Assembly: GCF_022179465.1 (NCBI RefSeq) | Contig: NZ_BPQV01000007.1 | Coordinates: 124,001-188,000 of the forward strand | DNA: 64,000 bases | Source of the DNA: Methylobacterium organophilum | Lineage (GTDB): Bacteria; Pseudomonadota; Alphaproteobacteria; Rhizobiales; Beijerinckiaceae | Direction of reading: 5' to 3' | In this document: positions 1-64,000 of the stretch, in pieces | Layout of the letters: every line of letters starts with the position of its first letter | Position numbering within the stretch: the first letter of the stretch is position 1 | The notes under the pieces: model-generated | Seen by the model: only the letters and a program-made list of their open reading frames with translations | The model's database searches: none | What the model was told of the DNA's origin: nothing | Position numbers and translations under genes: made by a program

Positions 1-363
1 TACGGCCGGGCAGCAAAGGACCCGCTCCTCGGCCCAATCTTCGATCGCCACGTCGCAGACTGGGAGGCCCATATCGCCAAGCTCTGCGACTTCTGGTCAT
101 CGGTCGCGCTGATGACGGGGCGCTATCAGGGCACGCCCATGACGACGCACATGCCCCTGCCGCTCACCCCGGAAGCCTTCGACCGCTGGCTGAACCTGTT
201 CTCACAAGCCGCGCGGGAGGTGTGCCCGGAGGTCGCCGCGAACCACTTCATCGAGCGCGCGCACCGCATCGCCAGCAGCCTGGAAATGGGCGCCGCGACC
301 CGACGCGGCGAGCTCGTCGCGCCCCGCCAGCCGCCCGGAGCCGTTACCGCACGGGATCCGTGA
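1..363 (+). CDS. Group III truncated haemoglobin, 5' end missing
   Basis: The frame is open from the first base, so the start lies upstream of the window; 120 residues and the stop are present. The visible part carries the features of group III (cyanoglobin-like) truncated haemoglobins: the DPLLGPIF stretch, W..H around the proximal region, the DFWSSV block, GRYQGTP and a late F.RWL segment. These small globins bind haem and O2 or NO in the cytoplasm; a physiological role cannot be read from here. The tail after the globin core (last 25 residues) is low-complexity and probably disordered. The internal ATG at 112 would remove half of the fold and is not a credible start. Confidence 0.85.
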   Translation, partial: YGRAAKDPLLGPIFDRHVADWEAHIAKLCDFWSSVALMTGRYQGTPMTTHMPLPLTPEAFDRWLNLFSQAAREVCPEVAANHFIERAHRIASSLEMGAATRRGELVAPRQPPGAVTARDP

Positions 364-421
364 GGCGGAAACCTCGCCGTGTCCGCCTCTCTGCTCGTGG
401 CGCGAGGCCGAGCGGGAGGAT

Positions 422-646
422 TCAGCGCCGGGGCGCGCCGCCCGAGCGTGTGACCGTTCCGTCGGGCGCTCCCTCGCGCCGGTACTGGGCGATGGCCGCA
501 TCCACGATCTGCTCCTGATGGGCAGCGAAGAGCGTCATAACGTTCCCACTCGGATCGTCGGCGAGGGCATGAATGGCGTCGAAGCCGATCCGGCAGGGGA
601 TCAGCCTGCGATCATCCGTGATCGAGAAGGACACGTGATCCGGCAT
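422..646 (-). CDS. DUF1488 family small protein
   Basis: A 74-residue protein starting at ATG 646. It matches the small DUF1488 family in layout: an initial beta-rich half with F.ITDD and a conserved Cys (IPCRIGFDAIHAL), then a helix with FAAHQEQIVDAAIAQY. Members are cytoplasmic proteins of unknown function, usually 80-100 residues long. The open frame extends upstream but that part shows no family resemblance, so the Met beginning MPDHVSF is chosen. It is transcribed towards the globin gene and divergently from the exported protein at 911. Confidence 0.65.
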   Translation of the reverse strand: MPDHVSFSITDDRRLIPCRIGFDAIHALADDPSGNVMTLFAAHQEQIVDAAIAQYRREGAPDGTVTRSGGAPRR

Positions 647-697
647 CGTCTTGTCGATCCCCGCTTCAAATCCGGATATTCGCATGCGCCTTGATCC

Positions 698-731
698 ATC
701 CTCGTGGCTTTCCACAGGAAGCCACGAGGAT
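698..731. repeat. Perfect 13-bp inverted repeat with 8-nt loop
   Basis: ATCCTCGTGGCTT at 698-710 is the exact reverse complement of 719-731, with loop TCCACAGG. It lies in the divergent gap between the DUF1488 gene and the small exported protein. There is no T tract on either side, so it is a poor terminator. It could be a 5' leader hairpin, an operator or a dispersed palindromic element. The structure is seen directly; its role is unknown. Confidence 0.6.
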
Positions 732-910
732 AGGCAAGGTTTGGTCAGGCCAAAGCGCGAGCCTCGGCATCGCCTGATGCGTCGGGAGGACAGCGGACAA
801 GGGGCCGCATCAGAGAAACTTGGCGGCAGCACACGGAATTGATTCAGCATCGCACATGCCGGTCTGATTTCAGGATCAGCCGAAGAACATTCGCCAGGAA
901 AGATAGGTCT

Positions 911-1198
911 ATGCACCGCGTGGTTCTCAGCGTCACCGCCCTCGGTTGCCTGCTCTCGGGCGCGGCGAGCGCCCAGACGCCGCCGCCGGGCATCCCGGGC
1001 AGACCCTATCCGCCGGGCACCATTATCCAGCGCCAGACCAACACTACGGGCAACAGCGTCGACTACGTCATTGCCCCCGGCGCGACAGGCGCCGACACGA
1101 TCACCACCAACTCGGCAGCCGGCGGCAATGCCGGACAGCCCGAGCGGGCGATCCCACAGGGCAGTGGAGGAGGCGGTACCGGCGGCAGCAGCCGCTGA
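911..1198 (+). CDS. Small exported Gly/Pro-rich hypothetical protein
   Basis: A 95-residue protein starting at ATG 911, with AGGAAAG upstream at a usual distance. It has a short signal peptide (hydrophobic VVLSVTALGCLLSGAASAQ, probable cleavage after ASA) followed by a Pro/Gly-rich stretch and a Gly-rich tail. After export it would be a periplasmic or secreted peptide of about 75 residues. I do not recognise a family. It is followed after 25 nt by the membrane protein at 1224 and may share its transcript. Confidence 0.6.
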   Translation: MHRVVLSVTALGCLLSGAASAQTPPPGIPGRPYPPGTIIQRQTNTTGNSVDYVIAPGATGADTITTNSAAGGNAGQPERAIPQGSGGGGTGGSSR

Positions 1199-1223
1199 CG
1201 CCGCGCCGCGGAGGAGCTTCCCG

Positions 1224-1586
1224 ATGTCATTGCGCTCCGAGACGCCGCCCCCGCCGGCCAACCGTATTCCGGAAGCCCCGCCTCCCTCCGAGCGCCCGAC
1301 CGCCGCGCAGTTGAAGGAGGCGATCGATGCGGGACGTACCGGGGACAAGATTCCGGCCCACGATCCGGGATTGTCGCCGCTCGGAACCGACGACGAGGCG
1401 GCCGGTGCGCCGCCGAGCCCGTCCCGCGTCGCCCTGGCACGGGAGGAGGAGAGCAGCCCGCGGCGCCGACGTGTCGCGCGGATGCAGACGGGCTACGGCC
1501 GCAACCGGGGCGTCCTTCTCGCCTATGTCGGCATCATCCTGGCCATCGCGATCGTCCTGGGGCTGGCCTTCTGGCTCCTGTCTTAG
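1224..1586 (+). CDS. Hypothetical protein with C-terminal membrane anchor
   Basis: A 120-residue protein with a GAGGAG ribosome site 8 nt before ATG 1224. The first 85 residues are Pro/charged and probably disordered; residues 98-119 form a single hydrophobic segment (LLAYVGIILAIAIVLG) ending three residues before the stop, i.e. a tail anchor. The basic run RRRR before it predicts an N-in orientation. An upstream in-frame ATG at 1071 lies inside the preceding gene and lacks a ribosome site, so it was not used. No family is recognised. Confidence 0.6.
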   Translation: MSLRSETPPPPANRIPEAPPPSERPTAAQLKEAIDAGRTGDKIPAHDPGLSPLGTDDEAAGAPPSPSRVALAREEESSPRRRRVARMQTGYGRNRGVLLAYVGIILAIAIVLGLAFWLLS

Positions 1587-1603
1587 CGGGCGTAGCCCGC
1601 TAA
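1583..1603. terminator. Compact bidirectional hairpin between convergent genes
   Basis: TTAGCGGGC at 1583-1591 pairs perfectly with GCCCGCTAA at 1595-1603 around a GTA loop. The plus-strand gene stops with TAG at 1584-1586 and the minus-strand sensor kinase stops with TAG at 1602-1600, so both stop codons sit inside the stem at mirror-image places. There is no long T tract. It probably ends or stabilises both transcripts. Confidence 0.6.
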
Positions 1604-4600
1604 ACCTGCCCACCGCCCCCACGCCGGCCGAGGGGCAGATCGACCACGCAGCGCAAGCGGGACGCATCCAGCTCAAAGCTGGTCTTGGCACCGAGGGCGT
1701 AGGGCAGCGCCTGCTCGATCAGTTCGCGCCCATAACCGCCATGCGCCAGGGGCGCCTGCCGGTCCGGAAGCTGTTCGAGGCCGGTCTCCAGCCATTCCAG
1801 CCTGAGCCGTTGGCCATCCTCCTCCTCGCGCACCGTCCAGGTGACGTCGAGCCGCCCCTGCTCCGCACCGAGCGCGCCGTATTTCCGCGCATTCGTCGCG
1901 AGTTCGTGGATGGCGAGTGCCAGGGTCTGCACTGTGGAGTTCCGCAGCCGTGCCTCGGGCCCTTCGAGGCGAATGCGGTCACCCATCGCGTGGGCGCCCA
2001 GGGCCTCCAGTTCCGAACGCAGGAGACTGCTGATGGTGATGCGCTCTTCATCGGCCCGCGAGAGGAGCCCCTGCACGCGGGACAGCGCTTCCAGGCGCTC
2101 GTTGAAGGCTTCGTGAAAGCCTTCCAGGTCAGTGCTGGACGCTCGGGTCTGCCGCGCGATCGAGCGCACCACCGCGATCAGGTTGCGGGTGCGATGCTGC
2201 AGCTCGGCCACCATCACCTCCTGCCGCTCTCGCAACCGGCGCAGGTCGTCGATGTCGGTCGAGGTGCCCAACCATTCGAGGATGCGCCCCGCTTCGTCGC
2301 GCAGCGGCATGGCGCGTGTCTGGAACCAGCGGTAGCGATCCTCCTCCGCGTGGCGGATGCGGCCTTCCATCTCCAGTCGCCCCGTCTTTTCGGCGGTCGA
2401 CCAGAAGGCCAGGGCGGCTTCGCGATCGTCCGGATGGAGGGCCTTGAGCCAGCCCATCCCCCGGCTCTCCTCGGCCGCCTGGCCGGTGAAGGCGTTCCAT
2501 TGCGGGCTCGTCCAGGTCCAGTGGCCCTCCCCGTTCGCCCGCCAGATGAGCTGTGGCACCCCTTCGATCAGGGCGCGCAGACGCGTCTCGCTCTCCCGCA
2601 GCGCTTCCTCGGCACGCTTCCAAGCGGTCACGTCGACGAAGGTCATCACGACGCCGGCGATGTAGTTGTCGATGCTGCGATAGGGCAGCACCCGTACCAT
2701 GTAGCGCGCGTCGGTCTCCGGGTTGCCGACCTCGCGCTCGACCAGGTTGAGCGTGCGCAGGACGCGCCGGGCGTCCTCCAACAACTCCTCGTAGGTCACG
2801 CGCGCCTTGATGTGGCTGATCGGCCGGCCCTCGTCGGAGCCGATCAAGTGGAAGATCTCGGCAGCCGCCGGGGTGAAGCTCGCGATCTTCAGATCGTTGT
2901 CGAGAAAGACACTCGCGATCTGGGTGCTCTCGATCAGGTTCTTCAGATCGCTGTTGGCCCGCGAAAGCTCGTGCACCCGGTGCCCCAGCTCGCCGTTGAC
3001 GGTCGTTAGTTCCTCGTTGATCGATTGCAGTTCCTCCTTGGAGGTCTGCAGCTCCTCGTTGGCGGCCTGGAGCTCCTCGTTGAGCGCTTGGTATTCCTCG
3101 TTGGAGGCCTTCAGCTCCTCGTTGGTGGTCTCGAGCTCCTCGTTGGTCGCCTGCAGCCTGTCCTTGGTGGTGCGTAGCTCCGCCTCGAGCCGCTGGGTGT
3201 GGTCGGCCTGTTCCGCCGAAGCGTTGGCGCCGATCCCGGCCTGCAAGAGGCGCGGGCCGTCCCGGAACAGCACGAAGAAGCCCCGCGGCGAGCCCGGTCC
3301 TTCCTGCACCGCCTCGACCACAAGATCGACGATGAGGCTCCCCCCGTTCTGGCCCACGCGCAGGTCTTCGACATGCACGGTGCCCCCCTCCCCCGCCGCC
3401 TTGGCGAGGGCGGTGCGCAGCTCGAGCCGCAGGTCCGGATGCGCGAGTTGCAGGACATTCAGGCTTGCCGCGCCGCCGGCGGGATCGATGAAGCGTCCCA
3501 GGCGGCCGGAGAAGTGGAGGACGTTATAGCCCTCGTCGACGATGACGTAGGCCGGCGCATAGCGCTCCGCGAAACGTTCGGCCCGCCGCGTCAGGGATGC
3601 GCCGGCGACGAGCGGCGGTTCGGACCCTGCGCTGGGAACGCTGGGCGGGAGCTGGCCGGCGGTCGGAAACGGAAAATTCGGCAGCGTCCGCGTCGCGCTT
3701 TCCTGGCGGCGGAAGATGCGGGAGCGGTGGCCGACGGGGGCGAAAAGCTTCGGGTGGCGCGAGACATTCTCGGAACTTCCGAGGAAGAGGTAACCCTGCG
3801 GCTTCAAGGCGAAGTGCAGGAGCGGAATGACCTGGCTTTGAAGCTCGGCATCGAGATAGATCAGCAGGTTGCGGCAGGAGACGAGGTCGATCCGGGAGAA
3901 GGGCGCGTCCTTCACGATGGAATGCTGCGAGAAGATGCACATCTCCCGCAGCTCCTTGACCACGCAGTAGGTGTTCCCCTCGCGCACGAACCAGCGGGCG
4001 AGCCGCTCCGGCGTCAGGTCCTGGGCGATGCTCTCCGGGTAGCGCGCGGCCCGCGAGGCGGCGAGCGCCCGCCCGTCGAGGTCGGTGGCGAAGATCTGGA
4101 TCTGCGGCACCACCTCCAGGCTCGCCATGTGCTCGCGCAGGAGGATGCCGAGGGAATAGGCCTCCTCCCCCGTGGAGCAGCCGATCACCCAGACGCGCAG
4201 CTGGTCGCCCCGCCCCTTGCCGGCGAACAGCTTCGGGATGACCTCCCGTTCCAGAAGCGCGAATTCCTCCGGATCGCGGAAGAAGCGGGTGACGCCGATC
4301 AGCAGGTCGTTGAAGAGCTGCTGCACCTCCTCCGCCTTGGTGCGCAGCACCTCCAGATAGACATGCACGTCGTCGACCTGGACGACCTGCATCCGGCGCT
4401 GCACGCGGCGGATGAAGGTGCCCGGCTTGTATCCGTGGAAGTCGTGGCCGGTGCGGTTGCGCAGGATCGCGGCGATGGACGACAGCGCCGAGGCGACGTC
4501 GTGGTCGGCGGCCGGGTGCAACGAGCTCACGCCGCCGCGGGCGAGATCGGCGACATAGGCCGTGATGCGCTCGGCGAGCCCTTCGACGGTGAGCACCATG

Positions 4601-5145
4601 TCGGCGAGGGCGGCCGGGTCGGTGCTGACGGCGAGATGATGCGTCCGGCTGTCCTCCGTCTCCTCCGCCAGGGCGAGGCCGCCCGCATTCTTGATCGCCT
4701 TGGCGCCGAGCGTTCCCTCGGAGGCGGTGCCCGCGAAGATGACGGCGAGGCTTTGCGCCTCCTCGACCTCCGCGAGCGAGGTCAGGAAGCTGTCGATGGT
4801 GCCCCGCTCCCCGACCTGCTGCTGGGCGGGCCTCGTGCGGAACAGACCGTCCCGCAGCGTCACGATGACGTTGGCCTCCGGCAGGTAGGTGCGGCCGTGC
4901 TCGATCGGCGTGCCGTCCGCGATCGGGGTCAGCGTGCGGCCGCTCTCCTGCGCGACGCGGGCGAAGCGCTCCTCGTCCAGGGCCTCGCGATGCTGGAGGA
5001 TGATGGCGACGGCCGCATCCTCCTGGGGCGGCAGCAGGGTCAGCAGCGTCTCGAGCGAGCGGGTGCTCGCGCCGGAGGCGCAGAGGGCGATGAAGACCGT
5101 GGCCCCGTCCAGGCGGACATTCTCCGTGGGCGGCATCCCTGTCAT
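1600..5145 (-). CDS. CheB-CheR-PAS-HWE sensor histidine kinase fusion
   Basis: An 1181-residue cytoplasmic fusion. The start is ATG 5145, with GGAGA upstream; the frame upstream of it overlaps the preceding cheB gene and looks non-coding. Order: CheB-like esterase domain (about 15-190), CheR methyltransferase (about 215-480, with the SAM site CSTGEEAYS and the SCRNLLIY block), a glutamate-rich coiled coil built of NEEL repeats (about 655-730), two PAS domains (about 740-960), and an HWE-family kinase with its phospho-acceptor His984 in AELQHRTRN, then [10 protein letters not shown]. The esterase triad is degenerate: the Ser24 and His52 positions are kept, but the usual Asp in SDGT is Glu143 (SEGT), so it may be non-catalytic. 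Such fusions are common in Methylobacterium and are thought to integrate several signals. It follows the cheB gene by 55 nt, probably as one operon. Confidence 0.9.
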
Positions 5146-5200
5146 CGTGTCTCCATCCCCTCGCCCGCTTCGGCCGTGAAAGCACCGGGCCGGCGCCGCG

Positions 5201-6211
5201 TCACGAGGCTTCGTCGGCGGTGCCCGCGGGCCGCAACGAATGCAGAACGGCACGGCGAAGCGTCTCGGCATAATCGCGATACTCGCTGGCGCGGGCCTCG
5301 TACATCTCCGCCACTGCGCGCCGGCCGGTCCGACGGCCGTCCTCGGCCATGCGTTGAACCAATTCCGCCCGCTCCTCGATGATCCGCAGAGCGACGCGCA
5401 GGGCTTCGTCCACGCGATCCTCCTTCTCATAGGCGAGCGCTTCGGCCGTGAAGGCGTGGCCGACCTGGCAGCGGAAGCGGAGCGGCTCGCCCACCTTGAC
5501 CTGCGAGAGCACCCCGCCGCAATCGGGGCAGGTGAGGGCGGCGGGGTCCGCGATCCGCGCCAGCCGCGCCGTGTCGATGCGCCCCCCGGTGGCGATGTCG
5601 ATCTCCATGCGCAGCTCGTCCGGCACGGGGACCTGCGCCCCGGCGCTCTCGTGCACGAGATCGACGACGGTGGGGCCGATCTTGGCGCTCGGCACGCAGA
5701 GATCGACTGTGGTCGCCTCCATGGCGCGCCGGGGCATCTCGTCCGCCGTCGCCTCTTGGGGATCCTGCACCACGGTGAAACCGCCGCAGCGGCGGACGGC
5801 GTTCAGGCCCGCGGCGCCGTCGGAGAGGAGGCCGCTCAGGACGATGCCGATGACGCGGGGCCCGTAATGCACCGCGGCGGAGCGGAACAGGGGATCGATG
5901 GCCGGACGCGACAGGTTCTCGCGCGGGCCGCGCCCGAGCCGGAGATGGCCGTCATGGAGGAGGAGATGGGTGTCCGGCGCGGCGACATAGACCGTCCCGG
6001 GCTCGACGGGCATGCCCTCCTCCGCCTGCCGGATCGGCAGGGCGCAGGTGCCGGTCGCCAGAGAGGCCAGCATGCCGCTGCCCAGCGTCGGCATGTGGAC
6101 GACGACGAGGACGGCCGCCGGCAGGTCGGCCGGCAGGCTGCCCAGGATGGCGCGCAGCGGCGCGAGCGCTCCGCTCGATCCCCCGATCACGATGATGTCG
6201 CGGTTGGTCAT
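5201..6211 (-). CDS. cheB: CheB-type protein-glutamate methylesterase without receiver domain
   Basis: A 336-residue stand-alone methylesterase. The triad looks intact: Ser12 in IGGSSG, His39 in VVHMP and Asp131 in LLSDGAAGL. Unlike chemotaxis CheB there is no N-terminal receiver domain, so phosphorylation control is absent. The C-terminal 120 residues hold a small zinc-ribbon-like part (CPDCGG then FRCQVGH) and a helical tail; this layout is typical of CheB homologues paired with CheB/CheR/kinase fusions. It lies directly upstream of that fusion gene and is probably cotranscribed. It would remove methyl groups from, or otherwise interact with, the CheR-domain protein; the target is unknown. 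Confidence 0.85.
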   Translation of the reverse strand: MTNRDIIVIGGSSGALAPLRAILGSLPADLPAAVLVVVHMPTLGSGMLASLATGTCALPIRQAEEGMPVEPGTVYVAAPDTHLLLHDGHLRLGRGPRENLSRPAIDPLFRSAAVHYGPRVIGIVLSGLLSDGAAGLNAVRRCGGFTVVQDPQEATADEMPRRAMEATTVDLCVPSAKIGPTVVDLVHESAGAQVPVPDELRMEIDIATGGRIDTARLARIADPAALTCPDCGGVLSQVKVGEPLRFRCQVGHAFTAEALAYEKEDRVDEALRVALRIIEERAELVQRMAEDGRRTGRRAVAEMYEARASEYRDYAETLRRAVLHSLRPAGTADEAS

Positions 6212-6440
6212 GAACGGCCTCGCCGACCCGGGCGGTCGTAGGCGAAACCGGAGGGGGAGATGGGTGTTCCTCTTCGTGGGACGCCGGGTCGCGCCCTCAG
6301 CTGGTCCGGCGGCGCAGCTCCTGGCGCGCGATCCCGGCGAGGGGCAAGCTTCGCGCGGGCCGACCCGGGAGCACAGCCGCACGTCGATTCTTGCGGGCCG
6401 GATCCACGACGGCGCGGATCCGCGTGCGGCGGCGCGGGCT

Positions 6441-7367
6441 CTAGCGATCCGCGGCCGTCCTCCGCCAGAGCGCGAGCGGGTCGAAGGCGCGGTCCCGGCC
6501 GCCGGCCTCGACCGCGACGGTCGCCGTGCGGCCGGCGACGAGGCGCAGGCCCTCGGGCAGGGGATCCAGGGCGATCCGCACCGGCACGCGCTGGGCGAGG
6601 CGCACCCAGGCGAAGGTCGGGTTCACGTTGGCGAGCAGATTGGAACCCGCCGTGCGCTCTCGGTCCTCGATGCCGCCGGCGATGCTCTCGACCCGCCCGG
6701 TCAGGAGGGCGTCCTCGCCCATCAGCCGGATGCGGACCCGGTCGCCGACATGGATGCGCGGCAGCTTGGTCTCCTCGAAATAGCCCTCGACCCGCAGGGT
6801 GTCCCCGTCGATCAGCGCCATCACGCCCCGCCCGGTGGTGACGTAGGTGCCCGGCCGCAGCTCCATGTTGGTGATGCGGCCGTCGACGGAAGCCTTCACC
6901 GCCGAGCGTTCGAGATTGAGCTTGGCGAGGTCGCGGTCAGCCAGGGCCTGGTCATAGGCGGCCTTCGCCTCCAGATCCGCGGCGCGGGCCGCCTCGACCT
7001 TCTGCTGGGACACGGCGGCGTCGCTCAGCTTGCTGTAGCGGGCATAGTCGGCGGCGGCCTGCTCCGCGCTGGCGCGCCGGCCCTCGACCGTCGCCTCCGC
7101 CTGACGCAGGGCCAGGGTGAAGCGTTCCGGGTCGATCCGGAACAGCACGTCGCCGCGCGTCACCAGTTGGTTGTCCTCGACCAGAACCTGGGTGACGAGG
7201 CCCGAGACGTCGGGCGCCACCGCGACCACGTCCGCCCGCACCCGCCCGTCCCGGGTCCAGGGCGCCTCCATGTAGTAGTCCCACAGGCCGAGTCCGACCA
7301 CGAGGGCGAAGGCGACCATCGCCAGGGTGACGAGGAGGCGGGACGCGAGGGCGAGAAACCGTGTCAT
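6441..7367 (-). CDS. Membrane-fusion (HlyD/AaeA-like) efflux subunit
   Basis: A 308-residue periplasmic adaptor with one N-terminal membrane helix (residues 9-29), then the biotinyl-lipoyl beta-hairpin (VAPDVSGLVTQV), a coiled-coil hairpin (about 85-160) and beta-barrel parts (LRPGTYVTTG, GYFEETKLPRI). It has the size and order of AaeA-type subunits that pair with FUSC-family inner-membrane pumps to expel aromatic acids or other small toxic compounds. It is the last gene of the marR-FUSC-DUF1656 operon, 70 nt after the DUF1656 gene. The substrate cannot be told. Confidence 0.85.
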   Translation of the reverse strand: MTRFLALASRLLVTLAMVAFALVVGLGLWDYYMEAPWTRDGRVRADVVAVAPDVSGLVTQVLVEDNQLVTRGDVLFRIDPERFTLALRQAEATVEGRRASAEQAAADYARYSKLSDAAVSQQKVEAARAADLEAKAAYDQALADRDLAKLNLERSAVKASVDGRITNMELRPGTYVTTGRGVMALIDGDTLRVEGYFEETKLPRIHVGDRVRIRLMGEDALLTGRVESIAGGIEDRERTAGSNLLANVNPTFAWVRLAQRVPVRIALDPLPEGLRLVAGRTATVAVEAGGRDRAFDPLALWRRTAADR

Positions 7368-7437
7368 GGGAGGCGCCGGGATGGGAGGGACCGGGACGGC
7401 GTAGGACGGGGAAAGCCGGGACGGGCGGGTGCGGGGC

Positions 7438-7647
7438 TCACGGGAGCAGCGGGCGGGCGAGGGCGACGCCGCCGCCGAGCAGCACGACGGAGAGGGCGAG
7501 ATCGAAGAGCGGCCGGTGCCAGACCAGCCGGTAGAAGCCGAGCCGGGCCAGCCGCCGCCGCAGGAGCAGGCTCGCCAGGAAGGCGATCAGCATCCAGGCC
7601 GCGAGGCTCGGGACGAAGACGCCGTAGAGGTCGAGTTCGCCCGTCAT
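7438..7647 (-). CDS. DUF1656 (AaeX-like) small membrane protein
   Basis: A 69-residue protein starting at ATG 7647, which overlaps the FUSC stop by 4 nt (ATGA). It begins with the family hallmark ELDLYGVFVPSL and has two hydrophobic segments (about 14-30 and 48-66). These small proteins nearly always accompany FUSC pumps and membrane-fusion subunits, as here; their biochemical role is unknown. Confidence 0.85.
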   Translation of the reverse strand: MTGELDLYGVFVPSLAAWMLIAFLASLLLRRRLARLGFYRLVWHRPLFDLALSVVLLGGGVALARPLLP

Positions 7648-9683
7648 GCCGCGAGCCCCGGTTCGGTGAAGGAGGCGCTCGGCCGGTAGGGCGGCGCTTC
7701 GGGAAACAGCCCGCGGCGGATGCCGACGAGCCCCAGCAGCGCCGCGCGATGGGCAGCCTCGCGCGGGGCGGCAGCCGCCGCGTCGATCGCCCCGTCGATG
7801 GTGGCGAGCAGGTCCTCCGGCGGCCGGGCGGCGGTGCCGTGGAAATGCCGGGCCAGGGCGGCCAGCAGGCGCTCGACCGCCGCACGCGCCTCCGGGGCGA
7901 GGTTGCGGCGGTCCCGGCGCAGCTCCACGACGTTGATGCCGACCCGCACCTCGGCAACGAGGTCGGCGGTCCATTCCGCATCCTCCGCCGGCAGGGCCGC
8001 GAGGCGCGGCGCGATCAGCCCGACCCGGTCGAGCATGATCGCCGCGAGTTCGAGCCCGTTCTGCGCCCCCTGCCGCTCGGCCGCCCGGGCGAGGCTGCGG
8101 CGGTTCACGGCGCGCAGGCGGCGGGCGGTCCATCCGGCCCCGACCGACCGGACGAGGCGGGTGACGAGGGCCGCGATCCACATCCCCGCCACCACCGCGA
8201 CGGCGGAATTGGTGAAGGCGGCGAAATCGCCCGTGTAGCTGCCCTGGAGCGCGATCATGGCCGAGCCGTTGACCGCCGCGCCCAGCGCCAGGGGCGCCGT
8301 CCGGGGCTGGGTCATGAAGACGCCGCACAGGATGAGGCCGGGCGCCAGGGCGAGGGCCAGCATCTCGAAATTCGTCGCCAGCGGCAGCACGCCGAACAGG
8401 TAGAGGCCGGCCGCGACGCCGCCGACCAGGGCGGAATTCGCGAAATCGACGATGAAGGGGGCCGGGTCGTCCTGGGCGGCGAAGAAGCAGCAGCCGACCG
8501 CCGCCATCATCGGCGCGCCCGCGCCGTCCGGCCAGCCGGTCGCGATCCAGATCGCGCAGGTGATCACGATCGAGGCGAACACGCCGATGGCCGACATCAG
8601 CGCCATGCCATGGTCGCGGTGGCGGATGGTGCGCGCCTGCGCCGTGTAGCGGAAGGCCAGCGCCTCGGTGACCGGGCTCCCCTCGGCGACGTGCCGCTGC
8701 AGCAGCCGGGCGTCCTGGCGCAGATCGATGAAGTCCTTCAGGCGGGTGACGAGGCTCGCCACGACGAGATCCGTCCAGGACGGGGACTCTTGCAAGGCGG
8801 GCGAAGCGGCCTCCGCCGCCGCGCGCAGGCGCGCCGCCACAGCCGGCTCCGTGCTGCCCGAGGCGAGCCAGGCGGCCATATCGTCGAGGAGGGCGCGCAG
8901 GCGCGGCGGCAGCGCCCGGGCCTGCTCCAGGGCCGCGATGCGGTCCGCCACCGCGGAGACGATGGGCAGGAACATCAACATGTGCTGGCGCAGGGTCGCC
9001 ATGGCCTCGGCCGAGCGCTCGGCGCCGGTCCGGTCGTAGCGCAGCGGCGTGGCCAGCGCGTCGAGGGCGACGGCGTCGGAGGCGAGGCGCAGGCGCCTGG
9101 CCATCGTGTCCCCGCCGGCGCCGGCCCGGCCGAACACCTCGGCGACCCAGGCCCGGGCCTCGCGCAGCCAGAGATCGAGCCGCGCGGCGATCGCGGGGGC
9201 GACGGAGCGGGGCAGCACCACCGTGTTGACCAGGCTGGCGCAGAGGATCCCGAGGGTGATCTCCTCCGCCCGGGCCACCGCCGTGTCGAACATGGTGCCG
9301 GGCTCGCCCACCGCCGGGAAGCCGATCAGCGCCGCCGTGTAGCCGCCGAGCATCATCAGGTAGCTGCGCGGCGTCCGGTCGAGCAGGGAGAAGTAGAGGC
9401 AGATCGCCACCCAGAGGGCGATGGCGAGGGTCAGGAGCTCCGGCGCGTCGACGAGGTTGGGCACCAGCACGACGCTCACCCCCGCGCCGAGCAGCGTGCC
9501 GCAGACGCGGTAGAGCGCCTTGGAGCGGGTCGCCCCCGCCAGGACCTGGCTGGTGATGTAGACCGTGCCGAGGGCCCAGTAGGGCCGCGGCAGGTCGATC
9601 CACATCGCCAGGTAGAGGGCCAGCATCGCCGCCCCGAAGGTCTTGAGGGCGAAGATCCAGTCGCGACCGCCGGGAAGGGTCAT
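7644..9683 (-). CDS. FUSC-family inner-membrane efflux pump (AaeB-like)
   Basis: A 679-residue protein with two membrane blocks, each of about six hydrophobic segments (residues about 8-160 and 355-510), separated by and ending in soluble helical parts, as in the fusaric acid resistance / AaeB family. The conserved start W.FALKTF.AAMLALYLA is present. It starts at ATG 9683, overlapping the marR stop by 4 nt, with a GGGGAGGGGG purine run before it. With the DUF1656 and HlyD-like partners it should form an efflux system for an organic acid or aromatic compound, controlled by the MarR protein. Confidence 0.9.
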   Translation of the reverse strand: MTLPGGRDWIFALKTFGAAMLALYLAMWIDLPRPYWALGTVYITSQVLAGATRSKALYRVCGTLLGAGVSVVLVPNLVDAPELLTLAIALWVAICLYFSLLDRTPRSYLMMLGGYTAALIGFPAVGEPGTMFDTAVARAEEITLGILCASLVNTVVLPRSVAPAIAARLDLWLREARAWVAEVFGRAGAGGDTMARRLRLASDAVALDALATPLRYDRTGAERSAEAMATLRQHMLMFLPIVSAVADRIAALEQARALPPRLRALLDDMAAWLASGSTEPAVAARLRAAAEAASPALQESPSWTDLVVASLVTRLKDFIDLRQDARLLQRHVAEGSPVTEALAFRYTAQARTIRHRDHGMALMSAIGVFASIVITCAIWIATGWPDGAGAPMMAAVGCCFFAAQDDPAPFIVDFANSALVGGVAAGLYLFGVLPLATNFEMLALALAPGLILCGVFMTQPRTAPLALGAAVNGSAMIALQGSYTGDFAAFTNSAVAVVAGMWIAALVTRLVRSVGAGWTARRLRAVNRRSLARAAERQGAQNGLELAAIMLDRVGLIAPRLAALPAEDAEWTADLVAEVRVGINVVELRRDRRNLAPEARAAVERLLAALARHFHGTAARPPEDLLATIDGAIDAAAAAPREAAHRAALLGLVGIRRGLFPEAPPYRPSASFTEPGLAA

Positions 9684-10150
9684 TCGGCCCCCTCCCCGCG
9701 GGACAGGCCGGTCTCCCGGGCGTAGCGCTGGACGGCCCGGAACACCCGCAGGCTCGCCTCGAGATCCGCCTCGCTCACCCCGGCGAAGACCGCCGCGCGC
9801 AAACGGGCGAGATCGGCCTCCATCGTCGCGACCACCCGGCGCCCGGCCGGGGTGAGGCTGAGCACCTTGGCCCGACGGTCGGTCGGGTCCTCCTTGCGCA
9901 GGACCAGCCCGGCCGCGCAGAGCTGGTCGAGCAGGCGCACCAGGGAGGGCCCCTCGATGCCCACGGCCTCGGCGAGGGCGTTCTGGCGGGGCTCGCCCGC
10001 CATGCGGCCAATCAGCAGCAGCGGCAGCGCCGTTGCGTCGGAGATCCCGTGCGGCTGCACCGCGCTGTCGGCCACGCGCCGCCATTGCCGCCCGGCGAGC
10101 AGCAGGGCGTGCGTGTAGGTCTGGCGAAGCAGGACCGGATCCACGGACAT
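9680..10150 (-). CDS. MarR-family transcriptional regulator
   Basis: A 156-residue winged-helix regulator with the MarR core: ALAEAVGIEGPSLVRLLDQL recognition helix and the wing motif DPTDRRAKVLSLTPAGR. It is the first gene of the efflux operon, overlapping FUSC by 4 nt. The start at ATG 10150 removes an upstream extension with no MarR resemblance. A palindrome lies 50 nt upstream on the predicted promoter, so autorepression relieved by a small phenolic-type ligand is likely (family knowledge plus inference). Confidence 0.9.
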   Translation of the reverse strand: MSVDPVLLRQTYTHALLLAGRQWRRVADSAVQPHGISDATALPLLLIGRMAGEPRQNALAEAVGIEGPSLVRLLDQLCAAGLVLRKEDPTDRRAKVLSLTPAGRRVVATMEADLARLRAAVFAGVSEADLEASLRVFRAVQRYARETGLSRGEGAE

Positions 10151-10200
10151 TCGGCTCTCCGCACGGGATCCGGATCGGGCGGAGCGCCGTGAACGGCCGT

Positions 10201-10229
10201 TAGATAGGCTTCTATCTATTATCTTGCAA
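10201..10229 (-). promoter_or_regulatory. Promoter and overlapping MarR-type operator
   Basis: On the minus strand TTGCAA (10229-10224) and TATCTA (10206-10201) are separated by exactly 17 bp, a good housekeeping promoter. A perfect palindrome TAGATAG-GCTT-CTATCTA (10201-10218) covers the -10 box and part of the spacer. A repressor bound there would block RNA polymerase. The marR gene starts 50 nt downstream. Confidence 0.65.
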
Positions 10230-10661
10230 TCGGCTTGTGCGGGGGCCGGCTCAGGGGCCGTGCCGGTACAGCAGGAGGGCCGCGCGGCCGAGGCCGAACA
10301 GGCCGGGCATCGTGGCGCTCTGCGCCGCATGCGGGCCGCCCTCGGCGCCGGGCGTTCCCGTCAGGTCCGGCGGCGCGTCCTTCCCGGACGGCCTCCGGCG
10401 TCCGCACCGGCGGCGCGGGCAAAAAAAAGCGGCGAGTTCACGAGGAACTCGCCGTGTCCGTGTTCTCCGATAAACGAGGGGCGGAGGAATGGCACCGGAG
10501 AAGGGTTACGGAACAGTCTGTCGCAAACATCCCCTCAAGCTCTGGAGGCGCACCGGAGGGCACGCCGGGTTTTCGTGTTGAGACGAAATCCCTGGGTCAC
10601 ATCACGACCGGCACCGGAGCGCCGGCCGCTTCCTCGTCACTCGGCTCCGTGGAGCGCGAGA
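10230..10661. other. 432-bp gap between efflux promoter and xoxF end
   Basis: No supported gene. Frames open here on both strands have no recognisable protein features. The only clear structure is the minus-strand terminator at 10421-10454. The approximately 200 nt between that hairpin and the xoxF stop would be a long 3' untranslated region. Confidence 0.5.
10421..10454 (-). terminator. Rho-independent terminator for xoxF
   Basis: Read on the minus strand, a 10-bp stem CGGCGAGTTC/GAACTCGCCG with a 5-nt loop (10454-10430) is followed after two bases by eight Ts (10428-10421). This is an ordinary intrinsic terminator. It lies about 208 nt past the xoxF stop, which is rather distant, but no other gene lies between. 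Confidence 0.8.
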
Positions 10662-12470
10662 TCAGTTCGGCAGCGCGAAGGCCGTCACCTGGCCGCCGAG
10701 ATTGGTGTACTGGGAGAGGCCGGCATAGCCGCCCACCGCGCCGAGGCCGGCATTCGGGTCGGTCAGGCCGGCCGCGAGGCCGATGCCCGCCCAGCCGCCG
10801 ACACCCGACAGAAGGGCGATGTACTGCTTGCCCTTGTGCTCGTAGGTCATCACGTTGCCGATGATGCCCGACGGGGTCTTGAACTTGTAGAGTTCCTTGC
10901 CCGTCTTGGCGTCGACGGCCTTCAGGTAACCTTCGAGGGTGCCGTAGAAGACCACGTCACCGGCGGTGGCGAGCGCACCCGACCACACCGAGAAGGCCTC
11001 CGGGTTCGACCACTTGATCTTCCCGTTCACGCCGTCCCAGGCGATGAAGTTGCCCATGCCGCCATGGCTGTTCGGCGCGGGATACATCGACAGGGTGGCG
11101 CCGACATAGGGCTGACCCGGGGTGTAGCTCACCCGGAAGGGCTCGTAGTCCATGCAGACGTGGTTCGTCGGCACGTAGAACAGCTGCGTCCGCGGCGAAT
11201 ACGAGGCCGGCTGCTGGTCCTTGGTGCCGAGGGCGGTCGGGCAGATGCCCTTGGTGTTGGTGTCCTCGCCGTTCTGCTCGGTCGAGTACTTCGACACGAC
11301 CAGCGGACGGCCGTAGGTCTTGGAGCCCTTGTCCTGATCGATCTTGGTGGCCCAGTTCACCGCCGGGTCGTACTTCTCGGCGACGAGCAGCTCGCCGGTG
11401 GCGCGATCGAGGGTGTAGCCGAAGCCGTTGCGGTCGAAGTGGGTCAGGAGCGGACGCTCCTTGCCGTCGATCTTCTGATCCGTGAGGATCATCTCGTTGA
11501 TGCCGTCGTAATCCCACTCGTCGTGGGGGGTCATCTGGTAGACCCACTTGGCCACACCCGTATCCGGGTTACGCGCCCACACCGTCATCGACCACTTGTT
11601 GTCGCCCGGGCGCTGGGCCGGGTTCCAGGTCGAGGGGTTGCCCGAGCCGTAGTAGAACAGGTCGAGCTTCGGATCGTAGGAGAACCAGCCCCAGGTGCAG
11701 CCGCCGCCGGTCTTCCACTGATCGCCTTCCCAGGTCTTCAGCGAAGAGTCCTTGCCGATCGGCTTGCCGAGCTGCGTCGTCTTCTCGGGATCGACGAGGA
11801 GCTGGTCGTCGGGACCAACCGAATAGCCGCGCCAGATGCGCTTGCCGTCCTTGAGGCTGTAGGCGGTGACGTGGCACTGCACGCCGTATTCGCCGCCCGC
11901 GATACCGACGATGACCTTGTCCTTCACCGGCATGACGGTGGCGGTGTTGGTCTCGCCCTTGGACGGGTCGCCGTTCTTGACCGACCAGTTGACCTTGCCG
12001 GTCTTGGCGTCGAGCGAGACCAGGGTGGTGTCCGCCTGGTGCAGCAGGATGGCGCCGTCGGCATAGGCCAGGCCGCGATTGACCGTGTCGCAGCACATGA
12101 CCGGGATCACGGACGGATCCTGCTTCGGCTCGTACTTCCAGATGATCCGCGCCTCGTTGTCGAGGTCGAGGGCGTAGACGATGTTCGGGAAGGGGGTGTG
12201 GACGTACATGATGTTGCCGACGACGAGCGGGGAGCCCTCGTGGCCGCGCAGCACGCCGGTGGAGAAGGTCCAGGCGACCTGGAGCTTCTTCACATTGCCG
12301 GCATTGATCTGGTCGAGCTTGGAATAGCGGGTGTTGGCGTAGTCGACGGTCTGGAGCACCTGCTCCGCCGGATTGGCCGTGTGCTTGAGAACGTCCTCAT
12401 TGGCGAATGCCGCCGTGTCCAGCAGCAGGCCGGCGCCGAGGCCGACAGCCAGCAGTGAAGCGTGCTTCAT
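10662..12470 (-). CDS. xoxF: Lanthanide-dependent PQQ methanol dehydrogenase XoxF
   Basis: A 602-residue periplasmic quinoprotein that oxidises methanol to formaldehyde or formate with PQQ and a lanthanide. The signal peptide is residues 1-23 (cleavage after AFA). It has the vicinal disulfide Cys126-Cys127, metal ligands Glu194 (GGEYG) and Asn278 (GSGNPS), catalytic Asp320 and, two residues later, Asp322 (EWDYDG); that second Asp is the mark of lanthanide enzymes, where calcium-type MxaF has Ala. Length and sequence are those of Methylobacterium XoxF1. GGAGGAAAG precedes ATG 12470. In M. extorquens xoxF1 is followed by xoxG (cytochrome) and xoxJ; neither is here. A two-component system lies directly upstream in the same direction, 159 nt away, and a tandem palindrome lies in the gap. 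Confidence 0.96.
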
Positions 12471-12571
12471 CTTTCCTCCCGGGATGTCCATCGTCGCCCT
12501 CGGCCGTTGAACCGAGCCGTATCGATGCTTGCCCCGGGATCTCATTAAGTTCTTAGGACATTCGCGGCGTA

Positions 12572-12608
12572 GGGAGGACTTCCCGAAAACGACTGGGAAG
12601 ATTTCCCG
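12572..12608. promoter_or_regulatory. Tandem GGGA-N5-TCCC palindromes upstream of xoxF
   Basis: Two near-identical sites, GGGAGGACTTCCCG (12572-12585) and GGGAAGATTTCCCG (12595-12608), have the consensus GGGARGAYTTCCCGA. Each is an inverted repeat, and they are 23 bp apart centre to centre. They lie 102-138 bp upstream of the xoxF start and just past the response-regulator stop. This is the layout expected for dimer sites of an activator, most simply the neighbouring LuxR-type regulator. Confidence 0.55.
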
Positions 12609-12629
12609 AGATATCCGCCGTGCACAGCC

Positions 12630-13280
12630 TCATTCGAAGGGCTGGCGCTGAAGCAGGCCCGCCGCGACCGCGATCCAGACGAGATCGGCGTCCGTGTGCA
12701 CGCTCAGCTTGGACTTGATCGCCGAGTGGTAGTTCTGGACCGTCTTGAGGCTGAGCGAGAGCGACTGCGCGATCGCCTCCGAGGTGCGCCCCGAGGCGAT
12801 GAGCCGGAGGATCTCCAGCTCGCGCGGCCCCAGATCCTCGACCGGGGAGCGGCGCCCGGACAGGCGCTCGGCCCCGAGCTCGCGGGCGATGTCGTCGCTC
12901 AGCGCCCGCTCCCCGCGCGCGACGGCGGCCACCGCCGCGATCAGCTCCTCGGGCTCGCTGCTCTTGGTCACGTAGCCGGAGGCGCCGGCCTCGAAGGCCT
13001 TCGAGGCGAAAGCCGTGCTCTGGTGCATCGTGAAGACGAGGATGCGGGCGTTCCGGTCGAAGCCGCGGATCAGACGGATCGCCTCGATCCCGCTGGCGCC
13101 GGGCAGGCTCAGATCCATCACGACGATGTCGGGGGTGACCTTGCGGTAGAGGCGGTAGGCCTCCGCCGCGTTCTCCGCCTCGGCCGTGATCGTGTAGTGG
13201 CCCTGCCGCTCCAGGAGCTTGCGATAGCCGGCGCGCACGACCGGATGGTCGTCCACGAGCAGGATGGTGATGCCGTTCAC
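12630..13280 (-). CDS. NarL/LuxR-type response regulator beside xoxF
   Basis: A 216-residue response regulator: receiver domain (1-120) with acidic pocket Asp10/Asp11, phospho-acceptor Asp56 (VVMDLSLPG) and Lys in VTKSSEP, then a LuxR-type helix-turn-helix (about 145-205: LGPRELEILRLIASGRTSEAIA). It starts with GTG 13280, overlapping the kinase stop by 4 nt, so translation is coupled. Kinase/NarL-type pairs of this kind stand next to xoxF in other methylotrophs (for example the MoxYX/FlhSR-like systems of Paracoccus) and control C1 oxidation genes; that role is inferred here by position. The tandem palindrome downstream is a candidate binding site. Confidence 0.85.
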   Translation of the reverse strand: MNGITILLVDDHPVVRAGYRKLLERQGHYTITAEAENAAEAYRLYRKVTPDIVVMDLSLPGASGIEAIRLIRGFDRNARILVFTMHQSTAFASKAFEAGASGYVTKSSEPEELIAAVAAVARGERALSDDIARELGAERLSGRRSPVEDLGPRELEILRLIASGRTSEAIAQSLSLSLKTVQNYHSAIKSKLSVHTDADLVWIAVAAGLLQRQPFE

Positions 13281-14704
13281 GCCAGACTCTCCGCCGAGGC
13301 GACCGGGATGCTCGGCCCGAGGGGGATGAGCGCGGCGATGCGCAGGCCCGCCCGGGCGCGCCCGATCGCCAGGCTGCCGCCGAGCGCGGTGATCCGCTCC
13401 CGGATGCCGAGGATGCCGTGGCCGGAGACGGAATTGAGCTGGTCGGGCGCCCCGCCCCCGTCATCCTCGACGGTGAGGCGGAGGATGCGCGCCGGATCCG
13501 TCTCGCACTCGACCCGGACGAGGACCTCCGTCGCGGCGGTGTGGCGGGCCACGTTGGTCAGGCATTCCTGCGTGACGCGGTAGATGCTCAGGGCGGCGGC
13601 CGTCGGCACGGCGACGAGGCTCCCGGCGATGTCGAGGCGGATCGTCGGGGCGCGCGTCTCTTCGGCGACCTGGCCGGACCGGCTCAGGGTGCGCGCGTTC
13701 CAGGAGGCGACGAGTTGGTTCAGGCTGCCTTCGAGGCCCAGCTCGTCGAATTCCGGCGGCCGCAGGCGGGAGAGCGCGCCGCGCAACGTGCCCATCATCC
13801 GCTTGGCGAGGAGCCCCAGCTCCCGGGCATCCTCGGCGATGTCCGGGCGATCCTTATGCGTTCCCTTGACGATCGCCGCCGAGAGCGCGCCGGCGGCGGT
13901 CAGGCATTGGCCGAACTCGTCGTGGAGATCCCGGGCCAGCGCCCGCCGCTCCTCCTCCTGCACCATGAAGAGGCGGCGCGTCAGGTTCGCCCGCTCGGCG
14001 GTGGTACGGGCCAGGCGCTCGCTCAGATCGTTGAAGGCCCGGCCGATCAGGTTGAATTCCCGCGCCGAGAAGGGCGGAAGCCGCGCGGACAGGTCCCCGA
14101 GTTCCAGACGCCGCAAGCCCCTGAGGATGACGCCGGCCGGGCGCAGGGCATTCCCGATCACCAGCGTCACGAGCAGCCCGATCCCGGCCGCCATGGCCGC
14201 GGCGACGCCGATGACGACGCTGACCTGGTGCCACGCGGCCTGGAGCGCGGCGGCGGGATCGGCCTCGACGGTCACCGTGCCGAAGGTGCGCCCGTTCAGG
14301 GTGAGCTCCTGCGCCACCGGGGGCGCCGCGCCGAACACCCCGTCATAGAGCCGGGCGAACCAGCGGGGCGACGCCGCCTCCGCATCGGCGCCGCGGCCGC
14401 ACAGGCGCTGGGGCGCCTCCTCGGCCCAGGCGAGGCTCACGCAGTAGCCGGGGCTGATCACCCGCAGCACGTCGGCGCTGCGCCAGTCGGGAAAGGCGTA
14501 TTTCGCGTCGCGCCCGGCGCTGCCGCGCCAGGTCAGCTCGCGCCAGCTCAAGGCCTTGACCTGCTTGATGACCCGCAGCGCCGAGTGACGCGCCTCGGTC
14601 TCGATGCTCCGCTTGGAATCGAACATCACCCAGGCGGCGGCCACCGTCAGGCAGAGCAGCACGGCGGCGGCCACCTGCAGGACGAGACTGAGCAGGAGGC
14701 GCAT
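13277..14704 (-). CDS. HisKA_3-type membrane sensor histidine kinase
   Basis: A 475-residue sensor with two membrane helices (about 3-25 and 150-175) enclosing a periplasmic domain of about 125 residues, a HAMP segment (about 178-230), the HisKA_3 dimerisation domain with phospho-acceptor His261 (RDLHDEFGQ) and a HATPase domain (DDGGGAP, GHGILGIRERI). This is the NarX/DegS class that partners LuxR-type regulators, as the next gene. ATG 14704 is chosen because the membrane helix starts there and AGGAAC precedes it; an upstream in-frame ATG would add an unlikely extension. The signal sensed is unknown. Confidence 0.85.
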   Translation of the reverse strand: MRLLLSLVLQVAAAVLLCLTVAAAWVMFDSKRSIETEARHSALRVIKQVKALSWRELTWRGSAGRDAKYAFPDWRSADVLRVISPGYCVSLAWAEEAPQRLCGRGADAEAASPRWFARLYDGVFGAAPPVAQELTLNGRTFGTVTVEADPAAALQAAWHQVSVVIGVAAAMAAGIGLLVTLVIGNALRPAGVILRGLRRLELGDLSARLPPFSAREFNLIGRAFNDLSERLARTTAERANLTRRLFMVQEEERRALARDLHDEFGQCLTAAGALSAAIVKGTHKDRPDIAEDARELGLLAKRMMGTLRGALSRLRPPEFDELGLEGSLNQLVASWNARTLSRSGQVAEETRAPTIRLDIAGSLVAVPTAAALSIYRVTQECLTNVARHTAATEVLVRVECETDPARILRLTVEDDGGGAPDQLNSVSGHGILGIRERITALGGSLAIGRARAGLRIAALIPLGPSIPVASAESLA

Positions 14705-14903
14705 CGATCCGTTGTTCCTGCCCTCGACCGTGAAGTCCCCGGGCGGCGTCCAGCAACCCGGCCAGCAACGCTCCCTTAGCGGAAGCACAGCGGCGGCACC
14801 TATTCGTTTATCCTCTTCCTGAGCTGCATCGGGCGCGCACGGAGCCTCCGATCGGGGCCCAAGAGACGCTTTCCCGCGCCGACGACATGGCTCCGGCGCC
14901 GGC

Positions 14904-17900
14904 TCAGAAGGCGGGACGGCCGCGGCGCTGGCGCCGCTTCCGGACCGTGGTTCTGATCACCCGGGCCAGCTCCTCGGCCGAGTAGGGCTTGCGCAGGAGC
15001 TCGAAGCCGTGGGTGTCGTCCTGAGCCAGGACGTGGCTGTAGCCCGAGGTCAGCACCACCGGCAGGGCGGGCTGCCGCGCCCGAATGAAGCGGGCGAGCT
15101 CGATGCCCCCCATGCCGGGCATCACCACGTCAGAGAACACCGCGTCGAACCGGTCGAGGTCCTTCTGCCACTCCGCGAGCGCCGCTTCCGCGTTCTCAGC
15201 CCAGACCGGCGTGTGGCCGAGATCCTCCAGGATCTGCGTGCAGAAGCGGCCGACCTCCAGATTGTCCTCCACCACCAGGATGCACAGGCCGGTTTCCTCG
15301 CCCGGCCCCGCCTCCTCGATGCGGGGCGCGGCTTCCGCGGCGGGCGCGGGCGCCTGGGGCAGATAGAGGGTGAAGGCGGTCCCCTCCCCCACCGCGCTCT
15401 GCACGCTGACATCCCCGCCGGATCGCTTGGCGAAGCCGATCACCTGGCTCAGGCCGAGGCCGGTCCCCTTGCCGACCTCCTTGGTCGTGAAGAAGGGCTC
15501 GAAGATGCGCGCGAGGTTGCCCGGCGCGATGCCCGATCCCGTGTCGATCACCGAGACCGCGATGAAGGGGCCCGCCGCGCCCGCATGGCCGCGGATCGGC
15601 GGCATCGGGCCGCCGGCCTCGAGGCGCAGGGTGAGGGTGCCCTCCCCGTCCATGGCGTCGCGGGCGTTCACCGCCATGTTCACGAGCGCCGTCTCGAACT
15701 GGCTGGCATCGGCGCGCACGAAGCAGGGCGCCTCCGGCAGCTCGGTGACCACGCGGATGCGGGCTCCCGTGACCGAGTCCAGCATGTCGGAGATGCTGTC
15801 GAGCCGGTCGCCCACATCGAACACCTCCGGCTTGAGGGCCTGGCGGCGGGCGAAGGCGAGGAGCTGGCCCGTGAGCTTGGCCGCCCGGTCGATCGTGTTG
15901 GAGACCGCGTCGAGGTAGCGCCGGCGCCGCTCCTCGGCGAGGTCCGGCCGCCGCAGGAACTCGACGGAGGAGCGGATGATGGTGAGCAGGTTGTTGAAAT
16001 CGTGCGCCACGCCGCCGGTGAGCTGGCCCACCGCCTCCATCTTCTGCGCCTGGCGCAGCGCTTCCTCGGCCACGGCGCGCTCGGCCACCTCCTCGGCGAC
16101 CCGCTGCTCCAGATGGTCGTTCAGGGCCTGGAGCTGCCGCTCGACATGCCGCTGCCCCGTGACGTCGATGATGACGCCGGCCAGCCGCTTGCTCCCGCCC
16201 GGCATCTCGGAGGGCTTGCCCTGGGCGAGCACGATGCGCTCCTGCCCGCTGCCGGTGACGCGGTATTCCGCGCGATAGGGCGTGCCCTCGGCGATGGCCT
16301 GGGCGATGGCCTCCTTCACCCGGTCGCGATCCTCCGCATGGATTCCCGCCAGGAAGGGGGCGAGGGGCAGGCCCGCGGCCTCGGCCCGCTGCCGGTCGAC
16401 GCCGTAGATCTCGGCGATGGGTCCGAGCACGGCGACCTTGTCGGCGTCGATCTCCCATTCGAACACGCCGACGCCCCCCGTCGACAGCGCGATCGAGAGC
16501 CGGTCCTGCGTGATGCGGAAGCGCTGCTCGCTGGCCCAGATGGCGCGGCTGGCCTCGCGGCGGACATCGGCCATGCGGATGTTGGCGTTGATCCGGGCGA
16601 GCAGCTCGCGGGCGGCGAAGGGCTTCACCAGATAATCGTCGGCCCCGGCATCGAGGCCCTCGACCTTGGCCTCCTCGCCCGCCCGGGCGGAGAGCATGAT
16701 GACCGGAACGCCCGCGGTGGCGGGATCCTGGCGGATGGCGCGGAGCAGGCCGAAGCCGTCGAGCTTCGGCATCATCACGTCCGTGAGCAGCATGTCGGGC
16801 GGGGACCGCCGGGCCGCCGCCAGCGCCGCCTCGCCGTCGCCGACGGCGGTGACGCGATAGCCCTGGTTCTCGAGGAGCCGCGCCACGTAGGCCCGCATGT
16901 CGGCATTGTCGTCGGCGAGGAGGATGTGTTTGCCGACATCCGTCCGCGCGGTGCCGTCGACCGCCATCGCCCCGAGATCCGGCGTGGCGAGTTCGCCCGC
17001 GGCCTCGAGGCCGGACGCCGCCTCCGGCAGCCATTGCAGGGCCTCTTCGAGATAGGCCTGCGCCCAGGTCGCGGCCCTTGTCCCGTCGCCCGCTTCGCGA
17101 ACCTGTGCGGCCGGGAGATGGGCCTGCCCGAGCGGCAGCGTGATCGCGAAGGTGGTCCCCCGGCCGACCTCGCTTTCGACGGCGATCTCGGCCCCGTGCA
17201 GCCGGACGAGCTCCTGCACCAGCGCGAGGCCGATCCCGCTCCCTTCGAAGCTGCGCCCCTGCGCACCCGCGACCCGGTAGAAGCGCTCGAACAGCTTCGG
17301 CAGCTCGGTGGCGGGGATGCCGATCCCCGTATCGGCGACCAAGACCCTGGCGCACCGCGGCTCCGCCACGGCCTGCACGGTCACGGTGATGCCTCCGGTC
17401 ATCGTGAACTTGAAGGCATTGGAGAGCAGGTTGAGAACGATCTTCTCCCACATCTCCCGGTCGACGAAGGCGATCAGGGAGGCGGGATCGCAGCGGATCT
17501 CCAGGGAAAGGCCGGCCCGCTCGAGGGCCGAGCGGAAGCTCGAGGCGATCTCGCCGGTGAAATGGCAGAGATCGACCGGCTCGTAGACGGCCTGGACCCG
17601 CCCCGCCTCGATCCGCGAGAAATCCAGCAGGCTGTTCACGAGGCGCAGCAGGCGGATGCCGTTGCGATAGGCCAGCGCCACCTGCGTGCGGACCGTCTCC
17701 GGCAGGGGCTCCCCGGACAGGACCTCTTCGAGCGGCCCCAGCATCAGAGTCAGCGGGGTCCGGAACTCGTGGCTGACATTGGAGAAGAACGCCGTCTTGG
17801 CGCGGTCGAGCTCCGCCAGGGCCTCGGCGCGGCGGCGCTCCTCCTCGTAGGCGTCGGCGCTGGCGATGGCCGCCGCGATCTGCCCCGTGACGAGGCCGAG

Positions 17901-18863
17901 GAAGGAGCGGTAATCCGCGTCGAACAGGCGATAGGGATTGAGGCCGACGATCAGGACGCCGCCGCGGCCGGTATCGCTGCTCGCCGGCAGGGGCAGCAGG
18001 GCGGCCTGACGCGTCGGGCGCTCCCAGACCCCGCCCGCATCCGTGAGCCCGTCCGCGTCGCGTCGCCCGAGCAGACGGATTTCGCCTTCGCGCATGACCG
18101 CGCCGATGGGCCAGGGGTCGTCCTCGCCGAGCCCGATCCGGTCCGGTGCGAGGGCCGATCCGGGCGCGAGCCCGATCGTGCCCGCGCATTCGGCGATCTC
18201 CTGCCCGGGCTCCAGGAGGTAGAGAAGCGCGAAGGTAATGTCGTACGGATCCCGGGCCAGCGCGCCCATGCTCCGCTCGCAGGCCTCCCGCCAGGAGCGC
18301 GCCACCACGGTCTCGGCCGCGAGGTCGCGCAGCAGCGCGAGCTGCCGGTCGCCGATGACCCGGTGGGTGTCCTCGCTGTTGGCGCAGATGATGCCGCCCG
18401 GCTCGCCGTCGTCGCCGGGGATCGGGCTGTAGGAAAACGTGTAGTAGGTCTCTTCCGGATAGCCGTTGCGCTCCATGACCAGGAGCTGCTCTTCGACGTA
18501 GGTCCCCTCGATCCCGCCCATGGCCGTGGCGAGGAGCGGGCCGATCTCGCTCCAGATCTCGCTCCAGACCTCCGCCGTGGGCCGGCCCAGCGCCCAGGGA
18601 TGCTTGCCACCGATGATCGACTGATAGGCGTCGTTGTAGAGGAAGGTGAGCGCGCTCCCCCAGCCGATCCAGATGGGCTGGCGGGAGGTGAGCATGATGC
18701 CGACCGCGGTCTTCAGGCTCTGGGGCCAGGCATGGGCGGGTCCGAGGGGCGTCGCGGCCCAGTCCTGCGCACGAATGAGCGCGCCCAGCTCGCCGCCGCC
18801 TGCCAGGAAACGCAAACCCGGATCTTGCCCGGGGAGCACACGATCATCCACTGCGGGTATCAA
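14904..18863 (-). CDS. Double hybrid sensor kinase (GAF/PAS, two kinases, two receivers)
   Basis: About 1319 residues, no membrane helix. Order: PAS-like domain (about 30-165), GAF domain (about 180-340), first HisKA with His365 (VSHEFRTP) and HATPase (to about 590), first receiver (Asp near 694 in LLTDVMMPK), a PAS domain (about 770-890), coiled coil, second HisKA with His954 (GVAHDFNN) and HATPase, and second receiver (Asp near 1245 in VFSDVVMPG). It thus holds two complete kinase-receiver units for multi-step phosphorelay. The start is uncertain: the longest frame begins with TTG 18863, with GTG 18851 a close alternative, and neither has a clear ribosome site. The second half is strikingly similar to the kinase at 18984-20744. 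Confidence 0.85.
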
Positions 18864-18983
18864 GCGGTTGGAGTCCGGAGGCCTGAACGGTCACGCGCAC
18901 GCGCGTGCGGATGGAAGCGGGTCGACAAGGCTCAAACCCACGGGCGGAGCGGCCCGGTTCCGTCGCGCGCTCGAAGTGCCGCG

Positions 18984-20744
18984 TCATGTCCGGGCACGCC
19001 GCCCCTCCGCGATGACGCGGCCGAGGACGCGGGCGAGCTGCTCGACGGAATAGGGCTTGTGCAGCAACTCGAAGCCGTGCGTGCCGTCCCGGGCCAGCAC
19101 GTGGCTGTAACCGCTGGTCAGGACGATGGGCAGGGACGGCAGCCGGCCGCGGATCTCGTTGGCGAGATCGACCCCGTCCCGGCCGGGCATGACCACGTCC
19201 GAGAAGACCACGTCGAAGCGGAAGGGGATCTTCTCCAGTTCGTCGAGGGCGGCCTCGGCATCGCGGACCCAGATCGTCGCGTAGCCGAGCTCCTGGAGCG
19301 TGTGCGTCGCGAAGCTGCCGACCTCCGCATTGTCCTCGACCACCAGCACGCAGATGCCACGGCCGTCGACGGGAATCTGGGACGGATCCTCCTCGGGCCT
19401 CGACGGGACGTCCGGTGTCTCGGCACGCGGCAGGTAGAGCGTGAAGGTCGTGCCGCGTCCCACCTCGCTCTGCACCAGCACCTCGCCGCCCGATTGCTTG
19501 GCGAAGCCGAAGACCTGGCTCAGCCCGAGGCCCGTGCCCTGGCCGATCCCCTTGGTCGTGAAGAACGGCTCGAAGATCCGCTCCAGGATGGCGGGCGGGA
19601 TGCCGGAGCCGGTGTCGCCGATTTCCACGGCCACGAAAGTACCCGGCACCGCCGCCTGGCTCAGCGTCGCCGGGATTCCGTCCATCGAGCGCACCGAGAT
19701 CGCCAGTTCGCCCTCGCCATCCATGGCGTCGCGGGCGTTGACGGCGATGTTGACGATGGCGGTGTCGAACTGGCTCGGATCGGCATGGATGCAGCAGGGC
19801 CGTTCGGGCAGCCGGGTCACCACGCGGATCCGCGCCCCGGTGAGGGTGGCGACCATGTCGCCGATCGCGGCGACGCTCGCCCCGGCGTCGAAGGTCTCCG
19901 GCTTGAGCGCCTGCCGGCGGGCGAAGGCGAGGAGCTGGCCCGTCAGCTTCGCCGCGCGGTCGACCGTGTCGGAGATCGCCTGGACGTAGCGGCTCCTGCG
20001 CTCCTCCGGCAGATCCCGCCGCTTCAGGAGGTCGGTCGAGGACTTGATGACCGTCAGGAGGTTGTTGAAGTCGTGGGCCACGCCGCCGGTCAGCTGCCCC
20101 ACCGCCTCCAGCTTCTGGGATTGGCGCAGGGCGTCCTCGATCCGCTCCCGCTCCGAGATCTCGGCCCGCAGGCGCGCATTGGCCTCGGCGAGCTCGTACA
20201 TGCGGCTGCGCTCCTCGCTCAGATCGGTGAGAACGCCGCAGATCAGGGTGCCCTCCCCGTCCCGCTCCAGCCGGTTGAGCGAGAGGTAGACCGGCCGCAG
20301 CGCGCCCGCGCCGTTATGAAGCGCGATCTCGCCGCGAACCGGGGCGCGCACCGCCTCCGCGAGCAGGCTGGCGAGCGCCGCTTCGTGGCCGGGCTCGACG
20401 AAGGCGCGCAACGACCGGCCGATCAGGGTCTCCTGACGGAGGCCGAGGATCTCGGCGAAGCGCCGGTTGCAGTAGAGAACCGTGGCATCCGCGTTGAGGG
20501 TGAAGGCCCCCTCCTGAATCTGCTCGATCAGCACGCGGTAGGGCCGGTCGGCATTCTCCAGGGTGTAGACCAGCTGCTCGCCGCCGGCGCCTTCCACCAC
20601 GACGGCGTCGAAATCGCCGCGCCGGATCGCTGCCAGAGTCTCCTCGCTCTCCTCGAGGCGGCCCTCCAGCTCGCGGATACGAGCCCGATAGGCGGCCGGA
20701 TCCGGCCCGTCCGGCGGGATGAGGGTCTCAGCGCTCATCGGCAT
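18984..20744 (-). CDS. PAS hybrid histidine kinase linked to the kai operon
   Basis: A 586-residue cytoplasmic kinase: N-terminal coiled coil, PAS domain (about 65-175), HisKA with His224 ([13 protein letters not shown]), HATPase (about 290-440) and C-terminal receiver with Asp516 (VFSDVVMPG). It starts at ATG 20744 or 20738, both inside the end of the preceding kaiB, so it is translationally coupled to the kai genes. It is the natural output partner of the KaiC/KaiB proteins, analogous to clock-output kinases of cyanobacteria (role inferred from operon structure). Confidence 0.85.
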   Translation of the reverse strand: MPMSAETLIPPDGPDPAAYRARIRELEGRLEESEETLAAIRRGDFDAVVVEGAGGEQLVYTLENADRPYRVLIEQIQEGAFTLNADATVLYCNRRFAEILGLRQETLIGRSLRAFVEPGHEAALASLLAEAVRAPVRGEIALHNGAGALRPVYLSLNRLERDGEGTLICGVLTDLSEERSRMYELAEANARLRAEISERERIEDALRQSQKLEAVGQLTGGVAHDFNNLLTVIKSSTDLLKRRDLPEERRSRYVQAISDTVDRAAKLTGQLLAFARRQALKPETFDAGASVAAIGDMVATLTGARIRVVTRLPERPCCIHADPSQFDTAIVNIAVNARDAMDGEGELAISVRSMDGIPATLSQAAVPGTFVAVEIGDTGSGIPPAILERIFEPFFTTKGIGQGTGLGLSQVFGFAKQSGGEVLVQSEVGRGTTFTLYLPRAETPDVPSRPEEDPSQIPVDGRGICVLVVEDNAEVGSFATHTLQELGYATIWVRDAEAALDELEKIPFRFDVVFSDVVMPGRDGVDLANEIRGRLPSLPIVLTSGYSHVLARDGTHGFELLHKPYSVEQLARVLGRVIAEGRRART

Positions 20745-21057
20745 CGTCCGTCGGCGAAGCGTCGAGACCGAGCCCCTTCAGGATGCGCTGCACGTCGGAG
20801 AGGTCGCCGGCGATACGCCGCACGGGCCCCGGGCGGATCCGCACCAGGGTCGGCGCGGCCAGGACGCGATCCGCCTCGGCCAGTTGCTGCTGCTGGTAGA
20901 TATCGACGATCTCCAGGTCGTAGGCGCCGGTCAGCCGCGCGTCGCAGGCCTGGCGGACCGCCTCGATCACCTGCTGCGACCGCAGCGAGGTGCCGGCGAT
21001 GAACAGGCGCAGGAGGTAGCGGCCCCCGGTCTCGGTGGACGGGGCTGGGGTGCTCAA
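20728..21057 (-). CDS. kaiB: KaiB-family protein (second copy)
   Basis: A 109-residue KaiB-fold protein (thioredoxin-like): [13 protein letters not shown] near the start, a helix with [13 protein letters not shown], then [26 protein letters not shown] without the first L, ending in the family's RRIAGDLSD segment. It overlaps the upstream kaiB by 4 nt and the downstream kinase by 17 nt. KaiB proteins bind KaiC and switch fold in the cyanobacterial clock; here they probably act in a proto-circadian or stress timer. It differs considerably from the neighbouring copy, so the two are likely specialised. Confidence 0.9.
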
Positions 21058-21395
21058 GGCAGGTCCGCCTTCGGCCGGATGTCCAGGCCAACGAGCACCT
21101 TCTCCGTGTTGGACAGATCGCCGATGATGCGCTTCAGCGGCGAGGGCAGGCGGCGCACGAGCGTAGGGATCGCGAGGATCTGATCCCCGGCGGCGAGTTG
21201 GGGAGTCTTCATCAGGTCGATGACCTCGATGTCGTAGCGGCCGGCCAGATGCTCCTCGCAGAACCGTTTCAGGTTCGACATGGCAGCGAGCGACTTGGCG
21301 GTCTGTCCGGCAACGTACAGGCGCAGGTGATAGTGCCCCGGATCGAGATCCGCCTCGGACACGGCGTCGTTCACGTCGGGCATCTCGTCACTCAT
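21054..21395 (-). CDS. kaiB: KaiB-family protein (first copy)
   Basis: A 113-residue KaiB-fold protein with an acidic N-terminal extension, then [17 protein letters not shown], a helix, [17 protein letters not shown] and [20 protein letters not shown]. It overlaps kaiC by 4 nt (ATGA) and the second kaiB by 4 nt. The KaiC-binding surface is expected to be conserved, but this cannot be tested here. Confidence 0.9.
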
Positions 21396-23119
21396 CGGGC
21401 CGCACTCCGTCGCGCGCGCATGTCGCGACGCTCTGTCTCGAGTTGCACCTCGCGGGTCTCGCTCTCGGCGCGCAGGAGGCTTTCCTCTTCCTCCGCGGCC
21501 GCCAGCCCCGCATGAAGCTCGGCGATCTGGCGCTCGATGGATTGGCGGCGCCGCACCAAGTCCCGCTGCCGGCGCTCGTTCTCCTGCTGGCGCCGGAGAT
21601 CGGCGGCCCGCTCCTCGGCCTCCCGGGCCGCGCGGGCGGTGCCGGTGAGGACGCCGGCCGGGCCGATATAGGCGTCGACCAGCTGCACGCCTTCTCCGGA
21701 CATCAGGAACTCGCGGACCTGATGCGAGTGGCTCATGCCGCGCGACTTGATGACATAGAGGGTCCGCGTGCGCTCGCCGTTCGCCTCGACGTTGAGCAGC
21801 TTCACCCAGGAATCCATCAGGGATGAAACGCCCAAATCGTCGGTCTGGTCCATGCCCCCGTCGTCGCGCAGGCTCGTGAACACCGCCGTGATGCCGCGGC
21901 TCTTGAGCAGATCGACCATGCGCAGGATGGTCGCCTGCATCTCGTTCAGCGGCCCGCGCAGGGCCGAGAGCGGATCGATCGCGACGAGGCTCGGCTGGAA
22001 GCGGTCGATGTCGCGGTGCATGCGCGCGAGATGCATCTCGAGGCCGAACAGGGCCGGCCGTGCCGCCTCGAAACGCAGGAGACCCGCCTCGACGTGCCGC
22101 TTCAGGTCGAGGCCGATCGAACGGGCGTTCCGGCAGATCTGCGCGCCGCTCTCCTCGAAGACGAAGGACATGCAGCGCTCGCCCCGACGGCAGGCCGCAT
22201 CAACGATGCTGGCGCTGATCGTGGTCTTGCCGGTGCCGGCCTCGCCCGAGATCAGGATGCTCGACCCGCGATAGAACCCGCCGGGCTCCAGCATCTGGTC
22301 GAGGCCGGCGATGCCCGTCGAGACGATGCCGCCGGGGGGCGTGTAGTTGAGATCCGCCGAGGTGACCGGCAGGACGCTGATCCCCTCCGCGTCGATCAGG
22401 AACGGGTACTCGTTCGTGCCGTGGGCGGAGCCGCGATACTTCACCACCCGCAGGCGGCGCGTGGTGATCTGCTCCTCGACGCGGTTGTCGAGGAGCACCA
22501 CGCAATCCGAGACGTATTCCTCGAGACCCTGGCGGGTCAGCGCGCCGTCGCCGCGCTCGCCCGTGATGATGGCGGTCAGGCCGCGATCCTTGATCCAGCC
22601 GAACAGCCGGCGCAGCTCGGAGCGCAGGATGGTCTCGTTGCCGAAGCCGGAGAACAGGGTCTCGATGGTGTCGAGGACCACGCGCTTGGCCTTGACCGAG
22701 TCGACGGCGAAGCCGAGGCGGATGAAGAGGCCGTCGAGGTCGTATTCCCCGGTCTCCTCGATCTCGCTGCGCTCGACACGGACATGGTCGATGGCGAGCC
22801 TGCCCTCCGCGACCAGGCCGTCGAGGTCGTAACCGAGGGAGGCGACGTTGGCGGCGAGGTCCTCCGCCCGCTCCTCGAAGCTCACGAACACCCCCGGCTC
22901 GTCGAACTGCGTGGCGCCGTTGACGAGGAAAGTCGTCGCGAACAGCGTCTTGCCGCATCCGGCCGCGCCGCAGATCAGGGTCGGCCGCCCCGCCGGCAGG
23001 CCGCCGAAGGTGATCTCGTCGAAGCCGGCGATGCCGGTCTTCACCTTCCGCAACGGGGGGAGCAGATCAGGTTCGCGTGCCACGATGGATGTCTCTGCGG
23101 TCACTGGCCCCTCGAACAT
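21392..23119 (-). CDS. kaiC: KaiC-family circadian/stress ATPase
   Basis: A 575-residue double-RecA-domain ATPase. The CI domain has a Walker A at 51-58 (GAAGCGKT) and the catalytic Glu pair 82-83; the CII domain has a Walker A at 292-299 (GEAGTGKT) and Glu pair 322-323. The position of the cyanobacterial phosphorylation pair (Ser-Thr) is Ser432-Ser433 here (GVSSLMDS). A charged coiled coil (about 505-575) extends the C terminus. There is no kaiA nearby, as usual outside cyanobacteria. ATG 23119 is used; GTG 23104 has a better GAGGGG site and may be the true start. In Methylobacterium, KaiC proteins have been linked to temperature-dependent UV resistance. Confidence 0.92.
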
Positions 23120-23423
23120 AGCGCGGCGGTCCGATCCGGCGCGGCAGCACGGGCCGGCTTCGCTGCAGCCGGTGAAGGAGCGGCTTTCCGGGACGGGGTT
23201 CGTGTCGGGTCGCAGCGATGGCGTCGGCAGGCGCCTTCGAGGCTTCTTCCGCCGAGTCCGCCCCGCGATTCAACTAAGAATTGCAAAAACCGTGAGGAAT
23301 ACAATACGGGCGCGATCGCGACGGGCCTCCTCGATGGCGTCCGGGGATCTCGCCGTGCTGCTCTCGGGACCGAAGCTGGCTTCGGGCGCTCTCCTCACGA
23401 CGTGGCGGGCGCGGCGGCGGCGC
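23120..23423. other. 304-bp gap upstream of kaiC
   Basis: No supported gene. It should hold the minus-strand promoter of the kai operon and the 3' end of the ada transcript. I looked for an EcfG-type (GGAAC/CGTT) stress promoter and for -35/-10 boxes and found no convincing match. An AT-rich patch lies at about 23268-23315, which stands out in this GC-rich context. Confidence 0.4.
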
Positions 23424-24518
23424 TCATCGCGCCACCCCTTCCCGGGCCAGGAGGTCGCGCTTGCGCTCGACGCCCCAGCGGTAGCCGGAGAGGGCGCCGT
23501 CCGAGCGCACCACCCGGTGACAGGGGATCGCCACGGCCAGCGTGTTGGCGCCGCAGGCCATCGCCACCGCCCGCACCGCCGCGGGCTCGCCGATGGCGCG
23601 GGCGATCTCCGCATAGGTCGCGGTCCGGCCCACGGGGATCGCGCGCAGGGCCGCCCAGACCCGCTGCTGGAAGGCGGTGCCGCCGATGTCGAGGGGGAGG
23701 TCGAGCCCCCGGCCCGGCGCCTCGACGAAGCCGATCACCTCCGCCACCCAGCGCTCGAAATCCGCATCCCCGCCGGTCAACTCCGCCTTCGGGAAGCGGT
23801 CCTGCAGGTCGCGGACCAGGGCGTCGGGATCGTCGCCGAGCAGGATCGCGCAGAGGCCCTTCTCCGTGGCCGCGACCAGAATGGCGCCGAGGGCGCAGGC
23901 GCCCACCGCGAAGCGGATGCGCGCGCCGAGGCCGCCCTTGCGGTAGGCGGTGGGGCTCATGCCGAGCCGCTCGGAGGCCTCGGCATAGAACCGGCTTGGC
24001 GCGTTGTAGCCGGCCTCGTAGACGGCCTGCGTCACGGAACCGGCCACCTGCAGGCTCTCGGCGACCCGGCTTGCCAGGCGCGCCCGCGCATAGGCTTTCG
24101 GCGTGATGCCGGTGACGGCACGGAACACCCGGTGGAAGTGGAAGGAGCTGAGGCCCGCAGCCTTGGCGAGGACGTCGAGGGACGGCATCGTCTCCGCCGC
24201 ATCGATCAGGCGGCAGGCGCGGGCCACGGCCTCGGTCTGGCGCTCGGTCAGGGAAGCCTCGTTCGGCCGGCAGCGCCGGCAGGGGCGGAAGCCCGCCGCC
24301 TCGGCCGCCGCGCAGCTCGCGTGGAAGGCGACGTTCTCGCGCCGGGCCGGACGCGAGGGGCAGCTCGGGCGGCAATACACGCCCGTGGTGCGGACGGAAT
24401 AGACGAAGCGCCCATCGGCGGCCGGATCGCGGGCGGCGAGCGCCGCCCAGCGTGCCGCGTCCTCGGCCGGCAGCGCGAGGGCGATCGTCGGCTCAGTCTT
24501 CGGTTCGGCGATCCGCAT
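23424..24518 (-). CDS. ada: Ada: bifunctional alkylation sensor and O6-methylguanine methyltransferase
   Basis: A 364-residue three-part Ada protein. The N-terminal zinc domain has Cys49, Cys53, Cys80 and Cys83, the first being the phosphotriester methyl acceptor; the middle is an AraC-type helix-turn-helix (about 95-200: FHRVFRAVTG, EAGYNAPSRFY), and the C-terminal methyltransferase has acceptor Cys333 in IPCHRVV. It takes methyl groups from DNA irreversibly and, once methylated, activates its own regulon. AAGGAGG lies 9 nt before ATG 24518. It lies 41 nt downstream of alkA in the same direction, an adaptive-response pair. Confidence 0.95.
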   Translation of the reverse strand: MRIAEPKTEPTIALALPAEDAARWAALAARDPAADGRFVYSVRTTGVYCRPSCPSRPARRENVAFHASCAAAEAAGFRPCRRCRPNEASLTERQTEAVARACRLIDAAETMPSLDVLAKAAGLSSFHFHRVFRAVTGITPKAYARARLASRVAESLQVAGSVTQAVYEAGYNAPSRFYAEASERLGMSPTAYRKGGLGARIRFAVGACALGAILVAATEKGLCAILLGDDPDALVRDLQDRFPKAELTGGDADFERWVAEVIGFVEAPGRGLDLPLDIGGTAFQQRVWAALRAIPVGRTATYAEIARAIGEPAAVRAVAMACGANTLAVAIPCHRVVRSDGALSGYRWGVERKRDLLAREGVAR

Positions 24519-24559
24519 GGGGGAACCTCCTTCGCGGCGGGGCGCCCCGCGGCGCCCGC

Positions 24560-25543
24560 TCATGGGGCCACCTTTGCGCCCGCGCCACCCGGCCCGCATC
24601 CCGCGGCTTGCTCCGCAATCCGCTTCGTCGCGGCCTTCCCCGGATCGGCCGCGAGGCGGGCCGCATCATGCGCCCAGAGATGCAGGACCGCATAGGCGCG
24701 CCACGGACTCCAGGCGGCCGAGCGCGCCTCCAGGGCCTTGGCGCTCGGGCGCCCGGCCGCATCCTCCAGCGCCCGCAGCAGGCCGAGATCGCCGGTGGGA
24801 AGGGCATCCGCCGCCCGCAGCGCCCGCATGGCGATGTACTGCGCCGTCCAGTCGCCGATGCCGCGCAGGGCCTTGAGGCGGGCAACGGACGCGGCGAGGC
24901 CCTGGCCCGGGGCGAACAGATCCGGCTCGGCGATCACGGCGGCCGCGAGCGCCCGGATCGCGGCGCCGCGGGCGCGGGGCATGTTGAGGGCGAGCGCGAT
25001 ATCGGCCTCGACCAGGGCCTCGGGCGACGGAAACACATGGCTCAGCCCGGCTCCCCGCGCCGGTGCCTCGGGGGCGAGGGGTTGGCCGAAGGCCGCGACC
25101 AGCTTGCCGGCGAGCCGGGTGGCGGCGGCCACCGAGACCTGCTGGCCGAGGACGGCGCGCACGGCGAGCTCGAACCCGTCCCAGGCCCCCGGCACGCGGA
25201 TTCCCGGCCGGGCCGCGACGAGGCCGGCCATGAAGGGATCGGCGGACAGGGCCGCGCCGATGGCAGCCGGATCGGCGGCGAGATCGAAGACCCGCGCGAT
25301 TCGCGCCGCTGCCTCGGGCATCGCCTCCGGCCGGTCGAGGGAGAGGAGGACGGACGCGTCCTCTCCGCGGACGACCTGGAGGAGCCCAGGCCGGCCGCCG
25401 AGGGCGATTGTGCGGGCGTAGCGGCCCGGGCCGGCCGCCTCGACGCCGGGAATGGCGCGGGCGGCGAGATAGGCATGCACGCCCTCCCAATCGTAGGGCG
25501 GCGTGAAGGGGATGCGCAGCGTCGAAGCCGGGGATCGTTCCAT
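24560..25543 (-). CDS. alkA: AlkA-type DNA-3-methyladenine glycosylase II
   Basis: A 327-residue glycosylase with the AlkA N-terminal beta domain (from LRIPFTPPYDWEG) and the helix-hairpin-helix fold: QQVSVAAATRLAGKLV, LKALRGIGDWTAQYIAMRAL and the catalytic Asp in PTGDLGLLRAL. It excises alkylated bases such as 3-methyladenine and 7-methylguanine. It is followed by ada after 41 nt and preceded by the DUF3617 gene at 29 nt, so the three could be cotranscribed. The tail after about residue 300 is Ala/Gly-rich and extends beyond the usual length. Confidence 0.92.
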   Translation of the reverse strand: MERSPASTLRIPFTPPYDWEGVHAYLAARAIPGVEAAGPGRYARTIALGGRPGLLQVVRGEDASVLLSLDRPEAMPEAAARIARVFDLAADPAAIGAALSADPFMAGLVAARPGIRVPGAWDGFELAVRAVLGQQVSVAAATRLAGKLVAAFGQPLAPEAPARGAGLSHVFPSPEALVEADIALALNMPRARGAAIRALAAAVIAEPDLFAPGQGLAASVARLKALRGIGDWTAQYIAMRALRAADALPTGDLGLLRALEDAAGRPSAKALEARSAAWSPWRAYAVLHLWAHDAARLAADPGKAATKRIAEQAAGCGPGGAGAKVAP

Positions 25544-25572
25544 GCCCTGTATCTTGGGCTGCCGGGCCGCGC

Positions 25573-26031
25573 TCACAGCCCCGGGCGCCCGCCGGCCGCG
25601 CAGGCGCCGATGCGGCGGCCGACCTGGATCTCGGTCATGGTCATGGTCTTGCCGCCCATCTGCATGGCGACGCGGCCTTGGACGCTGTCGGGCGCCAGGA
25701 CATAGCGCGCCGTCGCCCGGGCAGCGTTCCGGCCCTCGCAGGCGATGTCGAAGGTCAGCGTGTTTCCCGCGCGGCGCGCCGGCGCCACGGGGCAGCGAGC
25801 GAGGGGGTTGTTGTCGCTCAGCACCGCGAAGCCGGGGTTTTCCGCGCCCGCCTGCCCATCGAGGCAGAGCCGGGCGGTCCTCCGGGCGGTTCGGTCGTCC
25901 AGGGCGGGCAGCTCCAGCGTCACCGCGATCTCGTAGAGGCCGCTGTCCAGCGTCCCCGGCTCGCCGAACGCGGACCCGGCCAGCATCACGGCGAGGCCGC
26001 CGCCGAGCCCGATCGAACCTGCCCGCGCCAT
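25573..26031 (-). CDS. Exported DUF3617-like protein
   Basis: A 152-residue protein with a signal peptide (about 1-23, cleavage near AFG) and a domain resembling DUF3617: an initial G.YEIAVTLELP strand, three conserved Cys (CLDG, ARCPV, IACEG) and a MGGKTMTMTEIQVGRRIGAC ending. Function unknown; periplasmic. It sits between the molybdenum hydroxylase FeS gene (74 nt upstream) and alkA (29 nt downstream). The start is the only Met after the upstream gene. Confidence 0.6.
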   Translation of the reverse strand: MARAGSIGLGGGLAVMLAGSAFGEPGTLDSGLYEIAVTLELPALDDRTARRTARLCLDGQAGAENPGFAVLSDNNPLARCPVAPARRAGNTLTFDIACEGRNAARATARYVLAPDSVQGRVAMQMGGKTMTMTEIQVGRRIGACAAGGRPGL

Positions 26032-26105
26032 GGCCAGCCCTCCCGCTTCTCCGCACGGGAGCACGGCCGAAGCGCAGGCGCGATCCGTTTCTTGCTCCCG
26101 AATCC

Positions 26106-26603
26106 TCAGGCCGGCGCGGGCGCCTCGGCAGCCTGTGCGGTGCGCCACCGCTCCTGCACGGCGCGGGCACCGCGCAGGATCGAGGCGTAGCCGGTGCAGC
26201 GGCAGAGATGGCCTGCGAGCGCCGCACGGAGCGCCGCCTCGTCGGCCTCCGGATCGCGCCGGAGCAGCGCCACCAGGGCGATGGTGAAGCCCGGGGCGCA
26301 ATAGCCGCACTGGAAGGCGTTCTCCGCGACGAGCGCGGCCCGCACCATCTCGGCCTCCGGCAGGGCGTCGAGCCCCTCGGCGGTCACCACCTCGGCGCCG
26401 TCGAGCCGGTAGGCCGGCACCAGGCAGGCATTGGCCGGCGCGCCGTCGACGAGGACGAGGCAGGCGCCGCAGCGCCCGATGCCGCAGCCGGGCTTGGCGG
26501 CGGTGAGCCTGTGATCCTCGCGCAGGATGTCGAGGAGGCGCTGATCGGGCGGCCCGGCGAGCGCCTGCTCGCGACCGTTCAGGCGAAAGCACGGCGTGGT
26601 CAT
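26106..26603 (-). CDS. 2Fe-2S subunit of a xanthine-dehydrogenase-family molybdenum hydroxylase
   Basis: A 165-residue electron-transfer subunit with two [2Fe-2S] clusters: the plant-ferredoxin type (Cys40, Cys45, Cys48, Cys60) and the helical type (Cys99, Cys102, Cys134, Cys136; FQCGYCAPGF and HLCRCTGY). It passes electrons from the Mo centre to FAD. ATG 26603 overlaps the stop of the FAD-Mo gene by 4 nt, so the two are made together. It is the last clear member of the long minus-strand catabolic operon that begins at 38168. Confidence 0.95.
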   Translation of the reverse strand: MTTPCFRLNGREQALAGPPDQRLLDILREDHRLTAAKPGCGIGRCGACLVLVDGAPANACLVPAYRLDGAEVVTAEGLDALPEAEMVRAALVAENAFQCGYCAPGFTIALVALLRRDPEADEAALRAALAGHLCRCTGYASILRGARAVQERWRTAQAAEAPAPA

Positions 26604-29600
26604 GCCCGGATCTCCTTGGCCGCCATGGCGTCGAGCAGGGTCTCGGGGGGGATCGGCGTCACGACGGGCCAATGGCCGATCGCGTCGGCGATGGCGGCCG
26701 TGATAGCAGGGGTAACGGCGCCGATGCCCATCTCGCCGACGCCGCGGGGGCCGTAGGGATCGCCCGGATCGAGATCGGGAAGGGCGAGGACGCGGCTGCC
26801 CAGCGGGGCATCGGCGATGCCCGGCAGCATGTAGGTGTCGAGATTGGCCGTCAGCGGCCAGCCGGCCTCCAGGCGCACGTCCTCGTGCAGGGTGAAGCCG
26901 AGGCCCTGCACGCCGCCTCCCTCGATCTGGCCGAGATAGGCCGCCGCATCGAGCACCGGCCCGGCGGCGGTGTGCTGGTGCAGATCGAGCACGCGCACCA
27001 GGCCGGTCACCCGATCGATCGCGACCCGGGCGAGGGTGGCGCCGAAGGCGAAGAGATAGCGGGCATTGCCGGCGGTGTACGCGGTCTTGGGATAGTCGAA
27101 GGACGCGGATTCCCGGGGCCGCGCCGCTTCCGGCAGGCGCGCGGCGAGTTCGGCGAAGGGCAGGAGCGGCGTCCCGCTGTTGGAGCGGGCCTCCCGGATG
27201 CCGCCGGGGCCGAGGGCGAGATCTTCCGGCGCGCGGTCGAGCAACCGCGCCGCGGCGGCGAGGAGCCCCCGCCGGAGACCCGGACCGGTCGCCTCGGCGC
27301 CCTTCCAGACCACGAAGGTGCCGCGGGAGGCGGTGGTGGAGCCGGAATCGGGCGTCGTGCCGGTATCGCCGATGACCGGCCGGATATCCTCCCGGGCGAT
27401 GCCGAGGCTCGCGGCGACGGCGCTGCGGATCGCCGTCTGCAGCCCCTGGCCGATCTCGTCGAGACCGTAGAGCGCTTCGATGGCGCCGTCCTCGGCGAGC
27501 CGCAAGGTCACCTCGGCATGGTCCTCCGGCAGGGAACCGAGGCCGTTGCCCTGGTAGTTCAGGGCCATGCCGACGCCGATCCATTCGCCGGTCTGCTCCC
27601 GCGGCGCGTCCCAGAGCGGGCTCGCCGCCGCGGCGTCGAGCATCTCGGCGAGCCGCTCGCTCGGGCCGACGCGCTGGCCCAGGAAACCGGGGCTGCCGAC
27701 CGCGCGCAGGTTCAGCCGGCGCATGGCGACGGGATCGAGCCCGACCTTCTCGGCGAGGCGGCCGACCTGGCTCTCGATGACGAAGGTCATCTCGTTGGCG
27801 CCGAAGCCGCGGAAGGCGCCGCCGGTGCCGTTGTTGGTCGCCACGAGGCGGCCCCGCGCCTCGACATGGGGCACGGCATAGGGGCCGCAGGAATGTTCGA
27901 GCGCGGTCTCGACCACGCCGGGGCTGAGGGAGGCATAAGCGCCCCCATCGGCCACGAGATCGACCGCGACGGCGACGAGGCGGCCTTCCGCGTCGCAGCC
28001 GGTGCGCATGCGGATGCGCGTCGGGTTGCGCTTCGAGCCGGCCAGGACCGATTCCGCCCGGTCGAGATGCAGCCGCACCGGCCGGCCGGCCTTGAGGGCG
28101 AGCAGGGCGAGGGCCGGCTGGACCGTGAGCTCGTCCTTGCCCCCGAAGGCACCGCCGGTCGGGCTCGTGACGACGCGGATGCGCGCCTCCGGCCAGCCGA
28201 GGATGCGGGCGAGCTGGAGCCGGTCGCGGGCGCCGTGCTGGCCGCCGGCCCGCACCGTCAGGGACCCGTCGGGCTCGACCATGGCCCAGCCGCCCTCGGT
28301 CTCCATGAAGCCGTGCATCTGGCGCGGGGTGACGTAGGTGTCCTCGACGACATGGGCGCAGGTCGCCAGCGCCGCCGCCGCATCGCCCCGGGAGAAGCGG
28401 ATCTCCCGGCGCAGATTGCCCTCCGGGTGGAGCTGCGGCGCGTCCGGGGCGAGGGCGGCCTCCGGCGTGTCGAGGACGGGCAGCGGCTCGTAGGTCACGC
28501 GAATGCGGGCGAGGGCGGCCTGCGCCGTCGCCGCGTCCACCGCCGCCACGGCCGCGACGGCATCGCCGGCGTAGCGCACGAGGCTGTCGCAGAAGGCCGG
28601 CTGGTCCTGCACCATGATCCCGTAGCCGTTGAGGCCGGGCACGTCGCGGTGGGTGACGACGGCCACGACGCCCGGCAGCGCCTCGGCCTCGCGCGTGTCG
28701 ATGGCGAGGATGCGGGCATGGGGCAGCCCCGCCCGCAGGATGCGCCCGACCAGCATGTCCGGCCGGCGGGCATCGGTGAGATAGGCGAGCCGCCCGTGCA
28801 CCTTGTCGGGGATGTCCGGGCGGATGTGCCAGGCTTCCGGATCCGCCGCCTTGGAGACGACGACCTCGCCCGGCGGCGGCGCCTTCGGTGCGGGCCGGCG
28901 GGACCGCCTTTCCGCGACGGAGCGGGCAGGCAAAGCCCCCGGGCCGCCGAGCCCGGCGACGAGGGCGTTGGCGGCCACGCAGCGGCGATAGCGGGCGCTG
29001 CGGAAGGCATCGTCCGGCGCCTCGATCTCCGCGAGCAGGGCCGCGTGCAGCCCCGCCCAGTCGATGGCCGCGAGCGGGCGATCGAGGAGCTGCGCCTCGG
29101 CGCCGCTCAGCCGACGCGGCGGAACCCGGCCGCCGCCCACCGCGAGGCGCGCGCCGACGATGCGGCCCTCCGCGAGGCGCAGCAGCCCCGCTATTCCGAT
29201 CATGCTCGGGGTGAAGGCGGCGCGCAGCCCGGTCTTGCGCTGGGTGAAGCGATCCTGCGCGCCCTGGGCGCGCAACCGGACGGCGAGGATCAGGCTGTCC
29301 GGTGCGGGTGGGGCGGCGAGCCAGTCGGCGAGGCTGCGCCGTTCGAGGCCGCCCGGCCTGCGCAGATCCAGCACGGCGTCGAGGGCGAGCAGAGCCGGAA
29401 GGGCGCAGCCGGCACGGCCGGCGATGTTGCCGCCGAGAGTCGCGAAGGTGCGGATGCCCGGAGCCGCGATGCCGCGGATCGCCTCGCGCAGGAGCGGCAG
29501 GTCCCGCGCGACCACCGGATCGGCCTCGATCACCGCGAGCGGCGTCGCCGCCCCGATGCTCACCTCCGCCCCGGCTGTCGTGACGCCGCGCAGGCCGGCG

Positions 29601-29755
29601 AGCCGCGACAGGTCGACCAGCACCTCCGGCCGCTCCACGCCCGCGGCCCAGTCGAGCTGGAGCGCCGTGGCACCCCCCGCCGGCCGGGCGGCGGACCCGT
29701 ATCGCGCGAGCAGCGCGACCGCCTCGTCCGTGTCGCGCGGTTGCAGAATCCTCAT
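26600..29755 (-). CDS. Molybdenum hydroxylase, FAD domain fused to molybdopterin domain
   Basis: A 1051-residue fusion. Residues 1-280 are the CoxM-like FAD domain (TLGGNIAGRAGCALPALLAL); from about 310 it is the CoxL/XdhB-like molybdopterin subunit, with GGAFGGKDE, FRGFGANEM and the catalytic Glu in GVGEMGIGA near residue 1000. The Mo centre hydroxylates an N-heterocyclic carbon with water. In most relatives the two parts are separate genes. No chaperone of the XdhC/CoxF type is seen in the window. Together with the deaminases and importer, the substrate is probably a purine or related heterocycle, but aldehyde or pyridine-type substrates cannot be excluded. Confidence 0.9.
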   Translation of the reverse strand: MRILQPRDTDEAVALLARYGSAARPAGGATALQLDWAAGVERPEVLVDLSRLAGLRGVTTAGAEVSIGAATPLAVIEADPVVARDLPLLREAIRGIAAPGIRTFATLGGNIAGRAGCALPALLALDAVLDLRRPGGLERRSLADWLAAPPAPDSLILAVRLRAQGAQDRFTQRKTGLRAAFTPSMIGIAGLLRLAEGRIVGARLAVGGGRVPPRRLSGAEAQLLDRPLAAIDWAGLHAALLAEIEAPDDAFRSARYRRCVAANALVAGLGGPGALPARSVAERRSRRPAPKAPPPGEVVVSKAADPEAWHIRPDIPDKVHGRLAYLTDARRPDMLVGRILRAGLPHARILAIDTREAEALPGVVAVVTHRDVPGLNGYGIMVQDQPAFCDSLVRYAGDAVAAVAAVDAATAQAALARIRVTYEPLPVLDTPEAALAPDAPQLHPEGNLRREIRFSRGDAAAALATCAHVVEDTYVTPRQMHGFMETEGGWAMVEPDGSLTVRAGGQHGARDRLQLARILGWPEARIRVVTSPTGGAFGGKDELTVQPALALLALKAGRPVRLHLDRAESVLAGSKRNPTRIRMRTGCDAEGRLVAVAVDLVADGGAYASLSPGVVETALEHSCGPYAVPHVEARGRLVATNNGTGGAFRGFGANEMTFVIESQVGRLAEKVGLDPVAMRRLNLRAVGSPGFLGQRVGPSERLAEMLDAAAASPLWDAPREQTGEWIGVGMALNYQGNGLGSLPEDHAEVTLRLAEDGAIEALYGLDEIGQGLQTAIRSAVAASLGIAREDIRPVIGDTGTTPDSGSTTASRGTFVVWKGAEATGPGLRRGLLAAAARLLDRAPEDLALGPGGIREARSNSGTPLLPFAELAARLPEAARPRESASFDYPKTAYTAGNARYLFAFGATLARVAIDRVTGLVRVLDLHQHTAAGPVLDAAAYLGQIEGGGVQGLGFTLHEDVRLEAGWPLTANLDTYMLPGIADAPLGSRVLALPDLDPGDPYGPRGVGEMGIGAVTPAITAAIADAIGHWPVVTPIPPETLLDAMAAKEIRA

Positions 29756-29840
29756 GCCGTCGGCGCCTGCCCTTCGCGGAGTTTCCGGCAAGCTCGACCG
29801 CAAGCGACGTGCCAGGGCGTGCGGCCTCGGAGCCCCGCGG

Positions 29841-30521
29841 CTAGGCCGGCTCCGTCCCGCCCTTGCGCGCCATCCAATCCTCGAGCGTCGGCGTCGGCAT
29901 CTCGAAGCGGTCGCGGATGGTCGAGCAGGTCGAGCCGCCGAGGCGGGCGATGGCGTCGAGCCGGGACGGGTCGATCCGCAGGCGCTCCGCGTCGACCACC
30001 TCGGCCTGGAAATGCGCGTAGACGATCTCGCCGAGGATGATCTGGCGCGCTTTGCCGATCTCCAGGGTGGTGTGGCGCCGGCACTCGAAGGCGGCGGGCG
30101 CCTCGGCGATCCAGGGCGCGGCGATCACCGTGCCGGGCACGGCGGTGAGCCCGGCTTCGGCGAGCTCGTCGGTGCCCGCGGGAAAGCCCACGGCGCAGAC
30201 ATGCATCGCCTCGGCGATGGCGTGGCTGACGATGTTGACGGTGAAGACCTCCGTCAGCCGGATGTTGCCGGCCGTGTCCTTGAAGGACATGTCGGGATGG
30301 TTCTCGACGCCCAGCGCCAGGATCGGCGGATCGTGCGACAGGCAGTTGAAGAACGAGAACGGCGCCGCGTTCACCCGGCCCTCGGGATCGACCGTCGTCA
30401 CCAGGGCGATGGGCCGCGGCACGATCGCCCCGATCATCAGCTTGTAGCGGTCGCGGGGCGAGAGCACGCGGAAATCGAACGTCACCGTCCCCGCAGGCGC
30501 AGCGGTTGTCCCGCCGGTCAT
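29841..30521 (-). CDS. Flavin reductase / FMN-binding split-barrel protein
   Basis: A 226-residue member of the flavin reductase (DIM6/NTAB) family: RDRYKLMIGAIVPRPIALVT, an FSFFNCLSHDPP loop that binds FMN, then the GNI..T..FTVNIV block. Such proteins reduce FMN with NAD(P)H or are themselves FMN enzymes. It overlaps the upstream deaminase by 4 nt. No ferredoxin-type reductase is encoded in the cluster, so this is the best local candidate for feeding electrons to the Rieske system (inference). Confidence 0.85.
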   Translation of the reverse strand: MTGGTTAAPAGTVTFDFRVLSPRDRYKLMIGAIVPRPIALVTTVDPEGRVNAAPFSFFNCLSHDPPILALGVENHPDMSFKDTAGNIRLTEVFTVNIVSHAIAEAMHVCAVGFPAGTDELAEAGLTAVPGTVIAAPWIAEAPAAFECRRHTTLEIGKARQIILGEIVYAHFQAEVVDAERLRIDPSRLDAIARLGGSTCSTIRDRFEMPTPTLEDWMARKGGTEPA

Positions 30522-31036
30522 GCCTGCCCATCCTGCGGGCCGGAGGAGGCCCGCAGCCGCGCGCCCCAGGCGTCGAGGATCGCGGCGGCCTGCGGCGCGC
30601 CATGCTGCTCGGCGGGCAGCGCCCGCTGCTCGACCGGGGCGCCGGCCTCCGCCCGCAGGGCGTCCGGGTCGACGGGATGGCGTTGCGCCCGGGTCAGCCC
30701 CGCGAAGGCGGTGCCGGCATCCTCCATGGAGGCGGCGTAGTAGAGCCGGGAGATGCCGACCACGCTCATCGTCGCCACGCAGAGGGCGCAGGGCTCGCAG
30801 GAGGTGTAGAGTTCGCAGCCCCTGAGATCGAGGCATTGCAGGCGCGAGCAGGCGTCACGGATCGCCTCGACCTCGCCGTGGGAGGTCGGGTCGAACCGCG
30901 CCCGGGCGCGGTTCAGCCCCTCGCCGACGATCTCCCCGTCGCGCACGATCACGGCGCCGAAAGGCTCGGTGCCGGGCTCGGTCAGGGCGCGCTCGGACAG
31001 GGCGATCGCCCGTTTCATGAAGCGTTCGTCGTACAT
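30518..31036 (-). CDS. Nucleobase/nucleoside deaminase (CDA fold, guanine-deaminase-like)
   Basis: A 172-residue zinc deaminase. The catalytic HxE is His53-Gly-Glu55 (TSHGEVEAI) and the zinc Cys pair is Cys83 and Cys86 (CEPCALC). FGAVIVRDGEIVGEG and the length are typical of GuaD/TadA-like enzymes acting on free bases. ATG 31036 has GAGGA before it; an alternative ATG at 31048 overlaps the upstream Rieske-like gene by 4 nt. It removes an amino group from a heterocycle; guanine or a methylated analogue is plausible in this context. Confidence 0.85.
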   Translation of the reverse strand: MYDERFMKRAIALSERALTEPGTEPFGAVIVRDGEIVGEGLNRARARFDPTSHGEVEAIRDACSRLQCLDLRGCELYTSCEPCALCVATMSVVGISRLYYAASMEDAGTAFAGLTRAQRHPVDPDALRAEAGAPVEQRALPAEQHGAPQAAAILDAWGARLRASSGPQDGQA

Positions 31037-31044
31037 CCCCGTCC

Positions 31045-31911
31045 TCATCCCGGCTGACCGGTGGTGCCGAAGCGCAGGCCCTTCTCCTTGAGCCAGCGCC
31101 GGTAGACCACGGAGGACTTGTCGGCGCGGGTCGGAATCTCGTGCCGGGGCTCCAGCGGCAGGCGCAGGGGTCGCTGGTTCTCGACGATGATGCGGTCCTG
31201 CAGGAAGATGACCTGCTCGAAGTTCAGGAGCGCGGTGTGCGTCGAGACGTCGTCGACGAGGTACATCACCGCCTGCGCCCGGCATAGCTCCTCCTCCATC
31301 GGCTGGATAAACAGGGCGATGGCGTCGAGGCGCGTCGGCGCGGTCGGGCAGACCCGGTAGAGCATCACCACGAAGGGCGAGGGCACCCGGTAGGTCAGCC
31401 GCACGAAGTCGCCGCTCGACTCGGTGGCCGCGATGCGGGGCTGGAAGAAGGTGCAGTTGGTGGCCCAGACCTCGTCCACGTCCCGCCGGATCTCGGAGGC
31501 GTAGGCCGGCACCTCCGTATGCGGCTCGGCCCCGAGGATGTCCGTGTGGACGAAGGGGAAATGGGCCATGTCGAGGAAGTTCTCGACCACGCGGGGCGCC
31601 GAGGTGCGCAGCTTCACCCAGCCGCAGGGTACGAAGCGACGGTCCGCCTCGGCGGCCTCCTCGATGACGAGGAGGTCGCGGTTGGGCTGGCCCAGCGTCG
31701 TCCAGAGGCAGCCGTAGCGCTCCCGGGCCGGCAGGGCGGGGCCGAGGCTGCCATCCGCGGCCCGCTCGCGCACGAGGAAGGCGCCGTCCTCGCGCCGCTC
31801 GGAGACGATGTCCTGGCCGAGAAGCCGCGTGGCGCGGGGCCGCGCCGTCACCTCGGCCGCGGTCTCGATGGCGTACCACTCGTTCAGGGCGACGGGGTCG
31901 GTGGTCTTCAT
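31045..31911 (-). CDS. Rieske-oxygenase catalytic subunit lacking the Rieske cluster (copy 1)
   Basis: A 288-residue protein. The mononuclear-iron motif of Rieske oxygenases is intact: Asn111, Asp114, His117 and His122 (NFLDMAHFPFVH), followed by the distal block QDRIIVENQRP. The [2Fe-2S] Rieske motif (CxH...CxxH) is absent: the N-terminal region keeps the flanks (LLGQDIV and ERYGCLWTTLG) but the cysteine/histidine-bearing middle is missing. It must receive electrons from a Rieske protein in trans, most likely the one at 38630. The nearest described logic is NdmC of caffeine-degrading Pseudomonas. It is about 60% alike by eye to the copy at 44057. Confidence 0.85.
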   Translation of the reverse strand: MKTTDPVALNEWYAIETAAEVTARPRATRLLGQDIVSERREDGAFLVRERAADGSLGPALPARERYGCLWTTLGQPNRDLLVIEEAAEADRRFVPCGWVKLRTSAPRVVENFLDMAHFPFVHTDILGAEPHTEVPAYASEIRRDVDEVWATNCTFFQPRIAATESSGDFVRLTYRVPSPFVVMLYRVCPTAPTRLDAIALFIQPMEEELCRAQAVMYLVDDVSTHTALLNFEQVIFLQDRIIVENQRPLRLPLEPRHEIPTRADKSSVVYRRWLKEKGLRFGTTGQPG

Positions 31912-31975
31912 CGCTCGGTGCTCCTCGGGCCCCGGGTGTCTCGAACGGCACGGCCGACGGGCGGTCGCGGCGGCG

Positions 31976-33379
31976 TCACAGCGGCTTCCCCGGGGCCGCG
32001 CCCGAGGCCGCGAGCGCCGCCTCGGCCTGCGCGAAGAGCTTGCCTTCGTCGAGGCCGACCAGCTCGCCCTTCCGCCAGACGATGCGGCCGTTGATCATGG
32101 TCAGGTCGACGGGCGCGCCGATCCCGACCCGCGGGATCAGGCTCAGGGGATCGTGGCGCGTGCCGACATAGTCCATCCGGCGCGTGTCGATGGCGAAGAG
32201 ATCGGCGGCCATGCCGGGCGCGAGCCGGCCGATATCGTCGCGGCCGAGCACCTGCGCGCCGCCGGCGGTGGCGTAGGCGAGGAAGTCCGCCGCCGGCGGA
32301 ACGGGATGGGCGCGCTTCGCGGCGACGAGGCACTGCAGCATGTAGGCCGAGTGCAGGCAGTGCATCAGATTGGAATTGTCGTTCGAGGCGGCGCCGTCGC
32401 AGCCGAGGCCGAGCTTCACGCCGAAAGCGGCCATGGCCGGGATGTCGGTGACCTCGGCGCCCACCAGGTAGACCGGCTCCGGGCAATGCGCGACGCCGGT
32501 GCCGCTGCGCGCGAGGGTGCGCAGCTCGTCGTGGGTCAGCTCCCAGCAATGGGCGTAGAAGGCGTCCGGCCCGGCAAAGCCGAGCTCCGCGCAGTAATCG
32601 ACCGTGCGCATCCCGTGGCGCGCCTGGATCACCGCGCTCTCGCCCTCGCCGACATGCGTGTGCATCATCACCCCGCGGTCCCGCGCCAGGGCGACGGATT
32701 CCACGAAGGTCTCGCGGTAGCAGTTCACCGGCTGGCAGGGCGCCACCACGACCCGGCGCATGCCGAAGCGCCCCGCCTCGTGATAGCTGTCGATCAGCCG
32801 CGCACAGTCGCCGATGAACTCGTCCGTGGTCTCCAGCATCGCGTCGGGGATCGTCGAGCCTTCCGACTTCGGCAGGGTGTTGCCGCCGCGGCCCGCGTGG
32901 AAGCGCAGGCCCAGCAGCTCCGCCGCCTCGAACTGGCGGTCGATCAGGCGCTTCCCGGCATGGCGCGGAAAGCAGTACTGATGGTCGAGCGCCGTGGTGC
33001 AGCCATGCTTGATCAGCTCCGCCATGGCGGTGACCGAGGAATGGTAGAAGCAATCCTCGTCGAGCCGGGAGAAGACCGGATAGATCCGGTCGAGCCATTC
33101 GAGCACCGACAGCCTGGTCCAGTCGAGCTCGGCGCGGTTGCGCACGAAGCACTGGAAGAAGTGGTGATGCGTGTTCACGAGGCCCGGATAGACGAACCAC
33201 CCTTCCGCGTTCGTGACCGCGACGCCCTCGGCGAGCGGCCCATCGGCCAGCCCCTGGCCGATCGCCGTGATCGCCGGGCCCTCGATCAGGATGTCGACGT
33301 CGCGCAGCACTTTGGGTCCGCTGCCGTCGTCGCTCACCACGGCGGCGCAGTTCTTCAGGAGGTGGCGCACGGGCGGCAT
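31976..33379 (-). CDS. Amidohydrolase, 8-oxoguanine-deaminase-like
   Basis: A 467-residue amidohydrolase of the ATZ/TRZ subgroup. Metal ligands are visible: HxH in NTHHHFFQ, His in MHTHVGEGE, His in AHCWELT and Asp in GLGCDGAASND; the last motif is shared with 8-oxoguanine and isoxanthopterin deaminases. It hydrolyses C-N bonds of a purine-, pterin- or triazine-like ring, releasing ammonia. It lies 64 nt upstream of the Rieske-like gene and downstream of the ABC importer in the same direction. Exact substrate unknown. Confidence 0.85.
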   Translation of the reverse strand: MPPVRHLLKNCAAVVSDDGSGPKVLRDVDILIEGPAITAIGQGLADGPLAEGVAVTNAEGWFVYPGLVNTHHHFFQCFVRNRAELDWTRLSVLEWLDRIYPVFSRLDEDCFYHSSVTAMAELIKHGCTTALDHQYCFPRHAGKRLIDRQFEAAELLGLRFHAGRGGNTLPKSEGSTIPDAMLETTDEFIGDCARLIDSYHEAGRFGMRRVVVAPCQPVNCYRETFVESVALARDRGVMMHTHVGEGESAVIQARHGMRTVDYCAELGFAGPDAFYAHCWELTHDELRTLARSGTGVAHCPEPVYLVGAEVTDIPAMAAFGVKLGLGCDGAASNDNSNLMHCLHSAYMLQCLVAAKRAHPVPPAADFLAYATAGGAQVLGRDDIGRLAPGMAADLFAIDTRRMDYVGTRHDPLSLIPRVGIGAPVDLTMINGRIVWRKGELVGLDEGKLFAQAEAALAASGAAPGKPL

Positions 33380-33425
33380 CGGCAGACTCGATCTGAAATT
33401 CGGGAGCGGAGAGGCCGCCCGCCCC

Positions 33426-34361
33426 TCACCGCACGTCGCGGTGATAGGGGCGGGCCAGGGCGGCGGGCTCGGCGAAGAAGGGCTTCAGCCGCTGCCAAGC
33501 GACCACGGGCAGGATGATGAAGGCGATAGTGCCGAGATAGGGCAGCATCGAGAGGATGGCCGGCGCCACCGGCCAGCCGCGGGCTTGGCCGACGAAGCCC
33601 AGGGCCGTGATGATGCCGAAGATCAGCGCCGCCCCCACCGCCGTGAGCGGCCGGTAGCCCGCGAAGATCACGAGCGCCACCGCGATCCAGCCGCGGCCGG
33701 CCACCACGCCCTCCGACCAGGACGGCACGAAGGCGAGGGTGAGATAGGCGCCGGCCCCCCCGGCCAGGGCCGCGCCCAGAGCCACGTACCAGAACCGGAT
33801 CGCGGTGACGGGGATGCCAGAGGCGTCGGCGGCGGCGGGATTCTCGCCCACCGCCCGCATGTTGAGGCCGTGGCGCGTCTTGAACATCAGCCAATGGATG
33901 GCCACCGGCAGGAGACCGTAGATCAGGTAGACGAGCAGGTTCTGCGAGAACAGCGCCTGCCCGACCACCGGCAGGTCGCTGAGATACGGGATCGGCACGC
34001 GCTCGAACACGGCCCTGGCCGGCGAGCCCGCATAGGGGCGCCCGAGGGTCGCGGCGAGGCCGGTGCCGAGCAGGGTGAGGGCGAGGCCGCACAGCACCTG
34101 GTTGGCCCGCATCAGGACGGTGGCCAGGGCGAACAGGCAGCCGAACAGGAAGCCGGCGGCGAGCGCCGCCAGGAAGCCGAGCGTCGGGCTCGCCGTCGCC
34201 GAGACGGTGGCGATGCCGGTGAGCGCGCCCATCGCCATCAATCCCTCGACGCCGAGATTCACGACGCCGACCCGCTCGGCCAGAACCTCGCCGAGGGCGG
34301 CGAGCGCCAGAACGCCGCCCGCCAGCACGGCGGTGGCGAGAATGCCGGTGATGATCTCCAT
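33426..34361 (-). CDS. ABC transporter permease 2 (nucleoside/base type)
   Basis: A 311-residue inner-membrane permease of the BPD_transp_2 family with about 8-9 hydrophobic segments. The family's GVVNLGVEGLMAMGA block is near residues 33-48 and the GA.GGAGAYLTLAF region near 200. It is 10 nt after the other permease. Together with that protein, the double ATPase and the BMP-type binding protein it forms an importer of the class that takes up purine nucleosides or related compounds. Confidence 0.9.
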   Translation of the reverse strand: MEIITGILATAVLAGGVLALAALGEVLAERVGVVNLGVEGLMAMGALTGIATVSATASPTLGFLAALAAGFLFGCLFALATVLMRANQVLCGLALTLLGTGLAATLGRPYAGSPARAVFERVPIPYLSDLPVVGQALFSQNLLVYLIYGLLPVAIHWLMFKTRHGLNMRAVGENPAAADASGIPVTAIRFWYVALGAALAGGAGAYLTLAFVPSWSEGVVAGRGWIAVALVIFAGYRPLTAVGAALIFGIITALGFVGQARGWPVAPAILSMLPYLGTIAFIILPVVAWQRLKPFFAEPAALARPYHRDVR

Positions 34362-34371
34362 GGCGATCCCC

Positions 34372-35424
34372 TCAGGCGGCCCGCGCCGGCTGGCGCACGA
34401 GCTTGTAATGGGCGAGCTCGTCGCCGATCGCAGTGAAGAACAGGATCAGGCCCGTGGTCGCGAGCACGGCGCTGGTGTTCAGGCCCTGGGCCGACAGGAT
34501 GATGCCGGCGTTCAGGAGCGTCGCCATCAGCGCCGCCGTGGCGAGCACCGCGAGGCAGGAGCCGCGGGCGAGCACGGCGACCATGATGCCGAGATAGCCG
34601 TAATTGTTGGAGATGCCGCCCTGGAGACGGTGGGCGGTGCCCGACAGCTCGATCATGCCGGCGAGCCCGGCGATGGCGCCGGAGAGCAGCATCACCGCGA
34701 TGATGCGGCGGCGCACGGGGATGCCGGCATAGATCGCCGCGCCCGGATTGGCACCGGCGACGCGGACCTCGTAGCCGAAGCGGGTGAAGCTGAGGAGCAG
34801 GGCCACCCCGATCGCCACGGCGACCGCGATCGGCAGGCCCCAATGCAAAGCGTCGCCCAGGGCCGGCATCTCGTAGGGCACCCGCGCCGTCGCCGCGAGT
34901 GCGGCGCCGGTCTTGTCCCGCCAGGGCCCGGTCGCGACCCAGGCCACGAGCAGGGCCGCGACGAAGTTGAGGAGCAGGGTCGTGATCAGCTCGTTCACCC
35001 CGGCATAGGCCCGGGCCAGGGTGGGCAGCAGGATCCACAGCGCCCCGGCCACCATGGCCGCGGCGGCCATGGCCGGGAGCATCGCGGAATCCGGCCCGTC
35101 CAGGTGAAGCCCGACCGCGGTCGCCGCCAGGGCGCCGACGCTGAACTGGCCCTCGCCGCCGATGTTCCACAGCCCGATCCGCTGGGTGATCGCGACGGCG
35201 ATGCCGGTGAGGATCAGGGGCGTGAGCAACAGTCCCACATCCTCCAGGCCCTCCATGGAGCCGGTCGCCGTCGTCAGGAAGTCGGCTCCCATGGCGACGG
35301 GCGCCCGGCCGCCCACCGCCAGCACGAGGCCGACGCAGAGGAGCGCGATCAGGATCGCGAGGATGCGTCCCGTCAGGGCCGCAGCGGCAGTCGCCGAGGG
35401 CATGCGTTGGAGGCGCCAGTTCAT
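34372..35424 (-). CDS. ABC transporter permease 1 (nucleoside/base type)
   Basis: A 350-residue BPD_transp_2 permease with about 9-10 membrane segments. It has the family's LWNIGGEGQFSVGALAAT block near residues 88-105 and a GLAGMIELSGTAHRLQ segment. It is 15 nt after the ATPase gene and 10 nt before the second permease. It pairs with the latter to form a heterodimeric channel. Confidence 0.9.
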   Translation of the reverse strand: MNWRLQRMPSATAAAALTGRILAILIALLCVGLVLAVGGRAPVAMGADFLTTATGSMEGLEDVGLLLTPLILTGIAVAITQRIGLWNIGGEGQFSVGALAATAVGLHLDGPDSAMLPAMAAAAMVAGALWILLPTLARAYAGVNELITTLLLNFVAALLVAWVATGPWRDKTGAALAATARVPYEMPALGDALHWGLPIAVAVAIGVALLLSFTRFGYEVRVAGANPGAAIYAGIPVRRRIIAVMLLSGAIAGLAGMIELSGTAHRLQGGISNNYGYLGIMVAVLARGSCLAVLATAALMATLLNAGIILSAQGLNTSAVLATTGLILFFTAIGDELAHYKLVRQPARAA

Positions 35425-35439
35425 CGTGTCGATCCGCCG

Positions 35440-37050
35440 TTACGCTTGCATCTGCCGCTGCCCGCCCATCATCAGGCCGAGCGTCTCGATATCGGCCTCG
35501 GCCGCAGGCACGGTGCCCATGATCCGCCCGTTGAAGAGCACGGCGATGCGGTCGGAGAGTTCGAGCAGTTCCTCCAGCTCCTCGGAGAACAGCAGCACCG
35601 CCTTGCCCTCGTCGCGCAGGGCCGCGATCAGCGAAAGCAGGGTGTCGATGGCGCCGACATCGAGGCCGCGGCTCGGATAGGCCGCCACGAGGACGCGATC
35701 GGCGATGCGCACCTCGCGCCGGGCCACCAGGCGCTGCTGGTTGCCGCCGGAGAGGTTGCGCACCGGCATCTCGAAGCTCGGGATCGCGACCTCGGCCGCC
35801 TTGGCCATGGCGCGGGCGACCCGGCCCGCCGCCCGCGGCCGGAACAGGCCGAAGCCCCCGATCGGCGGTTTGCCGTATTCCCGCAGGACCGCATTGTCCG
35901 TGATGCTCAGGGAGGGCGCGAGGCCGGAGCGCAGGCGGTCCTCCGGGATGTGGCCGATGCCGAGTTTGGCGAAGGCCGCCGCGTCCCCCGCCTTCGCCGC
36001 CTTCCCGTCGACGAGCACCGTGCCGGCCGTGATCGGGCGCATGCCGGTGATGACCTGGCTCAGCTCGCGCTGGCCGTTGCCGGCGACGCCCGCGATCCCG
36101 AGGATCTCGCCGCCATGCAGGCCGATGGACAGGTCGTGGAGCGCCGGGAGGCCGCGATCGTCCAGGGCGTGGATGCCCTTCAGCTCAACGAAGGGCCGGG
36201 GCGAGACCGCCAGGTCCGGCCGCCGCGCCCGCGTCTTGCGCAGGGTGATCTCGTGCCCGACCATCAGCGCCGCGAGGCTGCGCTCCGTGGCGCCCGCGGC
36301 CGGCTGCGTCGCCACCTTGCGGCCGCCGCGCAGCACGCTGATGCGGTCGGCGATCTCGATCACCTCGTCGAGCTTGTGGCTGATGAAGATCACGCCGTTG
36401 CCCCCCTCGCGGAAGGCCCGCAGGGCGCGGAACAGCTCCTGCGCCTCCTGCGGCGTCAGCACGGCGGTCGGCTCGTCGAGGATCAGGATGCGGGCCGAGC
36501 GCGCCAGCACCCGCAGGATCTCCACCCGCTGCTGCTCGCCGGCGGAGAGGTCGCCCACCCGCGCATCCGGCCGCACCGCGAGGTTGAAGCGCTCCGCCAG
36601 CGCCCGGGTGCGCTGCTCCAGCACCGCGGCGGAGGCCCGCCAGGGCGTCTCCGGCCAGCCGAGATGGACGTTCTCGGCCACGGTGAAGGCCGGCACCAGC
36701 TTGAAATGCTGGTGGACCATGCCGATGCCCGCCGCGATCGCCGCCTGCGGGGTCGGCAGGTCCTGGGCGTAGCCGTCGATGATGATGCGCCCGGCATCCT
36801 GCTTGTAGATGCCGGTGAGCACGTTCATCAGCGTGGACTTGCCGGCGCCGTTCTCGCCGAGCAGCGCATGGATCTCCCCCGGCATCACGTCGAGATCGAC
36901 GGAGTCGTTGGCGAGGACGCCGGGGAAGGTCTTGGTGATGCCCTGCAGCTCGACCAGGGGCGGCGTGCCGGGCGGATACCCGGTCCTGCCGTCCTCGGCC
37001 TCGATCGCGGGGAGCGGGGCTTCCGCCCGGGCGAGCGCGAGGGCATTCAT
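35440..37050 (-). CDS. ABC transporter ATP-binding protein, duplicated ATPase domains
   Basis: A 536-residue protein with two ATPase domains. The first has Walker A GENGAGKST and signature LSAGEQQRVEIL with Walker B ILILDEPTAVL. The second starts near residue 290; its Walker A region is degenerate (GVAGNGQRELS) and its signature is LSGGNQQRLV. A degenerate second site is normal for sugar- and nucleoside-type (Mgl/Rbs/Nup-like) importers. The product energises the two permeases. It lies 5 nt after the binding-protein gene. Confidence 0.92.
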   Translation of the reverse strand: MNALALARAEAPLPAIEAEDGRTGYPPGTPPLVELQGITKTFPGVLANDSVDLDVMPGEIHALLGENGAGKSTLMNVLTGIYKQDAGRIIIDGYAQDLPTPQAAIAAGIGMVHQHFKLVPAFTVAENVHLGWPETPWRASAAVLEQRTRALAERFNLAVRPDARVGDLSAGEQQRVEILRVLARSARILILDEPTAVLTPQEAQELFRALRAFREGGNGVIFISHKLDEVIEIADRISVLRGGRKVATQPAAGATERSLAALMVGHEITLRKTRARRPDLAVSPRPFVELKGIHALDDRGLPALHDLSIGLHGGEILGIAGVAGNGQRELSQVITGMRPITAGTVLVDGKAAKAGDAAAFAKLGIGHIPEDRLRSGLAPSLSITDNAVLREYGKPPIGGFGLFRPRAAGRVARAMAKAAEVAIPSFEMPVRNLSGGNQQRLVARREVRIADRVLVAAYPSRGLDVGAIDTLLSLIAALRDEGKAVLLFSEELEELLELSDRIAVLFNGRIMGTVPAAEADIETLGLMMGGQRQMQA

Positions 37051-37055
37051 CGGGA

Positions 37056-38168
37056 TCAGGCTCCGAGACCGGCCACGCCTTCGATCGACCAGTCCCAGCT
37101 GTAGAGCTCCATGTCGGTCATCGCCTTGCCGGCCGGGACGCGGACCTTGCCCTTGTTGTCCTTGAGCTCGCCGGTGAAGGGGTTGTAGCCGGCGAGCATC
37201 TTCTCGCGCACGGCGTCGGCCTGCTTGGCCACCGCCTCCGGCACGCTCTCGCCCCACTTGTCGCGGTCGATGCCCCCGCCCAAGGGCAGGATGGTGCCCG
37301 TCGGCTGCCAGGTGCCGGCGAGGCGCTTGGCGACCTGATCGACGTAGAACTTCTTCCAGTCGCAGACGACGGAGCTGACATAGGCCTTCGGCCCGAAGCG
37401 GCGCATGTCGGTGTTCCACATGGCCGCCTTGATGCCGCGCTGCTCCGCGACCTGCAGATAGCCGGCCTCGTCCATGATGCCGAAGAGGAAGTCGCAGCCG
37501 TTGTTGGCGAGCGCCACGCCGGCCTGGGTCGCGGCCTGGGGGTCGAACCAGGAATTGATGGTGACGACCTGCAGCGTGGCCTCAGGCTTCACCGAGCGGG
37601 CCCCCATCAGGAAGGCGTTGGTGGAGGCGTAGCAGGAGGCGACGGGGAAGGAGGCGACATAGCCGAGCTTGCCGGTCTTGCTCATCAGGCCGGCGGCGAC
37701 GCCGATCACGTAGGTCGGGTACCAGTGCGCGAGGTAGTACCAGCCCTGGTTCTCGTCGACGGTGGAGCCGTTGGCCTCCATCACCGCCACGCCCTTGGCG
37801 CGCTTGCTCACGTCCTTGAGGAAGTCGCCGTATTGCGAGGTGGCGAAGATGATGTTCGCCTTCTGCGAGACGAACTGGCGGAAGGTGCGGGTCGCGTCCG
37901 CGGAATAGGGGATCGACTCGACGAAGAGCGTCTTGGCCTGCGGGAAGGCGGCCTGGACGGCCTTCATGCCCTGGTCGTGGCTCCAGGTCCAACCCTCGTC
38001 GTTGACGGGGCCGACATGCCCGAAGGCGATGACCGCATCCTTCTCGGCGACGGGGGCGAAGCTGGCGGCCTGTGCCTGCCTGAGGGTGGGCGGGAGCAGA
38101 AGCCCGGCCCCGGCCGCGGCCCCGAGCCCAAGGAAGCGGCGCCGGTCGGGCGTCAAGATCTTTGCCAT
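37056..38168 (-). CDS. BMP-family (nucleoside-type) periplasmic binding protein
   Basis: A 370-residue solute-binding protein with a Tat-type signal (RRRFLGLGAAAGAGLL, cleavage after QAQA near residue 34) and the Med/BMP fold: AFGHVGPVNDEGWTWSHDQG, a FATSQYGDF segment and VIGVAAGLMSKTG. BMP proteins bind purine nucleosides and related ligands. Start ATG 38168; upstream frame is not protein-like. It is the first gene of a minus-strand operon that runs to 26106, so import and degradation of the ligand are probably coexpressed. Confidence 0.92.
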   Translation of the reverse strand: MAKILTPDRRRFLGLGAAAGAGLLLPPTLRQAQAASFAPVAEKDAVIAFGHVGPVNDEGWTWSHDQGMKAVQAAFPQAKTLFVESIPYSADATRTFRQFVSQKANIIFATSQYGDFLKDVSKRAKGVAVMEANGSTVDENQGWYYLAHWYPTYVIGVAAGLMSKTGKLGYVASFPVASCYASTNAFLMGARSVKPEATLQVVTINSWFDPQAATQAGVALANNGCDFLFGIMDEAGYLQVAEQRGIKAAMWNTDMRRFGPKAYVSSVVCDWKKFYVDQVAKRLAGTWQPTGTILPLGGGIDRDKWGESVPEAVAKQADAVREKMLAGYNPFTGELKDNKGKVRVPAGKAMTDMELYSWDWSIEGVAGLGA

Positions 38169-38362
38169 CGATGCAGTCCCCGTGGCGGGCGCTGGTTTCG
38201 CGCCCTGTGCAGGGACCGGAGCGGCAAGAAGCGTGCCTGTTCCGGGGAAGCGGGTCCCCACGGGAAGTCCGCCCGGCCCGCATCTCGGCCGCGTTGGTGC
38301 AAATCCTGCGATGCGCCCCCGGCCGCGCCCTCCCGGGGCACGGAAGCCGGAGTCGAGGCTCA
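38169..38362. promoter_or_regulatory. Divergent control region of the catabolic cluster
   Basis: A 194-bp gap between the two divergent operons (BMP importer leftward; acylphosphatase-like/Rieske genes rightward). It must hold both promoters. I could not find a convincing palindrome or a -35/-10 pair; a TGCAAATCCTGCGATGC segment at about 38298-38314 has repeated TGC elements that loosely recall the LysR-linked palindrome at 45397, but this is weak. Only the location is firm. Confidence 0.4.
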
Positions 38363-38602
38363 GTGCAAACCTTCACGACCATCGTTTTCACCGGCCGCTT
38401 CCGGCCGGCGAGCTTTCGCGCCTTCGCCGAACACCGCGCCCATCTGCTCGATCTCGGCGCGCGCTTCGTCGAGGCGGGCCCGGAGCGGATCACGGTCGCC
38501 GTGTCCGGTCAGCGCGACTTCGTCGATGCCTTCGAGATGGCCTGCAGCCTCGGACCGATCGATTGCCTCGTCCTGGAGGTCGAGCGCGCAGATGCGTCCT
38601 AA
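38363..38602 (+). CDS. Small acylphosphatase-like protein
   Basis: A 79-residue protein starting with GTG 38363, with GAGG 5 nt before. The layout follows the acylphosphatase fold: TIVFTGRFRPASFRAFAEHRA in two parts, a central strand ITVAVSGQRDFVDAF, and CSLGPIDCLVLEVE at the end. The classical catalytic loop G.VQGVGFR is altered to GRFRPASFR: the Phe-Arg pair is kept but the phosphate-loop glycines are not, so enzyme activity is doubtful. It is the first gene of the plus-strand operon, 27 nt before the Rieske gene, and might be an assembly or regulatory partner. Confidence 0.6.
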   Translation: MQTFTTIVFTGRFRPASFRAFAEHRAHLLDLGARFVEAGPERITVAVSGQRDFVDAFEMACSLGPIDCLVLEVERADAS

Positions 38603-38629
38603 CACTTTGGATACAAGGAGATTTCTGGC

Positions 38630-39280
38630 ATGAACGAGACGCCGGGGTGGTACGCCCTCGCCCTCTCCGCGGACCTCGATCCGGGCACCTCCACCGGGAC
38701 GCGCCTGTTCGGCAACGAACTCGTCGTCTGGCGCGATCAGGCCGGCGCGGCCCATATCTGGGAGGACCGCTGCCCGCATCGCGGCATGCGCCTCAGCTTC
38801 GGCTTCGTGCGCGGCGACCACATCGCCTGCCTCTATCACGGCTGGCAATACGACACCGCCGGCCAGTGCCGCTACATCCCGGCCCATCCGGATCTCGAGG
38901 TCAGCCCGATGATCCGCACGCGCACCTACCGGAGCGTGGAGCGGAGCGGCCTGATCTGGGTGGCCTGGGAGACGGAATCCGATCCGCCGCCCGAGACTGC
39001 GGCGGAGTCGCTCACCGTCCTGCGCAGCCTGACCCTCGACGTGCCGGCCGCGAGCCTCCCCGACGCCTTCGCCGTGACGGAAGGGGCGGACGGGCTTCTG
39101 CGGGGCACCCTCGCCGGGCTTCCCGTGCGGCTCGCGGTGCAGCCGCTCGCGCCGGCGCAAAGCGCTGCCCACATTCTGCTCGACGGTCCGAGCGATGCCT
39201 TTACGAGCGCAGACCGTGCACGGGCCGCGCATGCCTGTGCAGCACTCCGCTCCGCGCTCGAAATGCGGGCAGCGTCATGA
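38630..39280 (+). CDS. Stand-alone Rieske [2Fe-2S] protein
   Basis: A 216-residue protein whose first 120 residues are a complete Rieske domain: Cys48-Pro-His50 (DRCPHRGM) and Cys67-x2-His70 (CLYHGWQYD), then IPAHPDLEV and GLIWVAW, exactly as in the N-terminal half of Rieske oxygenases. No mononuclear iron motif follows; residues 125-216 form a short extra domain I do not recognise. AAGGAG precedes ATG 38630. It overlaps the GST-like gene by 4 nt. It is the obvious electron donor for the two Rieske-less catalytic subunits in the flanking operons. Confidence 0.9.
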   Translation: MNETPGWYALALSADLDPGTSTGTRLFGNELVVWRDQAGAAHIWEDRCPHRGMRLSFGFVRGDHIACLYHGWQYDTAGQCRYIPAHPDLEVSPMIRTRTYRSVERSGLIWVAWETESDPPPETAAESLTVLRSLTLDVPAASLPDAFAVTEGADGLLRGTLAGLPVRLAVQPLAPAQSAAHILLDGPSDAFTSADRARAAHACAALRSALEMRAAS

Positions 39281-39906
39281 GCACGATCCTCTACGACTAC
39301 GAACTCGACGAGAACGGCTACAAGGTCCGACTGCTGCTCGGCGCCCTCGGGGTCGCCCACGAGACGGTGGGCGTCGACATGTTCCCCGGCGCCGAGCAGA
39401 CGCGCTCGCCGCTGATCGAGCGGAATCCGCTCGGCACCCTGCCGATCCTCGTGGACGGGGAGACGGTGCTGCGGGAGGCGGAGGCGATCCTCGTCTATCT
39501 CGCCCGCCGCCACGATCCGGCCGGGACCTGGCTCCCCGGGGAGCCGGGCGCGCTGGGGCAGACCATGGCCTGGCTCGTCTTCGCCGCCCGGGACCTGCAG
39601 GCCGCGACGCTCGCCCGCCGGACCGCGATGTTCGACGTGCCCGGCGACGCCGCTTCCCTGGAACAGGCGTCGCGGGCCGCCTTCAATGCCATGGAGGACC
39701 ACATGGTCCTGCGCGGCATCGCCGGCAGACGCTGGTTCGTCGGCGAGAGCGCGACCATCGCCGACCTCGCCCTGTTCCCCGCCTTCGCGCTGAGCCGCGA
39801 CCACGGCATCGACCACGAGGCCTACCCGGCCCTTCGCCGCTGGATGCGCGCCGTGCGCACCCTGCCGGGCTTCCGCACCATGCCCGGCATCCCGGACTAC
39901 CACTGA
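39277..39906 (+). CDS. Glutathione S-transferase-fold protein
   Basis: A 209-residue GST-fold protein: thioredoxin-like N-terminal domain (LYDYELDENGYKVRLLLGAL, NPLGTLPILVDGETVLREAEAIL in parts) and an all-helical C-terminal domain with the ATIADLALFPAF N-capping motif. It overlaps the Rieske gene by 4 nt, which suggests a stoichiometric partner. In purine N-demethylation of Pseudomonas, the GST-like protein NdmE is needed to hold the Rieske-less NdmC with NdmD; the same structural role is an attractive inference here. Ordinary glutathione chemistry is the alternative. Confidence 0.88.
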   Translation: MSTILYDYELDENGYKVRLLLGALGVAHETVGVDMFPGAEQTRSPLIERNPLGTLPILVDGETVLREAEAILVYLARRHDPAGTWLPGEPGALGQTMAWLVFAARDLQAATLARRTAMFDVPGDAASLEQASRAAFNAMEDHMVLRGIAGRRWFVGESATIADLALFPAFALSRDHGIDHEAYPALRRWMRAVRTLPGFRTMPGIPDYH

Positions 39907-39933
39907 GGATTTCATGACGATGAGAGTGTTCCC

Positions 39934-40434
39934 ATGACGCCGGGTGCCGTCGACGCGGTCCTGCGGGGACTGAAGAAGGCGGGCGTGTCCGTCGCCTGCT
40001 ACCTGCCGGATTCCCTGTTCAAGCCGCTCTATCCGGCACTCGACGCCGATCCGGATATCCGCACCATCCCCGTGACCAACGAGGGCGAGGGCGCCGCGAT
40101 CTGCGGCGGCGTCTTCCTCTCGGGCAAGCGCGCCGTACTGGTGATGGAGAATTCGGGCCTGCGCGCCTCGGTCGAGCCCCTCGCCCGGATGGGGCTCGGT
40201 GCCGGCATCCCGGTGGTGATGCTGATGAGCTACCGGGGCGAACTCGGCGAGAACAATTGGTGGGCGATCCCCCACGGCATCACCATGGAGCCGGTGCTCC
40301 AGGCCCTGCGCGTGCCCTACCGCGTGGTGCGGGAAGAGGCGGAGGTCGAGCGCAGCATCGAGGACGCCTACGCCTCGGCCTACGCCTCCTACTACCACAC
40401 CGCGATCGTTCTCGGCGGGAGCCTCGTGCGATGA
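39934..40434 (+). CDS. ThDP-dependent decarboxylase-like, pyrimidine-binding subunit (ComD-like)
   Basis: A 166-residue subunit resembling the alpha part of sulfopyruvate decarboxylase and the N-terminal half of phosphonopyruvate decarboxylase: YLPDSLFKPL, the NEGEGAAICGGV motif with the ThDP-activating Glu, and VMENSGLRASVEPLA. It overlaps the next gene by 4 nt. With that gene it makes one complete thiamine-diphosphate site. The substrate is a 2-oxo acid; there are no sulfolactate or phosphonate genes around, so the name by homology should not be taken as the true reaction. Confidence 0.8.
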   Translation: MTPGAVDAVLRGLKKAGVSVACYLPDSLFKPLYPALDADPDIRTIPVTNEGEGAAICGGVFLSGKRAVLVMENSGLRASVEPLARMGLGAGIPVVMLMSYRGELGENNWWAIPHGITMEPVLQALRVPYRVVREEAEVERSIEDAYASAYASYYHTAIVLGGSLVR

Positions 40435-41042
40435 TGACACGCTACGACTGCATGAAGCTCCTCAGCCGCCGGCTGAAGGACGAGCTTGTCATCCTCTCCC
40501 TCGGGGGCAGCGTGGACGAGTGGTACGACGCCGCCCCGCACATGCGCGCGGCGAGCCTGTTCCAGCAGCAGCTCGGCTGCGTGACGCCCCAGGCCTTCGG
40601 ACTCGCCGCGGGCCTGCCCCACCGCCGCATCGTCTCCCTCGACACGGATGGCGGCCTGCTCTTCAACCTCGGCATCCTGGCGACGCTGGCCAACGAGCAG
40701 CCGAAGAACCTGTTCGTCGTCGTCTGGGACAACCAGTGCTACCAGTCGATCGGCGGCCCGCCGACCCACACCGCCAAGGGCCGGGTCGATCTCGCCGGCA
40801 TGGCCCGGGGCGCCGGCATCGAGCACGCCTACACGGCCCGCGACCTCGACTCCTTCGAGCGGCATTGCGCCGAGGGCCTTGCCGCCGACAGCCCCTACAT
40901 CGTCGTCGCCAAGGTGGACGGCACCGTGCGGGCGGGCATCAAGCGCAAGCACAGCGACGGGCGCGAGGACAAGTACATCTTCGTGCGCCATGTCGAGGCG
41001 ACCGAAGGCATCGTCATCATGGGCCCGAGCGAGCACAACTGA
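40431..41042 (+). CDS. ThDP-dependent decarboxylase-like, ThDP-binding subunit (ComE-like)
   Basis: A 203-residue subunit with the thiamine-diphosphate/Mg motif beginning at DTDGGLLFNLG and ending near VVWDNQCYQSIGG, as in ComE. ATG 40431 (or the next codon) overlaps the alpha-like gene by 4 nt; the stop TGA overlaps the GMC gene start by 1 nt. The C-terminal 30 residues (KRKHSDGREDKYIF) are highly charged. It completes the enzyme described for the preceding gene. Confidence 0.8.
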   Translation: MMTRYDCMKLLSRRLKDELVILSLGGSVDEWYDAAPHMRAASLFQQQLGCVTPQAFGLAAGLPHRRIVSLDTDGGLLFNLGILATLANEQPKNLFVVVWDNQCYQSIGGPPTHTAKGRVDLAGMARGAGIEHAYTARDLDSFERHCAEGLAADSPYIVVAKVDGTVRAGIKRKHSDGREDKYIFVRHVEATEGIVIMGPSEHN

Positions 41043-42595
41043 TGCTCACCGACGCCGATGAGGGACTGAAAGCCGCCTACGACATCATCGTCGTGGGCGC
41101 CGGCACCGGCGGATGCGTGGTGGCCGGGCGGCTCGCCGCCGCCGGCCTCCAGGTGCTGCTGGTCGAGGCCGGCCCGCGGGACGAGGCGCATCCCGCCGTC
41201 GCGGATGCGGGCGCCTGGGTGAGTCTGCTCGGCGGCCCCCTGGATTGGGGGCTCGCCTACGCGCCGGGGCCGCAGATTGGCGGCCGCGTGGTCCCGATCC
41301 CGCGCGGCCGGGTGCTGGGCGGTTCGAGCAGCATCAACGCGATACTGTGGAACCGCGGGCACCGCGCCGATTACGACGCCTGGGCCGCCGCCGGCGCCAC
41401 GGGCTGGGACTTCGACAGCATCCTCCCCTTCTTCAAGCGGGCGGAGGACTGGGAGGGCGGCGAGACGGCCCTGCGCGGCGCCGGCGGGCCGCTGCGCATC
41501 GAGACCGCGCGCGATCCCCATCCCGTCGCCCGCGCGCTCGTGGAAGGGGCGGCCGAGCTGGGCTTCCCCGTCCTGGCCGACGCCAACGGGCCGGACATCG
41601 CTGGGGCCGCCTTCGCCAACCTGAACCAGCGGGCCGGACGGCGCTGGAGCGTGGTGGACGGCTATATCCGCCCCCTCGCCGGCAATCCGAACCTCACGGT
41701 GCTGACCGGCTCCGCCGCCCTGGAGCTCACCTTCGAGGGCTCGGCCTGCACCGGCCTGCGCCACAGCCTCGACGGCCGCATCGTCGAGACGCGGGCGCGC
41801 CGGGAGGTCGTGCTGGCGCTGGGCGCCATCGAGACGCCGCGCCTGCTCATGCGCTCCGGCATCGGCGATCCGGAGGACCTCGTCCGCCTCGGGCTGCCCC
41901 GGCGCCTGGCCCTGCCCGGCATCGGGGCGAACCTGCAGGACCATCCCCTGCTGATGGGCGTGAATTTCCGCGTCGAGAAGGCTCTCGGGCCGGTGCGGGA
42001 CAATGGCGGCGGGGCGCAGCTCAACTGGCGCAGCCGCGACGGGCTCGCCGTGCCGGACCTCCACGCCTTCGTGGTGCAGGGCCCCCATGCCGGCCCGGAG
42101 ATCGCCGCCGAATACGGCGTTTCCGGCCACGTCTTCGCGGTCTCGCCGGGGCTGATGGGCTCGCGCAGCGTCGGCTTCCTGCGGATGGAGAGCGCCGCCC
42201 TCGACGGGCCGGTCACGATCCAGCCGAACTACCTCGCCGAGGCGGCCGACCGCGATGCCCTGATCGCTTCCCTCGACACGGTGCTGGCGCTCGCCGACAC
42301 GGCGCCGTTCCGCCGGCTCGGCGCCGTTCCGCTCTCGCCCCCGCGGCGGCTGACGCGCGCGGAGGCCGGGCGCTTCGTGGAGCGGACCTGCTCCACCTTC
42401 TTCCACACCTGCGGCACCTGCGCGATGGGCACCGGGCCGGCCGCCGTGGTCGATCCGGCCCTGAACCTGCATGGGGCGACGGGCCTCCGCATCGCCGACG
42501 CCTCCGTGATCCCGCTCATCCCGACCTGCAACACGCAGGCCCCCGTCGTCATGATCGCCGAGCGCGCCGCCGACCTCGTCGCGGCCGCCGCCTGA
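41042..42595 (+). CDS. GMC-family FAD oxidoreductase
   Basis: A 517-residue flavoprotein. It has the FAD dinucleotide motif VVGAGTGGCVVAGRL near residue 15, GMC signature 1 (RGRVLGGSSSINAILWNRG), signature 2 (LGAIETPRLLMRSGIG) and the C-terminal active-site His and Asn regions (HTCGTCAMG and PTCNTQAP). It oxidises an alcohol or an amino-alcohol-type group (choline-dehydrogenase-like) without a signal peptide, so in the cytoplasm. It is translationally coupled to the decarboxylase subunit upstream. Its specific substrate in this pathway is unknown. Confidence 0.88.
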   Translation: MLTDADEGLKAAYDIIVVGAGTGGCVVAGRLAAAGLQVLLVEAGPRDEAHPAVADAGAWVSLLGGPLDWGLAYAPGPQIGGRVVPIPRGRVLGGSSSINAILWNRGHRADYDAWAAAGATGWDFDSILPFFKRAEDWEGGETALRGAGGPLRIETARDPHPVARALVEGAAELGFPVLADANGPDIAGAAFANLNQRAGRRWSVVDGYIRPLAGNPNLTVLTGSAALELTFEGSACTGLRHSLDGRIVETRARREVVLALGAIETPRLLMRSGIGDPEDLVRLGLPRRLALPGIGANLQDHPLLMGVNFRVEKALGPVRDNGGGAQLNWRSRDGLAVPDLHAFVVQGPHAGPEIAAEYGVSGHVFAVSPGLMGSRSVGFLRMESAALDGPVTIQPNYLAEAADRDALIASLDTVLALADTAPFRRLGAVPLSPPRRLTRAEAGRFVERTCSTFFHTCGTCAMGTGPAAVVDPALNLHGATGLRIADASVIPLIPTCNTQAPVVMIAERAADLVAAAA

Positions 42596-42606
42596 AGAGT
42601 ATCGTC

Positions 42607-43989
42607 ATGAGTACCGACCGCATCCTCGCCGCCGACCTCGTCCTCACCATGGATGCGGAGAACCGCGTCCTCACCGACGGCGCCGTGCTGGTGCAGGGCA
42701 ACCGCATCGGCGCCGTGGGCAAGCGGGAGGAGCTGGTGGCGGCCCATCCCGCCGCCGCCCTCGTGCGCCTGCCGGACCGCCTGCTGATGCCGGGCCTCGT
42801 GAACGCGCACATGCATTCCGGCTTCCTGCGCGGCACCGCCGAGCACCTGCCGGTCTGGGACTGGCTGCGGCTGCACATCAACCCGATGCACCGGGTCCTG
42901 AACGCGCAGGAAGCCGAGGCGGCCTCCTGGCTCTGCTACGCGGAGAGCGTGCTCTCGGGCACCACGACGACCCTCGACATGTGGCGCTTCATGGAGGGCA
43001 GCGCCAAGGCGGCGGAGGGCATCGGCAACCGCCTCGTCTGCGTGCCCTATGTCGGCGAGCACGCGGATTACGACTACTTCGACCGCCTCGACGACAACGA
43101 GGCCCTGATCGAATCCCGCCACGGCAGCGCGGAGGGACGCATCTCGGTCTGGGTCGGGCTGGAACACCTGTTCTACGCCGACGAGGCGGGCCAGCGCCGG
43201 GCCATCGAGATGGCGAAGCGGCACAACACGGGCTTCCACACCCATTGCAGCGAGGCAGAGGTCGAGGTCGCCGAGTTCGAGCGGCGCTATGGCTGCCGGG
43301 CGATGTTCGCCCTCGACAAGCTCGGCTTCTTCGAGGCGCCCAAGGCGCTGATCGCCCATGCGGTCTGGCTCGACCTGGCGGAGGTGGCGCTGATCGCGGG
43401 GCGGGGCGTCGCAGTGGCGCATAACCCGGTGAGCAACATGAAGCTCGCGAGCGGCATCGCCCCGATCGAAGCCATGCTGAAGGCCGGCGTCGCGGTCGGG
43501 CTCGGCACCGACGGCGAGAAGGAGAACAACAACCTCGACGTGTTCGAGGAGATGAAGACCGCCTCGCTGCTCGGCAAGCTCAAGAGCCTCGACGCCGCCG
43601 CCCTCGATTCCTGGCAGGCCCTGCGCATGGGCACGATCCTCGGGGCGAAGGCGCTCGGGCTCGATCACGAGATCGGCTCCCTCGAGGCCGGCAAGAAGGC
43701 CGACCTGATCGCGGTTCGTACCGACACGCCGCGCATGACGCCGCTCTTCGGCGAGGGGCCGTATTTCAACCTGCAGCACAATCTCGTCCACGCGGTGCGC
43801 GGCTCGGATGTCGACCTCACCATGGTCGACGGACGAGTCGTGGTGCAGGACGGCCGCCTGCTCGGCACGGATCTGCGCGGCCTGATCGACCACGTACGCG
43901 GCCTCGCGCCGGGCCTCTTCGCCCGCCGCGCCGCCTGGCTCGCCGAGCACGAGACCGGCACGGTGCAATGGACCGGCCCCGGCGCGTGA
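42607..43989 (+). CDS. Amidohydrolase, ATZ/TRZ/SAH-deaminase-like
   Basis: A 460-residue amidohydrolase with the metal ligands NAHMHSG, FHTHCSEAE, LIAHAVWLD and GLGTDGEKENNN, as in methylthioadenosine/S-adenosylhomocysteine deaminases and chlorohydrolase relatives. It hydrolyses an amino or related group on a heterocycle. It follows the GMC gene by 11 nt and precedes the second Rieske-like gene by 67 nt. It is only distantly like the amidohydrolase at 31976, so the pathway has two separate hydrolytic steps or substrates. Confidence 0.85.
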   Translation: MSTDRILAADLVLTMDAENRVLTDGAVLVQGNRIGAVGKREELVAAHPAAALVRLPDRLLMPGLVNAHMHSGFLRGTAEHLPVWDWLRLHINPMHRVLNAQEAEAASWLCYAESVLSGTTTTLDMWRFMEGSAKAAEGIGNRLVCVPYVGEHADYDYFDRLDDNEALIESRHGSAEGRISVWVGLEHLFYADEAGQRRAIEMAKRHNTGFHTHCSEAEVEVAEFERRYGCRAMFALDKLGFFEAPKALIAHAVWLDLAEVALIAGRGVAVAHNPVSNMKLASGIAPIEAMLKAGVAVGLGTDGEKENNNLDVFEEMKTASLLGKLKSLDAAALDSWQALRMGTILGAKALGLDHEIGSLEAGKKADLIAVRTDTPRMTPLFGEGPYFNLQHNLVHAVRGSDVDLTMVDGRVVVQDGRLLGTDLRGLIDHVRGLAPGLFARRAAWLAEHETGTVQWTGPGA

Positions 43990-44056
43990 GGCCATGGAAC
44001 GGAGCCGGCGCGGGCGGCGACGCCCCCGCGCCGGGAGAGCGAGGAGGGACAGGGAC

Positions 44057-44905
44057 ATGACGCTCGAACCAGCGATCCGGGATGAATGGTATGTGGTGGG
44101 CGCACTGGCGGAGTTCGGCCGGGGGGAGACGCGGACGCGTCTCCTCGGCAGCGACCTCGTGATCGAGGCCGGATCGGAGGGCGATCCTCCGTCCGTGCGC
44201 GAGAGCGGCGGCCGGGCGCTGCCGGTGCGCTGCCGCTACGGCTATCTCTGGACGAGCCTCGGGGATCCCGCCCGCGAGCCGCCCGCGATCCCCGAGACGG
44301 AGGAGACGGACCGGCGCCACGTCGTCTGCGGATCGGTGCAGGTGCGCGCCTCGGGCCTGCGGATCATCGAGAACTTCCTCGACATGGCCCATTTCCCCTT
44401 CGTCCACACGGACATCCTGGGCGCCGAGCCGCATACGGAGGTGCTGCACTACACCACCGAGATCCGGCGGGACATCGACGAGGTCTGGGCGACGAACTGC
44501 CAGTTCTTCCAGCCGCAGGCGGCTCTCTCGGCCACCACCGGGATCATGACGCAGTACCAGTACCGCGTCGCCACCCCGCACGTGACCATGCTCTACAAGA
44601 CCTGCCCGAACGCGGCGAACCGCTGGGACGTGATCTGTCTGTTCGTGCAGCCCCTCGAACCGGGGCTCTGCAAGGTGCACCCGGTCATGTTCCTGATCGA
44701 CGACGTGTCGCGGCTGTCCGATCTGGTGGGCTTCCAGCAGCTCATCTTCCTGCAGGACCGCATCATCCTGGAGAACCAGAGGCCGGTGCTGCTGCCGCTG
44801 GAGCCGAAGGCCGAGATTCCGACCCGCGCGGATTCCTCGTCGGTCGCCTATCGGCGCTGGCTGAAGGAGAAGGGCGTCGTCTACGGCACCACCCTCGCCG
44901 CCTGA
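44057..44905 (+). CDS. Rieske-oxygenase catalytic subunit lacking the Rieske cluster (copy 2)
   Basis: A 282-residue paralogue of the gene at 31045. The iron motif is intact: Asn106, Asp109, His112 and His117 (NFLDMAHFPFVH), with the distal QDRIILENQRP block and the shared tail RRWLKEKG. As in the other copy there is no CxH...CxxH; flanks LLGSDLV and RYGYLWTSLG remain. The two copies may form a heteromer or act on successive positions of the substrate, as different N-demethylases do. It is the last gene of the plus-strand operon, before a strong terminator. AGGGACAGGGAC precedes ATG 44057. Confidence 0.85.
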   Translation: MTLEPAIRDEWYVVGALAEFGRGETRTRLLGSDLVIEAGSEGDPPSVRESGGRALPVRCRYGYLWTSLGDPAREPPAIPETEETDRRHVVCGSVQVRASGLRIIENFLDMAHFPFVHTDILGAEPHTEVLHYTTEIRRDIDEVWATNCQFFQPQAALSATTGIMTQYQYRVATPHVTMLYKTCPNAANRWDVICLFVQPLEPGLCKVHPVMFLIDDVSRLSDLVGFQQLIFLQDRIILENQRPVLLPLEPKAEIPTRADSSSVAYRRWLKEKGVVYGTTLAA

Positions 44906-44914
44906 AAAGAGAGC

Positions 44915-44947
44915 GGCCTCTCCCGGCCGTGCGGGCCGGGAGAGGCC
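44915..44947. terminator. Strong terminator hairpin after the plus-strand operon
   Basis: GGCCTCTCCCGGCC at 44915-44928 pairs perfectly with 44934-44947 (14 bp, 5-nt loop), followed on the plus strand by TTCGTTCCT. On the minus strand it is also preceded by the convergent small gene at 44978, and AAAAG-type bases follow, so it can serve both directions. Confidence 0.75.
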
Positions 44948-44977
44948 TTCGTTCCTGCCGTCATGGTCGCCGGCCGC

Positions 44978-45340
44978 TCAGTTGATGGCGGCCGCTTCCT
45001 TCACGACATCCTGTCCGGGGCGCGAGACGCGGACCCGATCGCCGACGCGGCTGATCTCGACCGCCTCGGCGGCGTTCCCCTCGGCGCGGGGGGTCGAGAA
45101 GGTCACGCTCTGGTCGGCGGCGAGCACCGTCTCGAAGCGGACGGCCGGGGCGGCAGCGCGCGGCGCCAGGGTGACGACGACGCGGTAGCCCTTCGCCTCC
45201 GGGGTGTAATAGGCGACGCCCGAGAGCGTGCCGAGATCGACGCTGCCGGCCTGAACGGCCCGGATCTCCGCGGCATCGGCGGCCGAAAGGCTGCCGGCCA
45301 GGGCGAGGATGGCAGCGAGGATGGTGTTTCGGATCGTCAT
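44978..45340 (-). CDS. Small exported hypothetical protein
   Basis: A 120-residue protein with a clear signal peptide (IRNTILAAILALAGSLSAADA, cleavage after ADA at about 23). The mature part is a predicted beta-rich domain of about 97 residues with no Cys. I do not recognise a family. It is divergent from the LysR gene, which may regulate it, and convergent with the catabolic operon. Start ATG 45340; the upstream extension has no protein character. Confidence 0.6.
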   Translation of the reverse strand: MTIRNTILAAILALAGSLSAADAAEIRAVQAGSVDLGTLSGVAYYTPEAKGYRVVVTLAPRAAAPAVRFETVLAADQSVTFSTPRAEGNAAEAVEISRVGDRVRVSRPGQDVVKEAAAIN

Positions 45341-45396
45341 GGTCTTGGATCTTTCCCTTGTCGCCAGGGCCCGATGCCCTTGCGTCTGAGGCGAAT

Positions 45397-45415
45397 ATGC
45401 TGTGCACCGCAGCAT
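45397..45415. promoter_or_regulatory. Palindrome in the lysR divergent region
   Basis: ATGCTG-TGCACCG-CAGCAT (6-bp arms, 7-bp spacer) lies between the small exported gene and lysR, 24 bp before the lysR start. LysR-family proteins commonly bind such imperfect dyads in the gap upstream of their own gene and repress it. It is a candidate autoregulatory site. Confidence 0.4.
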
Positions 45416-45438
45416 GTATCAAATCGATCCGATTGCTG

Positions 45439-46377
45439 ATGACTATCGATCATAATGATCTGAGCAAGCTCGATCTCAACCTGCTCGTGGCCCTGGACGC
45501 CCTGCTCGCCGAGCGCAGCGTCACCCGGGCGGCGGCCCGGATCGGCATCGGCCAGCCGGCCATGAGCGCGAGCCTCGCGCGTCTGCGCCGCCTCTTCGAC
45601 GACGACCTGCTGACCCGGGTGCCGGACGGGATGCGGCCGACGCCGCGGGCGCTCGCCCTGGCCGAGCCCCTGCGCGCGACCCTGCGGCAGGTTCAGGCGC
45701 TGGTGCGCCGGGACGAGGCCTTCGACCCAAGGACCGTGGAGCGGACCTTCACCATCAGCCTGCCGGACAGCGCCGAGATGCTGCTCGGCACCCGGCTCCT
45801 GGCCTATCTGCGGGCGGAGGCCCCGGGCATCCGCCTGCTGCTGCGCAGCTTCGACCGCAGCCGCATCCTGGAGGAGCTGGACACGGACCGGATCGACCTC
45901 GCCATCGGGCTCTCCTTCGAGGGCCAGCTCCACCACAAGCAGCGCCTGCTCTACCGCGACAGCTATGTCTGCCTGTTCGATGCGCGCCAGGTCGGGCTGA
46001 CGCCGCCGATCTCCCTGGAGGATTACCTGCGCTTCCCGCACATCCTGACGAGCCTGCGCGAGACCGCCCATGGCGTCGTGGACGATGCCCTGGCCAAGCT
46101 CGGCCTGAAGCGGACGCTGGCGGTGACGACCCCGCGCTTCCTCGTCGTGCCCTTCCTGGTGCGCTCCGCCCCGGTCATCACCACGATGCATGCCCGGCTC
46201 GCCCACGACTTCGCCGGTGCCCTCGGGCTGACGGTGAGCCCCGTGCCGGTCCTCCTGGACGACGTGGCGATCTCCATGGTCTGGCACGCCTCCTACGACG
46301 ACGACCCGGCCCATCGCTGGCTGCGGCAGGTCCTGGTCCGGCTGGCGGAGGAGACGCCGCCGGCGGCGATCGCGTAG
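45439..46377 (+). CDS. LysR-family transcriptional regulator
   Basis: A 312-residue LysR protein: winged helix-turn-helix at about 9-68 (LDLNLLVALDALLAERSVTRAA region, SASLARLRRLFDD) and a periplasmic-binding-like effector domain (about 98-305). The N-terminal half is of the NodD/NahR-like type (KLDLNLL). It lies next to the catabolic cluster and is the only regulator gene in it, so it probably responds to the imported compound or an intermediate. The start at ATG 45439 agrees with the family's N terminus. Confidence 0.85.
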   Translation: MTIDHNDLSKLDLNLLVALDALLAERSVTRAAARIGIGQPAMSASLARLRRLFDDDLLTRVPDGMRPTPRALALAEPLRATLRQVQALVRRDEAFDPRTVERTFTISLPDSAEMLLGTRLLAYLRAEAPGIRLLLRSFDRSRILEELDTDRIDLAIGLSFEGQLHHKQRLLYRDSYVCLFDARQVGLTPPISLEDYLRFPHILTSLRETAHGVVDDALAKLGLKRTLAVTTPRFLVVPFLVRSAPVITTMHARLAHDFAGALGLTVSPVPVLLDDVAISMVWHASYDDDPAHRWLRQVLVRLAEETPPAAIA

Positions 46378-46466
46378 CCCCGATCCGCAGGAACCCCCTG
46401 GCGGTCTTGCCGATTGGCTTGACCATAGGGGGCGAACGCCCCGGGCGGAGCGAGGGAGGCGATCCA

Positions 46467-46811
46467 ATGCCGCAAGCGGGACGAGCCGGGATGGGGAGAA
46501 CGGGCCGGAGCCTCATGGCCGGCGCGATCCTGTCGGCGATCCTCTCGGCCATGGCCGCGGGCGCGGTCCAGGCGCAGAGCGCCGCCAACCCCAACGACCA
46601 GCCGACCGCCGGGACGCTGCCTCCCGGCACAGACACCGTGAAGGGCGACGGGCACGCCGCCCATCGCCCGACGGGCGACGTCTCGGCCCCCAGCGCCATC
46701 CGGCCCTCCACCACCGTCGTCCCCTCCGGCAAGGGCAGGGCGGAGCGCACCAACCCCCTCGATCACCTCTCAGACCGCTTCAAGACCCGCAGCGGCACGG
46801 ACGACCGATAG
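46467..46811 (+). CDS. Small exported hypothetical protein
   Basis: A 114-residue protein; GAGGGAGG precedes ATG 46467. It has a long Arg-containing N region and hydrophobic core (SLMAGAILSAILSAMAAGAVQA), cleavage probably after VQA. The mature chain is Pro/Thr-rich, likely disordered. It resembles in style the exported protein at 911 but not in sequence. No family recognised. It is followed by the YidB-like gene after 40 nt. Confidence 0.55.
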   Translation: MPQAGRAGMGRTGRSLMAGAILSAILSAMAAGAVQAQSAANPNDQPTAGTLPPGTDTVKGDGHAAHRPTGDVSAPSAIRPSTTVVPSGKGRAERTNPLDHLSDRFKTRSGTDDR

Positions 46812-46851
46812 GCCGGCGCCGCCCGGACCACCGACACGAGGGAGGAAACCC

Positions 46852-47490
46852 ATGGGATTGCTCGATCAGGTCATCGGCGGCGTGGTCGGCCAGGTGCTCG
46901 GCCGCGGGCAGCAGGGCGCCCTGTCGCCGATCGTGAAGGCGCTCCTGATGCTGCTCCTCGCCAAGGGCGCGAGCGGCGGCTTCGGCGACATCTTCGGCCG
47001 CGGCCATGCCGAGGCGGAGGGCGGCTCCCCTCCCCCGCCTCCCCGGCAGGACGGGGGCGACCTCGGCGGCTTCGGCGATGCGCCCCGCGGCGGCCCGGCG
47101 CCCGACGACAGCGATTTCAGCGATCTCGCGGGCATGCTCGACGGGCCGGGCGAGCGCGCTCCGGGCGCCGGTCCCTACGCGCATCTGGACCGGGAGCCGA
47201 GCGAGGAATCCGGCAGCGCCGGCGGATTGGACGGCCTCGTCGAGAGCTTCCGCCGCAGCGGCCTCGGGAACGTGATCGAATCCTGGATCGGTCCCGGCGG
47301 CAACCACGCCATCGCCCCGAGCCGGCTCGCCGACGCCCTCGGGCCGGATACCCTCGACAGCCTGAGCCGCGCCACGGGCCTCTCCCGCGACGATTTGCTG
47401 GCCCAGCTGGCGCAGGCGCTTCCGGGCGTCGTCGACCGGCTGACACCGCAGGGCCGTTTGCCCAGCGAAAGCGAACGCCGCGGCTGGTGA
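46852..47490 (+). CDS. YidB-like (DUF937) family protein
   Basis: A 212-residue protein. It starts MGLLDQVIGGVVGQVLGRG, the hallmark of DUF937/YidB proteins, has a Gly/Pro-rich acidic linker (about 45-120), and ends with the conserved C-terminal part: GLGNVIESWIGPG, NHAIAPSRLADALG, LDSLSRATGLSRDDLLAQLA. Function is unknown; these proteins are cytoplasmic and alanine/glycine rich. GAGGGAGGAAACC precedes the ATG. Confidence 0.8.
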   Translation: MGLLDQVIGGVVGQVLGRGQQGALSPIVKALLMLLLAKGASGGFGDIFGRGHAEAEGGSPPPPPRQDGGDLGGFGDAPRGGPAPDDSDFSDLAGMLDGPGERAPGAGPYAHLDREPSEESGSAGGLDGLVESFRRSGLGNVIESWIGPGGNHAIAPSRLADALGPDTLDSLSRATGLSRDDLLAQLAQALPGVVDRLTPQGRLPSESERRGW

Positions 47491-47561
47491 GACCGCCCTT
47501 CCTCTTCTAAGACGCGCGCATCGACCCGGCCTCCGGGAGAAACCCCGAGGCCCGGCCATCG

Positions 47562-48668
47562 ATGATGCGCAACGTGACCGTCGTCCCGACGCAGGAAATC
47601 CTGCAGAAGCCGGGCGGCGCCTTCTTCCGCGGCGGCCCGATCTGGCCCTGGTGGGCCCTGCAGGTGCGGGCACGGCAATGCCGCGGCCTTCTGCCCAGGC
47701 CCGTCGATTCCCGCCCGCGCCCGGCCGGCCCGCCGGAGGCGATCCACGAGGAGGGCGCCTGGTGCGGCCCCCTCGTCGAGCATTACGGGCACGCCATCGC
47801 CGATTTCGGCATGCGCATCGCGGGCTCCGTCACGCGGTTCCCGGCGGGGATGCCCCTCGTCTTCTGCGCGCCGGCCGATCCGGGCTTCCGCGAGCCGGGC
47901 TATTTCCGGGAGATCCTCGCGCAGCTGCGCGTCGACCCGGCCCGGGTGCTCGTCGTGCGCCGGCCGGCGCTGTTCCGGCGCCTGCACGTCCTGCCCCAGG
48001 CCGAGCGGATGGACGGCGGCGGCCCGAGCGAAGCGCATCTCGACCTGATGGACCGGCTCACCGGCGATGCGCGGGCCGTGCCGAAGGACATCGGCGTCCT
48101 CTACGTGTCCCGGGCCGGGCAGCTCACCGGGCGGCTCGCGGGGGAGAGCTATCTCGATACGGTCCTGACCCGGGCCGGGGTCCGGGTCTTCCACCCGGAA
48201 TTCTCAGGCCTGCCCGAGCAGGTGGCCTTCTATGCCCGCGCCCGCTCCCTCGTCTTCGCGGAGGGCTCGGCGATCCACACCCTGCAGCTGATGGGGCACC
48301 TCGGCGTCGAGATTGCCGTGCTGGTGCGCCGTCCGCGCCAGCGGATCGCGGAGGCCTCCCTGCGGCCGCGGGCCGATCGCCTGCGCTATCTCGATGCCCT
48401 GCACGGCATCGTCTACGGGCGGCGCCGCTCGGGCCAGACCTACCCGACGCGGGGCATCTCGGTGCTGCGCGACGACAAGGTCATCGCCTGCTTCCGCCAG
48501 GTGGGTGTCGATCTCGCGCCGTTCTGGGACGGCGACGCCTTCCGCGCGGCACGCGATGCGGACATCGCGGCCTGGATGGATTTCACGCGAAAACTCGCCC
48601 TGCATCCCCGGGCGATGGAGACGGCGCAGGCCTGCCTCCGCCATCTCGGGATCACGATCGAAGCCTGA
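47562..48668 (+). CDS. Glycosyltransferase family 61 (DUF563) protein
   Basis: A 368-residue cytoplasmic protein with the GT61 fold: the central part from WCGPLVEHYGHAIADF and the hallmark EGSA motif at residue 234 (FAEGSAIHTLQ). GT61 members add sugars in capsule, lipopolysaccharide or exopolysaccharide assembly. Two successive ATG codons (47562, 47565) can start it. No other polysaccharide genes are beside it, so the acceptor is unknown. Confidence 0.8.
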   Translation: MMRNVTVVPTQEILQKPGGAFFRGGPIWPWWALQVRARQCRGLLPRPVDSRPRPAGPPEAIHEEGAWCGPLVEHYGHAIADFGMRIAGSVTRFPAGMPLVFCAPADPGFREPGYFREILAQLRVDPARVLVVRRPALFRRLHVLPQAERMDGGGPSEAHLDLMDRLTGDARAVPKDIGVLYVSRAGQLTGRLAGESYLDTVLTRAGVRVFHPEFSGLPEQVAFYARARSLVFAEGSAIHTLQLMGHLGVEIAVLVRRPRQRIAEASLRPRADRLRYLDALHGIVYGRRRSGQTYPTRGISVLRDDKVIACFRQVGVDLAPFWDGDAFRAARDADIAAWMDFTRKLALHPRAMETAQACLRHLGITIEA

Positions 48669-48707
48669 GCCCGATCGCCAGTCGCCCCCTGCCCCGGCTG
48701 GCCGGGG

Positions 48708-51700
48708 TCAGACGCCCGCCTCGCTGCGGCGACCGGTGGGGGTGAAGGCCGAACTCGGCACGCTGCCGGGGGGCGTTGCTCCGATCAGGCTCATCGGAGC
48801 AGTGGCCGGGATCTTGGCGACGGGCGCCTCGTTGGCCGCGGGCTCGGCCTTCAGGGGCGTGAAGGTCGCCGCTGCGGCCTTGGCCGCCGCGAGATCCTTC
48901 GCGCCGAGCTTGGCCGCAACGTCGTCGCGCTTCTTGCCCGCTTCGTCGTCGCCCTGGGCCGCGGCGGCGGAGAACCAGGCATAGGACTGGACGAGATCCT
49001 GCGAGACCCCGAGACCGCGGGCATAGAGCACCGCGAGATTATACTGGCTGTCGCGCACGCCGTGCTCGGCCGCCTTGCGGAACCAGGTCGCGGCGGCGGC
49101 GAAATCCGGCTTGCCGCTGGCGGTCGGGTTCTCGGCGTGGACCACGGCGAGGTTGTGCATCGCCCGGATATTGCCCTGGTCGGCCGCACGGGCATACCAG
49201 AGCTTGGCCTGAGCCAGGTCGCGGGTGACGCCGGTGCCCTTGTCGTAGAGGCTGCCGAGCTTGAACTGAGCCGGGGCGTAGCCCGCCTGGGCCAGGCTCT
49301 GGAACAGCTTGGCCGCGAGCACCGCGTCCTTCGTCAGGCCGCGCCCCTCGGCTTCCCGCTCCGCGAGTTCCCAGATGGCCGCGCCGTCGCCGTCGAGGGC
49401 GGCCTGCTTCAGCCGGGCGAGGCCGGGGGGATGCCGGCGAGATCCGGCGCGAGCGCCGCGACCGTGGTGACCCGCGGCACCGCGCTGCGGCCCTTGTTGG
49501 ACGGGGCCGGATCGCCCGCTTCCGGCTTGGCCTCGCTCGCCACCGGCTTGGCCGCGCGGTCCTCCGCTGGCGCGATCGACTGCGTCGTGGTCGGATCCGG
49601 GTTTGCGGGGCGGTCCGGGGCGTTCTGTGCCGGCGCCGTGGCGGCGGTGGCGGCCGGCCCCTCCGGCGGCGCGGAAGCGGCGACCGGGGTCTGAGCCGGC
49701 GCCTCCGGCTCGCCCATCGTCACCGTCCAGGCCTGGAGGGCGCCGAGCACGAGCACGATGGCGGCGAGCCCGAGCAGGAGCGGGCGCCGCCGCTTGCTGA
49801 TCTCCGCCCGGAAGGCGGCCGTGCGGCCATTGTCGCCCGCCGGCATCGCGGGGGACGCGGCGTCCGCGCGGCCCGGCGTCTTGCCGGCACCGGCCTCCCG
49901 GTTCCGGCCGGGCGCTCCCACCTCCGCGGCGATGTCGGCCTGGGCGGCCTGGGCCGCGCGGCGGGCCGCGGCGATGAAGCTCGTCTTGATGTCGCCGCCG
50001 CTGGGCGCGCCCGCGGAGGCGGCGGCGGCATTGCGACCCGGCTGCGGGCGGGCGGCGCCGGGCTCCAGGAGCTCGTCGCCGAGATGCCCGATCTCGGTGG
50101 GGATGCGCGGTCGCTCCGGCCGCTTCGCCTTGGCGGCTCCCTCGTCCGCGGCGGAGGCACGGGGGGCGGGCTTCGGCGCGGACGGCTGCGGAGCGGCGGG
50201 GGTGTCGGATCCGAGGCGGGCGAGGAGCCGCTCCAGCGCCGTGTTGACGTTGTCCATGGTCGCGAACAGGCGCGCATCGGCCGCGTTCTGGCGGGCGCGC
50301 AGATCGGCGAGGTCGGCCCGCAGGGCCTCGCTGCCGGCGCCCTCGTGGCCGGATTGCAGCGCCTCGGCCACGGCCTTGCGCGCCGCCCGCTCCAGCGCGG
50401 CCTCCACCGCCCCGCCGTCGCGGAGCGCCGAGACCTGGGCGATCAGGTCGCCCATGGTGCGCTCGATCGTGGAGAGGGCCGGGTCGCCGCCGCGGCTGTC
50501 GAGACGCTGGGCCAGGGCGACGACTTGGCTCTCCAGGGCGTCGAGATTGGCGTTGCCGCCCGATTCCAGCCGGTCGATCTTCTCGGCTAGGTCGTGCAGC
50601 ATGCCGTGAATCGAGGAGAGCTGGCCCTGCTGCGGCGCCTGGCTCCGGCGCAGCGCCTCGCCGAGATGGTCGAGCCGGCCGACGATCTCGCCGACGGGGT
50701 TGCTCGCCTGCTGCTCGCCCATGCGCTCGGCGAGCGCCTCGATCCGGTGCAGGAGCTCGGTCTCGCCCGGGCGGTCCATGCCGCTGCGGATCTCCTCGAG
50801 CAGCGGCTTCAGCTCGGCCACGCCCGCATCGGCGGCGCGGACCTGAAGCTGCGCGATCTGATCGCTGATCGCCTGCAGGCCGTGGGTGAGCCCCTGGATC
50901 CGCTCCGGACCGGCCAGGCCGCCGAGCAGGCGGCGAATCTCGTCGAGTTCGGTGAACAGCCCGTCGAGGGCGTCGCGCTCGGCGAAATTCGCCGGCGCGC
51001 CAGTGGCGAGGCGGTCGACCTTGTCGGCCAGCCGCTCCACCTCGCTGGAGAGCCGCGCATGCACGTTCTCGGCGACCTCGTCGGCCAGGCGCCCGACCTG
51101 GACCCGCATCAGCTCGATCGGCGCTGAGATTGCGGCCAAGTCGGCGGGCTCGCGCGCCCGCTGGATGTCGGAGGCGAGCGCCCGCATCGCCTGCTCCAGG
51201 GCGCCCACGTCCCGGCCCGTGGCCAGCGTGCCGATCGAGTCGCGCAGCTTGCCGGTTTCCTCGCGCAGGGCGCTGATCGCGGGCGAAGGCGCGCCGGGCA
51301 CCGGCGCCGGGGCAGGCGCGGCGCTCGCATCGAGCTCGCGCTGACGCTTGCGCACCTCCTCCACGGCGCTCCGGACCTCGCTCAGCAGCGGCTGGCCGCG
51401 GCGGCCGAGGGCCCGCGGCCGGCCGATTTCCTCGCCGAGCTCGCTCACCCGCTTCTCGAGGGCGCCGATCGCCTCCGCGGCGGCCTGGGAGGAAGCCTGG
51501 CGCTGCTCGGCGATGGTGCGGTCGAGGGCGTCGAGGCGCCGCATCATCTCCGCGATCGAGGTGCCGACGGCATCGGCCACGGCCTCGTCGGACGTCGCCG
51601 AGGCGGGTGTCGGCGCCACGGCCGGCTTGGGCGCCGCACGCTCGCGGGTCGCCGGGACCCGGGCCGCGAGGTGCTGGTTCGGCGGAACGGTGGAGCGGGC

Positions 51701-51883
51701 GCGCTTGCGCGGGGTGGCCTTGGTGCCGGCGGCGGCCTTGGCGGGAACCGACTCGGTCGCCCCCTCGACCACGGAGGCGATCCACGACTCCACCGGCACC
51801 CCGGCGCGATGGGCGACCTCGCGGGCGGCTTCGAGCACCTCGGGATCGAGGCCCTCGAGAGTGGGGTTCGCGTTGCGACTCAT
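48708..51883 (-). pseudogene. Coiled-coil / SEL1-repeat (PodJ-like) protein split by a frameshift
   Basis: The first 825 codons (51883 to a TGA at 49409) encode a long helical, Ala/Arg/Glu-rich region (about 60-480) and a single membrane segment (about 685-705, LLLGLAAIVLVLGAL). The C-terminal part, with at least three SEL1 repeats (APAQFKLGSLYDKGTGV, IRAMHNLAVVHAEN, SQYNLAVLYARGLGV), is in another frame from about 49430 to 48708. The change happens at a run of six C on the coding strand (49427-49432); one more C gives a continuous reading ...GIPPGLARLKQAAL... of about 1058 codons. This is either a sequencing error or a true frameshift. The layout (coiled coil, one membrane helix, SEL1 repeats) resembles polar organiser proteins of alphaproteobacteria such as PodJ. 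The start at ATG 51883 gives MSRNANPTLEGL; a longer frame to 51967 is less likely. Confidence 0.75.
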
Positions 51884-52077
51884 CGTCAGACCCGGGGTCG
51901 GCGGCTTGGGCTCCGGTCCGAAAGGCAACCCAGACTCGCGCCGAAGGCTGCCGCAGATCGGACCCATTGGCTGCGACCTTTAACAATCTTGGTAAACGGC
52001 CCGTTAAGTCGCCTGGGAAAGACCGTTAAGCTTGTCGGGGCAGGCGCGCCGTACCCCCTTTACCGCGGCCCGGGGGA

Positions 52078-52095
52078 TAGTTTACATATGAACTA
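52078..52095. promoter_or_regulatory. 18-bp palindrome upstream of the acyl-CoA dehydrogenase
   Basis: TAGTT-TACATATG-AACTA: five-base arms are perfect and seven of nine pairs match over the whole 18 bp. It lies 54-71 bp upstream of ATG 52149 in a rare AT-rich patch. Position and shape suit an operator for a TetR- or GntR-type fatty-acid regulator; no such regulator is encoded nearby. Confidence 0.45.
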
Positions 52096-52148
52096 AATCG
52101 CGTGGTTCCGGGTCGCCGACGAGGCGGGGCCGGACGGGAGGAGCGGAC

Positions 52149-53927
52149 ATGCCGAGTTATCGTGCGCCGGTCGAGGACGTGGTGTTTCTCTTGAACGACG
52201 TGCTCGGCTTCCACCGACACGACAACCTCCCCGGCTTCGCCGACGCCTCCGCCGACGTGGTCGAGGCCGTGCTCAACGAGGGCGGCAAGCTCGCCGCCGA
52301 GGTCCTGGCACCGGTGAACCTGAGCGGCGACCAGGAAGGCTGCACCCGCCACGAAGACGGCCGCGTGACGACGCCGAAGGGTTTCCAGGAAGCCTACACG
52401 GCCTATGCCGCGGGCGGCTGGATGGGCCTGTCGGTGCCGGAGGAATATGGCGGCCAGGGCCTGCCGCACGTCCTCAACACGGCGATCCAGGAATTCGCCT
52501 CGGGCGCGAACCTGGCCCTCGGCATGTATCCGGGGCTGACCCAAGGCGCCATCGCGGCCCTGCTCGTGCACGGCTCCGAGGAGCAGAAGCGCACCTACCT
52601 GCCGAAGATGGTCGAAGGCGCCTGGACCGGCACCATGAACCTCACCGAGCCGCATTGCGGCACGGATCTCGGCCTCCTCAAAACCAAGGCGGTGCGCAAC
52701 GCGGACGGCTCCTACAGCCTCACCGGCACCAAGATCTTCATCTCGGCCGGCGAGCACGATCTGTCCGAGAACATCGTTCACCTCGTCATCGCCCGGATCG
52801 AGGGCGCGCCGGCCGGCACCAAGGGCATCTCGCTCTTCGTGGTGCCGAAGTTCCTGGTGAACGCGGACGGCTCGCTCGGCGAGCGCAACGGCGTGTCCTG
52901 CGGCTCCCTGGAGCACAAGATGGGCATCCACGGCAACGCCACCTGCGTCATGAACTACGACGGCGCTAAGGGCTGGCTCGTGGGCGAGGAGAATCGCGGC
53001 CTCAACGCGATGTTCGTGATGATGAACGAGGCACGGCTCGCGGTCGGCGTCCAGGGCCTCGGCCAGTCGGAGGTCGCCTACCAGAACGCGGTAGCCTACG
53101 CGAAGGAGCGCCTGCAGGGCCGCGCGCTCACCGGCCCGAAGGCGCCGGACAAGGCCGCCGACCCAATCATCGTCCACCCGGACGTGCGCCGCACCCTGAT
53201 GCAGATCCGCGCCTTCAACGAGGCGGCCCGCGCCCTGATTCTCTGGACGGCCCTGCAATCCGACATCGCCCACCGCTCGCAGGATGCCGGCGAGCGCCGG
53301 GGCGCCGAGGACCTGCTCGGGCTGCTCACCCCCGTGGTGAAGGGCGTGCTGACCGACCGCGGCTTCGCCAACGCCGTCGAGGCCCAGCAGATGTTCGGCG
53401 GTCACGGCTATATCGAGGAATGGGGCATGTCGCAGTTCGTGCGCGATGCCCGCATCGCCATGATCTACGAGGGCGCCAACGGCATCCAGGCGATGGACCT
53501 GATCGGCCGCAAGCTGCCCAAGGACGGCGGCCGGGCGATGATGCTTTTCCTCGGCGAGGTGCAGACCTTCATCAAGGACCACGCCGAGACCGAGGCGATG
53601 AAGCCCTATACCGGCCCACTCCAGGCCGCCCTGAACGATCTCCAGGGCGCCGTGATGTGGCTGATGCAGAACGCCATGGCCAAGCCCGACCATGCCGGGG
53701 CCGGCGCCACCGACACCATGCATCTCCTCGGCCTCGTCGCCCTGGGCTACATGTGGGCCCGGATCGCCAAGGCCGCCCTCGACAAGGCGGGGGACCCGCG
53801 CATGGAGGCCAAGCTCGTCACCGGCCGCTTCTTCATGGAGCGCATGCTGCCCGAGACGGCCCTGCGCCTGACCCGGATCAAGGCGGGGGCGGACACCACC
53901 ATGGCGCTCGCCGCCGAGGCGTTCTAA
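52149..53927 (+). CDS. Acyl-CoA dehydrogenase, extended C-terminal type
   Basis: A 592-residue FAD enzyme that introduces the 2,3-double bond in an acyl-CoA. It has the N-terminal extension typical of the ~600-residue class (YRAPVEDVVFLLNDVL), the FAD/substrate motifs TEPHCGTDLG and FISAGEHD, GGHGYIEEWG and the catalytic Glu441 in MIYEGANGIQ, then the extra C-terminal domain (about 465-592). This class includes DmdC-like methylmercaptopropionyl-CoA dehydrogenases and FadE-like enzymes, so chain length cannot be assigned. It is followed by thiolase and FadJ-type genes, i.e. beta-oxidation. Confidence 0.92.
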   Translation: MPSYRAPVEDVVFLLNDVLGFHRHDNLPGFADASADVVEAVLNEGGKLAAEVLAPVNLSGDQEGCTRHEDGRVTTPKGFQEAYTAYAAGGWMGLSVPEEYGGQGLPHVLNTAIQEFASGANLALGMYPGLTQGAIAALLVHGSEEQKRTYLPKMVEGAWTGTMNLTEPHCGTDLGLLKTKAVRNADGSYSLTGTKIFISAGEHDLSENIVHLVIARIEGAPAGTKGISLFVVPKFLVNADGSLGERNGVSCGSLEHKMGIHGNATCVMNYDGAKGWLVGEENRGLNAMFVMMNEARLAVGVQGLGQSEVAYQNAVAYAKERLQGRALTGPKAPDKAADPIIVHPDVRRTLMQIRAFNEAARALILWTALQSDIAHRSQDAGERRGAEDLLGLLTPVVKGVLTDRGFANAVEAQQMFGGHGYIEEWGMSQFVRDARIAMIYEGANGIQAMDLIGRKLPKDGGRAMMLFLGEVQTFIKDHAETEAMKPYTGPLQAALNDLQGAVMWLMQNAMAKPDHAGAGATDTMHLLGLVALGYMWARIAKAALDKAGDPRMEAKLVTGRFFMERMLPETALRLTRIKAGADTTMALAAEAF

Positions 53928-53938
53928 CGAAGGTTCAA

Positions 53939-54072
53939 CCCTCCCCCCTCCGCGGGGGAAGGTGCCCTGCGGATGCAGGGCGGGAGAAGGGCCGGCCAAG
54001 TCTTTCCGGAGGCGGCGCTCCCCTCTCCCAACCCCCTTCGGGGGCCACCCTTCCCCGCAAAGGGGGAAGGGA
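53939..54072. repeat. Mosaic palindromic intergenic element with four hairpins
   Basis: The 177-bp gap between the dehydrogenase and thiolase genes is filled with stem-loops: CCCCC/GGGGG (53944-53958), CCCTGC/GCAGGG (53965-53980), CCCCC/GGGGG (54032-54044) and CCCTTCCCC/GGGGAAGGG (54048-54071). Pyrimidine- and purine-rich blocks like this recur in intergenic regions of many GC-rich alphaproteobacteria as dispersed repeats. It may attenuate or stabilise the mRNA between the two genes. Confidence 0.55.
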
Positions 54073-54104
54073 GCGCGCGCAAAACGGACACGAGGAAGCG
54101 CAGG

Positions 54105-55313
54105 ATGGCCGAGGCTCTCATCTACGATCACGTCCGCACCCCGCGTGGCCGCGGCAAGCCGGACGGGGCGCTGCACGAGGTGACGGCGCTCCGCCTCGCC
54201 GAGACGGCGTTGCGCGCGTTGAAGGAGCGCAACAACCTCGACACCCGGGCCGTCGACGACGTGGTGCTCGGCTGCGTCGATCCGGTCGGCGAGGCGGGCG
54301 GCGACATCGCCCGCGCCGCCGCCCTGGTGGCCGATTACGGCCCCCACGTGCCCGGCGTGCAGATCAACCGCTTCTGCGCCTCCGGCCTCGACGCGATCAA
54401 CTTCGCGGCGGCGCAGGTGATGGCCGGCCAGCACGACCTCACCGTCGGCGGCGGCGTCGAATCCATGAGCCGCGTCGGCCTGGGCGCCTCGGGCGGAGCC
54501 TGGCCGGTCGATCCCGCCATCGCGGTCAAATCCTACTTCATGCCGCAGGGCGTCTCGGCGGATCTGATCGCCACGAAATACGGCTTCAGCCGCGACGATT
54601 GCGACGCCTACGCGGTCGAATCGCAGAAGCGCTCGGCCAAGTCCTGGGAGGCGGGCCTGTTCAAGAACGCGGTCGTGCCGGTGAAGGACATCAACGGCCT
54701 CACCCTGCTCGACCGCGACGAGCACATGCGGCCCTCCACCGACATGCAGTCGCTGGCGGCCCTCAAGCCCTCCTTCGTGCAGATGGGCCAGATGGGCGGC
54801 TTCGACGCCGTGGCGATCGACGCGCATCCGGACGTGGAGGCGGTGAACCACGTCCACCATGCCGGCAATTCCTCCGGCATCGTCGACGGCGCGGCCGCGG
54901 TGCTGATCGGCTCGAAGGAGGCAGGCGACGCCGCTGGCCTGAAGCCGCGGGCGCGCATCCGCGCCTTCGCCAATATCGGCTCGGACCCGGCCCTGATGCT
55001 CACCGGCCCGGTCGACGTGACCAAGAAGGTGCTGGCCCGCGCCGGCCTTAAGCTCTCCGACATCGACCTGTTCGAGATCAACGAGGCCTTCGCCTCCGTG
55101 GTCCTGCGCTTCCAGCAGGCCTTCGATCTCGACCCGGCCAAGGTGAACGTGAACGGCGGCGCCATCGCCATGGGCCATCCGCTGGGCGCCACCGGCGCGA
55201 TGATCCTCGGCACGGTGCTCGACGAGCTGGAGCGCACCGGCAAGGAGCGGGCGCTCGTCACCCTCTGCATCGGCGCCGGCATGGGCACGGCCACGATCAT
55301 CGAGCGGGTTTGA
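54105..55313 (+). CDS. Acetyl-CoA C-acyltransferase (thiolase)
   Basis: A 402-residue thiolase. The nucleophile is Cys91 (NRFCASGLDA), with His358 (GHPLGATGA) and Cys388 (CIGAGMG). It splits 3-oxoacyl-CoA to acetyl-CoA and a shortened acyl-CoA. GAGGAAG precedes ATG 54105. Lying between the dehydrogenase and the FadJ-type gene, it is the FadA-like last step of beta-oxidation; as a biosynthetic thiolase for polyhydroxybutyrate it is less likely because of its neighbours. Confidence 0.92.
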   Translation: MAEALIYDHVRTPRGRGKPDGALHEVTALRLAETALRALKERNNLDTRAVDDVVLGCVDPVGEAGGDIARAAALVADYGPHVPGVQINRFCASGLDAINFAAAQVMAGQHDLTVGGGVESMSRVGLGASGGAWPVDPAIAVKSYFMPQGVSADLIATKYGFSRDDCDAYAVESQKRSAKSWEAGLFKNAVVPVKDINGLTLLDRDEHMRPSTDMQSLAALKPSFVQMGQMGGFDAVAIDAHPDVEAVNHVHHAGNSSGIVDGAAAVLIGSKEAGDAAGLKPRARIRAFANIGSDPALMLTGPVDVTKKVLARAGLKLSDIDLFEINEAFASVVLRFQQAFDLDPAKVNVNGGAIAMGHPLGATGAMILGTVLDELERTGKERALVTLCIGAGMGTATIIERV

Positions 55314-55441
55314 TCGGCGGGCGGCCCGCGGACGGTCCCGAGCCGGCTCGCGGGCTTTGCCCGAAGGTCACAATCGCTGCTAAGGCGGCTCACCCTCGCG
55401 CCGGATCCCGGCGCCATCGTGAAAAAGGGAGAAACGCCAAG

Positions 55442-55969
55442 ATGCTGACGACGACGATGCCCAGGAAGACTCGTTTCAAGGCGCTGCCGCTCCTCGCCGC
55501 CCTCGCCCTCACCGCCGCCCCGCTGGCGGCGCGCGCCGACGAGACCGCGGACAAGGTCGCCGTGGCCAAGGAGATCGTCGACAAGACGGTGCTGAAGACC
55601 CTCGACACCGGCTTCAGCGGCGCGCTGGAGAAGACCGTCGCCCCGATGAAGGACGACAAGGCCGAGCAGGTCCGCAAGGAGGCCCGCGCCGAGTTCGACA
55701 AGCAGCGCACCGCCCTGCTCGACGGCATCTCGAAGCAATACGCCGAGAAGTTCAGCCTCGATGAGCTGAAGCACGTGCTCCAGATCTACGAGGACAAGAC
55801 CTACCAGAAGTTCCAGGCCGTCAACGCCGACCCGAAATCCGAGGTGAACCTCATCTCGCAGGCGGCGGTGACGAAGCTCCTCAACCTGCTGACGCTCGCC
55901 GCCGCCGGCGACCAGCAGGGCGGCATGCCCGGCCCGGTTCCGGTGCCCTCGCCCGCGCCGGCCAAGTAG
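55442..55969 (+). CDS. Exported DUF2059 domain protein
   Basis: A 175-residue periplasmic protein with a signal peptide (RFKALPLLAALALTAAPLAARA, cleavage near ARA) and a helical DUF2059-type domain: KFSLDELKHVLQIYEDKTYQKF is cut here into its core ELKHVLQIYEDKTYQKF. The C-terminal tail is Pro-rich. Function unknown. Its place between thiolase and fadJ (128 and 115 nt gaps) is curious because it has no obvious metabolic role; the hairpin after it suggests a separate transcript. Confidence 0.75.
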   Translation: MLTTTMPRKTRFKALPLLAALALTAAPLAARADETADKVAVAKEIVDKTVLKTLDTGFSGALEKTVAPMKDDKAEQVRKEARAEFDKQRTALLDGISKQYAEKFSLDELKHVLQIYEDKTYQKFQAVNADPKSEVNLISQAAVTKLLNLLTLAAAGDQQGGMPGPVPVPSPAPAK

Positions 55970-56005
55970 GGCCGGCACGGTCACCCTTCGCCGCCCCGGC
56001 GGCCG

Positions 56006-56029
56006 GCCGGAGCGGGCTTCCGCTCCGGC
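56006..56029 (+). terminator. GC hairpin after the DUF2059 gene
   Basis: GCCGGAGCGG/CCGCTCCGGC, 10-bp perfect stem with loop GCTT, 36 nt after the DUF2059 stop. No T tract follows, so termination would be weak or it may only protect the mRNA end. Confidence 0.45.
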
Positions 56030-56084
56030 GAGATCTCCAGAGAACCGTCCCGGCCCCCGCGGCCGGCCCATCCGAGGATACGCG

Positions 56085-58289
56085 ATGAGCGCCTACACGA
56101 ATTTCCGCTTCGAGACCGATGCCGACGGAATCGCGCTCGCGACCTGGGACATGCCCGGCCGCTCGATGAACGTCATCACCATGGAGGTGATGGAGGATCT
56201 GGAGCGGATCATCGACGCCGTCGTCGCCGATCCCGCGATCAAGGGCTGCGTCGTCACCACCGGCAAGGACACCTTCTCCGGCGGCGCCGACCTCACCATG
56301 CTCCAGGGCCTCGGCGCCGAATACGAGCGGCTGAAGACCAGCGAGGGCGAGGAGGTGGCGATGCGCCACTTCTTCGAGGCCTCGCGCCGCCTCAGCCTGG
56401 TGTTCCGCAAGCTCGAGACCTGCGGCAAGCCCTTCGCCGCCGCCGTCCAGGGCCTCTGCCTCGGCGGCGCCTTCGAGCTCGCCCTCTCCTGCCATTACCG
56501 GGTGCTCGCCGATGACGAGGCGACCCGCGTCGGCCTGCCGGAGATCAAGGTCGGCCTCTTCCCCGGCGGCGGCGGCACCCAGCGCGTCGCCCGCCTGATG
56601 CAGACCGGCGACGCCCTGCAGATGCTGTTCAAGGGCGAGCAGCTGCGCGCGCTCATGGCCAAGAACATGGGCCTCGCCCACGAGGTCGCCCCCCGCGCCG
56701 AGATCGTCGAGAAGGCCCGCGCCTGGATCCTCGGCGGCGGCTCGGCCGTGGCGCCCTGGGACGTGCCGAAGTTCAAGGCGCCCTCCGGCAAGGTCTATTC
56801 CCCCGCGGGTATGATGATCTGGCCCCCGGCCAACGCGATCTACCGCCGCGAGACCCACGACAACTACCCGGCCGCCAAGGCCATCCTGGCCTCGGTCTAC
56901 GAGGGTCTGCAGCTTCCGATGGACCTCGCCCTCAAGGTCGAGAGCCGCTACTTCGCCCATATCCTGCGCACCAAGGAGGCGCAGGCGATGATCCGCACCC
57001 TGTTCATCTCCATGGGCGAGCTGAACAAGGGCGCGCGCCGGCCCAAGGGCGTCGAGAAGACGAAGCTCGCCAAGATCGGCATCGTCGGGGCGGGTTTCAT
57101 GGGCGCGGGCATCGCCTACGTCACCGCGGCCGCCGGCATGGAGGTCGTGCTGATCGACCGCGACGTCGAGGCCGCGGAGAAGGGCAAGGCCTACGCTCAA
57201 AAGCTCATCACCGGGCAGATCAACCGCGGGAAGGCCAAGACCGCCGACCGCGACGCCCTGCTCGCCCGCATCCAGACCACGGCCGATTATGCCGACCTGT
57301 CCGGCTGCGACCTCGTGATCGAGGCGGTGTTCGAGGATCCGAAGGTGAAGGCCGAGGTGATCGCCAAGGTCGAGGCCGCCATCCCCGAGACGGCGATCTT
57401 CGCCTCCAACACCTCGACCCTGCCGATCTCCGGCCTCGCCAAGGCCTCGTCGCGGCCCGAGCGCTTCATCGGCATCCACTTCTTCTCGCCGGTCGAGAAG
57501 ATGCTGCTCGTCGAGATCATCAAGGGAGCGGCCACCGGCGAGCAGGCGATCGCGACGGCGCTCGACTATGTCCGCGCCATCAAGAAGACCGGCATCCTCG
57601 TCAACGATTCCCGCGGCTTCTTCGCCAATCGCTGCGTCCTGGCCTATGTCCAGGAGGGCCATAAGATGCTGATGGAGGGGGTGCCCCCGGCGATGATCGA
57701 GAATGCCGGCAAGATGGCCGGCATGCCGGTCGGCCCGCTCTCCCTCAACGACGAGGTGGCCCTCGATCTCGGCCTGAAGATCCTGAAGGCCACCGAGGCG
57801 CAGCTCGGCGAGGCCGCCATCGATCCGGACCAGAAGCGTCTTCTCGTCGAGATGGTCGAGCGCCGGGATCGCCTCGGCCGGAAGAACAAGCGCGGCTTCT
57901 ACGATTACCCCGAGAACGAGCCGAAGCGGCTCTGGCCCGGCCTCGCCGAGCTTCAGCCGACCCGCCTCGACCCGGATTCCCTCGACGTGGAGGAACTGAA
58001 GAACCGGTTCCTGGTGGTCCAGGCGCTCGAGGCCGCTCGCACGGTCCAGGAAGGCGTCATCGACGATCCCCGCGAGGCGGATGTCGGCTCGATCCTCGGC
58101 TTCGGCTTCGCGCCCTTCACCGGGGGTGCCCTGTCCTATATCGACTTCATGGGCGCGAGGGGCTTCGTGGAGCTCGCTCGGTCGCTCGAGGCCAAGCACG
58201 GCCCCCGCTTCGCGCCGCCGGACAACCTGGTCTCCATGGCGGAGACCGGATCCCGGTTCTACGACGCGCTGTCGAAGAAGGCGGCCTGA
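56085..58289 (+). CDS. FadJ/FadB-type enoyl-CoA hydratase / 3-hydroxyacyl-CoA dehydrogenase
   Basis: A 734-residue multifunctional enzyme. The N-terminal crotonase domain (1-200) has Glu131 (GGAFELA) and Glu153 (LPEIKVGLFPGG), the two hydratase acids. The dehydrogenase part has the NAD site GAGFMGAG at 335-342 and catalytic His465 (GIHFFSPVEKM), then two C-terminal helical domains. It hydrates trans-2-enoyl-CoA and oxidises the product to 3-oxoacyl-CoA. With the dehydrogenase and thiolase it completes one beta-oxidation round. Confidence 0.95.
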   Translation: MSAYTNFRFETDADGIALATWDMPGRSMNVITMEVMEDLERIIDAVVADPAIKGCVVTTGKDTFSGGADLTMLQGLGAEYERLKTSEGEEVAMRHFFEASRRLSLVFRKLETCGKPFAAAVQGLCLGGAFELALSCHYRVLADDEATRVGLPEIKVGLFPGGGGTQRVARLMQTGDALQMLFKGEQLRALMAKNMGLAHEVAPRAEIVEKARAWILGGGSAVAPWDVPKFKAPSGKVYSPAGMMIWPPANAIYRRETHDNYPAAKAILASVYEGLQLPMDLALKVESRYFAHILRTKEAQAMIRTLFISMGELNKGARRPKGVEKTKLAKIGIVGAGFMGAGIAYVTAAAGMEVVLIDRDVEAAEKGKAYAQKLITGQINRGKAKTADRDALLARIQTTADYADLSGCDLVIEAVFEDPKVKAEVIAKVEAAIPETAIFASNTSTLPISGLAKASSRPERFIGIHFFSPVEKMLLVEIIKGAATGEQAIATALDYVRAIKKTGILVNDSRGFFANRCVLAYVQEGHKMLMEGVPPAMIENAGKMAGMPVGPLSLNDEVALDLGLKILKATEAQLGEAAIDPDQKRLLVEMVERRDRLGRKNKRGFYDYPENEPKRLWPGLAELQPTRLDPDSLDVEELKNRFLVVQALEAARTVQEGVIDDPREADVGSILGFGFAPFTGGALSYIDFMGARGFVELARSLEAKHGPRFAPPDNLVSMAETGSRFYDALSKKAA

Positions 58290-58332
58290 GCCGCCCTCCC
58301 CGACAAGGCGACAAAGGCCAAGCTTTTTTCAT

Positions 58333-58357
58333 CGGGGCGGAACCCTCTTCCGCCCCG
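58333..58357. terminator. Hairpin between fadJ-like and Pmp3-like genes
   Basis: CGGGGCGGAA/TTCCGCCCCG, 10-bp perfect stem, 5-nt loop, 43 nt past the fadJ stop. A run of six T lies just before it (58324-58329) rather than after, so it is not a textbook intrinsic terminator on the plus strand. It might fold in the leader of the next gene, which starts 35 nt later. Confidence 0.4.
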
Positions 58358-58391
58358 GCTGTTCATGCGGCGACGCACAAGGAGCCTTCCC

Positions 58392-58556
58392 GTGTCGAAC
58401 ATCGTCCGCATCCTGCTCGCCCTGTTCCTGCCGCCGATCGCCGTGCTTTTGACCACGGGCATCGGCCTGCAGTTCCTGCTGAACATCCTGCTGACGCTGC
58501 TCGGCATCCTTCCGGGCTCGGTCCACGCCCTCTGGCTGATCCTGCGCGATCGCTGA
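58392..58556 (+). CDS. Pmp3/YqaE (UPF0057) small membrane protein
   Basis: A 54-residue protein with two hydrophobic helices and the family pattern: LLALFLPPIAVLLTTGIGLQ, then LLNILLTLLGILPGSVHALWLI. GTG 58392 is preferred because AAGGAG lies 8 nt before it and the family starts here; an in-frame ATG at 58365 would add nine mostly Arg residues. Pmp3-type proteins affect membrane potential and ion tolerance; they are often stress induced. Confidence 0.85.
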   Translation: MSNIVRILLALFLPPIAVLLTTGIGLQFLLNILLTLLGILPGSVHALWLILRDR

Positions 58557-58711
58557 AGCCGGCCTTCGGCACGGCGCCCATCAAGGCGCCGAGCGGACGC
58601 CGGGGCGGAACCCGGCAAAAATTGCAGCCCCAAATCGAGACGCACGAACCCAGCGGAGCCGTTCCGAATCTTTACCCTGAACCGGGCATGGTCGCGAGGT
58701 CAGTCGCGTAA

Positions 58712-59929
<1,218 letters not shown>

Positions 59930-59936
59930 GAACACG

Positions 59937-59984
59937 GGGCATCGTCTCTTCCGAAAGCCGGCCCACCCCCTTCGGGACGATGCC

Positions 59985-59985
<1 letters not shown>
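59937..59985. terminator. Bidirectional terminator between ccrM and mutY
   Basis: GGGCATCGTC (59937-59946) pairs with GACGATGCCC (59976-59985), with an inner CCGAA/TTCGG stem. The gap between the two convergent stops is only 55 bp and the right arm touches the mutY stop codon. No T tract. Confidence 0.55.
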
Positions 59986-61244
<1,259 letters not shown>

Positions 61245-61387
61245 GGCCCGTCCATAGCGGGCCGGCCCGAGCCGTCAAAGCGCCCGCACGCCACCCGGAC
61301 CGGCCGCCGGGAAAATTTTGCGCGACCGTGTCGGAGCCGCGCGGGGCCACCCGTCCTCCGGGCCTCGACCCCGAGGAGGAGATCCCG

Positions 61388-61741
61388 ATGCCCTATGTCG
61401 ACGGCTTCGTCGTGCCGGTGCCGAAAGCCAAGCTCGATGCCTACCGGGCGCTCGCCGAGACGGCGGCGTCGATCTGGAAGGAGCATGGCGCCCTCGCTTT
61501 CGTCGAGTGCATCGGCGATGACGTGCCCCAGGGCGAGCTGACCTCGTTTCCCCGGGCGGTGCAGGCGGAAGAGGACGAGGTCGTCGCCTTCTCCTGGATC
61601 GTCTTCCCCTCCCGCGAGGCGCGGGACGCGGTGAACGGCAAGGTGATGGCCGACCCGCGCATGGATTGCGATCCGGCGACCGCGCCCTTCGACGCGAAAC
61701 GGATGATCTATGGCGGCTTCACGCCGTTGCTGGGGCTGTGA
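61388..61741 (+). CDS. DUF1428 family protein (YbaA-like)
   Basis: A 117-residue cytoplasmic protein with the DUF1428 pattern: YVDGFVVPVPKAKLDAYR, a WKEHGALAFVECIGDDVP segment and the ending KRMIYGGF. The dimeric alpha-beta barrel fold is known for the family; function is not. A GAGGAGGAG run precedes ATG 61388. Confidence 0.85.
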   Translation: MPYVDGFVVPVPKAKLDAYRALAETAASIWKEHGALAFVECIGDDVPQGELTSFPRAVQAEEDEVVAFSWIVFPSREARDAVNGKVMADPRMDCDPATAPFDAKRMIYGGFTPLLGL

Positions 61742-61860
61742 CGGCGGCATCGTCCAAAGGATGCATCGGCCCCGGGAAGCCGCTCCCGTCCGGGCCCGGT
61801 CTGCGCTAAGCTGATCCGCTCCGGCGCCAGGGTGGCGCCGGGCCGGAACCGGATGCTTCC

Positions 61861-62361
61861 ATGGCGCGCGTCAAGCCGCTCGCGGACCTGATCGAGAGCT
61901 GCGTCGGGCCGGCCTTCGCCGCCCAGGGCTTCGCCTCCACCGACATCCTGGCCGCCTGGCCGGAGATCGTCGGGGAGCGGCTCGCCCGCTTCTGCCGCCC
62001 GGAAAAGCTCGAATGGCCCCGCCGCCGCCGGGCCGAGGGAACGGCGCCGGAATCCGGCACCCTCGTCGTCTGCGTCGAGAGTGCCTTCGCCCTCGACTTG
62101 CAGCACCTCGCTCCCGTGGTGATCCAGCGCGTCAACGCCCATTACGGCTGGGCCTGCATCCACCGGATCTCCCTGCGCCAGGGCCGGGTGAGCCCCCCGA
62201 TACGCCGCGCGCTCGCCAGAAACCTCGATCCGGCGAAGCGCGGCGAGGTGGCGCTCGCCGTCTCGCGCATCGAGGAGGAGGGCCTGCGGGATGCCCTCGA
62301 CCGGCTCGGCCTCGCCGTGGTCGCCGAGCAGCCTGGCGGCAGAACGCCCAAGATTCGGTGA
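61861..62361 (+). CDS. DUF721 domain protein
   Basis: A 166-residue protein of the DUF721 (DciA-like) group: LADLIESCVGPAFAAQGFAS, a D.LAAWPEIVGERLA segment, then a K-homology-like part (LVVCVESAFALDLQHLAP, VIQRVNAHYG). In bacteria without DnaC or DciA elsewhere, DUF721 proteins can help load the replicative helicase; that role is not established for this longer alphaproteobacterial form. It lies directly upstream of the DsbA-like gene, as often in alphaproteobacteria. Confidence 0.85.
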   Translation: MARVKPLADLIESCVGPAFAAQGFASTDILAAWPEIVGERLARFCRPEKLEWPRRRRAEGTAPESGTLVVCVESAFALDLQHLAPVVIQRVNAHYGWACIHRISLRQGRVSPPIRRALARNLDPAKRGEVALAVSRIEEEGLRDALDRLGLAVVAEQPGGRTPKIR

Positions 62362-62457
62362 GGAGCGGGGGCGCGGCATGGGCTGCGCTTGCCTTCTCGC
62401 GAACCCGGGCCTACCGCCTTCACCTTGAGAACGAGCTTTCGCGAGCGAAGGGAGCGC

Positions 62458-63120
62458 ATGCGCACGATGATCACCCGGCGCGATACCATCAAGACCGTCG
62501 GCCTCGCCGCCGGCGCGGCCCTCCTCATGCCGCGCCTGACCCTCTCGGCCCTGGCCCAGTCCGTCGACGAGGCCGCCCTCGCCCAGCCCGGCCCCCTCGG
62601 CGACGTCTGGCTCGGCAACAAGGACGCCAAGGTCACGATCATCGAATACGCCTCGATGACCTGCTCCCATTGCGCGCATTTTCACGCGACGACCTGGCCG
62701 GTCCTGAGGGAACGCTACATCGACACGGGCAAGGTGCGCTTCACCCTGCGGGAGTTTCCCCTCGACCCGCTCGCCACCGCCGCCTTCATGCTCGCCCGCT
62801 GCGACGGCGACGCCAAGTACTACCCCATCACCGACCTGCTCTTCGACCAGCAGCCGAACTGGGCCTTCGTGCGCAAGCCGCAATCCCCCGTCGATGCTAT
62901 GGAACAGCTGCTGCGCCAGGCCGGCTTCTCCAAGGAGAAGTTCGAAGCCTGCCTGAAGGACCAGAAGATCTACGGCGCCATCAATGCGGTGAAGGCACGG
63001 GGCCTCGACACCCTCAAGGTCGAGTCGACGCCGACCTTCTTCATCAACGGAACCAAGTATTCCGGCGCCATGTCCATCGAAGAGATGGAGAAGATCATCA
63101 AGCCGATCCTCGGCGCCTGA
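62458..63120 (+). CDS. DsbA-family periplasmic thiol oxidoreductase
   Basis: A 220-residue thioredoxin-fold protein. A signal with an RRD..K Tat-like start (7-34, cleavage after ALA) precedes the fold; the active site is Cys69-Ser-His-Cys72 (MTCSHCAHFH) and the cis-Pro loop is ESTPTFFING. It forms or isomerises disulfides in exported proteins; XoxF-type dehydrogenases, with vicinal disulfides, are possible clients (inference). Start ATG 62458, with ATG 62467 an alternative. Confidence 0.88.
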   Translation: MRTMITRRDTIKTVGLAAGAALLMPRLTLSALAQSVDEAALAQPGPLGDVWLGNKDAKVTIIEYASMTCSHCAHFHATTWPVLRERYIDTGKVRFTLREFPLDPLATAAFMLARCDGDAKYYPITDLLFDQQPNWAFVRKPQSPVDAMEQLLRQAGFSKEKFEACLKDQKIYGAINAVKARGLDTLKVESTPTFFINGTKYSGAMSIEEMEKIIKPILGA

Positions 63121-63183
63121 GGAGCCCCGACCCGATCCGAAAAGCCGAATATTATCAATTGTTTAACATCACGGCGGCGCGCC

Positions 63184-63212
63184 TTGACACCCAAGATGGG
63201 CGAAACTATGGT
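63184..63212 (+). promoter_or_regulatory. Strong housekeeping promoter of the atp operon
   Basis: TTGACA (63184-63189), a 17-bp spacer and TATGGT (63207-63212), in a locally AT-richer segment, 60 bp before the atpI start. This is the best promoter match in the window. Confidence 0.7.
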
Positions 63213-63271
63213 GCGCCGCGCCTGAGGGGCGTTTCGGTTCCCTTCGCTCTCGACATCGTGAGTTTTCGCCG

Positions 63272-63637
63272 TTGAACGGCAACGAAACAGGTGACGGGCG
63301 CGAGGACGGGGCGGACGCCGGAGGCGACCTTTCCGCGAGGCTCAGACGTCTCGAGACGCAGCTTGAACGGAAGCGGCCTTCCGCTGCTCCCGGTCATTCC
63401 ACGCGTGCCGATGCATCGGGGGGCCCGTCACCGCTCGGCCAGGCCATGCGGCTTTCGACCGAGTTCGTGGCAGGCGTGATCGCGGGAGGAATCCTCGGCT
63501 GGATCTTCGACCATCTCCTGGGCACGAGGCCCTGGGGGTTGATGATCTTCCTGGTGCTCGGCTTCCTCACCGGCATCTACAACGTCATGCGTCTGTCCGG
63601 CTTCGGCGGGATGGGGGGCGTAAACAAGAAACCTTGA
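63272..63637 (+). CDS. atpI: F1Fo ATP synthase subunit I (AtpI-like)
   Basis: A 121-residue membrane protein with a disordered, charged N-terminal half (ETGDGREDGADAGGDL) and two membrane helices (about 64-80 and 88-106: FVAGVIAGGILGWIFD, WGLMIFLVLGFLTGIYNV). This is the AtpI/AtpQ type encoded first in alphaproteobacterial Fo operons and needed for assembly of the c-ring. It starts with TTG 63272; no ATG or GTG in frame precedes the conserved part. It is followed by atpB. Confidence 0.85.
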   Translation: MNGNETGDGREDGADAGGDLSARLRRLETQLERKRPSAAPGHSTRADASGGPSPLGQAMRLSTEFVAGVIAGGILGWIFDHLLGTRPWGLMIFLVLGFLTGIYNVMRLSGFGGMGGVNKKP

Positions 63638-63739
63638 GCGGAAGGGCTTGAGGACGCGCTCGCTTCGTGTATGGCGTCACGCGAGCACGGGCGCAGCGGG
63701 TTCTTCCGCGGCGCGAGAACAAAGGGCGGAAGCGGTCTT

Positions 63740-64000
63740 ATGGCGGTCTCGATCGACCCGATCCACCAGTTCGAGCTTCATCCGCTCGTGTCGCTGGGCC
63801 ATATCGGCAACCAGCAGCTCGCGTTCACGCAGTCGGCGCTCTACATGTTCGCCGCCGTGGGCGTCATCGCCCTCATCACCATCGTCGCCACCGCCTCGCG
63901 CTCGGTCGTCCCGGGCCGCATGCAGGCCCTGGCCGAGGTCTTCTACGAATTCATCGCGGACACGCTGCACCAGGCCACCGGCGACGGCGGTAAGCGCTTC
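63740..64000 (+). CDS. atpB: F1Fo ATP synthase subunit a, 3' end outside window
   Basis: The frame opens at ATG 63740 and runs to the window end without a stop (87 codons). It begins AVSIDPIHQFELHPLVSL, a typical alphaproteobacterial subunit a N terminus, and has the first membrane helix (ALYMFAAVGVIALITIV) followed by SRSVVPGRMQALAEVFYEFI. Subunit a forms the proton half-channels of the Fo motor. The rest of the atp operon should follow. Confidence 0.95.
   Translation, partial: MAVSIDPIHQFELHPLVSLGHIGNQQLAFTQSALYMFAAVGVIALITIVATASRSVVPGRMQALAEVFYEFIADTLHQATGDGGKRF

Follow-up and report, generated by a model that had tools for sequence, protein, structure and literature searches.

One free Rieske protein beside two Rieske-less catalytic subunits: a putative split Rieske oxygenase in Methylobacterium organophilum

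Genes at the Locus

The window, a 64,000-nucleotide stretch of the Methylobacterium organophilum genome, holds three genes with Rieske oxygenase motifs, all with intact reading frames. Two encode Rieske-less catalytic subunits, cat1 (31045..31911, minus strand, 288 aa) and cat2 (44057..44905, plus strand, 282 aa), and the third encodes a free Rieske protein of 216 aa (38630..39280, plus strand). All three were identified by motifs and domain matches, together with alignment for cat1 and the Rieske protein and a tree for cat2. The first-pass annotation had placed them correctly, leaving the minus strand of cat1 unstated.

Overlapping the Rieske gene by 4 bases is the gene of a 209-aa GST-like protein (39277..39906, plus strand), recognized by domain match and the counterpart of NdmE, the GST-like partner in NdmCDE systems. 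Upstream of the Rieske gene lies a small acylphosphatase-like gene with a GTG start (38363..38602, plus strand, 79 aa), recognized by alignment of its family, in which the catalytic Arg and Asn are not conserved (degenerate). On the minus strand, a cytidine/TadA-type deaminase gene found by domain match (30518..31048) shares 4 bases with the end of cat1, and is itself overlapped by the gene for a flavin reductase-like protein matching PF01613 (29841..30521). The same strand encodes the xanthine dehydrogenase-like 2Fe-2S subunit (26106..26603) and fused FAD and molybdopterin subunit (26600..29755), an amidohydrolase nearest to 8-oxoguanine deaminase though below the cut-off of that model (31976..33379), and an ABC uptake system (33426..38168) of two permeases, the second (34372-35424) named by eye, an ATPase and a Bmp-type binding protein. 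The xanthine dehydrogenase, the 8-oxoguanine-deaminase-like protein and the Bmp transporter give the surroundings a purine-like character; an oxygenase of the NdmCDE type would be expected to carry out N7-demethylation of 7-methylxanthine. The plus strand continues with a two-subunit TPP decarboxylase resembling sulfopyruvate/phosphonopyruvate decarboxylase, below cut-offs (39934..41042), a GMC oxidoreductase (41042..42595), a second amidohydrolase of the deaminase/chlorohydrolase type (42607..43989) and, beyond cat2, a LysR-type regulator (45358..46377).

Catalytic Subunits

The mononuclear iron motif NFLDMAHFPFVH is at residue 111 in cat1 and 106 in cat2. The CxH...CxxH pair was searched for in both sequences and is absent from both; cat2 has a lone CKVH at residue 205, with no CxH partner. 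In the domain scan both match PF19112 (VanA_C; cat1 1.9e-16, cat2 4e-16) and neither has a Rieske match. The earlier claim that these proteins keep the iron motif and lack the Rieske motif is thus borne out, and a hidden Rieske motif was looked for and not found. The iron ligands of cat1 are H117, H122 and D239, with D114 as the bridging residue; these roles, those of D239 and D114 included, we take from the alignment and from what is known of the family. Each of the five residues of the metal site and bridge is conserved without exception, in 112 of 112 aligned catalytic rows (110 relatives and the two window proteins, deduplicated, with a short protein of G386 and a fused Variovorax protein left out by length; four one-chain proteins among the 116 catalytic ORFs were set apart). 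The catalytic proteins therefore have the 2-His-1-carboxylate iron site and bridging Asp of a Rieske oxygenase alpha subunit, combined with the lack of a Rieske motif that marks an NdmCDE-type catalytic subunit; the Rieske and catalytic domains that an alpha subunit joins in one chain are here separate. VanA_C was matched by 54 of 54 aligned catalytic proteins, and the Rieske family was reached by one of the 54, at E 0.097.

The N-terminus of the catalytic proteins (cat1 residues ~1-75) is a hollowed Rieske domain, its outer strands kept and some 50 residues around the cluster gone. It aligns with the Rieske domain in profile comparison with probability 96 and score 48 (maximum 16 in 50 column shuffles), and the catalytic protein is collinear with SxtDIOX over residues 2-48 and 101-333.

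The Free Rieske Protein

In the 38630 protein the Rieske motif consists of CPH at 48 and CLYH at 67; the iron motif, searched for in its sequence, is absent. The domain scan finds PF00355 in this protein at 4.5e-24 and no catalytic domain, confirming the first-pass reading of a Rieske motif without an iron motif. Because the motifs coincide with PF19112 matches in cat1 and cat2 and a PF00355 match here, their distribution is not due to chance. Among aligned Rieske proteins PF00355 was matched by 60 of 60 and a catalytic family by none (E up to 0.1). The protein consists of an alpha-subunit-type Rieske domain (~1-118, with C48, H50, C67 and H70) and a conserved tail (119-216), in which all 84 aligned rows keep H181 and R207 (free proteins shorter than 260 aa, with the window's own; fused ones and that of L071 were left out). 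It has nothing beyond Rieske domain and tail, so the Rieske domain is not carried on a reductase as in NdmD. In a Lichenihabitans plasmid the Rieske match ends at position 121 of 225, and the tail can therefore diverge beyond the reach of the search. The Rieske tree was built from 50 loci of our own choosing, among them each of the set's 9 rows with an FNR fusion.

The tail was considered as a remnant of a catalytic domain. A first profile alignment gave probability 0.03 against the catalytic domain and 0.05 against the one-chain relatives, lending this origin no support, under an option that apparently forced global alignment. Local alignment with the catalytic domain gave 21 columns around an '(I)QP' strand, with probability 14 and score 23.9; none of 300 column shuffles came up to this score (maximum 21.1). 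With the tail reversed the score was 15.0, and aligning the unrelated acylphosphatase-like family with the catalytic domain as a control gave 18.4. Against the one-chain relatives the local probability was 0.16. We treat the local alignment as a hint and not as a result.

Distribution

In whole-genome searches of 398 genomes of the window's phylum, the 15 that gave a catalytic-only protein were also the 15 that gave a Rieske protein with the tail (6 family codes); further copies may have been missed, because only 6-7 candidates were scored in most genomes and the Rieske search was limited to E up to 1e-20. Of these genomes 9 have the Rieske protein free, and the other 6 have it joined to ferredoxin or reductase (to FNR-Fer2 in 5, to Fer2 in one); it is unfused in this window. 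A collection scan gave at least 533 relatives, possibly including one-chain enzymes, of which the best 80 were used. For all of these best 80 loci a Rieske partner is present in the genome: 76 hold one Rieske ORF apiece, and in the remaining 4 it lies elsewhere, L040 and L044 having no Rieske gene within 10 kb of the catalytic gene on either side. The same 76 of the best 80 hold a GST gene, and 72 of the 80 an acylphosphatase-like gene; the GST gene is a constant fourth part of the set and the acylphosphatase-like gene the usual fifth. A plasmid of Rhizobium phaseoli carries the Rieske gene, the catalytic gene and the GST gene with overlaps of 4 bases each. For Rhodococcus, loci L073 and L078 are known from the collection scan alone. 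The arrangement extends beyond this window to many related bacteria. The expectation that catalytic-only proteins do not occur without a free Rieske gene holds as to a partner, which is there in 15 of 15 genomes and in all of the best 80 loci from at least 533 relatives, and fails as to its form in the 6 genomes where it is fused.

Several fusions were seen: Rieske-FNR-Fer2 (the NdmD type), Rieske-Fer2, and catalytic-FNR-Fer2 beside a free Rieske gene; in another variant a free Rieske gene has a stand-alone FNR-Fer2 gene as its neighbor. Reductase modules are fused to either partner, and therefore both partners are tied into one chain, cut at different joints.

Two Catalytic Types with One Rieske Gene

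The two catalytic proteins are 59% identical, and cat2 is the product of an old duplication. A catalytic tree separates a cat1-type clade (SH-aLRT 100) from a cat2-type clade (99); the method was a quick one, the G440 cat1 (locus L148) was left out by script choice, and the long branches L172, L162, L158 and L161 are unsure. Six contigs yield both types with one Rieske gene, identical across the 180 residues compared, and L059 is a seventh locus with both. Sets of two catalytic genes and one Rieske gene seem to have arisen at least twice.

Reductase

A search with one query found no FNR-type reductase gene in the best 80 loci of at least 533 relatives. The M. organophilum genome has two candidates, C5 and C6, neither of them clearly dedicated. 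C5, the best match at 36% identity, adjoins genes resembling, by eye, those of dimethylamine monooxygenase, and for this reason no reductase was assigned; C6 lies near an ordinary Rieske oxygenase. The PF01613 flavin reductase (29841) was rejected as a general partner, with a relative in none of the best 80 loci (of at least 533 relatives) and one in L035.

Proposed Mechanism and Alternatives

The sequences suggest that both catalytic proteins borrow their iron-sulfur part from one small separate protein, and we hold it very probable that the locus encodes a split Rieske oxygenase in which one free Rieske protein feeds both cat1 and cat2. In Rieske oxygenases the electron moves between subunits (passages of PMC12445004 and PMC7948474), and the two redox domains can therefore reside on different chains; for CntA, the bridging acid is described as essential in inter-subunit electron transfer (a passage of PMC7948474). 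We infer the following course. A reductase encoded at some other place in the genome would take electrons from NAD(P)H and pass them to the free Rieske protein's [2Fe-2S] cluster. That protein would dock on a catalytic subunit with its hollowed Rieske domain, and the electrons would cross the subunit boundary via the conserved bridging Asp to reach the mononuclear iron, the site of O2 activation. The GST-like protein, and usually the acylphosphatase-like protein, would serve as assembly parts; an oxygenase of the NdmCDE type would be a stable complex of catalytic, Rieske and GST proteins. Served by one Rieske protein, cat1 and cat2 would probably catalyze two oxidation steps in one catabolic route for an N-heterocycle (purine-like). 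The first-pass proposal of one or two oxygenases assembled in trans around an independent, shared Rieske subunit gains support from comparative genomics.

The 38630 protein might instead be the usual soluble Rieske ferredoxin found in three-component oxygenases, the catalytic proteins being fed otherwise. It is small and free, has a clean Rieske motif and weak matches to ferredoxin components, and Rieske_2 is also matched by 39 of 60 relatives (best 1.3e-5). Its closest homology is however not to those components: SxtT, an oxygenase alpha subunit, is matched at 1.6e-28 and the best ferredoxin at 2.8e-6, the soluble Rieske ferredoxin model is touched by one of 60 relatives, at 0.068, and matches reaching the tail are confined to genomes with catalytic-only proteins, which makes this reading highly improbable. 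Still harder to credit is that the catalytic proteins are degenerate remnants with no oxygenase activity. They have lost the cluster-binding part, yet the metal-site and bridging residues show no exception in any row, two paralogous clades are maintained over many genera, and NdmC, reported to be without a Rieske cluster, belongs to an active demethylase (a passage of PMC4408171).

Both paralogues could also combine with the Rieske protein in a single hetero-oligomeric oxygenase, rather than forming two that share it; cat1 and cat2 do lie in one cluster around a single Rieske gene, and tandem catalytic pairs occur in S. meliloti, G109, G129 and G153. This we consider unlikely, since G226, G329, G164 and G308 gave a single catalytic match (6 candidates scored in each), both paralogues keep the full iron site, and the types differ in their neighbors: an amidohydrolase or GMC gene upstream of the cat1-type in 35 of 38 cases, a permease or amidohydrolase gene upstream of the cat2-type in 33 of 43.

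Under the split reading with a shared Rieske protein, evolution appears to have separated the redox domains of a large family (at least 533 relatives, possibly including one-chain enzymes), leaving one electron-delivering protein for two oxygenases. In such a naturally occurring system cluster and iron site could be mixed, mutated and titrated independently of each other, and gating of the iron site by the Rieske domain would become testable using separate parts. It would also indicate the missing partner of proteins labelled 'aromatic ring-hydroxylating dioxygenase subunit alpha', a label found in 5 of 6 plasmid stretches. As to origin, it is possible, if rather doubtful, that a widespread class of split enzymes began with the free-Rieske set, after an alpha subunit was duplicated and the copies underwent complementary reduction. 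One copy, the catalytic protein, would have had its cluster-binding core cut out, and the other, the Rieske protein, its catalytic domain shrunk to the 100-residue tail. The Rieske protein would be a hub for a number of catalytic paralogues, with NdmCDE as a special case fused later.

Comparison with Known Systems

The nearest solved structures, SxtT/SxtDIOX and NdmA/NdmB, have both domains in one polypeptide, unlike the proteins here; the likeness to SxtT/SxtDIOX is collinear, the Rieske protein corresponding to residues ~10-124 and the catalytic protein to 2-48 and 101-333. One-chain relatives of the same phylum (G140, G421, G251, G286 and G393) are unsplit open frames of 329-400 aa, 38-40% identical to the split proteins in the Rieske part and 32-37% in the catalytic part. 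They likewise lie near Bmp-type transporter genes, and no GST was seen near them in 10-kb stretches.

The closest known system is NdmCDE, the caffeine N7-demethylase of Pseudomonas putida CBB5, in which Rieske-less NdmC has its Rieske cluster supplied in trans (passages of PMC4408171 and PMC13237722). Among the matches listed from the open-licence literature, no title or abstract opening mentions a free Rieske subunit that supplies oxygenases lacking a Rieske domain of their own. Clusters like ndmCDE have been noted in 18 organisms (Summers et al., 2013, as cited in a passage of PMC4408171), and some of these may have free Rieske genes. In P. putida Tik1 and K. pneumoniae, plasmid loci show the catalytic, Rieske-reductase and GST order and gene sizes of ndmCDE, with homologues of each part, and cat2 is 49.6% identical to the Tik1 protein. 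Because these loci fall inside the same catalytic tree, the likeness to NdmC/NdmD noted in the first-pass annotation is probably homology, the comparison being with Tik1- and K. pneumoniae-type loci and not with the CBB5 sequences themselves. The arrangement, claimed there as new, is so as a variant of the NdmCDE kind, among the literature matches listed, and not as a peculiarity of this window. It shares with NdmCDE a Rieske-less catalytic subunit with an iron site, a Rieske domain in trans and a GST-like partner; it differs in that the Rieske protein is free and not part of a reductase, no reductase is encoded locally, a second catalytic paralogue shares the Rieske protein, and an acylphosphatase-like gene is present.

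Rieske and catalytic proteins

We found all three proteins that the first-pass annotation had combined into a split oxygenase, and their motifs were as described. The catalytic proteins, cat1 (31045–31911, on the minus strand) and cat2 (44057–44905), have the iron motif NFLDMAHFPFVH and lack CxH...CxxH; the protein at 38630–39280 (the 38630 protein) has CPH and CLYH and lacks the iron motif. By Pfam, cat1 and cat2 match VanA_C and weakly KshA_C, and the 38630 protein matches Rieske only; the same separation runs through 54 aligned catalytic rows, one of which reaches the Rieske model (E 0.097), and 60 aligned Rieske rows. All 112 aligned catalytic rows keep N111, D114, H117, H122 and D239, and the four Rieske ligands are present in all 84 rows of the free Rieske family.

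Co-occurrence of the partners

Catalytic-only matches occur in 15 of the 398 genomes (G-numbers) sampled from the phylum of the window, whose nearest named relatives belong to Pseudomonadota, 6–7 candidates per genome having been scored in most of the sample. Rieske matches (E up to 1e-20) that extend to position 187 or beyond of 225, into the tail of about 100 residues C-terminal to the Rieske domain, are found in exactly those 15 genomes and no others; all other Rieske matches in the sample end at position 154 or earlier. The odds of an identical 15-genome set by chance are 1.7e-27 assuming independent genomes, which these are not (6 family codes). A Rieske partner is present in 15 of 15; it is free in nine (G000, G440, G226, G329, G164, G308, G293, G433, G386) and fused in six, to FNR-Fer2 in five (G153, G109, G129, G376, G310) and to Fer2 alone in G377. 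In G433 the frame is open for 400 codons upstream of the free Rieske, a stretch where Pfam finds nothing. A GST gene adjoins the set in all 15 genomes, window included.

Among the best 80 of at least 533 related loci (L-numbers) from a collection scan, 76 have exactly one Rieske ORF, and the same 76 have a GST gene. For the remaining four (L040, L044, L058, L078) a Rieske of the same family lies elsewhere in the genome, with a match spanning 37–220 in that of L078. On a Lichenihabitans plasmid the Rieske match spans only 1–121, within a 218-codon frame.

Catalytic paralogs

Pfam finds five Rieske domains in the host genome, and the four outside the 38630 protein sit in frames of 339–417 aa, so that one free Rieske stands opposite two catalytic proteins. 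Genomes with two catalytic genes (G000, G440, G109, G129, G153) have one tail-bearing Rieske apiece; among the best 80 of at least 533 loci, six contigs with both cat1-type and cat2-type loci have one common Rieske gene, identical across the 180 residues compared, and L059 holds both paralogs within a single locus. At the genome level the proposed split oxygenase, whose Rieske part would be common to both catalytic proteins, is supported.

In the catalytic tree, made by a quick method whose starred branches need caution, cat1-type (40 rows, SH-aLRT 100) and cat2-type (47 rows, 99) clades nest in a larger free-Rieske group (97 rows, support 98). Outside it, in two groups (99 and 99), fall the catalytic genes that stand in tandem in S. 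meliloti, G109, G129 and G153, so duplication with a common Rieske seems to have arisen at least twice. The S. meliloti psymA set (L171, 6930–11223) has two tandem Rieske-less catalytic genes, one GST and one gene resembling NdmD, the Rieske-bearing reductase of the caffeine-pathway N7-demethylase NdmCDE, and is apparently an independent two-for-one arrangement. Within the window, cat1 is the paralog nearer the transporter genes and cat2 the one nearer the GMC gene; the order is reversed in the congener G009, which the related loci match.

Protein architecture

Profile alignments indicate that the catalytic proteins are more than bare catalytic domains, the first 75 residues corresponding to outer Rieske strands minus the cluster-binding core. 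Against SxtDIOX the catalytic family profile matches 2–48 and 101–333 and skips 49–100, the first piece alone being weak (9.4 bits). Profile comparison of the N-terminal part with the Rieske domain gives a probability of 95–96 and a score of 48; none of 50 column shuffles exceeded 16, and reversal gave 11. Proteins of ndmCDE-like plasmid loci (P. putida, S. meliloti) show the same hollowed alignment, one S. meliloti copy having lost its first residues to start trimming. In G386 (L162, 9784–10476) the first ~65 residues of the catalytic gene are missing directly behind the Rieske stop codon, the match beginning at model residue 67; deletion, assembly error and total loss of the Rieske scaffold are alternatives.

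In the Rieske tail (38984–39277, plus strand) all 84 rows share His181 and Arg207. A Pfam scan of 60 aligned rows found no recurrent family in the tail, which may be a shrunken catalytic domain.

Accessory gene and neighborhood

A small acylphosphatase-like gene (79 aa; 38363–38602, plus strand) ends just ahead of the Rieske gene. With a threshold of E 1, 25 of 41 family rows match PF00708, the best at 8.7e-9 and the window's own protein at 0.039, and the family profile matches acylphosphatase structures (best 3.3e-5). The catalytic Arg position is Arg in 4 of the 41 rows, and the residues listed for the presumed catalytic Asn position include one Asn; the protein is probably a non-enzymatic assembly part. 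The gene is present in 72 of the best 80 of at least 533 loci and, across all loci (overlapping ones counted twice), accompanies 84 of 91 free Rieske ORFs, overlapping the Rieske gene or stopping at most 60 bases short in 75 of 84 pairs. It is absent from all 10 fused loci examined (L037, L154–L157, L159, L160, L168, L169, L171).

Around the set are a Bmp-type ABC uptake system, xanthine-dehydrogenase-like subunits, a GMC oxidoreductase, two amidohydrolases (closest models 8-oxoguanine deaminase and N-ethylammeline chlorohydrolase/5'-deoxyadenosine deaminase, both below cut-offs) and a two-subunit TPP decarboxylase of sulfopyruvate/phosphonopyruvate type (39934–41042, plus strand, below both cut-offs). 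Among the best 80 of at least 533 loci, the gene immediately upstream of a cat1-type gene codes for an amidohydrolase in 30 of 38 cases, and in 29 of 38 the gene that follows directly downstream is xanthine dehydrogenase-like. Of 43 cat2-type genes, 33 are preceded by a permease or amidohydrolase gene and 27 are followed by an amidohydrolase gene. This pattern points to a single imported N-heterocycle being oxidized twice; by analogy with NdmCDE it would be purine-like. The window also encodes a PQQ-dependent methanol/ethanol-family dehydrogenase (10662–12545, minus strand, TIGR03075).

Proposed electron chain and relation to NdmCDE

Reductase modules are fused to the Rieske protein in some sets, as in NdmD. 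On a Variovorax paradoxus plasmid (L172, 7845–9806) the catalytic protein itself has VanA_C followed by NAD-binding and Fer2 domains, with a weak FAD domain, and neighbors a free Rieske gene upstream and a GST gene; this catalytic-FNR-Fer2 fusion is the mirror image of NdmD. In G377 the reductase part on the Rieske protein is reduced to Fer2, and in G386 the module is a separate gene. That one chain is divided at different points in these sets is the strongest indication that the three kinds of module, Rieske, catalytic and reductase, would function jointly. One query found no local FNR gene around free-Rieske sets among the best 80 of at least 533 loci, which makes a reductase gene at another place in the genome probable.

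Rieske oxygenases are described, in passages of two papers, with an inter-subunit distance of ~12 Å and a bridging acid (PMC12445004, PMC7948474). According to passages of PMC4408171, NdmC lacks a Rieske cluster, NdmD carries an additional one, NdmE is a GST with a proposed structural role, and 18 further organisms, including Sinorhizobium and Mesorhizobium, have homologous clusters; according to part of another paper N7-demethylation requires NdmE and the structure of the complex is unsolved (PMC13237722). We also noted ndmCDE-type clusters on plasmids of K. pneumoniae (L169, 6980–10260) and P. putida Tik1 (L168, 11974–15258), both typed conjugative. In the Rieske tree, rooted with relatives carrying both domains in one chain, FNR-fused rows form one group among the free ones (support 96/78), and 98% of 200 bootstrap trees need a single change between the two states, the deep forks being poorly supported. 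The NdmD fusion may thus have come later.

Among the open-licence papers listed by our searches, none was found to report a free Rieske subunit that serves oxygenases lacking a Rieske domain. The first-pass annotation had said that a free Rieske subunit shared by two catalytic paralogs would be a new arrangement. The free-Rieske form is new as a variant of the NdmCDE type, and with 9 of 15 genomes it is the more frequent one in the phylum sample.
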